The translations under genes and the position numbers were made by a program. This document shows, piece after piece, positions 1-20,364 of a stretch of 20,364 bases of DNA. The DNA is from Candidatus Nanoarchaeia archaeon (GTDB lineage: Archaea; Nanoarchaeota; Nanoarchaeia; SCGC-AAA011-G17; JAFCDX01). The stretch lies in NCBI GenBank assembly GCA_028717785.1, contig JAQUND010000003.1:1-20364 (forward strand), in the 5' to 3' direction. Positions within the stretch are counted from its first letter, which is position 1, and each line of letters begins with the position of its first letter. The notes under the pieces were generated by a model. That model searched no databases. It had not been told where the DNA came from and saw only the letters and a list, made by a program, of their open reading frames with translations.

Positions 1-20
1 TAAATTTATATAAAAACATA

Positions 21-605
21 ATGCAAACATTTTTACCTTATCACAGTTTTTCAAAATGTGCTCAGTGTCTAGATAATAAAAGATTGAATAAACAAATTGT
101 TGAAGCGTGTCAGATTTCGTTTATACTTAATTTTATAGACGAAAATGGTTGCTTGAAAAAAAGTTACTCAGAAAACAAAGATTTAGTAAAAAAATATGGA
201 AAAACTCCTGCTTGGATACATCATCCTGCAGTCTTAATGTGGATAGGATATGAGACATCTTTAGATTTTTATATAAATGCTTGCATAAAAGAATGGGAAA
301 GACGAACAAATAAAAAGAGAAATATTAAAAAGACTCTTAAGATTTCTAAATGTGATAAGCCTCATTGGTTAACCGAAACTTTTACAATAACTCATAAATC
401 TAATCTTTTAAGAAAATCTGATTTTTATAATCAATATAGTTGGAATGTCAGTTCTGAGTCGCCATATTATTGGCCTTTTGTCTGGAGCTCAGTAAATAAT
501 TCTAGAATTGAAATTAAAGAAGATTTATTTATAAAGATTTCAAAAGATACGATTACGTACAAATTAGAACTTAATAAAATAAAGTATATAAAACTTAAAA
601 ACTAA
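21..605 (+). CDS. Pyrimidine-dimer DNA glycosylase-like protein (Pyr_excise family)
   Basis: The N-terminus opens with MQTFLPY, followed by CLDNKRLNKQIVEA and, around residues 65-75, a HHPAVLMWIGYE segment. These are the signature blocks I associate with the Pyr_excise family (relatives of T4 endonuclease V). Such proteins are DNA-repair glycosylase/lyase candidates, but catalysis has rarely been shown for this branch. The first 100 residues carry the conserved part; the Lys/Tyr-rich C-terminal half is unrecognised. At 194 aa it is longer than T4 DenV (138 aa). The ATG at 21 is the first start in the frame, and no strong Shine-Dalgarno site is visible. The gene lies just upstream of a zinc-ribbon gene in the same direction. 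Family call fairly sure; enzymatic role inferred. Confidence 0.75.
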   Translation: MQTFLPYHSFSKCAQCLDNKRLNKQIVEACQISFILNFIDENGCLKKSYSENKDLVKKYGKTPAWIHHPAVLMWIGYETSLDFYINACIKEWERRTNKKRNIKKTLKISKCDKPHWLTETFTITHKSNLLRKSDFYNQYSWNVSSESPYYWPFVWSSVNNSRIEIKEDLFIKISKDTITYKLELNKIKYIKLKN

Positions 606-624
606 TGTGTAATTGTGGGGAATT

Positions 625-903
625 ATGGTAAATTGGAAAATAATAGTTAAGCGAGTTTTAAGAAGAATTAAATATGTCTTTATATTAAAAGATTTAATTA
701 ATTGGGAATATGAGTCTTGTAAAAGATGTGGTCATTGTTTTAGATTGCTTTGGTCTGTTAAAGATGAATTATGGAGGAAAGTAACTGGTTCTGTTGATGA
801 TGGTGGTGGTAGTTTATGTGTTGATTGTTTTATTGAACTTGCATTACAAAAGAACATAAAAATAAGTAATGATGACATTCTTATCGAACTTTTCAATCCT
901 TAA
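625..903 (+). CDS. Small zinc-ribbon phage protein
   Basis: A 92-aa protein with a basic N-terminus and two cysteine knuckles, CKRCGHC around residues 29-35 and CVDC around residue 67, which should bind one zinc ion. The sequence between them (WSVKDELWRKVTG) resembles a widespread phage family of unknown function that I recall only as hypothetical zinc-ribbon proteins. I chose the ATG at 625 because it follows a GGGGAA ribosome site; an in-frame TTG at 613 would add four residues without a better site. It starts 20 nt after the glycosylase-like gene and may be co-transcribed with it. The function is unknown. Confidence 0.7.
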   Translation: MVNWKIIVKRVLRRIKYVFILKDLINWEYESCKRCGHCFRLLWSVKDELWRKVTGSVDDGGGSLCVDCFIELALQKNIKISNDDILIELFNP

Positions 904-1029
904 TTAATTAGTTTAAATTATGTCTAACACAATGCGTTTTTATATATAGTTTACTATTTACTATACAATTAAGTATGCTAGAGATATATCTTAGATAACA
1001 ATAAATAAATATTGAGAAAGGATATCAGT

Positions 1030-1326
1030 TTGCATAAAATATTGCCTGTAGTAGAATACACAAATAATTGGGAATCTGAAGAGTATTTTATTAATAATGA
1101 TAAAGTGACTCCTGGAAATTGTAAAAGTATTCATATACAATGGCCTGATCTTTCTGAAGAAGATGTTAAAGTTAAATGGAAAGTTGTCTCAGGTTCTTAT
1201 ATTGATATGGGTAAAATTTTTAGTTTTTCAAGAAAAGAAATGTTTATTTCAATTAATTATAAGGGATCTGAAATTGACATTAACTTAAAGAAAGTTTTAG
1301 AATATGTCAAAAAAGATAAAACTTGA
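1030..1326 (+). CDS. Hypothetical protein, TTG start
   Basis: A 98-aa protein of mixed charge with no cysteine pair, signal peptide or membrane segment, rich in Trp and Lys, with alternating hydrophobic residues in the second half. I do not recognise the family. The TTG at 1030 is preferred because AAAGGA lies 7-8 nt upstream; the TTG at 1012 would put that site inside the gene. Its last 23 nt overlap the next gene in another frame, an arrangement typical of translationally coupled phage genes. The 120 nt upstream are very AT-rich and may hold a promoter, but I cannot place one with confidence. Confidence 0.6.
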   Translation: MHKILPVVEYTNNWESEEYFINNDKVTPGNCKSIHIQWPDLSEEDVKVKWKVVSGSYIDMGKIFSFSRKEMFISINYKGSEIDINLKKVLEYVKKDKT

Positions 1327-1705
1327 AGACCATCTTATTCCCAATGATGCTACTGTATTTGCTGTCAAGAAAAAATCAGGAACAAAAGGAAAAAAACTTG
1401 AGGCTTATGTAGGATATCATATTCCTAATGGAAATTTTGAATACGAACAAATACCTTTTATTGAACATCCCAAAAACGTTGTGTATAGAATTCATGATCA
1501 TCCCAAATTTAAACTTAAAGATTGTGGTATTTTTAAAGTTGTGAACGTGAATAGACAGAAAAAATATTGTAATTATTGCGAAAGTCATGCAGTCTATCAA
1601 ATATGGATTGCTGATCCTCGTATTATACAGCCAAGCGCTGCATTAACTTTATGTTCTGCATGTATGGAACACTTAAAATATTTACTTATTAATATCAATA
1701 AATGA
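1304..1705 (+). CDS. Hypothetical zinc-binding protein
   Basis: A 133-aa protein whose C-terminal third carries CNYC (about residues 86-89) and CSAC (about residues 117-120), a two-knuckle zinc-binding arrangement. The N-terminal part is Lys-rich and polar. The start ATG lies inside the end of the preceding gene, so translation is probably coupled to it. Family not recognised. A DNA- or RNA-binding role is possible for such a small zinc protein, but nothing in the sequence proves it. Confidence 0.65.
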   Translation: MSKKIKLEDHLIPNDATVFAVKKKSGTKGKKLEAYVGYHIPNGNFEYEQIPFIEHPKNVVYRIHDHPKFKLKDCGIFKVVNVNRQKKYCNYCESHAVYQIWIADPRIIQPSAALTLCSACMEHLKYLLININK

Positions 1706-1760
1706 CGATATGATATTTATCAATAATATTGAAGAATTATATTATTAACACTATACAAGT

Positions 1761-2100
1761 ATGAAGAGAGTGTCGATTTATGAACGAAAACATTTAACAT
1801 TGTTTTTATAATTATTAGAGCGTAAAAAAGAGTTTATAAAACAAATACTTACATTTTAAAGTTGAAAGGTGCGAAAAAAATGCAAGATCAAATGAATCAG
1901 CGCTTCTTGATTCTATAATAGAAGCTGCTCTTATCACCAATAACAAAAGAGAGAATATATCAAGTTTTAAAAACGAGTTGTTAAAAATAAAGAACCTGGT
2001 TTATTTTGTCTATAATGGCGATCTATATAGTTTAAAACACCTTTACGCTTGTAGTTGTTTGTGGTATATTATCTTGTTGGTTTGTTTTTTGTTGGAGTGA
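1761..2100 (+). pseudogene. Decayed gene in two frames
   Basis: An ATG at 1761 opens a frame (MKRVSIYERKHLTLFL) that meets TAA after 16 codons but continues protein-like (LLERKKEFIKQILTF) to another stop. From about 1840 to 2100 a different frame stays open for 86 codons without any ATG, GTG or TTG near its beginning. It encodes SNESALLDSIIEAALITNN and later a strongly hydrophobic stretch (CLWYIILLVCFLL) like a membrane segment. An A7 run at 1874-1880 and other homopolymers are plausible frameshift sites. I read this as the remains of one or two genes, possibly including a small membrane protein; an assembly error is the alternative. This region also accounts for the 464-nt gap after 1705. 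Confidence 0.45.
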
Positions 2101-2169
2101 TATTGTAACTGTGATAAATAGAATTCAAAACGTGTTCAAAGTATTTAACTACACAATATAAGAGGTTTT

Positions 2170-2385
2170 ATGAGTGCAATAACAAAGATAGTTGCTGATA
2201 TTATTGAAAAAGAAGCTGCAAGAAAAAGATTTGATTTAGGTTCTGGTGTTGTATGTACGCTTAAAGAAACAAAAGATGGCATGGGTTTTGAAATTAATTT
2301 ACAAGGTTTTTTTCGAAGTGGCAATGATATAGAGCGAACTGCAAAAGACATCCAGAACGCTTGGGAAAAAATCGATATAGATTAA
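2170..2385 (+). CDS. Small hypothetical protein
   Basis: A 71-aa, near-neutral, soluble-looking protein. It has an amphipathic N-terminal helix (ITKIVADIIEKEAARKRF), a short beta-like centre containing GVVCTLKETKDG and a C-terminal helix (DIERTAKDIQNAWEKI). The start ATG has AAGAGG at about the right distance. The family is not recognised. It stands alone between two decayed stretches, which suggests it is kept by selection. Confidence 0.65.
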   Translation: MSAITKIVADIIEKEAARKRFDLGSGVVCTLKETKDGMGFEINLQGFFRSGNDIERTAKDIQNAWEKIDID

Positions 2386-2420
2386 GGAAGAATTATACAA
2401 AAAATAGTAAGATAAAATGA

Positions 2421-2597
2421 ATGTTAGAAATGATGAAGATAATGTTTGATAAATTAAAAGTGAATTCAAGCTTTAAATGGCTTGAATTCCATAATCGGCC
2501 AACAAGAAGTCAACCAATAAACGATGACAACATAGTCAATTTACGTATAGCGCTCAATACAGCGAAGTTGTTAGAAGAATTCTTTTTGTTAGTTTGA
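2421..2597 (+). pseudogene. Possible truncated MazG-like / phosphoribosyl-ATP pyrophosphohydrolase-like fragment
   Basis: A 58-codon frame contains EFHNRPTRSQP, then about 10 residues, then NLRIALNTAKLLEEFFLL. This spacing (FH..., RPT, then LR..L...EE..EL) resembles the first helices of phage MazG-like nucleotide pyrophosphohydrolases, which act on noncanonical or regulatory nucleotides. The metal-binding second half is absent: a TGA follows at 2595 and no frame restores the expected downstream motif. A 10-bp inverted repeat lies inside the frame at 2462-2489. After it comes a 25-codon frame (2613-2690, MCENITEKIITKDNK...) of unclear value. The fragment call rests on motif memory and is tentative. 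Confidence 0.35.
2462..2489. repeat. Perfect 10-bp inverted repeat
   Basis: GAATTCAAGC at 2462-2471 is the exact reverse complement of GCTTGAATTC at 2480-2489, with an 8-nt loop between. No T-tract follows, so it is not a normal intrinsic terminator. It may be an operator-like palindrome or an RNA hairpin within the decayed MazG-like frame. Confidence 0.7.
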
Positions 2598-2732
2598 AGA
2601 CTGAATAGCGCTATGTGTGAGAATATTACTGAAAAAATTATAACAAAAGATAATAAGACTACTTTCATTATGTATTGTGTAGAAAATTGATATTGTAGCA
2701 GACAGTTTTTAGAGATTGAATAAACGAACAAA

Positions 2733-3080
2733 ATGCGTATTATGAAAACTCTAAAGTCTTTTTTATTGCTCATGTTTTTGTTTAGCGTAGCAACAGCAGG
2801 AGGAATCATCTATTCTGGGTACAATACTGTATGGTACTCAGAAAAAACAGAACAACAATTTGTAATTGGTAAAAGTTGTGATGGAACTCTTTGTATTCTT
2901 ACAATTGTAATAGTAGATAATGGCATCTCAAATTCATTAGTTGAACTATATGATGAAAAATATGGACATTATTATATAAACAGAAAAGCAGGAGTACAAA
3001 TCGTCTTCTTATCTCGTAATGAAGCTGAAATAAGTTTCAATGATGGAACTTTTAATACTATATACAGAATAAGAAAATAG
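2733..3080 (+). CDS. Secreted or membrane-anchored small protein
   Basis: A 115-aa protein beginning with a classical export signal: MRIMKTLKSF, then a hydrophobic core LLLMFLFSVATA, with likely cleavage after ATA-GG. The mature part is about 90 residues with two cysteines (CDGTLC) that could form a disulphide in the periplasm, and beta-rich character. The ATG at 2733 is the first start; an internal ATG at 2742 would give a shorter, equally good signal peptide. I see no strong ribosome site for either. It heads a run of exported or membrane genes (to 4670). The family is not recognised. Confidence 0.65.
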   Translation: MRIMKTLKSFLLLMFLFSVATAGGIIYSGYNTVWYSEKTEQQFVIGKSCDGTLCILTIVIVDNGISNSLVELYDEKYGHYYINRKAGVQIVFLSRNEAEISFNDGTFNTIYRIRK

Positions 3081-3114
3081 TCTTATTCAAATACATTTTC
3101 AAAGGAAACTCTTA

Positions 3115-3345
3115 ATGACTAACCCACCAAAAACATGGCTAACAGAGTCCATTCTTGTAACATTGCTCTGTTGTCTTCCGATCGGTATTGTTGCAATCAT
3201 TCAAGCAAACAAAGTTAGCAGTCTGATTGCAGCTGACGATGAAAAAGGTGCAATAAAAGCATCTGAAAATGCAAAGATGTATGTGATTGTCAGTGCTGTA
3301 CTCGGTGTTGTTTTAATTGGCTTGTTCCTTTTCGGAACATTTTGA
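3115..3345 (+). CDS. CD225/dispanin-family membrane protein
   Basis: A 76-aa protein with two hydrophobic segments (about residues 12-32 and 54-75) joined by a polar helix, KVSSLIAADDEKGAIKASENA. The first segment ends in LLCCLPIGIVAIIQANKV, the hallmark of the CD225/dispanin family that includes eukaryotic IFITM proteins. Bacterial members are small inner-membrane proteins, mostly of unknown function. AAAGGAAA lies about 6 nt before the ATG. The stop codon overlaps the TTG start of the DUF2752 gene, and a CD225-DUF2752 pair is a recurrent neighbourhood in bacterial chromosomes as I recall. Here it is probably cargo acquired from a host. Confidence 0.8.
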   Translation: MTNPPKTWLTESILVTLLCCLPIGIVAIIQANKVSSLIAADDEKGAIKASENAKMYVIVSAVLGVVLIGLFLFGTF

Positions 3346-3740
3346 GTAATTCAATGACATTTACGACCTCATTTAAAAGGGGTCTTTTCTTAACAGTTGT
3401 AAGTATTTGTATAATTATTCTTTTGCTAATCTACAAAATTTACAACCCTTTAGAAAACGATCTTTTTCCAAAATGTATTTTTTACAAATATACAGGGTTT
3501 TTATGCCCAGGTTGCGGCTCACAAAGAGCTATTCATTGTCTTTTAAATTTTAATATTCTCTCTGCTATTAAACAAAACATACTTGTTGTACTATTCATAC
3601 CCTATTTAACTCTCTCTATTTTGACAAAATTATATCCTCAATTTTTTACTACATGGAAACGAAAAATAGAAAGTCCTCTAGCAATAAAAATTATAATAGG
3701 TATAATTCTTGGATATTGGCTTATAAGAAACATATCCTGA
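3342..3740 (+). CDS. DUF2752 membrane protein
   Basis: A 132-aa protein with three likely membrane segments: about residues 15-32, 75-95 and 112-128. The family signature TGFLCPGCGSQRA lies at about residues 51-63, with C55 and C58 in CPGC. DUF2752 is a small integral-membrane family of unknown function. I give the TTG start at 3342, which overlaps the CD225 stop by 4 nt and has GGAA just upstream; an ATG at 3354 is a possible alternative. The overlap implies translational coupling with CD225. Confidence 0.8.
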   Translation: MSNSMTFTTSFKRGLFLTVVSICIIILLLIYKIYNPLENDLFPKCIFYKYTGFLCPGCGSQRAIHCLLNFNILSAIKQNILVVLFIPYLTLSILTKLYPQFFTTWKRKIESPLAIKIIIGIILGYWLIRNIS

Positions 3741-3801
3741 AGGATAATATGCGTTTTTTCTCTAAGGAACTGCGTAGATAACTACACAAACATATTTTAA
3801 C

Positions 3802-3835
3802 ATGAGCATCATAGGAAACTATATGCTCATTTTTC
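3802..3835 (+). terminator. Probable intrinsic terminator after the CD225-DUF2752 pair
   Basis: ATGAGCAT at 3802-3809 pairs perfectly with ATGCTCAT at 3823-3830, followed by four T residues. The 13-nt loop is rather long and the T-tract short, so efficiency may be moderate. It is placed to end the preceding operon. Confidence 0.55.
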
Positions 3836-3855
3836 AAATAAATTAGAAAGGAGAT

Positions 3856-3912
3856 GTGAAATTTCTTAAAAATGTCGATGAAAGACACTGGTATTGCGTT
3901 TTATTAACCTAA
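3856..3912 (+). CDS. 18-codon ORF with a strong ribosome site
   Basis: GTG at 3856 is preceded by GAAAGGAGAT, one of the best Shine-Dalgarno sites in the window, yet the frame (MKFLKNVDERHWYCVLLT) stops after 18 codons. It could be a leader peptide, a very small gene, or the 5' stub of a deleted gene. Nothing downstream resembles an attenuator. Low confidence. Confidence 0.3.
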   Translation: MKFLKNVDERHWYCVLLT

Positions 3913-3961
3913 AAGCAGGTTTTATATATTTATGAGATTTTGTCAAAGAAAGGAGTTTATC

Positions 3962-4117
3962 TTGAAAAGTTTTACCTCGATTTTATTGGTTTCTGTAGCT
4001 TCGGTATCAGCAATCCCTACCATGAGAGATGCCCAGAATAGCGGTCATCCAGTTCTTTACATACTTTTTATTATAGTAGCAGTAGGGTTTGCTTGCTGGT
4101 GGAATAATAGAAAATAG
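3962..4117 (+). CDS. Small exported or membrane protein, TTG start
   Basis: TTG at 3962 is preceded by AAAGGAG at a spacing of about 6 nt, so I take it rather than the ATG at 3932. The 51-aa product begins MKSFTSILLVSVASVSA, a signal-peptide-like stretch. A short polar segment (IPTMRDAQNSGHP) and one membrane helix (VLYILFIIVAVGFACWW) follow, ending in NNRK. This gives either an N-out single-pass or a two-helix protein. Family not recognised; such tiny envelope proteins in phages are often superinfection-exclusion or lysis accessories, but that is only a possibility here. Confidence 0.6.
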   Translation: MKSFTSILLVSVASVSAIPTMRDAQNSGHPVLYILFIIVAVGFACWWNNRK

Positions 4118-4145
4118 TTATTGACAACACATTCAAGGATCCGAG

Positions 4146-4670
4146 ATGAAATTAAAAATATGTTTAATCATCATATCATTATTTTGCTATACGCAAGCGT
4201 TTGATATTCCAAAAATATCTGATATCATAAATCCAGATGCCCGTGCTGCAAGATGGGGACAAAGTGATGCGGATATCTTTTCTCAGGAAAATTCTGCCGA
4301 TAATTCCGAATACGTAGAGACCTTTAAACGTAAGGATGAATTGACTGGTACAACTCAGTTAGTGATGCATTACAAAGCACGGTACCGTTCAATGAAAGGG
4401 GATTTGTATTATTCATTCAAAGATAAAAGAGGTTCATGGTCTTTGATTTCCGTAACCTACAAACTGAAACCAAGTAAAAGTAAATATTTTGATAATGAAA
4501 GCGAGAACATAGAGAAACATTTACGCATAGAATACGGAACTGACTATAAGATTTCAGAGGAGGGAAAATATACTAATTCAGTTCAATGGAAAACTTTTCG
4601 ATCTATCATAACATTAACCACAGACTTTTATGAAGAATTAGTATCTCTGTCTTTTGTGAATAACAATTAA
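4146..4670 (+). CDS. Exported hypothetical protein
   Basis: A 174-aa protein with a clear signal peptide (MKLKICLIIISLFCYTQA, cleavage before FDIP). The mature domain is polar and beta-rich (for example LVMHYKARYRSMKGDLYYSFKDK and later WKTFRSIITLTTDFYEE) and contains no cysteine, so a lipoprotein is excluded. AAGGATC lies 6-7 nt before the ATG. It ends the exported-protein block. The family is not recognised. A periplasmic role in a Gram-negative host is the simplest inference. Confidence 0.7.
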   Translation: MKLKICLIIISLFCYTQAFDIPKISDIINPDARAARWGQSDADIFSQENSADNSEYVETFKRKDELTGTTQLVMHYKARYRSMKGDLYYSFKDKRGSWSLISVTYKLKPSKSKYFDNESENIEKHLRIEYGTDYKISEEGKYTNSVQWKTFRSIITLTTDFYEELVSLSFVNNN

Positions 4671-4876
4671 CCAAGAATGATAAGGTATGTTTAAAGTATC
4701 AAGTCGTTCTAAACCAACAAAAAGAGTTAGTTTGAGCCTGACGAGGACATACAAAACAAGTCTAAGTTAACTGTTTAATATTGTTTTTATATACTTTCAA
4801 ATTTTGGCGCGCTGATTGTGCTTCGGAAACAGATGAACGGGAAGGTTCTGAAGGACAAAAAGCAGAAAATAAAAAC

Positions 4877-4909
4877 AAAAAATAAAATAAAATAAAATAA
4901 AATAAAAAA
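4877..4909 (+). repeat. TAAAA pentanucleotide repeat forming phased A-tracts
   Basis: Five TAAAA units (T at 4883, 4888, 4893, 4898 and 4903) within an uninterrupted A/T run end two bases before the -35 element of the tRNA promoter. A-tracts in this position are typical of UP elements that bind the RNA polymerase alpha C-terminal domain. The rest of the gap (4671-4876) shows only a possible 20-codon ORF at about 4832 (MNGKVLKDKKQK...) and nothing else I can support. Confidence 0.6.
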
Positions 4910-4911
4910 CC

Positions 4912-4940
4912 TGTACACTTGTTATTAATTGTGTTATATT
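4912..4940 (+). promoter_or_regulatory. Sigma70-type promoter of the main tRNA array
   Basis: TGTACA (4912-4917) and TATATT (4935-4940) are separated by exactly 17 bp. The same layout with TTTACA-17-TATATT, sharing the flanks ACACTTG and TTATATTTAA, stands before the second tRNA operon (16933-16961). The expected transcription start is about 4947. Confidence 0.75.
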
Positions 4941-4969
4941 TAACAGGTAATCACAAAGGCAAAGGATTT

Positions 4970-5095
4970 ATGATTCATCTAACTTCACTTATAACATGGC
5001 AAACGAAGATGGCACAGTATATGATCTATAGTTATCTGTCATGTTTAAGTTTGTCTCTCATATCATTTAAAAAGAGACACAAGGTGGAGCCTTAA
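4970..5095 (+). CDS. 41-codon leader peptide of the main tRNA array
   Basis: The ATG at 4970 is preceded by AAAGGAATT-like AAAGGATTT and lies about 23 nt after the predicted transcription start. The peptide begins MIHLTSLITWQTK and ends FKKRHKVEP. It contains every amino acid specified by the tRNAs downstream (His, Met, Tyr, Phe, Lys, Val, Trp, Ser, Leu, Thr, Cys; 31 of 41 residues) and lacks only Asn, Asp and Gly, for which no tRNA is encoded here. The end of the ORF (AGGTGGAG, 5082-5089) is perfectly complementary to the ascending arm of the terminator (CTCCACCT, 5127-5134). A hairpin TGTCTCT/AGAGACA (5052-5058 with 5073-5079) lies just before it. The ORF is visible; its leader role is inferred from architecture and from its sister at 16983. 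Confidence 0.7.
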   Translation: MIHLTSLITWQTKMAQYMIYSYLSCLSLSLISFKKRHKVEP

Positions 5096-5122
5096 GAATC
5101 TAATTAATAAAGAAACTTAAAA

Positions 5123-5157
5123 AAAACTCCACCTCCCAAAAAGAGATGGAGTTTTTT
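5123..5157 (+). terminator. Intrinsic terminator/attenuator in front of the tRNA array
   Basis: The stem AACTCCA-C-CTC / GAG-A-TGGAGTT has one C.A mismatch, a CCAAAAA loop (5136-5142) and a T6 tract at 5152-5157. It lies only 20 nt before the tRNA-His gene, so the array must be transcribed through it unless an unseen promoter exists. The loop is identical to that of the terminator at 17079-17113. Pairing of its 5' arm with the end of the leader ORF would disrupt it. Confidence 0.85.
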
Positions 5158-5176
5158 GCTTTAGATCTTTGAATTT

Positions 5177-5251
5177 GCCGGTTGTCGTCCAGTATGGTTT
5201 AGGATAGCAGGTTGTGACTCTGCAGACGAGGGTTCAAATCCCTCCGCCGGA
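5177..5251 (+). tRNA. tRNA-His (GTG), imperfect acceptor
   Basis: The anticodon arm GCAGG-TTGTGAC-TCTGC gives anticodon GTG. The D-arm GTCC...GGAT and T-arm GAGGG-TTCAAAT-CCCTC are sound. The acceptor (CCGG against CCGG) pairs only with a register shift and one mismatch, so the exact ends are uncertain. A G precedes position 1, as expected for the -1 G of tRNA-His. It is the first tRNA after the attenuator. Confidence 0.75.
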
Positions 5252-5260
5252 AATTAATAT

Positions 5261-5335
5261 CGCGGGGTGCAAGTAGCTGGTTAACTGGGAAGTCTCATAA
5301 ACTTTCGATCGCTGGTTCAAATCCAGCTCCCGCTA
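5261..5335 (+). tRNA. Initiator-like tRNA-fMet (CAT)
   Basis: The 5' end CGCGGGGTG matches bacterial initiator tRNA. The first base C1 faces T72 without pairing, the unpaired 1-72 hallmark of initiators. The anticodon loop is CTCATAA. The anticodon stem GAAGT/ACTTT lacks the usual three G-C pairs of initiators, and the D-stem has a mismatch, so function as an initiator is plausible but altered. Confidence 0.8.
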
Positions 5336-5353
5336 TTTGTTCTTTAAAATTGA

Positions 5354-5437
5354 GGGTCGTTGGCAGAGTGGCTATTGCATTTGACTGTAGATCAAACGGT
5401 TGTAAGACCTTCGGTGGTTCGAGTCCATCACGGCCCA
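5354..5437 (+). tRNA. tRNA-Tyr (GTA)
   Basis: Acceptor GGGTCGT/ACGGCCC, anticodon loop CTGTAGA (anticodon GTA) on stem TTTGA/TCAAA, a long variable arm as expected for bacterial tRNA-Tyr, T-arm GGTGG-TTCGAGT-CCATC and A73. Confidence 0.92.
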
Positions 5438-5447
5438 TTTTTTTAAA

Positions 5448-5520
5448 GGACGTTTAACTCAGTGGGTAGAGTAACAGATCGAAAATCTGTCGGTCGCCAG
5501 TTCAACTCTGGCAGCGTCCA
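5448..5520 (+). tRNA. tRNA-Phe (GAA)
   Basis: Acceptor GGACGTT/AGCGTCC, anticodon loop TCGAAAA (GAA) on stem ACAGA/TCTGT, T-arm GCCAG-TTCAACT-CTGGC, A73. CCA is not encoded. Confidence 0.94.
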
Positions 5521-5558
5521 TTTTTAAAATAGTAATGAAAAAAAATATATAAAAGTTT

Positions 5559-5684
5559 ATGAAAGCAAAAAACAGAATACCTGATGATTTAATAACTTTT
5601 TTTCTTAAGATGAAGAGTAAGGGTACTCAGTTTAACAAGAGACTTAAAAAGAAACTTGAAAAAGTAGAGAAACGTAGAAAGTGA
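5559..5684 (+). CDS. Small basic ORF between tRNA genes
   Basis: A 41-codon frame, MKAKNRIPDDLITFFLKMKS and then a very Lys/Arg-rich tail ending EKRRK. Composition and helix propensity look protein-like, and nucleic-acid binding would fit, but there is no clear ribosome site. It sits between tRNA-Phe and tRNA-Lys on the same transcript. I do not recognise it. Confidence 0.4.
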   Translation: MKAKNRIPDDLITFFLKMKSKGTQFNKRLKKKLEKVEKRRK

Positions 5685-5772
5685 CGGAGTACCAGTATGG
5701 ACAAAGATGATAAATCTGACAAACAAATAAAAATATTGGGCTTGTAATATAAGGTCTACAGGCTCAAGTCAA

Positions 5773-5846
5773 GGGTCTGTAGTTTAATTGGAAAAACACA
5801 ATACTTTTAATATTGGAAACTGTGGGTTCGACTCCCTCCAGACCTA
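5773..5846 (+). tRNA. tRNA-Lys (TTT)
   Basis: Acceptor GGGTCTG/CAGACCT with a G1.T72 wobble, anticodon loop CTTTTAA (TTT) on stem CAATA/TATTG, T-arm with one mismatch around TTCGACT, A73. Confidence 0.88.
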
Positions 5847-5867
5847 ATTTATAAATTTGGAAACAAT

Positions 5868-6026
5868 ATGTACCAGTTGATAATTAAAGTTCCATTTGAA
5901 GCTCGGGATGATCTTGAAGCACGATTAAAAGAACGTGATATGATAAAAGATTTGCCCTATGAGAATGCTGAAATAAAGTTACAGGAAATTTTTTCTGATA
6001 AAGCTCCAAGGGGCATCGGTCTTTGA
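5868..6026 (+). CDS. Small hypothetical protein within the tRNA array
   Basis: A 52-aa acidic/basic mixed protein beginning MYQLIIKVPFEARDDLEARL, suggesting a beta strand followed by charged helices. Only a weak GGAA ribosome site precedes the ATG. Its last codons run into the expected 5' end of the following tRNA-Val-like gene, and that tRNA lacks a proper 5' acceptor strand. The gene may therefore have been inserted there or have extended into it. No family recognised. Confidence 0.55.
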   Translation: MYQLIIKVPFEARDDLEARLKERDMIKDLPYENAEIKLQEIFSDKAPRGIGL

Positions 6027-6091
6027 AATTTCAGTGGTAGAAGACTTGGCTTACATCCAAGAGGTCGGCGGTTCGAGTCCGTCAGCATCTA
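6020..6091 (+). tRNA. tRNA-Val (TAC)-like gene lacking a matching 5' acceptor strand
   Basis: D-arm TTTC-AGTGGTA-GAAG, anticodon arm CTTGG-CTTACAT-CCAAG (anticodon TAC) and T-arm GGCGG-TTCGAGT-CCGTC are all well formed. The 3' acceptor AGCATCT would need AGATGCT at the 5' end, but the seven bases in place (TCTTTGA) are the end of the preceding ORF and do not pair. It is probably a damaged gene, or one that relies on unusual 5' repair. Confidence 0.65.
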
Positions 6092-6110
6092 ATCGGAACA
6101 AGAATATAAA

Positions 6111-6180
6111 AACAGGTAGGCTTAGAAGTAGCCATCCTTTAAAGAGTGAGACGAACTACCAGTTAGTGCTAAAAGTTCAA
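6111..6180 (+). ncRNA. RNA element resembling the 23S rRNA GTPase-associated centre
   Basis: Positions 6119-6148 reproduce, with one change in the first 15 bases, the highly conserved helix 43-44 segment of bacterial 23S rRNA (GGCTTAGAAG.AGCC followed by ATC.TTTAAAGAGTG; E. coli positions about 1062-1091). The base equivalent to A1067 is A6124. The element is closed by a new 5-bp stem, GGTAG (6115-6119) with CTACC (6156-6160), replacing helix 42; the helix 44 end loop (GCGTAATAGC) is absent. The match rests on my memory of rRNA. The role is unknown; a decoy for ribosomal protein L11 or its factors is one idea. Confidence 0.55.
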
Positions 6181-6191
6181 AAATATCTAAT

Positions 6192-6247
6192 GGGTAATTT
6201 ATAAGTTTCTCCGCTTATGTGGGGATGTTTCTACATAAGGATTACTC
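6192..6247 (+). ncRNA. Compact multi-helix RNA with possible pseudoknot
   Basis: GGGTAAT (6192-6198) pairs with ATTACTC (6241-6247). Inside it, CTTATGT (6214-6220) pairs perfectly with ACATAAG (6233-6239), and CTCC (6209-6212) can pair with GGGG in the hairpin loop (6221-6224) as an H-type pseudoknot. Downstream, 6290-6320 holds two further small hairpins (GTGAAG/CTTCCAC and ACCCA/TGGGT). Together with the rRNA-like element this fills the 269-nt non-coding gap between tRNA-Val and tRNA-Trp. No known family recognised. Confidence 0.45.
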
Positions 6248-6360
6248 AAGGTATAAATGGATGATGTGCTGCTGGAAAAATAGGAGTAAGTGAAGTTAAT
6301 GACTTCCACCCAATGGGTAGGTTTCTTTGGTGTAACAACACGTTTTTATGTTTGTTTTAT

Positions 6361-6431
6361 ATGAACGTAACTCAATGGTAGAGTACCGGTCTCCAAAACC
6401 GACTGTGGGGGTTCAAGTCCCTCCGTTCATG
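6361..6431 (+). tRNA. tRNA-Trp (CCA)
   Basis: Acceptor ATGAACG/CGTTCAT, anticodon loop CTCCAAA (CCA) on stem CCGGT/ACCGA, T-arm GGGGG-TTCAAGT-CCCTC, discriminator G73 as in bacterial tRNA-Trp. Confidence 0.93.
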
Positions 6432-6439
6432 ATTCTTAG

Positions 6440-6532
6440 GGAAGATTGGTCGAGGGGTTTATGACGTCGCACCGCTAATGCGAAGTAGAGTCTTTAACGA
6501 CTCTACCGCTGGTTCAAATCCAGCATCTTCCG
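6440..6532 (+). tRNA. tRNA-Ser (GCT)
   Basis: Acceptor GGAAGAT/ATCTTCC, anticodon loop CCGCTAA (GCT) on stem TCGCA/TGCGA, a long stable variable arm (TAGAGTC...GACTCTA), T-arm GCTGG-TTCAAAT-CCAGC and G73: all serine features. Confidence 0.94.
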
Positions 6533-6582
6533 TATTATTGCGAGTTGTTATATAATGTAATCAAAACACATGAGAAATTTTT

Positions 6583-7686
6583 GTGAACATACAAAAGCAA
6601 AAAACGTATTATGAAAAATTAGCAAACGAATTATGTTCTTACGGATGCAATCAAAAAGCAAATTTTATTTTAAAAAACGGGAAACCGTGCTGTTCAGATA
6701 GTCAAAATAAATGTTCTAAAATGAGAGAAAATAATCGTGCAAAAAACAAGATAAGAAAATGTTCTTTGTGTAATGTTTGCAAGCAAATGATTTCTAATAC
6801 TTGCTATAAACAACATAAAAATAATTGTAACTTGACAGAAAATAATATAGCAGATGCAAAAAAATATTTCAGTCTATTTGTGTCGTGGAGCGAAATAAAA
6901 CGCAAGACTGGCTTAAGAGAATCAGAAATGCGGAAAATTTTTAAAAACGAAAAAAGATCGTTAACACAAATTTTTAAAGTAGTTCATGCTTTAAATAAGA
7001 CTAATAGTTGGATACACAAAGAATCTTATGCAGAGAAATTTTTCAATAATTTTTTGATTAGTGAAGGTTTTGTCGAAGGGAAGGATTACATTAGAGAGTA
7101 TCAAGTTTCTTTTTATAGAATAGATTTTTTCTTTCAAAGTTTAAATATTGCAATTGAGATAGATGGTCAACAACACGTAAGATTGAGACATCAAATAGAT
7201 ATTGATAGAAGAAAAAACTTATTTTTAAGAGAACAGAATGTGGAAGTTATAAGACTTTTTTGGAAAGACATGTTTCAAGATACAAAAGAAAAACTTTCAA
7301 AAATTGCTAATTATCTTAAAGGGCAACAAGTTGATATTTCGATTATAGTTAGAAAACTAGAATATCCTGATAATTCAGAAATTATAATACAAAAAATAAA
7401 TAAAAATAAAGAAATGTCAATAAAGAAACATATAAAAATTTTGATTACTTGTTTAAAGAAAGTCCTTAAAAAACGTCCTAAAATAAAAAAAAGAGAAGAA
7501 AATTCAAGAAATGTTTTTATTATCAGAAAAGAACTCTTAATAAATTCAAATATAGATTTTTTTAAAAATGGATGGTTAGCAAAACTCAGTAGACTATGGA
7601 ATGTTTCACATACTCATGCAAAGAGACACTTAAAAGAATATTTTCCAGAAGTTAAATATAAAATTAGAAAGAAATGTATTGTTTAA
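6583..7686 (+). CDS. Free-standing homing-type endonuclease (Vsr/EDxHD-like) with N-terminal zinc finger
   Basis: A 367-aa protein. Residues 18-44 carry a cysteine motif (CSYGC ... GKPCC ... C) typical of phage homing nucleases, followed by a second Cys cluster at 60-82 (CSLCNVC ... CYKQHKNNC). Residues 92-125 look like a helix-turn-helix (SWSEIKRKTGLRESEMRKIF). The catalytic core at about 148-245 has E151, D181 in RIDFFF, E192 and D194 in AIEIDGQQH, and H198. This pattern fits the Vsr/DUF559/EDxHD (I-Bth0305I-like) nuclease fold. The rest (250-367) is very basic, ending in a possible second DNA-binding helix. GTG start at 6583 with GAG upstream. It sits between tRNA-Ser and tRNA-Leu and probably spreads itself by cutting tRNA arrays that lack it. 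Confidence 0.75.
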   Translation: MNIQKQKTYYEKLANELCSYGCNQKANFILKNGKPCCSDSQNKCSKMRENNRAKNKIRKCSLCNVCKQMISNTCYKQHKNNCNLTENNIADAKKYFSLFVSWSEIKRKTGLRESEMRKIFKNEKRSLTQIFKVVHALNKTNSWIHKESYAEKFFNNFLISEGFVEGKDYIREYQVSFYRIDFFFQSLNIAIEIDGQQHVRLRHQIDIDRRKNLFLREQNVEVIRLFWKDMFQDTKEKLSKIANYLKGQQVDISIIVRKLEYPDNSEIIIQKINKNKEMSIKKHIKILITCLKKVLKKRPKIKKREENSRNVFIIRKELLINSNIDFFKNGWLAKLSRLWNVSHTHAKRHLKEYFPEVKYKIRKKCIV

Positions 7687-7766
7687 AATTCGTCTCTCCG
7701 TTTGTTCAATAATTTATAAAGTTCAATAAACATAAGAAAAAAATGAACATGTGAATAAATGCACGT

Positions 7767-7958
7767 TTGGATTTTGGAGTTTTGGACGTTCTAGTGTATC
7801 GACCTTATGAATGTTCTAGAAATAGAGATCTTTGTATTTCTTTTCATAAGGGAACTTTGCCAAACACGACTTATGGTCAAGAAAAAGAACGTTGCCCGTT
7901 TTTTATTAGCGAAATAGAAAGTTTTGAACATATAGATATTGAATGTCAAGAAATTTGA
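7767..7958 (+). CDS. Hypothetical Cys-containing small protein, uncertain start
   Basis: A 63-codon frame whose first possible start is a TTG at 7767 with no ribosome site. The sequence from YRPYECSRNRDLCISFHKG onward is well-composed and acidic towards the end (SEIESFEHIDIECQEI), with four cysteines that might bind zinc. It ends 7 nt before tRNA-Leu(TAG). It could be the 3' part of a gene whose start was lost next to the homing endonuclease. No family recognised. Confidence 0.4.
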   Translation: MDFGVLDVLVYRPYECSRNRDLCISFHKGTLPNTTYGQEKERCPFFISEIESFEHIDIECQEI

Positions 7959-7965
7959 AATTTAC

Positions 7966-8040
7966 GCCCGGATGGTGGAATTGGGAGACACGGTTGTCTT
8001 AGAAGCAACTTTTCTGCAGGTTCGACTCCTGTTCCGGGTA
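7966..8040 (+). tRNA. tRNA-Leu (TAG) with unusually short variable region
   Basis: Acceptor GCCCGGA/TCCGGGT with a G1.T72 wobble, Leu-like D-arm (GTGGAATTGGGAGACAC), anticodon loop CTTAGAA (TAG) on stem GTTGT/GCAAC, T-arm GCAGG-TTCGACT-CCTGT, A73. Only about 6 nt lie between the anticodon and T stems, where leucine tRNAs normally have a long variable arm. Confidence 0.85.
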
Positions 8041-8124
8041 TTTTAAAAAGTTCACAATTACTTAAAGATGTGTAGAAGTAAAATCACCACACTTGCTTAA
8101 AAGAGAAGGTAGAGATATAGTTAA

Positions 8125-8206
8125 GCTCAAGTGATGGAATTGGGATACATGATTGTCTCAAAAGCAATTGCCGAAAGGTATGAGAGTTCAAATCTCCCCT
8201 TGAGCA
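8125..8206 (+). tRNA. tRNA-Leu (CAA)
   Basis: Acceptor GCTCAAG/CTTGAGC, anticodon loop CTCAAAA (CAA) on stem ATTGT/GCAAT, variable arm TGCCGAAAGGTAT, T-arm with one mismatch around TTCAAAT, A73. Confidence 0.92.
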
Positions 8207-8218
8207 GATCTTTGAAAT

Positions 8219-8293
8219 GGCAGCATAGTTCAGTTGGTTTAGAACGCCGTCCTCATAAGGCGGAAGGCGCTGGTTCGAATCCAGCTGCTGCTA
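8219..8293 (+). tRNA. tRNA with CAT anticodon (elongator Met, or Ile2)
   Basis: Acceptor GGCAGCA/TGCTGCT (G1.T72), D-arm typical of elongators, anticodon loop CTCATAA (CAT) on stem CCGTC/GGCGG, T-arm GCTGG-TTCGAAT-CCAGC, A73. It lacks the initiator-type first mismatch. Sequence alone does not tell me whether C34 is converted to lysidine (Ile2) or left as Met. Confidence 0.9.
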
Positions 8294-8345
8294 ATTTTCT
8301 AAACAATATATAAGAATCTACTTGTAACAACCAAGGAGGTTCAAT

Positions 8346-8528
8346 ATGTCTGATTTAGAGAAGAGAAGAAACGGACTTTTTACTTGTTTGGATTGTTCAA
8401 AGGTTAAGACGCAGAATTGTTTTGCTTGTAAAAATTGGAATTTGTTCGATGTCGATAATGCTCTTTTAAATTTGTCTTATGCTGAAAGAAGTGATATGTA
8501 CGCGAAAAAATCTGGAGGAATAGGATAA
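8346..8528 (+). CDS. Small zinc-binding protein overlapping tRNA-Ser
   Basis: A 60-aa protein with an excellent ribosome site (AAGGAGG, 6 nt before the ATG). Residues 14-29 (CLDCSKVKTQNCFAC) hold two CxxC pairs, likely a zinc knuckle. The rest is helical (LLNLSYAERSDMYAKKSGG). The last 15 nt, including the stop, are also the first 15 nt of the tRNA-Ser(TGA) gene, so processing of the tRNA would remove the stop codon from the mRNA. Family not recognised. Confidence 0.75.
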   Translation: MSDLEKRRNGLFTCLDCSKVKTQNCFACKNWNLFDVDNALLNLSYAERSDMYAKKSGGIG

Positions 8529-8597
8529 CTGGATAATCCAATAGTCTTGAAAACTATCGCCCGAAAGGGCTTGCAGGTTCGAGTCCTGCTTCCTCCG
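8514..8597 (+). tRNA. tRNA-Ser (TGA)
   Basis: Acceptor GGAGGAA/TTCCTCC, anticodon loop CTTGAAA (TGA) on stem ATAGT/ACTAT, variable arm GCCCGAAAGGGC, T-arm GCAGG-TTCGAGT-CCTGC and G73. It overlaps the 3' end of the preceding CDS. Confidence 0.94.
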
Positions 8598-8607
8598 TTT
8601 AATTTTT

Positions 8608-8680
8608 GCCGATGTAGCTCAGTTGGTAGAGCAGCTGCTTCGTAAGCATCAGGTCGGGAGTTCGAATCTCTTCATCAGCT
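8608..8680 (+). tRNA. tRNA-Thr (CGT)
   Basis: Acceptor GCCGATG/CATCAGC with one C3.A70 mismatch, anticodon loop TTCGTAA (CGT) on a stem with one mismatch, D-arm GCTC...GAGC, T-arm GGGAG-TTCGAAT-CTCTT, T73. Confidence 0.88.
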
Positions 8681-8684
8681 TTAT

Positions 8685-8807
8685 ATGAATAGATTATTAG
8701 TTTTAAAAGATAAGAAACTCGAGATATGTCATTCGTTAGTGACAAAGAAGTTTAAAAGAAAAGTGCTCGATCTGAAACACAGTTTTCCCTATATGTATGG
8801 GGATTGA
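8685..8807 (+). CDS. 40-codon ORF ending inside the CRISPR-like repeat
   Basis: Begins MNRLLVLKDKKLEICHSLVT directly after tRNA-Thr and ends KHSFPYMYGD with its stop inside the first 29-bp repeat (8782-8810). No ribosome site is visible because the upstream sequence is the tRNA. Composition is protein-like and basic. If real, the repeat pair could be a partial duplication of this gene's 3' end rather than CRISPR. No family recognised. Confidence 0.4.
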   Translation: MNRLLVLKDKKLEICHSLVTKKFKRKVLDLKHSFPYMYGD

Positions 8808-8871
8808 ATAATAAAACTAAATTAATTTGACAATCTACAAATGTTTTCCCTATATGTATGGGGATTGAATA
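8782..8871 (+). CRISPR. Two-repeat, one-spacer CRISPR-like mini-array
   Basis: A perfect 29-bp repeat at 8782-8810 and 8843-8871 starts GTTTTCCC, contains TGGGGATTGAA and is separated by exactly 32 bp. The 61-bp period and the imperfect internal palindrome (CCCTATA/TATGGGG) match the style of type I-E arrays (29-nt repeat, 32-nt spacer; consensus GTTTTCCCC...GGGGAT). No cas gene or third repeat is present. The first copy overlaps the end of a small ORF, so a chance duplication or paired regulatory sites remain possible. Confidence 0.45.
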
Positions 8872-8991
8872 TTGTTGATTAAGACTGACAGCACAATTAA
8901 AATAGAAAATAAAGAACAAGCTGCATTTTTTTCATTGGGTATGGTGACAATGTTAGAAGGTAAAGATAATGAATTAAATTGTGAGAATTGA
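8872..8991 (+). CDS. Possible 39-codon ORF after the second repeat
   Basis: From TTG at 8872 the frame reads KIENKEQAAFFSLGMVTMLE and ends DNELNCEN. It looks protein-like, but the only ribosome-site candidate is GGGGAT inside the repeat. Unrecognised and weakly supported. The stretch from 8992 to 9054 holds nothing I can support. Confidence 0.3.
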   Translation: MLIKTDSTIKIENKEQAAFFSLGMVTMLEGKDNELNCEN

Positions 8992-9054
8992 CTGAAAAAA
9001 CACAATATATTATGAATGTGCTGAAGAATTGTATAATTTAACATAAAGAACAGA

Positions 9055-9216
9055 ATGAAAGTTGAAAGGGCATTTGAAGTATTAAAAGAGATTGTTAGGG
9101 ATTATGATAGGCCCAATGAAGGTGATGAAGCAATAAAAAGTCTTGAAGAAAAATTATTTGATTTGAGAGAAGATAATGCTTGTTTGGAAAGGCGAATTGA
9201 AGAAGATCTTGAATAA
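9055..9216 (+). CDS. Small acidic helical protein
   Basis: A 53-aa protein, MKVERAFEVLKEIVRDYDRP then mostly Glu/Lys/Leu heptad-like sequence (SLEEKLFDLRED...LERRIEEDLE), likely a short coiled coil. The ribosome site is weak (AAGAA). The stop ends one base before tRNA-Cys, showing how densely coding and tRNA sequences are packed. No family recognised. Confidence 0.55.
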   Translation: MKVERAFEVLKEIVRDYDRPNEGDEAIKSLEEKLFDLREDNACLERRIEEDLE

Positions 9217-9217
9217 T

Positions 9218-9291
9218 GACTCTGTGGCTGAGTTGATTTCAAGCGACGGTCTGCAAAACCGTATACGGCGGTTTGAATCCGCCCAGAGTCT
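9218..9291 (+). tRNA. tRNA-Cys (GCA)
   Basis: Acceptor GACTCTG/CAGAGTC, anticodon loop CTGCAAA (GCA) on stem ACGGT/ACCGT, T-arm GGCGG-TTTGAAT-CCGCC and T73, the cysteine identity base. Confidence 0.93.
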
Positions 9292-9308
9292 CTTATTTAA
9301 GGTAGCTT

Positions 9309-9404
9309 ATGTATATGTCTAAGGAAACTTTCGACGAGTTCATGGAGTTTGCAAAAGAAGATGAACGTGACCAAGTTACGATACAGCGTAGCATATTGAA
9401 ATAA
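9309..9404 (+). CDS. 31-codon ORF
   Basis: MYMSKETFDEFMEFAKEDERD..., acidic and helical, beginning 17 nt after tRNA-Cys with no convincing ribosome site. The stretch after it (9405-9560) holds only a 16-codon frame and a TATAAT-like box near 9526. Weak call. Confidence 0.3.
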   Translation: MYMSKETFDEFMEFAKEDERDQVTIQRSILK

Positions 9405-9560
9405 ATAGAGCATAGGAAATTATTAAAGAAGCAGACCTGATGGACGAGAGCCCTGTTAGATTAGAAAAAATAATTCGTAAAAGACCATGAAGCAAATTTG
9501 CAAAAACTTCATTATTGGACAAGTATAATAAAATGGTAGGTTTCAGTTTTAGGAAATAAT

Positions 9561-9773
9561 ATGAGTATACCAAGATGGAACCGTGTTGCTTGCACGACTT
9601 GTAATGGTTCAGGTAGAAACCCTAAAAAAAGAAAAGAAACCTGTCCAAAATGTAATGGCAGCGGTCAAAGCAACATTTGTGCAGATTGTGGTAAAGAAAT
9701 CACTGGTGCAGGAAATTTTGAAAACTCGGATATTCGTTGTATTTGTCAAGATATTCCATTTGGAGCAATATAA
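9561..9773 (+). CDS. DnaJ-type zinc-finger (CxxCxGxG) small protein
   Basis: A 70-aa protein with CTTCNGSG (residues 11-18) and CPKCNGSG (28-35), the CxxCxGxG repeat of the DnaJ central zinc domain, then CADCGK (41-46) and a final CIC. J-domain and C-terminal DnaJ regions are absent, so it is a stand-alone zinc module like those found in many phages and small bacterial proteins. AGGAAA precedes the ATG. The stop overlaps the next start (TAATG), indicating coupled translation. Confidence 0.75.
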   Translation: MSIPRWNRVACTTCNGSGRNPKKRKETCPKCNGSGQSNICADCGKEITGAGNFENSDIRCICQDIPFGAI

Positions 9774-10057
9774 TGGGCTGGGATCATAACATCAGTTGTA
9801 AAGAATGCAAAGAAACAGTATGTATAGCAAGAAACAAGAAGTTATATCGTGATGATGAGTCATTAGATAGATTAGAAGCTTTTTTGAATAAGCATGCTGA
9901 TCATGAACTTATCTTTGCTGCTGATGATGATTATCCAAGAGTTGATGATTGTGACCAATTTGAGATTGAATATGAACTTGAATCTTGTCCCAAATGTTTG
10001 CAGATGACAAATCACCTCAACGGTGTCTGTTTGAAATGTAGACGAAGGAAATTATAG
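9773..10057 (+). CDS. Hypothetical acidic zinc-binding protein
   Basis: A 94-aa protein starting MGWDHNISCKECKETVC at the TAATG junction, with GGAG about 10 nt upstream. It has three Cys pairs: CKEC near the N-terminus, CPKC around residue 76 and CLKC around 87, flanking an Asp/Glu-rich middle (FAADDDYPRVDDCDQFEIEYELE). It forms a two-gene unit with the DnaJ-type zinc protein. Function unknown. Confidence 0.7.
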   Translation: MGWDHNISCKECKETVCIARNKKLYRDDESLDRLEAFLNKHADHELIFAADDDYPRVDDCDQFEIEYELESCPKCLQMTNHLNGVCLKCRRRKL

Positions 10058-10181
10058 TTCGGCTTGTTTATTTTCGGCAGGTGCATAAGAACGTTAGAAG
10101 CTTAATTGATTTTTTAGATAAGTCGTGCTACATAAACCGCGCTCTTGATTTATAGCTGGGCGCACTACGAAAAGAGATTTT

Positions 10182-10406
10182 ATGAGTGACAGTTGTCGAC
10201 CGGAAAGCACTACACCCACGCACGAGGTGTATAATGGTGATGCAATAAAGGATGTCACGCTGTACTGTGATAGCTCCAAGTACCCAACTCATATTGGTAT
10301 TCGGCTATCTACCGGTAAATATATTGAGGTTGCTCCGTCGCTCTCTACATGTTCACGTAGTATTACGGCGCAGCTTAAAGTGTCTCGTGGCGGCTGGTTC
10401 GAATGA
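10182..10406 (+). CDS. Hypothetical protein in a GC-richer island
   Basis: A 74-aa protein (MSDSCRPESTTPTHEVYNGD..., later GIRLSTGKYIEVAPSLSTCSRSITAQ) with an AAGAGA site before the ATG. Codon use and GC content are visibly higher than in neighbouring genes, suggesting recent acquisition from another source. No family recognised. Confidence 0.45.
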   Translation: MSDSCRPESTTPTHEVYNGDAIKDVTLYCDSSKYPTHIGIRLSTGKYIEVAPSLSTCSRSITAQLKVSRGGWFE

Positions 10407-10500
10407 CTCGTGTGCTCTAAGAGCTATGGAAGCGCGGCATGTCAGTATACTGTTCTGTTGATAGTTCGCTACGCAAAATTTTAGTTCTTTTAAATTATAT

Positions 10501-10588
10501 GCCCGGATGGTGTAATGGTAGCTCACGATGTTTGCGAAGGCGCGCTGGTAGCTCTCGGGTGGTGTCTGTTCGAATCAGGCTCCGGGCG
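10501..10588 (+). tRNA. Aberrant class-II-sized tRNA, anticodon not assignable
   Basis: Perfect acceptor GCCCGGA/TCCGGGC with G73 and a good T-arm GTCTG-TTCGAAT-CAGGC frame an 88-nt gene whose first bases match tRNA-Leu(TAG). The anticodon arm does not fold: the best loops (TTTGCGA or TTGCGAA, giving TGC or GCG) have stems with two or three mismatches. TGGTAGCTC occurs twice (10515-10523 and 10546-10554), suggesting an internal duplication. It is either a pseudogene or a tRNA with an unusual insert. Confidence 0.5.
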
Positions 10589-10594
10589 AATACA

Positions 10595-10834
10595 TTAAGG
10601 TAGAACATAAAAACTTCTACCAACACACAAAGGGTGGAAGATTGCGCTTTGGGTCGGTTCTACGGTGGCCATAACGAATCCGAACTCGCGATCCGGTAGT
10701 AGTAGAGTGTTCAAGTCGCTCAGCGCAAAACTTCCATCCGTTATATGAAAGGTTTTTTGTTCTTTGAATTTATAGGAAATTGCGTTTGCTGGAATCGAGA
10801 CAGTGCTCTCGTAAGGTGTCACCGCAAGGAGCAT
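10595..10834 (-). CDS. Possible minus-strand hypothetical protein
   Basis: A 79-codon frame opposite to almost everything else: MLLAVTPYESTVSIPANAIS, then KTFHITDGSFALSDLNTLLLPDREFGFVMATVEPTQSA. It reads like a real folded beta protein and shares the higher GC of the surrounding island, but no ribosome site is visible. Plus-strand frames here are closed. It may be a fragment of a transferred gene. Confidence 0.35.
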   Translation of the reverse strand: MLLAVTPYESTVSIPANAISYKFKEQKTFHITDGSFALSDLNTLLLPDREFGFVMATVEPTQSAIFHPLCVGRSFYVLP

Positions 10835-10943
10835 CGAGTCAAGTAATATTGGCGATAAATACGAGCTAAGAATTTACTAAGTTACATCCAACCGACAAGC
10901 CGTGAGATTCGGCAAAAAGGGGAACGCAATTTTCTTTAATTTT

Positions 10944-11016
10944 GTTTATTGTTATTTAATTTATTAAGATAGCAGATTATGATTATACAGACAAGAGTTC
11001 GATTCACTCAGCTAGA
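10944..11016 (+). pseudogene. Degenerate copy of tRNA-His
   Basis: GATAGCAG.TT.TGA......CAGAC.AG.GTTC.A parallels the tRNA-His at 5177-5251 (D-arm end, anticodon arm and T-arm in the same order and spacing). However, the anticodon would be ATG, the anticodon stem is broken, and the 5' acceptor (T-rich) does not pair with CAGCTAG. The 50 nt before it show no feature. Confidence 0.5.
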
Positions 11017-11038
11017 ATTTTAGAAAAGCGAAACAATA

Positions 11039-11057
11039 TGTTAATAGTTTCTAAATT
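11039..11057 (+). repeat. 19-bp direct repeat, copy 1
   Basis: TGTTAATAGTTTCTAAATT here is identical to 11228-11246, where it forms the first codons of the 222-aa gene. The match extends loosely upstream (AAAGCGAAA against AAGGCGAAA). The two copies flank the small gene at 11066-11233. Confidence 0.85.
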
Positions 11058-11065
11058 GGGACATT

Positions 11066-11233
11066 ATGAACGAAAAAGAAATAAAATTTGTTGAAGTTCT
11101 TGCTCATTATGGTATTGATGTTTTAGACAAGAAAGGCAACATTCATACGATTTGTAGTTGTCAAATTACAGCTGACAATGTAAACAAAGAAGGATATTAC
11201 ATTCCAAAGAAAAGTAAGGCGAAAAAGTGTTAA
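11066..11233 (+). CDS. Small hypothetical protein between direct repeats
   Basis: A 55-aa basic protein, MNEKEIKFVEVLAHYGIDVL, with a Cys pair (CSC) in the middle and a Lys-rich tail ending SKAKKC. GGGA lies about 5 nt before the ATG. The 3' end overlaps the GTG start of the next gene by 7 nt. Being flanked by the 19-bp repeats, it looks like an inserted or duplicated cassette. No family recognised. Confidence 0.6.
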   Translation: MNEKEIKFVEVLAHYGIDVLDKKGNIHTICSCQITADNVNKEGYYIPKKSKAKKC

Positions 11234-11895
11234 TAGTTTCTAAATTTCATGATTATTACGATAGTATAAAAACATTCGGGATAGACAAATCTATTGTTTA
11301 TAATCGTAAAACAGAAGTGATTAAAGAAAATATTTTTGATATAAATAAAAATTTTGTATTTGATTTTATAAATGATCATTTCTATTATAGAAATTTTAGG
11401 TATTTGTCTAATCAACCTAAAATTACAAAATTTAAAATTTCTATTTGCGGAACTCTTTATAACGGATTGTGTTATGATAATAAGTTTTATTACAAATTAG
11501 AAACATTTTTACAGGCTGTTCAAAACTTTAATAATGCATATTTTCAAGAATTTGTTCAAAGAAATAAACATATTTCTTCTAATTTTGAAATAAAAGATTC
11601 TGAAAAATTGTTTAATAAACATATCGAATATAAAACGCCAATTTTTACTTTTAGAGAAATGTTTAGAAATGAAAAAATTGTAGAAAAAGATTCATGTCTA
11701 AAAGAATTCAATTTTGAAAAAATTATAGATCCTTTTACTATGTTTCAAAAGATACAACAATTTATAAGTGGAGTGCTAACAAACATAGAAAAAGAACCTT
11801 GGCCTATTTCGGATAAATTGAAAGCTGAAAGTCATGGATATGATAAATTCAGTTTTAGAAAATTAGAACATCAACGAAAAATAAAGCCCAGGTGA
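11227..11895 (+). CDS. Conserved-looking phage hypothetical protein
   Basis: A 222-aa protein starting MLIVSKFHDYYDSIKTFGID (GTG start) and ending with EPWPISDKLKAESHGYDKFSFRK. Both ends resemble a hypothetical protein I recall from many large phages, with no known function. No membrane segment or cysteine cluster is visible; Phe, Tyr and Asn are abundant. The ORF overlaps tRNA-Leu(TAA) by 10 nt, so tRNA processing would cut off its stop codon. Confidence 0.75.
   Translation: MLIVSKFHDYYDSIKTFGIDKSIVYNRKTEVIKENIFDINKNFVFDFINDHFYYRNFRYLSNQPKITKFKISICGTLYNGLCYDNKFYYKLETFLQAVQNFNNAYFQEFVQRNKHISSNFEIKDSEKLFNKHIEYKTPIFTFREMFRNEKIVEKDSCLKEFNFEKIIDPFTMFQKIQQFISGVLTNIEKEPWPISDKLKAESHGYDKFSFRKLEHQRKIKPR
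11228..11246 (+). repeat. 19-bp direct repeat, copy 2
   Basis: Second copy of the repeat at 11039-11057, here inside the start of the 222-aa gene. It implies that the upstream copy is a truncated duplicate of this gene's 5' end. Confidence 0.85.
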
Positions 11896-11968
11896 TGGAA
11901 TGGAAGACAATGGAAACTTAAAATTTTCAGAGCGTATGCTCGTGCCGGTTCAAATCCGGCCCTGGGCA
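11886..11968 (+). tRNA. tRNA-Leu (TAA)
   Basis: Acceptor GCCCAGG/CCTGGGC, anticodon loop CTTAAAA (TAA) on stem GGAAA/TTTTC, variable arm GAGCGTATGCTC, T-arm GCCGG-TTCAAAT-CCGGC, A73. The first 10 nt are also the end of the preceding CDS. Confidence 0.94.
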
Positions 11969-11984
11969 ATTTAAAGGAATTATC

Positions 11985-12335
11985 ATGGTTATGTGTTGTC
12001 TTGAATTTTCAAAAGAAAAAAGAGATAATCTTGTAGGAGAAATACTTAAAAAAGAGCAAGAATGTTACGTGTTGAGTCTTGACCCAACATCTGAAGAGTT
12101 ATTGTCTTATGTCAGACTGAATATAAAACGAAAAAGGCTGCGGAAGAAGTTTTTAAAACAGCCAATGTTTTACAAAAAAAGATTGCCTCAACGAATCGTA
12201 ACAGAGTACTGTTCAAAAAGATTAGGCAATGTTTGTAGAGAAGCTGTATGTGACGTAATGAATAGAGAAAGTTTTGCAAGAAAAGTGTTTTTAGTGCAAC
12301 CTTTGCCAGAGAGTGAGGTTTTAAAGAATGGCTGA
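11985..12335 (+). CDS. Basic hypothetical protein
   Basis: A 116-aa protein with AAAGGA at 7 nt before the ATG. Residues 45-75 are strongly basic (LNIKRKRLRKKFLKQPMFYKKRLPQR), suggesting RNA or DNA binding. Cysteines are scattered rather than paired. It starts 16 nt after tRNA-Leu(TAA), and its end overlaps the next gene's start by 8 nt. No family recognised. Confidence 0.65.
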   Translation: MVMCCLEFSKEKRDNLVGEILKKEQECYVLSLDPTSEELLSYVRLNIKRKRLRKKFLKQPMFYKKRLPQRIVTEYCSKRLGNVCREAVCDVMNRESFARKVFLVQPLPESEVLKNG

Positions 12336-12568
12336 TTGTTTACATCACAATTTCGAGTCTGAAGTAAAAGTGTTTAGACTTACAAATAATGAATTTGAAA
12401 ATGCAGAACCGACAGAGTTTTCTGCAGAAGTTAGAATTCATTGTGCAGATTGTAAGCAAGAATTTGAATTTATTGGTTTATCTACTGTTGGTTTTTGATT
12501 GTCAGCATCCAACTATTTCTGCTGATGGTAAAGAAATTAGATTGCCTATTATACCTTTTAATGAATAA
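12328..12568 (+). CDS. Zinc-ribbon phage protein with apparent +1 frameshift
   Basis: The first frame (12328-12498) encodes MADCLHHNFESEV...EVRIHCADCKQEFEFIGLSTVGF and then TGA. One base further, the +1 frame continues DCQHPTISADGKEIRLPIIPFNE to TAA at 12566. The joined protein (about 79 aa) matches in order the layout I recall for a common phage/bacterial family (zinc knuckle CADC, then F.FIGL, then PT.S.DG.E.R.PI). The junction is GGT TTT TGA T, a run of five T that would let tRNA-Phe slip +1 from UUU to UUU at a slow UGA codon, much as in the RF2 gene. Programmed frameshift, mutation or sequencing error are all possible. Confidence 0.6.
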
Positions 12569-12580
12569 AAAAGGAGCGTA

Positions 12581-12744
12581 GTGCGTTTGAAAAAACTATT
12601 TTACATTTACAAAAAGAGATCAGATTTCGAAATCAAATATCAAATGATACAACTGGATGTGTTGCTCAATATTCAAAAGATCAAGCAATTTCTGATGTAA
12701 AAAAATTGCAACAAGCAATTGACGTGCTTAAAGCGCAAGTATAA
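12581..12744 (+). CDS. Small helical protein with start in a different frame (A6 frameshift)
   Basis: AAGGAG precedes a GTG at 12581 that opens MRLKK. The protein-like continuation TILHLQKEIRFRNQISNDTTGCVAQYSKDQ...KKLQQAIDVLKAQV lies in the -1 frame and has no start codon of its own. The two frames meet at a run of six A (12590-12595). The -1 product would be about 54 aa. The GTG frame alone gives 39 codons of less convincing sequence. Indel in the A-run or -1 slippage are the options. No family recognised. Confidence 0.45.
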
Positions 12745-12816
12745 AAGGTTTTTTATTCGAGTTTTTAAAACATAAAATTTGTCTATATCAAAAAACGTAT
12801 TAGATTGTAGTGAATT

Positions 12817-13362
12817 ATGAAGACTTTAATGTTAAATATGGGTATGATTCCAGTATCGATTGTTTCTTGTCGTCGTGCTATTTCACTTGTTACAACAAAT
12901 AAAGCTATTTCACTTGCTAATTATGATATTGAATATAACGCAACAAATTTTATTATGTTAGTTCCTTCTGTGATTCAATGTACAAAATCTGATTATATAC
13001 CAAAGCATTTTACTAATGTTCTACCTTTTAATAGAAAAAATGTTTTTATAAGAGATAACGGTTGTTGTATGTATTGTGGAAAGCCTGTTTCACTTTCTAA
13101 TTTTACTTTTGACCATGTAATTCCAAGAGATAAAGGAGGAAAGACATGGTGGGATAATATTGTTGTATCATGTTTAAGATGTAATAGTCAAAAAAGCAAT
13201 AAAAGTTTGAACAAATATAAAAGAGAGCTTATTCGTAAACCTTATGTTCCTAAGTTGTCAAAATCGGCGCCAGTGCATGTTGTAAGAAGATTAGCAGTAG
13301 AAATTCCACATGAGACTTGGGTTGATTATATTTATTGGAATATTTTAATAGAAAAAAATTAA
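12817..13362 (+). CDS. HNH endonuclease
   Basis: A 181-aa protein. The N-terminal part (MKTLMLNMGMIPVSIVSCRRAI..., about residues 1-60) is the leader domain seen in the common bacterial HNH family. The HNH core runs from about 70 to 130: NRKNVFIRDNGCCMYCG (C84, C87), FDHVIPRDKGG (D99, H100), WDNIVVSCLRCN (N114, C119, C122, N123). The two Cys pairs bind structural zinc, and the D-H...N...N residues form the nuclease centre. Length is usual for the family. Role in phage DNA processing or mobility is inferred. A 72-nt AT-rich gap precedes it, without a clear ribosome site. Confidence 0.88.
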   Translation: MKTLMLNMGMIPVSIVSCRRAISLVTTNKAISLANYDIEYNATNFIMLVPSVIQCTKSDYIPKHFTNVLPFNRKNVFIRDNGCCMYCGKPVSLSNFTFDHVIPRDKGGKTWWDNIVVSCLRCNSQKSNKSLNKYKRELIRKPYVPKLSKSAPVHVVRRLAVEIPHETWVDYIYWNILIEKN

Positions 13363-13364
13363 AA

Positions 13365-13565
13365 ATGGAATTGTTGCGTATTATAATTGAATATGATCAT
13401 AAGAGAAAAAGTCTTATAGGACGCCAGACAAGTTTTTTAAAGATAACTGATTTAGTAGGTAATAAAAAAAATTTAAAAATAAAAAGTAAAAATAAAATTA
13501 ATAAAATATCTGTCGAAATTATAAATTATGATGACGTGATATTAAATGATGAAGATTGTGTATAA
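13365..13565 (+). CDS. Small basic hypothetical protein
   Basis: A 66-aa protein from ATG 13365 (an in-frame TTG at 13335 would overlap the HNH gene). It begins MELLRIIIEYDHKRKSLIGRQ, has a Lys/Asn-rich middle and an acidic end (YDDVILNDEDCV). It starts 2 nt after the HNH stop, so it is probably co-translated. No ribosome site and no recognised family. Confidence 0.5.
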   Translation: MELLRIIIEYDHKRKSLIGRQTSFLKITDLVGNKKNLKIKSKNKINKISVEIINYDDVILNDEDCV

Positions 13566-13628
13566 AAAACGAAAAAAGTAAATTATTTAAGTTGTGCGAA
13601 AAAAATGAACTCTCATATTTGAGGCCGA

Positions 13629-13841
13629 ATGTTCGAAGAGCTTTTGTTTAACGTATCGCAGTGTAAAACCGTCCAAGAAGCTACAGATCTTCTATGTAGG
13701 TTCATCGATGAACATTCGATAGAACTTGCGGTGGTTAAAAATTCATTGCATGACAAACAAAGCGCACCATGCATTTCGTGTGGTATAATTACTACCAATA
13801 TCGTGCGTCTGTGTAAATCATGTGAAGGTAACTTCGAGTGA
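13629..13841 (+). CDS. Small zinc-binding hypothetical protein
   Basis: A 70-aa protein: a helical N-terminal half (MFEELLFNVSQCKTVQEATDLLCRFIDEHS) and a C-terminal zinc knuckle with CISCG and CKSC about 14 residues apart. GAGG precedes the ATG. Codon use is slightly more GC-rich than the neighbours. Family not recognised. Confidence 0.65.
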   Translation: MFEELLFNVSQCKTVQEATDLLCRFIDEHSIELAVVKNSLHDKQSAPCISCGIITTNIVRLCKSCEGNFE

Positions 13842-13909
13842 GAGCATGATGCATATTTATCAGGTGTTAGAGACTATGTGATTTTTAAATTTATTGTAAG
13901 GGAGATTTT

Positions 13910-14092
13910 ATGTGTTCTATGAGTAAAGTTGAATACGAAATAACTGAGGTAATGAGACAGCAACAAAATCTTATTGCTTCAGAGAAACTTGGTGGCAATA
14001 TAGTAAAAGAAGAGTTTCATAAAGGTGCACTGTTCGGCTTGCGTATAGCTATGGGAATAATTGAGCAAGAGCGCTCTCCTTCTGCTACGTAA
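13910..14092 (+). CDS. Small hypothetical protein
   Basis: A 60-aa protein beginning MCSMSKVEYEITEVMRQQQN, mostly helical, with GGGAG well placed before the ATG at 13910 (a second ATG at 13919 is possible). It contains no motif I recognise. It lies just upstream of the RNA-ligase gene but 64 nt apart. Confidence 0.6.
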   Translation: MCSMSKVEYEITEVMRQQQNLIASEKLGGNIVKEEFHKGALFGLRIAMGIIEQERSPSAT

Positions 14093-14156
14093 CCGTTGCA
14101 TAGATTTGTTTTTTATTATATAAGTTGGTAAGAATTAATCTAATTCAGGAGAAATA

Positions 14157-15170
14157 ATGGGACATTGTTATACATGCGGGTGTAATCATCCTACTTCAGT
14201 TTGTCCACCCGAAAAATTTATAGTACTTACTTGTAAGAACTGTGGCAATCAAGATATTGCTCCAGGTGATACATTGTGCGTAGGTATTACTAAAACTCAA
14301 TGTGGACAATGTGATGTTTCTGATTGGGATGTTCGTGTTGCAACACTTGAAGATCTCAAGAAACATTGGAAAGATTATGGAAAGTATTGTATGAATTTGT
14401 CTGTACTTGATTTGAAAAAAATAAATTCACTAACTAAGTACCCAAGTATTTTAACGTATCATGAACTTGGAGATAGAGGTTGTTTAAAAGAATCTGTCTT
14501 AATAAAGTTTGATGACACTGATCAAACTTTTGCATCAGAAAAAATAGATGGTACAAATGCTCGTATAATTCTTTTTCCTCAATCAAAATATTTAATAGGT
14601 TCTAGAGAAGACCTTTTGTATTCTAGAAACGATTTGATTTTTAATCCTTCTATGAGTATTGTAGAAACAATAAAGAGTGTCGCAGAAGATACTATTCGAC
14701 CTTTATGGAAGATACTTGATCAATCTGTTATGGTAATTTTTGGAGAAGTTTATGGTGGCAAGACTTCAAAAAATGGTAAAAATTATTCTAATGGTAAAAC
14801 TAGTTTTAGAATATTTGATATTGCAATGTTTGAAGCAAAAGAGTTTGAAGAGCTTTTAGAAATGCCCATAGAATCTATTGCTTCATGGAGAGATCATAGC
14901 AATCAACATTTCTTATATGTTGATGATATTAAGAAAATTTGCGAAATGATAAAGTGTCCCATGGTTCATTCTTTAAAGTCTATAAAACCACCGACAAGTA
15001 TAGAAGAAACTTATGAATGGCTCAAAATTTTATTACCTGGATCAACTAACGTTTCTATTGAGGGAGAAGGCGGGAGACCCGAGGGTGTTGTAATTCGTAC
15101 TTCTAATCGTTCTAAAATAGCAAAAATTCGTTTTGAAGATTATGAAAGAACATTACGAAGCAGAAAATAA
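14157..15170 (+). CDS. Rnl2-like RNA ligase with N-terminal zinc ribbon
   Basis: A 337-aa nucleotidyltransferase. Motif I SEKIDGTNARI places the AMP-accepting lysine at K129. Motif III is FGEVYGGK (195-202), IIIa FRIFDI (217-222), IV EGVVIR (309-314) and V KIAKIRF (320-326). These define the covalent nucleotidyltransferase fold of T4 Rnl2-like RNA ligases, which reseal nicked RNA. The first 60 residues carry Cys pairs (C4/C7, C26/C29, C49/C52), a zinc-ribbon region that usual Rnl2 proteins lack. In a window full of tRNA genes, repair of tRNAs cleaved by host anticodon nucleases is the likely job; no kinase partner is visible here. AGGAGA precedes the ATG. Confidence 0.85.
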   Translation: MGHCYTCGCNHPTSVCPPEKFIVLTCKNCGNQDIAPGDTLCVGITKTQCGQCDVSDWDVRVATLEDLKKHWKDYGKYCMNLSVLDLKKINSLTKYPSILTYHELGDRGCLKESVLIKFDDTDQTFASEKIDGTNARIILFPQSKYLIGSREDLLYSRNDLIFNPSMSIVETIKSVAEDTIRPLWKILDQSVMVIFGEVYGGKTSKNGKNYSNGKTSFRIFDIAMFEAKEFEELLEMPIESIASWRDHSNQHFLYVDDIKKICEMIKCPMVHSLKSIKPPTSIEETYEWLKILLPGSTNVSIEGEGGRPEGVVIRTSNRSKIAKIRFEDYERTLRSRK

Positions 15171-15252
15171 AATTTATACTAAGTACAATATTTCAAAGCT
15201 AATTGAAGTGTTTAAATTTAAAATATGTAAAACTTGTAGAAATAAACAGTAA
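15142..15252 (+). CDS. 36-codon ORF overlapping the ligase end
   Basis: ATG at 15142, in a different frame inside the last codons of the ligase, gives MKEHYEAENKIYTKYNISKL and ends CKTCRNKQ with one CxxC. The GAAG site is weak. It could be a tiny coupled gene or the 3' remnant of a zinc-binding protein. Unrecognised. Confidence 0.35.
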   Translation: MKEHYEAENKIYTKYNISKLIEVFKFKICKTCRNKQ

Positions 15253-15496
15253 ACTGATTATAGAAAAATAATTTATATAGATTTGATCTTAAAGGACAAA
15301 TAAAATATTGTAAAAACAAACTAAAAAAGAGTTTCAAGTAGATTTTGAAAAATCGACAAGTAAAAAAACAGATCGACAATTAGAACGTTTTTATCAATGA
15401 CTCAAAGACACGCTGTTTTTCAAATGAACACTAAAAGAATTATATAATGAAAAGGAGAAGACTATGTTGTAATTACCTTTAATTAAGGAGTTCAAC
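15253..15496 (+). other. Gap with decayed frames and a two-codon uORF
   Basis: A fragment reading EFQVDFEKSTSKKTDRQLER is broken by TGA near 15398 and continues LKDTLFFK, suggesting a decayed gene. At 15451-15472 a strong AAAGGAG site leads to ATG TTG TAA, a two-codon ORF that ends 24 nt before the next gene. A TATAAT box lies at 15443-15448 but no good -35 box accompanies it. Confidence 0.4.
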
Positions 15497-15730
15497 ATGT
15501 CGCGGTCAACTCGCAAGCCTTGGGTCACAGACGGATACAAAGGTTCAAAGCGTCGTCAGTTCTTCAAGAGATACTCAAACAAAGTTATTAGAAGAACAGA
15601 AGATATTGCAAATGGCAAAGCTTTTAGAAAAGTCACAGACACTTACCCAATTTGTGATTATCGCTGGTATGAATCTAAAAAAACAATGAAAAACTGGTCA
15701 TTAAGTCCTTGGAAGTATAGTCGGAAATAA
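15497..15730 (+). CDS. Basic phage hypothetical protein
   Basis: A 77-aa, strongly basic, Trp/Tyr-rich protein beginning MSRSTRKPWVTDGYKGSKRR and containing ICDYRWYESKKTMKNW. It resembles a small conserved protein I remember from several large phages, always without known function. AAGGAG lies 8 nt before the ATG. A nucleic-acid-binding role would fit the charge but is not shown. Confidence 0.65.
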   Translation: MSRSTRKPWVTDGYKGSKRRQFFKRYSNKVIRRTEDIANGKAFRKVTDTYPICDYRWYESKKTMKNWSLSPWKYSRK

Positions 15731-15732
15731 AT

Positions 15733-15948
15733 GTGTCTTTTATTTATTCTTTAAACGATCCAAGAGACAACAAAATTCGTTATATAGGTTTTACAATAAA
15801 AACTTTAAAACGAAGATTATATTATTATGTTTTAGCTACTAAGCATGAAGCGAAATCCCCTACAGGAAAATTACAAAATAGTTTTGGTTGTTTGATAAGA
15901 ATAAAACGATATATTGTTCTAACTGAAAAGGAGACATATCATGTTTAA
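15733..15948 (+). CDS. Truncated GIY-YIG endonuclease
   Basis: A 71-aa product (GTG start 2 nt after the previous stop). Residues 3-20 (FIYSLNDPRDNKIRYIGFTI) give the GIY-YIG signature in the form IYS...YIG, followed by the conserved LKRRL. After about residue 45 (SPTGK) the sequence no longer follows the family, and the catalytic Glu/Asn region is missing, so it is probably an inactive remnant or lost an internal segment. Its last bases overlap the start of the next gene. Confidence 0.6.
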   Translation: MSFIYSLNDPRDNKIRYIGFTIKTLKRRLYYYVLATKHEAKSPTGKLQNSFGCLIRIKRYIVLTEKETYHV

Positions 15949-16708
15949 ATTCTTACCGACAAAAGAAATAAGAAATTTCAGTGCAAAAGATTTCATTGGA
16001 AAGTTTTTTGAGATTGATTTGCGAGAAATATCTGAAGACAAAAAACTACAATGGGTAATTGTCAGAGGCGATGTCGGAGGTTGCGGTTGGGTCCCTTTTC
16101 AAGGGAAAAAAGATGCAAAGATTAAACGTCAAGTTCAAGATGCTTACATAATGGAGCATCAAAACGGTGGTCGTTCTGATCATGATCATTATGACTCTTA
16201 TAAAGCATACTTCAATGACGAAAAAAAAGAAATTGTCAAAGAATTCTGGAAGCGTGGTCTTATGGGTCGCCTTTCTAGAAGCGGGGGAGATCCAGATGAA
16301 ATTTCTTTAATTCTTGTCTTCAAAGATTTTAAAATTGAAAATAATCTATATGAGTACCATGCACCTGAAGAATGGTACTCTGAAATGCATCAAGACAATC
16401 CAAAGTTCAAATTTAAACATGGTTTCTATGAAACTGCTGAAGAAGCAATCAAGTTTTTTGCTGACAAACCCAATGATGATTTGTTTGGTGAGAGATATTT
16501 TCCCGTTGTGGTTTTTCCCAAAAAAATAAAATGTAACGTTCGTGATATTGTTTGCTTTGCAAAAGGTCACTCCAAGCCAATTATTGTTGATGACAGAATA
16601 ATCTACGGTACTCGATGTAAGCCATCTGAATATCAAAGCGTAATTCAACAAACTTATGATTCTGGCGGGAAAGTTGCAAAAGCCATGCAATGGGATTGGG
16701 ATGAATGA
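15941..16708 (+). CDS. Large hypothetical protein
   Basis: A 255-aa protein with AAAAGGAG before the ATG. It is acidic/basic mixed and rich in aromatic residues. Notable stretches are VRGDVGGCGWVPFQGKKD, a His/Asp cluster GGRSDHDHYDSY (about residues 78-89), and a beta-like C-terminus ending AMQWDWDE. No fold recognised; the HDH cluster might bind metal. Its stop overlaps the next start as ATGA. Confidence 0.65.
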   Translation: MFKFLPTKEIRNFSAKDFIGKFFEIDLREISEDKKLQWVIVRGDVGGCGWVPFQGKKDAKIKRQVQDAYIMEHQNGGRSDHDHYDSYKAYFNDEKKEIVKEFWKRGLMGRLSRSGGDPDEISLILVFKDFKIENNLYEYHAPEEWYSEMHQDNPKFKFKHGFYETAEEAIKFFADKPNDDLFGERYFPVVVFPKKIKCNVRDIVCFAKGHSKPIIVDDRIIYGTRCKPSEYQSVIQQTYDSGGKVAKAMQWDWDE

Positions 16709-16893
16709 GCATAAAAAATTTGTACAATTATGTTTGATATTCAATAGAATATGACGGTGTCATCAGACATTCTGTCAATCATGGTGCTACAGAATATCAC
16801 AGAACTGTGATAAAAAATCTTGAGACTTCTAATTTTGTGATAGTGGTCACTAAGTGTACTGATAGATGTACGCACTTATTTCAATTCATGTGA
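16705..16893 (+). pseudogene. Small gene interrupted by an in-frame UGA
   Basis: The ATG at 16705 overlaps the preceding stop (ATGA), a normal coupled start. The frame runs MSIKNLYNYV, then TGA (16735-16737), then stays open for 51 more codons (YSIEYDGVIRHSVNHGATEY, later VIVVTKCTDRCTHLFQFM) to TGA at 16891. The continuation is protein-like with a CTDRC motif. A single nonsense mutation, read-through of UGA or a sequence error would each explain it. UGA ends several intact genes here, so a code change is unlikely. Confidence 0.45.
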
Positions 16894-16932
16894 AATTACA
16901 AATAAATAGTTTACTATTACTCAAAATAAATG

Positions 16933-16961
16933 TTTACACTTGCAGTAATTTGTATTATATT
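16933..16961 (+). promoter_or_regulatory. Sigma70-type promoter of the Pro/Gln tRNA operon
   Basis: TTTACA (16933-16938) and TATATT (16956-16961) with 17-bp spacing, and flanks (ACACTTG, TTATATTTAA) shared with the promoter at 4912-4940. Predicted transcription start is about 16968, 15 nt before the leader ATG. Confidence 0.78.
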
Positions 16962-16982
16962 TAAACTAACAAAGGATTGATA

Positions 16983-17045
16983 ATGTTTATAAGGTTTCCA
17001 CAGCAGCCGCAACAACCCCAACCAAGAAAAATACTTGGAGAGTAA
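16983..17045 (+). CDS. 20-codon Pro/Gln-rich leader peptide
   Basis: ATG at 16983 with AAAGG at 8 nt. The peptide starts MFIRF, then PQQPQQPQP, and ends RKILGE. It has 4 Pro codons (CCA, CCG, CCC, CCA) and 5 Gln codons (CAG, CAG, CAA, CAA, CAA) in 20, and the two tRNAs behind the following terminator are tRNA-Pro(TGG) and tRNA-Gln(TTG). The last Pro codon (17022-17024) begins helix segment 1 (CCAAG). The codons before the stop (CTT GGA GAG, 17034-17042) form segment 2. This is the layout of an amino-acid-biosynthesis-type leader peptide. The ORF and complementarities are seen directly; the sensing role is inferred. Confidence 0.85.
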   Translation: MFIRFPQQPQQPQPRKILGE

Positions 17046-17095
17046 TGCTGTTGGATTAACTGAATATTGATAAATACCAAACGGTTCCTCTCCAA
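17022..17095 (+). promoter_or_regulatory. Alternative helices of the Pro/Gln attenuator
   Basis: Segment 1 CCAAG (17022-17026) pairs with CTTGG (17034-17038) in a 5-bp hairpin. Segment 2 TTGGAGAG (17035-17042) pairs with segment 3 CTCTCCAA (17088-17095) over 8 perfect bp. Segment 3 is the inner 5' arm and loop of the terminator (3:4). 1:2 and 3:4 can coexist, while 2:3 excludes both. A ribosome stalled at the Pro/Gln codons would cover segment 1 and favour 2:3 (read-through). A ribosome reaching the stop would cover segment 2 and favour termination. Confidence 0.7.
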
Positions 17096-17113
17096 AAAAG
17101 AGGAGCCGTTTTT
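17079..17113 (+). terminator. Strong intrinsic terminator/attenuator before tRNA-Pro
   Basis: A 13-bp stem (AAACGGTTCCTCT with AGAGGAGCCGTTT, one T.G pair), loop CCAAAAA, then TTTTT-G-TTTT. tRNA-Pro begins 32 nt later without a promoter between. The loop sequence is the same as in the terminator at 5123-5157. Confidence 0.92.
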
Positions 17114-17145
17114 GTTTTAGAGACTTACGAAAATTTATTTTTTTA

Positions 17146-17221
17146 CGAGACGTCGCCTAATCTGGTATGGCACCACATTTGGGATGTGGAATAATTGTCG
17201 GTCCGAATCCGACCGTCTCGA
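17146..17221 (+). tRNA. tRNA-Pro (TGG)
   Basis: Acceptor CGAGACG/CGTCTCG with C1-G72 as in bacterial tRNA-Pro, anticodon loop TTTGGGA (TGG) on stem CCACA/TGTGG, T-arm GTCGG-TCCGAAT-CCGAC (T-loop TCC instead of TTC), A73. Confidence 0.92.
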
Positions 17222-17231
17222 TAATTTTTAT

Positions 17232-17305
17232 AGGGGCGTAACTCAATTGGTTAGAGTACGGGAATTTGAGTCCCGGAGTTGGAAGTTCAAATCTTCCCGC
17301 CCTTG
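17232..17305 (+). tRNA. tRNA-Gln (TTG)
   Basis: Acceptor AGGGGCG/CGCCCTT with a G2.T71 wobble, anticodon loop ATTTGAG (TTG) on stem CGGGA/TCCCG, T-arm GGAAG-TTCAAAT-CTTCC and G73, the discriminator of tRNA-Gln. It ends two bases before the stop of the convergent gene. Confidence 0.92.
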
Positions 17306-17307
17306 TT

Positions 17308-17508
17308 TTAAAACTCTTCAAACTCATCTTTGACTTGAGTTTTTAAACTACGAATTCTTTGAAGTACTTCATCTTTGTATTCGTCAAGAAATGAATGAAC
17401 AAATCTTAAAGCTTCTTCATCATGTTCAATACCTGACAAATCAATTGAAGTAATGAATTGGTTGTTGTTGTCAATAGTGATTTTAAATATAGTTTTTTCT
17501 TCAGTCAT
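17308..17508 (-). CDS. Small acidic hypothetical protein on the minus strand
   Basis: A 66-aa protein, MTEEKTIFKITIDNNNQFIT, then SIDLSGIEHDEEALRFVHSF and an acidic helical end. The ATG at 17508 is preceded on its strand by AAGGAG at 6 nt, so the longer upstream frame is not needed. It is the best-supported minus-strand gene in the window; it converges on tRNA-Gln and diverges from the radical SAM gene. No family recognised. Confidence 0.72.
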   Translation of the reverse strand: MTEEKTIFKITIDNNNQFITSIDLSGIEHDEEALRFVHSFLDEYKDEVLQRIRSLKTQVKDEFEEF

Positions 17509-17562
17509 GATTTTTCTCCTTGGTTTTAAATTATAATAAGAACGCAAACAAGGGTATATGAA

Positions 17563-18492
17563 ATGAAAAATGAAGTTGATGTTACGGGTTTTAGTGAAAT
17601 AAATCGAGCTAGACTCTATTATCACGGGTATGGGTTTTGGTATTGTGAGATAGCTTTAACAGGAGATTGTAATTTTTCTTGTCATTATTGTAATGGTTTG
17701 CATTCTGATATTGATTATAACGAAATTTTGACTTTTATACGAAGTAATTCATATAGTCTTCGACACGTTCAACTCACAGGTGGCGAGCCAACTTTATATC
17801 CTCATTTATCGTCTCTTTGTAGATTTATAGCGAATAATGGTATTAAAGTAGGATTGTCAACTAATGGTTCTGCAGATTTTAATTTTTATAAATCTTTAAA
17901 TGTTGATATGTTTTCTATTTCTTTAGATGATTATGATTGTGATATTCTTTTTAGACGTGGATATAATGATCCTTATAAAATTTTTAGCAATATAATGAAG
18001 TTGTCAAAAATTGCTTATGTGAACATTGGTCTTATAATTGATAGTTTAAATGTCGATCGAATTCGAGATATTATTAAATATATTTTAAGTATGGGTGTTG
18101 CTGATATAAAATTGAGCGTAAGTACAAAAGATCAAGTGCGTCCGTCATTCGGGAATTTAGATTTTAGTAAATACCCTATATTGAATTATAGAGTGAATCG
18201 ATTTCGTCAAGGGTTGAATATGAGGGGTATGTATGATGTTGACAGTTTTAAATGTTATTTAGTCAAGAATGATGTTTCAATTGTTGGTAGATACCATTAT
18301 CCTTGTTTAGTTTATGCTAGGGAAGGCGGAAAACCGATAGCTAATTTAGGTACAGATGTGTGTTTAAATCGTACGAGATGGTTTGAACAGCATAATCCTG
18401 CACAAGATCCGATTTGTAAAAAATATTGTATGGATTTTAAGTGTGCATTTAATAGAGAGCGTCATTTACTTGAGCAAGGTTTTAAATGTTAG
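17563..18492 (+). CDS. Radical SAM protein
   Basis: A 309-aa protein with the radical SAM [4Fe-4S] motif CNFSCHYC (C36, C40, C43), the GGEP SAM-binding motif (LTGGEPTLYP, residues 73-76), and STNGS (about 109-113) and SISLDDYD strands of the partial TIM barrel. The C-terminal region (about 230-309) has further cysteines, including CKKYCMDFKC near the end, which could bind an auxiliary cluster or zinc, as in SPASM/twitch-type enzymes. Substrate unknown. The gene overlaps the Ogg2-like glycosylase gene by 7 nt, so the two are co-translated. It does not look like QueE or an anaerobic ribonucleotide reductase activase, which are the usual phage radical SAM proteins. Confidence 0.85.
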   Translation: MKNEVDVTGFSEINRARLYYHGYGFWYCEIALTGDCNFSCHYCNGLHSDIDYNEILTFIRSNSYSLRHVQLTGGEPTLYPHLSSLCRFIANNGIKVGLSTNGSADFNFYKSLNVDMFSISLDDYDCDILFRRGYNDPYKIFSNIMKLSKIAYVNIGLIIDSLNVDRIRDIIKYILSMGVADIKLSVSTKDQVRPSFGNLDFSKYPILNYRVNRFRQGLNMRGMYDVDSFKCYLVKNDVSIVGRYHYPCLVYAREGGKPIANLGTDVCLNRTRWFEQHNPAQDPICKKYCMDFKCAFNRERHLLEQGFKC

Positions 18493-19091
18493 ATGTTTTT
18501 ACTGATGAAGAAGTTTTCGAAGCGAAAAGAATTGTTGAGAGATTTAAAAAACCCAAAGAAAAACTTGACGTTTTTTATGATCTTTGTTTTTGTGTTTTAG
18601 TTCCTCAAACTAGATTTAGTACTGTTTTTAGTGTTATACAAAAACTTAAAGACAACAAATTTTATTCTACACATGTGACTAGAGAAAATCTTCTTGAGTT
18701 AATTTCTTCTATTCGTTTTAAAAACAGAAAAGCAGATTATTTGCTTAAGATGAAGTATGAGTTCGATTTATTTTATGCTCAATTAAATGAAGTTCTAATC
18801 GAAACTGATAGTGACTCACGAGCAAAACGAAAATTTGTCATAGGTAGAATTAAAGGCATGGGTTTAAAGGCCTCTAGTCATTTTCTAAGAAATCTAGGGA
18901 TTGATGATTTGGCTATTGTTGATACGCATATTTTACAACATTTGTGTGTTAAAGGCGAGAAAATTGATTATTTTAACATAGAAGACGAGATAAGATATCG
19001 AGCATCTAGTCTAAAAGTTTCTGTTGCTGTATATGATGCGTTAATCTGGAAGCAAAGATCAGGAACAAAAAATGAAAATTTTATTTATTAG
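18486..19091 (+). CDS. Ogg2-like 8-oxoguanine DNA glycosylase/lyase (HhH-GPD)
   Basis: A 201-aa protein close to the usual length of the Ogg2 (MjaOgg-type) family. The core helix-hairpin-helix is IKGMGLKASSHFLRNLG (about residues 122-138), followed by DLAIVDTHIL. K128 and D146 occupy the positions of the catalytic Lys and Asp of HhH-GPD glycosylase/AP-lyases. The N-terminal half (FCVLVPQTRFSTVFSVIQKL) fits the family's helical bundle. No iron-sulphur cysteines follow, unlike endonuclease III. The expected role is excision of oxidised guanine. Coupled to the radical SAM gene; a joint role in base modification or repair is an inference. Confidence 0.78.
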   Translation: MLDVFTDEEVFEAKRIVERFKKPKEKLDVFYDLCFCVLVPQTRFSTVFSVIQKLKDNKFYSTHVTRENLLELISSIRFKNRKADYLLKMKYEFDLFYAQLNEVLIETDSDSRAKRKFVIGRIKGMGLKASSHFLRNLGIDDLAIVDTHILQHLCVKGEKIDYFNIEDEIRYRASSLKVSVAVYDALIWKQRSGTKNENFIY

Positions 19092-19147
19092 TGAACCTGT
19101 TTTTTGTAATTTATATAGAATAGCTATTATAATGAAGGAGGATGATA

Positions 19148-19411
19148 ATGGATCAGACTGAACTTTCGAAATTTGGTAAAGTAAGAAAAACAAATAATTA
19201 TATTATAGTAAGCGATGAGAGTTTAAAAAAAGCGCTTATTATGAAAAAAAGTGTTCATTTAGAAGATGCTACAGAGAAATATGGTGAGTTAAAGACAAGA
19301 ATATTTTCTCAAGAAGAATGTAAGAAGAGACACATGGGAAAAATAAAGTGTGTTGTAGAGTATTCAAATGATCAAGAACTTGAACAGATTTTACAGGCGT
19401 ATTTTTCATGA
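19148..19411 (+). CDS. Hypothetical protein in the thioredoxin operon
   Basis: An 87-aa protein from ATG 19148, chosen because AAGGAGG lies 6 nt upstream (the ATG at 19142 is too close to it). It starts MDQTELSKFGKVRKTNNYII and has a charged centre and a helical C-terminus (SNDQELEQILQAYF). Overlap ATGA with the thioredoxin gene. A TATAAT box lies at 19128 but no clear -35. Family not recognised. Confidence 0.65.
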   Translation: MDQTELSKFGKVRKTNNYIIVSDESLKKALIMKKSVHLEDATEKYGELKTRIFSQEECKKRHMGKIKCVVEYSNDQELEQILQAYFS

Positions 19412-19722
19412 TAAGTTTAAGTTCTGAGGATTTTCATTTGTTTATACAATCTGATTCTTTAACTATAATTGAGTTTTGGAGCGCTTCTTGTTTTTTTTGT
19501 GTAGAAGCTGAAAAATATTTTATGAAATTAGAGCAAGTTTATAGAGATAAATGTTTTTTTGCAAAAATTGATGTAATTAAAGATCTAAATTTAGCAAATA
19601 AGTATCAAGTAATAAAATTGCCAACTATTGTTTTTTTTAGAAATTCTAATGAAATTGAAAGGATTACAGGTTTTAAAAATAAGGAAAATGCAATAGAAAA
19701 AGCAATTCGTTTGAATTATTAG
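19408..19722 (+). CDS. Thioredoxin-like protein
   Basis: A 104-aa protein with a single thioredoxin fold: strand IIEFWSASC, active site CFFC (C28, C31) in place of the usual CGPC, strand FFAKIDV, and the cis-proline loop KLPTIVFF (P72) with RITGF after it. The unusual FF between the cysteines should change the redox potential and partner choice. Cytoplasmic, as there is no signal peptide. The gene is translationally coupled to the upstream hypothetical gene. Confidence 0.88.
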   Translation: MISLSSEDFHLFIQSDSLTIIEFWSASCFFCVEAEKYFMKLEQVYRDKCFFAKIDVIKDLNLANKYQVIKLPTIVFFRNSNEIERITGFKNKENAIEKAIRLNY

Positions 19723-19734
19723 ATAAGGAGAAAT

Positions 19735-19920
19735 ATGTCTTACAAAATTGTAATACCCAAAAAAGGATCTAATGTTGGTGAAGTTACAATTGAAACATTA
19801 GATTCTACAAGTTGTAATATTGTTCAAGAAATTTCTCAAACATGTGGACCTTTAAAAAGTATGACACATATAGACCATGGTGATGATGTACCTGTACATG
19901 ATTCTGTAAACATAAATTGA
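19735..19920 (+). CDS. DUF2997-like protein
   Basis: A 61-aa protein: MSYKIVIPKKGSNVGEVTIE, then STSCNIVQEISQTCG. This resembles DUF2997 (beta strand, G.V.IE, then SC....I....G), a small family usually encoded next to DUF1257. That is exactly its position here, 12 nt upstream. AAGGAG precedes the ATG. The pair occurs in cyanobacteria, plastids (ycf35) and phages, with unknown function. Confidence 0.65.
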   Translation: MSYKIVIPKKGSNVGEVTIETLDSTSCNIVQEISQTCGPLKSMTHIDHGDDVPVHDSVNIN

Positions 19921-19932
19921 AAAGGAAAAAAT

Positions 19933-20229
19933 ATGTCAAATAAGATTGTTGTACAGTTTAGTGTTTCTAATATGTCTGTTATGGAAGACACTTTAAAAAG
20001 ACTTGGGCATGCTTACGTAAAAGATGGAAGTAATTTAAAAATAAATCGACCTTATTATCCTATTTCGATAAATTCAAATGAAATTTCTTGTGATTCCATG
20101 AACAAGAGCGAAGTTAATGTATTGATATATGAATACCAAAGAGATTTTTATATTAAGGAAAGAATTGTAAGGGGTGAGAGTTATGAAGTAACAGAAACAA
20201 ATAATGAAATTATAATAACAGTTACATAA
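19933..20229 (+). CDS. DUF1257 (Ycf35-like) protein
   Basis: A 98-aa protein beginning MSNKIVVQFSVSNMSVMEDTLKRLG and containing VNVLIYEYQRDFYIKERIV, the typical order of the DUF1257/Ycf35 family (N-terminal alpha/beta unit, then aromatic-rich strands). AAAGGA precedes the ATG. Function unknown. Its partner is the DUF2997-like gene directly upstream. Confidence 0.7.
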   Translation: MSNKIVVQFSVSNMSVMEDTLKRLGHAYVKDGSNLKINRPYYPISINSNEISCDSMNKSEVNVLIYEYQRDFYIKERIVRGESYEVTETNNEIIITVT

Positions 20230-20247
20230 AACAAATTTTTATTATGT

Positions 20248-20265
20248 TCCCAGCATGCGCTGGGA
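20248..20265 (+). promoter_or_regulatory. Perfect 7-bp hairpin before the last gene
   Basis: TCCCAGC (20248-20254), tetraloop ATGC, GCTGGGA (20259-20265). No T-tract follows, so it is more likely an mRNA end-stabilising or translation-control hairpin 13 nt before the next ATG than a terminator. Confidence 0.5.
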
Positions 20266-20278
20266 TGAACAGGTTGAT

Positions 20279-20364
20279 ATGAGTATGTTTGGTCCAAAGA
20301 TGGGTTCGTGGTTTGTCCATTCTGAAAGTGACTCTCGCTGGAACAAGTCGGGACGGGCTGAAGG
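20279..20364 (+). CDS. Start of a phage gene, cut by the window end
   Basis: The frame opens MSMFGPKMGSWFVHSESDSR and continues WNKSGRAEG to the window edge without a stop. The GSW.V.SE.D.RWN.SGRAE pattern resembles the first residues of a hypothetical protein I recall from several large phages. GC content is higher than in the preceding genes. Only a weak AGG site precedes the ATG. Confidence 0.6.
   Translation, partial: MSMFGPKMGSWFVHSESDSRWNKSGRAE

What the first reader, a model, noticed from the sequence alone, without database searches (positions are those of the whole stretch)
16933..17305. Pro/Gln leader-peptide attenuator in front of tRNA-Pro and tRNA-Gln genes
Seen: promoter, a 20-codon ORF with 4 Pro and 5 Gln codons, a strong terminator, then only tRNA-Pro(TGG) and tRNA-Gln(TTG) with no second promoter. 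Helices 1:2 (CCAAG/CTTGG), 2:3 (TTGGAGAG/CTCTCCAA) and 3:4 (terminator) are mutually arranged as in trp-type attenuation. The last Pro codon lies in segment 1 and segment 2 abuts the stop codon. Known: such leaders control amino-acid biosynthesis operons. Inference: here the controlled product is the tRNA itself, so the phage makes tRNA-Pro and tRNA-Gln when the charged forms run short. I know of no described system of this kind.
Basis: partly seen in the sequence, partly recalled or inferred. Interest (0 to 1): 0.95.

Follow-up and report, generated by a model that had tools for sequence, protein, structure and literature searches.

The report
Phage tRNA operons with codon-reading switches
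This likely phage sequence and five other phage records carry, in front of tRNA genes, a short reading frame rich in the codons that those same tRNAs read, followed by an RNA fold that is predicted to let the tRNA genes be transcribed only when ribosomes stall on those codons, which would be a self-adjusting tRNA supply.

Summary
The window holds two such leaders: Pro/Gln (16983-17045) and a second (4970-5095) heading the large tRNA cluster. The viral relative G002 has three, unrelated G007 five, G011 three, Bacillus phage G one (gp86) and Agrobacterium phage Atu_ph07 one. Each leader's codons match its own operon's tRNAs: over 17 mechanically found candidates, four of them non-matching, 0 of 300,000 permutations reach the observed match. 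The match reaches the Ser/Arg codon box (Fisher P = 6.7e-5). Cognate codons lie upstream of the point where a passing ribosome would remove the predicted antiterminator (230 of 342 residues versus 21 of 112 after it, P = 9e-20; swapped sets 0 of 3,000). By anatomy this is trp-type attenuation, but the controlled product is the tRNA set itself. Ten literature searches found no leader-peptide attenuator of tRNA genes. Limits: no experiment; 18 of 24 records read showed no such leader; the antiterminator is not beyond shuffles in 4 of 14 leaders; covariation untestable. New variant of a known kind, high interest.

The parts
16933..16961 (+). promoter of the Pro/Gln operon (TTTACA-17-TATATT)
   Evidence: the pattern TACACTTG-N8-13-TATATT occurs 3 times in the 194.6-kb relative G002, each time before a tRNA leader, and twice in the window, before the two leaders
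16971..16976 (+). Shine-Dalgarno-like AAAGGA of the leader ORF
   Evidence: sequence
16983..17045 (+). leader ORF MFIRFPQQPQQPQPRKILGE, stop TAA; control codons 16998-17024 (CCA CAG CAG CCG CAA CAA CCC CAA CCA)
   Evidence: in G002 as MFLRFPQQPQQPQPRKILGE
17035..17042 (+). segment 2 (TTGGAGAG), antiterminator 5' strand; CTTGG also pairs with segment 1 CCAAG 17022-17026
17088..17095 (+). segment 3 (CTCTCCAA), shared by antiterminator and terminator
17079..17119 (+). intrinsic terminator (segments 3:4) with T-rich tail
17146..17221 (+). tRNA-Pro(tgg)
   Evidence: ARAGORN, Rfam
17231..17306 (+). tRNA-Gln(ttg)
   Evidence: ARAGORN, Rfam
4912..4940 (+). promoter of the large tRNA operon (TGTACACTTG...TATATT)
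4970..5095 (+). second leader ORF MIHLTSLITWQTKMAQYMIYSYLSCLSLSLISFKKRHKVEP, stop TAA
   Evidence: homologous leaders in G002 before tRNA-His and tRNA-Tyr
5083..5089 (+). segment 2 of the second leader (GGTGGAG)
5127..5157 (+). terminator of the second leader (CTCCACCTC...GAGATGGAG, T6); its 5' arm CTCCACC is segment 3; the stem has one C-A mismatch
5176..11968 (+). tRNA operon of the second leader: His, Met, Tyr, Phe, Lys, (Val, Rfam only), Trp, Ser, Leu, Leu, Met, Ser, Thr, Cys, Ala, Leu, with ORFs between

Best explanation
Each of these tRNA operons begins with a leader ORF rich in the codons that the operon's own tRNAs read, followed by mutually exclusive terminator and predicted antiterminator folds, so it is most likely controlled by trp-type ribosome-mediated transcription attenuation in which scarcity of those tRNAs would switch their genes on. 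Shown by sequence and computation: the anatomy, the operon-specific codon match down to the Ser/Arg codon box, and the position of the codons relative to the predicted fold switch. Inferred: a ribosome that runs through the codon block covers or removes segment 2, so the 3:4 terminator forms and no tRNA is made. A ribosome held in the block because the charged tRNA is scarce leaves segment 2 free to pair with segment 3, and RNA polymerase reads on into the tRNA genes. Without any ribosome the terminator is predicted to form in 8 of the 11 leaders folded that way. The result would be a negative-feedback supply of tRNA, one circuit per operon. Less certain: that its purpose is to replace host tRNAs lost during infection, for example to tRNA-cutting defences.
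For: (1) 15 leaders in 6 records: window 2, G002 3, G007 5 and G011 3, Bacillus phage G 1 and Atu_ph07 1. (2) Codon match: in the permutation over 17 mechanically found candidates, including 4 that do not match, 0 of 300,000 reach the observed sum; all 14 independent leaders exceed expectation, single P from 1.2e-6 (window PQ) to 0.033 (Atu_ph07). (3) Ser/Arg codon box before the switch: 9 AG-box and 2 other codons where the operon serves only the AG box, 0 and 12 where it serves only the other box, Fisher P = 6.7e-5. In G007, Arg codons are AGG/AGA before Arg(cct),Arg(tct), but CGC/CGT in the control block before Arg(acg),Arg(ccg). (4) Position: 230 of 342 residues before the predicted switch are cognate, 21 of 112 after it (P = 9e-20); P between 7e-16 and 9e-20 for footprint edges of 8-16 nt, and 0 of 3,000 with sets swapped among leaders. 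(5) Antiterminator better than shuffled linkers at P < 0.01 in 10 of 14 independent leaders, combined P = 5.5e-15. (6) Homologous leaders carry Tyr codons in the window and in G002-Tyr where G002-His, which heads tRNA-His, carries His codons (by eye). (7) The promoter-to-terminator unit is 89.6% identical over 201 bp to G002, the flanking blocks 72.8% and 78.3%. (8) TACACTTG-N8-13-TATATT occurs 3 times in G002 and twice in the window, in each case before a leader.
Against: No experiment. Folding is thermodynamic, not co-transcriptional, with an assumed ribosome edge. In 4 of 14 leaders (phage G, G007_EG, G007_KRV, G011_Phe) the 2:3 helix is not beyond shuffles (43, 37, 114 and 95 of 400). For the window's Pro/Gln leader segment 3 is still 0.33 paired upstream with a ribosome at the stop; 0.47 for G011_Thr, 0.42 for phage G, 0.34 for G007_CLYA. 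In 3 of 11 leaders (4970-5095, G002_Tyr, Atu_ph07) the ribosome-free fold does not keep the plain terminator. Some prominent codons have no cognate tRNA in the operon as read: 5 Asn in the G011 Gln/Pro leader, 6 Ile in the G007 Phe/Asp/Ser leader. 18 of 24 records examined showed no such leader. Transcription and translation are reported to be uncoupled in Bacillus (recalled), which would weaken the mechanism for phage G. Covariation could not be tested.
Confidence: 0.88

Rival explanations
1. The leader ORFs encode small functional or stalling peptides; codon likeness to the tRNAs is incidental and the terminator merely ends the small gene, with tRNAs transcribed by read-through.
For: Pro-rich and strongly basic peptides can stall ribosomes by themselves (general knowledge); two leaders are annotated as proteins (gp86, AUZ95228.1); the PQ peptide is conserved with G002.
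Against: Apart from the homologous leaders of the window and G002, the peptides share no evident sequence, only the match to their own tRNAs, and swapping destroys it (0 of 300,000). Synonymous Arg and Ser codon boxes fit the operon (P = 6.7e-5), which a peptide function does not need. The 5' arm of the terminator pairs with the leader beyond shuffles in 10 of 14.
Confidence: 0.05
2. The leader RNA senses uncharged tRNA directly, as a T-box does, without a ribosome.
For: The controlled entity is tRNA and the leader has a predicted antiterminator.
Against: No T-box match in the window or in L248, L250, L251, L255, L285 at gathering score (L144, L249, L254 and L281 were not searched). Each leader has an ATG and a Shine-Dalgarno-like site (for the G007 Phe leader at its inner ATG) and an in-frame run of several cognate codons, whereas a T-box has one specifier codon (recalled).
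Confidence: 0.03
3. The attenuator is real but works mainly in timing or dosage (for example lowering tRNA output while translation is healthy), not in sensing the loss of particular tRNAs.
For: Same anatomy; leaders of large operons (4970-5095, G002_Tyr, Atu_ph07) match broad sets, weakly one by one (P 0.0051, 0.014, 0.033), and would report general translation speed.
Against: Narrow leaders (PQ, HM, KRV, NPQ, EGMRT) are matched to their own tRNAs, and codon boxes are separated within one phage.
Confidence: 0.12
4. Chance: AT-rich phage DNA gives short ORFs and hairpins before tRNAs often enough.
For: Non-matching ORF-terminator pairs near tRNAs do occur (Racecar, 121Q, KVP40, G001).
Against: Those four show the chance level (21/55 against 21.4 expected, 1/16 against 0.8, 12/36 against 13.6, 0/22 against 0.5), while all 14 independent leaders exceed expectation.
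Confidence: 0.01

Closest known systems
trp/his/leu/phe-type leader-peptide (ribosome-mediated) transcription attenuators of enteric bacteria (recalled)
   Same: short leader ORF with control codons, segments 1-4, terminator/antiterminator switch, terminator favoured without ribosomes in most leaders folded (8 of 11)
   Different: stands before tRNA genes instead of amino-acid biosynthesis or synthetase genes; in phages; one leader can list codons of many tRNAs; Ser/Arg codon box follows the isoacceptor, not only the amino acid
pheST operon with pheM leader peptide (recalled)
   Same: a translation component is controlled by a leader rich in its own amino acid
   Different: the product is a synthetase, not tRNA
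T-box leaders (recalled)
   Same: tRNA charging decides between terminator and antiterminator
   Different: T-box binds uncharged tRNA directly; here codon runs inside an ORF; no T-box family match in the loci searched
Attenuators named at bacterial tRNA operons: glyV-X-Y of E. coli (PMC10950094, passages) and a B. subtilis tRNA operon (PMC4448311, passages)
   Same: a terminator that lets part of the transcripts through at tRNA genes
   Different: glyV-X-Y: terminator/attenuator downstream of the tRNAs, acting on datA, the term 'leader peptide' does not occur in the text; B. subtilis: the paper says a Thr operon 'has attenuation' and speculates on a riboswitch upstream, no leader peptide in the passages seen
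Phage tRNAs that evade tRNA-targeting defences (PMC10264068: start of abstract and a term search; PMC11555353: passages)
   Same: phage tRNAs make good the tRNAs lost to host effectors
   Different: phage SP15 is described as using a strong promoter; 'attenuat' and 'leader' occur in neither text

Membership tests
Ribosome-mediated (trp-type) transcription attenuators | short ORF with start, Shine-Dalgarno-like site and stop upstream of the terminator | tested here: met
   15 leaders; translation itself not shown
Ribosome-mediated (trp-type) transcription attenuators | control codons cognate to the controlled product's amino acid or tRNA | tested here: met
   0 of 300,000 permutations
Ribosome-mediated (trp-type) transcription attenuators | intrinsic terminator whose 5' arm can pair upstream (antiterminator) | tested here: met
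   as a set: combined P 5.5e-15, 10 of 14 at P<0.01; not beyond shuffles in phage G, G007_EG, G007_KRV, G011_Phe; in the window both leaders pass
Ribosome-mediated (trp-type) transcription attenuators | control codons placed so that a stalled ribosome spares, and a finishing one removes, the antiterminator | tested here: met
   230/342 vs 21/112, P=9e-20; edges 8-16 nt and swapped sets
Ribosome-mediated (trp-type) transcription attenuators | 1:2 pairing that frees the terminator without ribosomes | tested here: inconclusive
   terminator kept in 8 of 11 ribosome-free folds, including the window's Pro/Gln leader; not in the 4970-5095 leader, G002_Tyr or Atu_ph07
Ribosome-mediated (trp-type) transcription attenuators | read-through shown to respond to charging of the cognate tRNA | not testable with these tools
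   needs experiment
Known amino-acid operon leaders in Rfam | match to a curated leader family | tested here: not met
   window: tRNA only; L248, L250, L251, L255, L285: tRNA and group I introns only, at gathering score
T-box | match to the T-box family | tested here: not met

The most novel reading that the evidence does not exclude
Large phages partition their tRNA genes into operons, each guarded by a leader that spells out the codons of the tRNAs it controls. The phage thus reads, isoacceptor by isoacceptor, which tRNAs the infected cell has lost (for instance to anticodon nucleases or other tRNA-targeting immunity) and makes just those: a codon-addressed, on-demand tRNA replacement programme that arose repeatedly.
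Probability: 0.55. Interest if true: 0.97.

Novelty: new variant of a known kind. Interest (0 to 1): 0.94.

Why it matters
[quoted passage not shown] A switch that turns phage tRNA genes on when their own codons are slow would say directly that the phage responds to tRNA shortage, and the codon list of each leader would tell which tRNAs it watches. One carrier, Bacillus phage G, is a cultured phage with a known host, so the idea can be tested now. It would also extend the oldest model of bacterial attenuation to tRNA genes as a closed feedback loop.

Tried and rejected
No DNA relative of window 15900-18500 in INPHARED and none of the leader peptide. Exact and degenerate leader patterns in IMG/VR found only G002; the other hits were judged chance from their peptides or context, and 188 such loci held only 2 tRNAs and no candidate (this ran). 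Genome-contig scan: two distant glycosylase relatives, not followed up. In G001, G003, G010 and G012 no leader was found; one G001 candidate (L150) was rejected: no Met after the start although tRNA-Met follows. The Atu_ph07 leader peptide has one homologue, 95% identical; the G002_Tyr one has none; leader peptides of phage G and Atu_ph07 match only their own phage in INPHARED. Racecar, 121Q and KVP40 candidates rejected: codon match at chance. The Lys-rich ORF at window 5697, whose hairpin overlaps tRNA-Lys, was left out of the counts. A boxA-like element (motif recalled) was considered; the pattern is not clearly beyond chance in the window. A T-box was rejected. Covariation of 1:2 and 2:3 was not possible: the two Pro/Gln leaders are nearly identical. 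For named phages only fetched stretches with listed tRNAs were read; the listing was cut, so some tRNAs of those phages were not examined. A few tRNAs in overlapping pieces were counted twice in the totals 173 and 486.

Full report
WHAT IS IN THE WINDOW. A promoter-like pair lies at 16933-16961, then a Shine-Dalgarno-like AAAGGA, the 20-codon ORF 16983-17045 (MFIRFPQQPQQPQPRKILGE), a 13-pair terminator at 17079-17111, tRNA-Pro(tgg) and tRNA-Gln(ttg). No promoter-like match lies in 17046-17180. The leader RNA folds better than all 200 shuffles (z -4.2). That the window is phage DNA is inferred from its gene content and from relatives in IMG/VR.

A SECOND LEADER IN THE SAME WINDOW. Reading upstream of the large tRNA cluster (5176-11968) showed the same plan at 4912-5157: a promoter with TGTACACTTG...TATATT, ORF 4970-5095 (MIHLTSLITWQTKMAQYMIYSYLSCLSLSLISFKKRHKVEP), segment 2 GGTGGAG near the stop, and a terminator whose 5' arm begins CTCCACC. 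The mechanical terminator scans missed this one; it was found by eye, and it is left out of the unbiased permutation below.

A RELATIVE. IMG/VR contig G002 (194.6 kb; neighbour protein 72% identical) has a Pro/Gln leader; the promoter-to-terminator unit is 89.6% identical over 201 bp, flanking blocks 72.8% and 78.3%. It has two leaders homologous to the window's second one. One precedes tRNA-His and has five His codons; the other precedes Tyr-Lys-Phe-Lys and has Tyr codons at places where the first has His codons. The promoter pattern TACACTTG-N8-13-TATATT occurs three times in G002, before the three leaders, and not at all as the backward control; in the window it occurs twice, before the two leaders.

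OTHER PHAGES. Further records came from a glycosylase alignment and a tRNA-Pro pattern; named phages were chosen from tRNA or RNA-ligase hits and from memory. I surveyed tRNA-bearing stretches of seven IMG/VR records and the window (173 tRNAs) and of 16 named phages (313 tRNAs), and repeated it with scans that also require the fold switch. Leaders were found in 6 of these 24 records. G007 has five, and all 37 tRNAs of its map lie downstream of one of them: MIATTTIRIEGREGEGEGTIMS before Glu-Glu-Gly-Met-Gly-Thr-Arg-Arg; MLMIVKKVKVVVKRRKGSHRGEFRLFI before Lys-Lys-Arg-Val-Arg; MFIMNQNNPNPQQPRTEGSLGGILLA before Asn-Gln-Asn-Gln-Pro-Pro; one before Phe-Asp-Asp-Ser; one before Cys-Leu-Tyr-Leu-Leu-Ala-Trp-His-Thr-Ala-Thr-Ala-Ser. 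G011 has three. Bacillus phage G has MMKCSWFEFDTDFTDVFYCEYTFYSLYTFLDIRKQLQKSRGCLT (annotated gp86) before Cys-Asp-Phe-Tyr-Glu-Thr-Ser. Agrobacterium phage Atu_ph07 has a leader with the run AAMFWYPI before Ala-Arg-Phe-Pro-Ile-Tyr-Trp-Met.

STATISTICS. The unbiased set is every candidate with a tRNA close downstream that the terminator scans gave, longest ORF per terminator: 13 leaders and four that do not match (Racecar, 121Q, KVP40, G001). Left out: the 4970-5095 leader (by eye), the G002 Pro/Gln orthologue, and a Lys-rich ORF whose hairpin overlaps tRNA-Lys. Permuting leaders over operons gave 0 of 300,000 at the observed sum. An earlier version with 10 leaders and the first 2, 4 or 8 tRNAs gave 1 (identity included), 0 and 0 of 200,000. 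Operon lists were typed from ARAGORN outputs and cut at the next leader, at a long gap or the end of the fetched stretch; Atu_ph07, Racecar and KVP40 were cut after 8-9 tRNAs. Sets for long operons are broad and single P values there are weak. Codon boxes: where an operon serves only one of the two Ser or Arg boxes, codons before the switch are 9 and 2 against 0 and 12 (P = 6.7e-5). The two misfits lie upstream of the inner ATG of the G007 Phe leader, which has the better ribosome-binding site; all five such codons after the switch fail to fit.

MECHANISM. I folded each leader with a ribosome at every codon (edge 12 nt past the A-site). Segment 3 pairs upstream while the ribosome is in the cognate block and this falls once it passes. 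Cognate residues are 230 of 342 before and 21 of 112 after this point. Edges of 8-16 nt give P of 7e-16 to 9e-20, and sets swapped among leaders give a mean difference of 0.02 against 0.49 observed. The antiterminator beats shuffled linkers at P < 0.01 in 10 of 14; it does not in phage G, G007_EG, G007_KRV and G011_Phe. Of 11 leaders folded without a ribosome, 8 keep the terminator; the 4970-5095 leader, G002_Tyr and Atu_ph07 do not keep it plainly. This is the trp arrangement. Direction (stall gives read-through) follows from the fold logic and is inferred.

WHAT DOES NOT FIT. Five Asn codons in the G011 Gln/Pro leader and six Ile codons in the G007 Phe leader have no tRNA in the operon as read. 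Leaders were not found in 18 of 24 records, T5 and a T4-like phage among them. CCC in the window leader is not read by anticodon UGG under strict wobble (8 of 9 codons are). With the ribosome at the stop some leaders keep part of the antiterminator (up to 0.47).

KNOWN OR NEW. Ten searches (listings read) and term searches inside PMC10264068, PMC7824862, PMC9693318, PMC11555353, PMC6102473, PMC10950094, PMC4448311 and PMC3848588 (passages only) showed no leader-peptide attenuator of phage or bacterial tRNA genes. Two texts do speak of attenuation at tRNA operons: glyV-X-Y of E. coli, where a terminator/attenuator after the tRNAs limits read-through into datA, and a B. subtilis Thr case with a speculated upstream riboswitch. 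Subscription papers, such as the older T4 tRNA literature, are mostly not held. The window also encodes an RNA ligase (14157-15170), with a like ORF in G002 by eye; this would fit a life with tRNA damage, but is only suggestive.

Noticed in passing
window 8782-8810 and 8843-8871: Perfect 29-nt direct repeat GTTTTCCCTATATGTATGGGGATTGAATA with a 32-nt spacer, like a single-spacer CRISPR unit, near tRNA-Thr.
   Followed up: no
window 5697-5782: Short Lys-rich ORF MDKDDKSDKQIKILGL ending just before tRNA-Lys(ttt), with a hairpin that overlaps the 5' end of the tRNA.
   Followed up: partly
window 5166, 6020, 8209, 10486: boxA-like TCTTTGAAA/TCTTTTAAA (motif recalled) shortly before tRNA genes; 11 matches in the window against 6.6 expected, reached by 6 of 100 shuffles.
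   Followed up: partly
window 6028-6083: tRNA match by Rfam (Val, anticodon TAC by eye) that ARAGORN does not call.
   Followed up: no
L248 2944-3239 and 12433-12677 (-), L255 2386-2584 (+): Group I introns inside the tRNA regions of two large phages.
   Followed up: no
L145 7188-7261, L255 4117-4190, G007 31041: tRNAs with anticodon CTA (labelled Pyl), perhaps amber suppressors, in three large phage records.
   Followed up: no
L250 minus strand, just upstream of tRNA-Lys(ttt): A stretch GAGGAAAGTCGGGAC that recalls the RNase P RNA core (recalled); Rfam gives no match at gathering score.
   Followed up: partly
upstream of the five G007 leaders (L248-L251): They share a promoter-like TTTG...GGTATATTA of their own, different from the window's (by eye).
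   Followed up: partly
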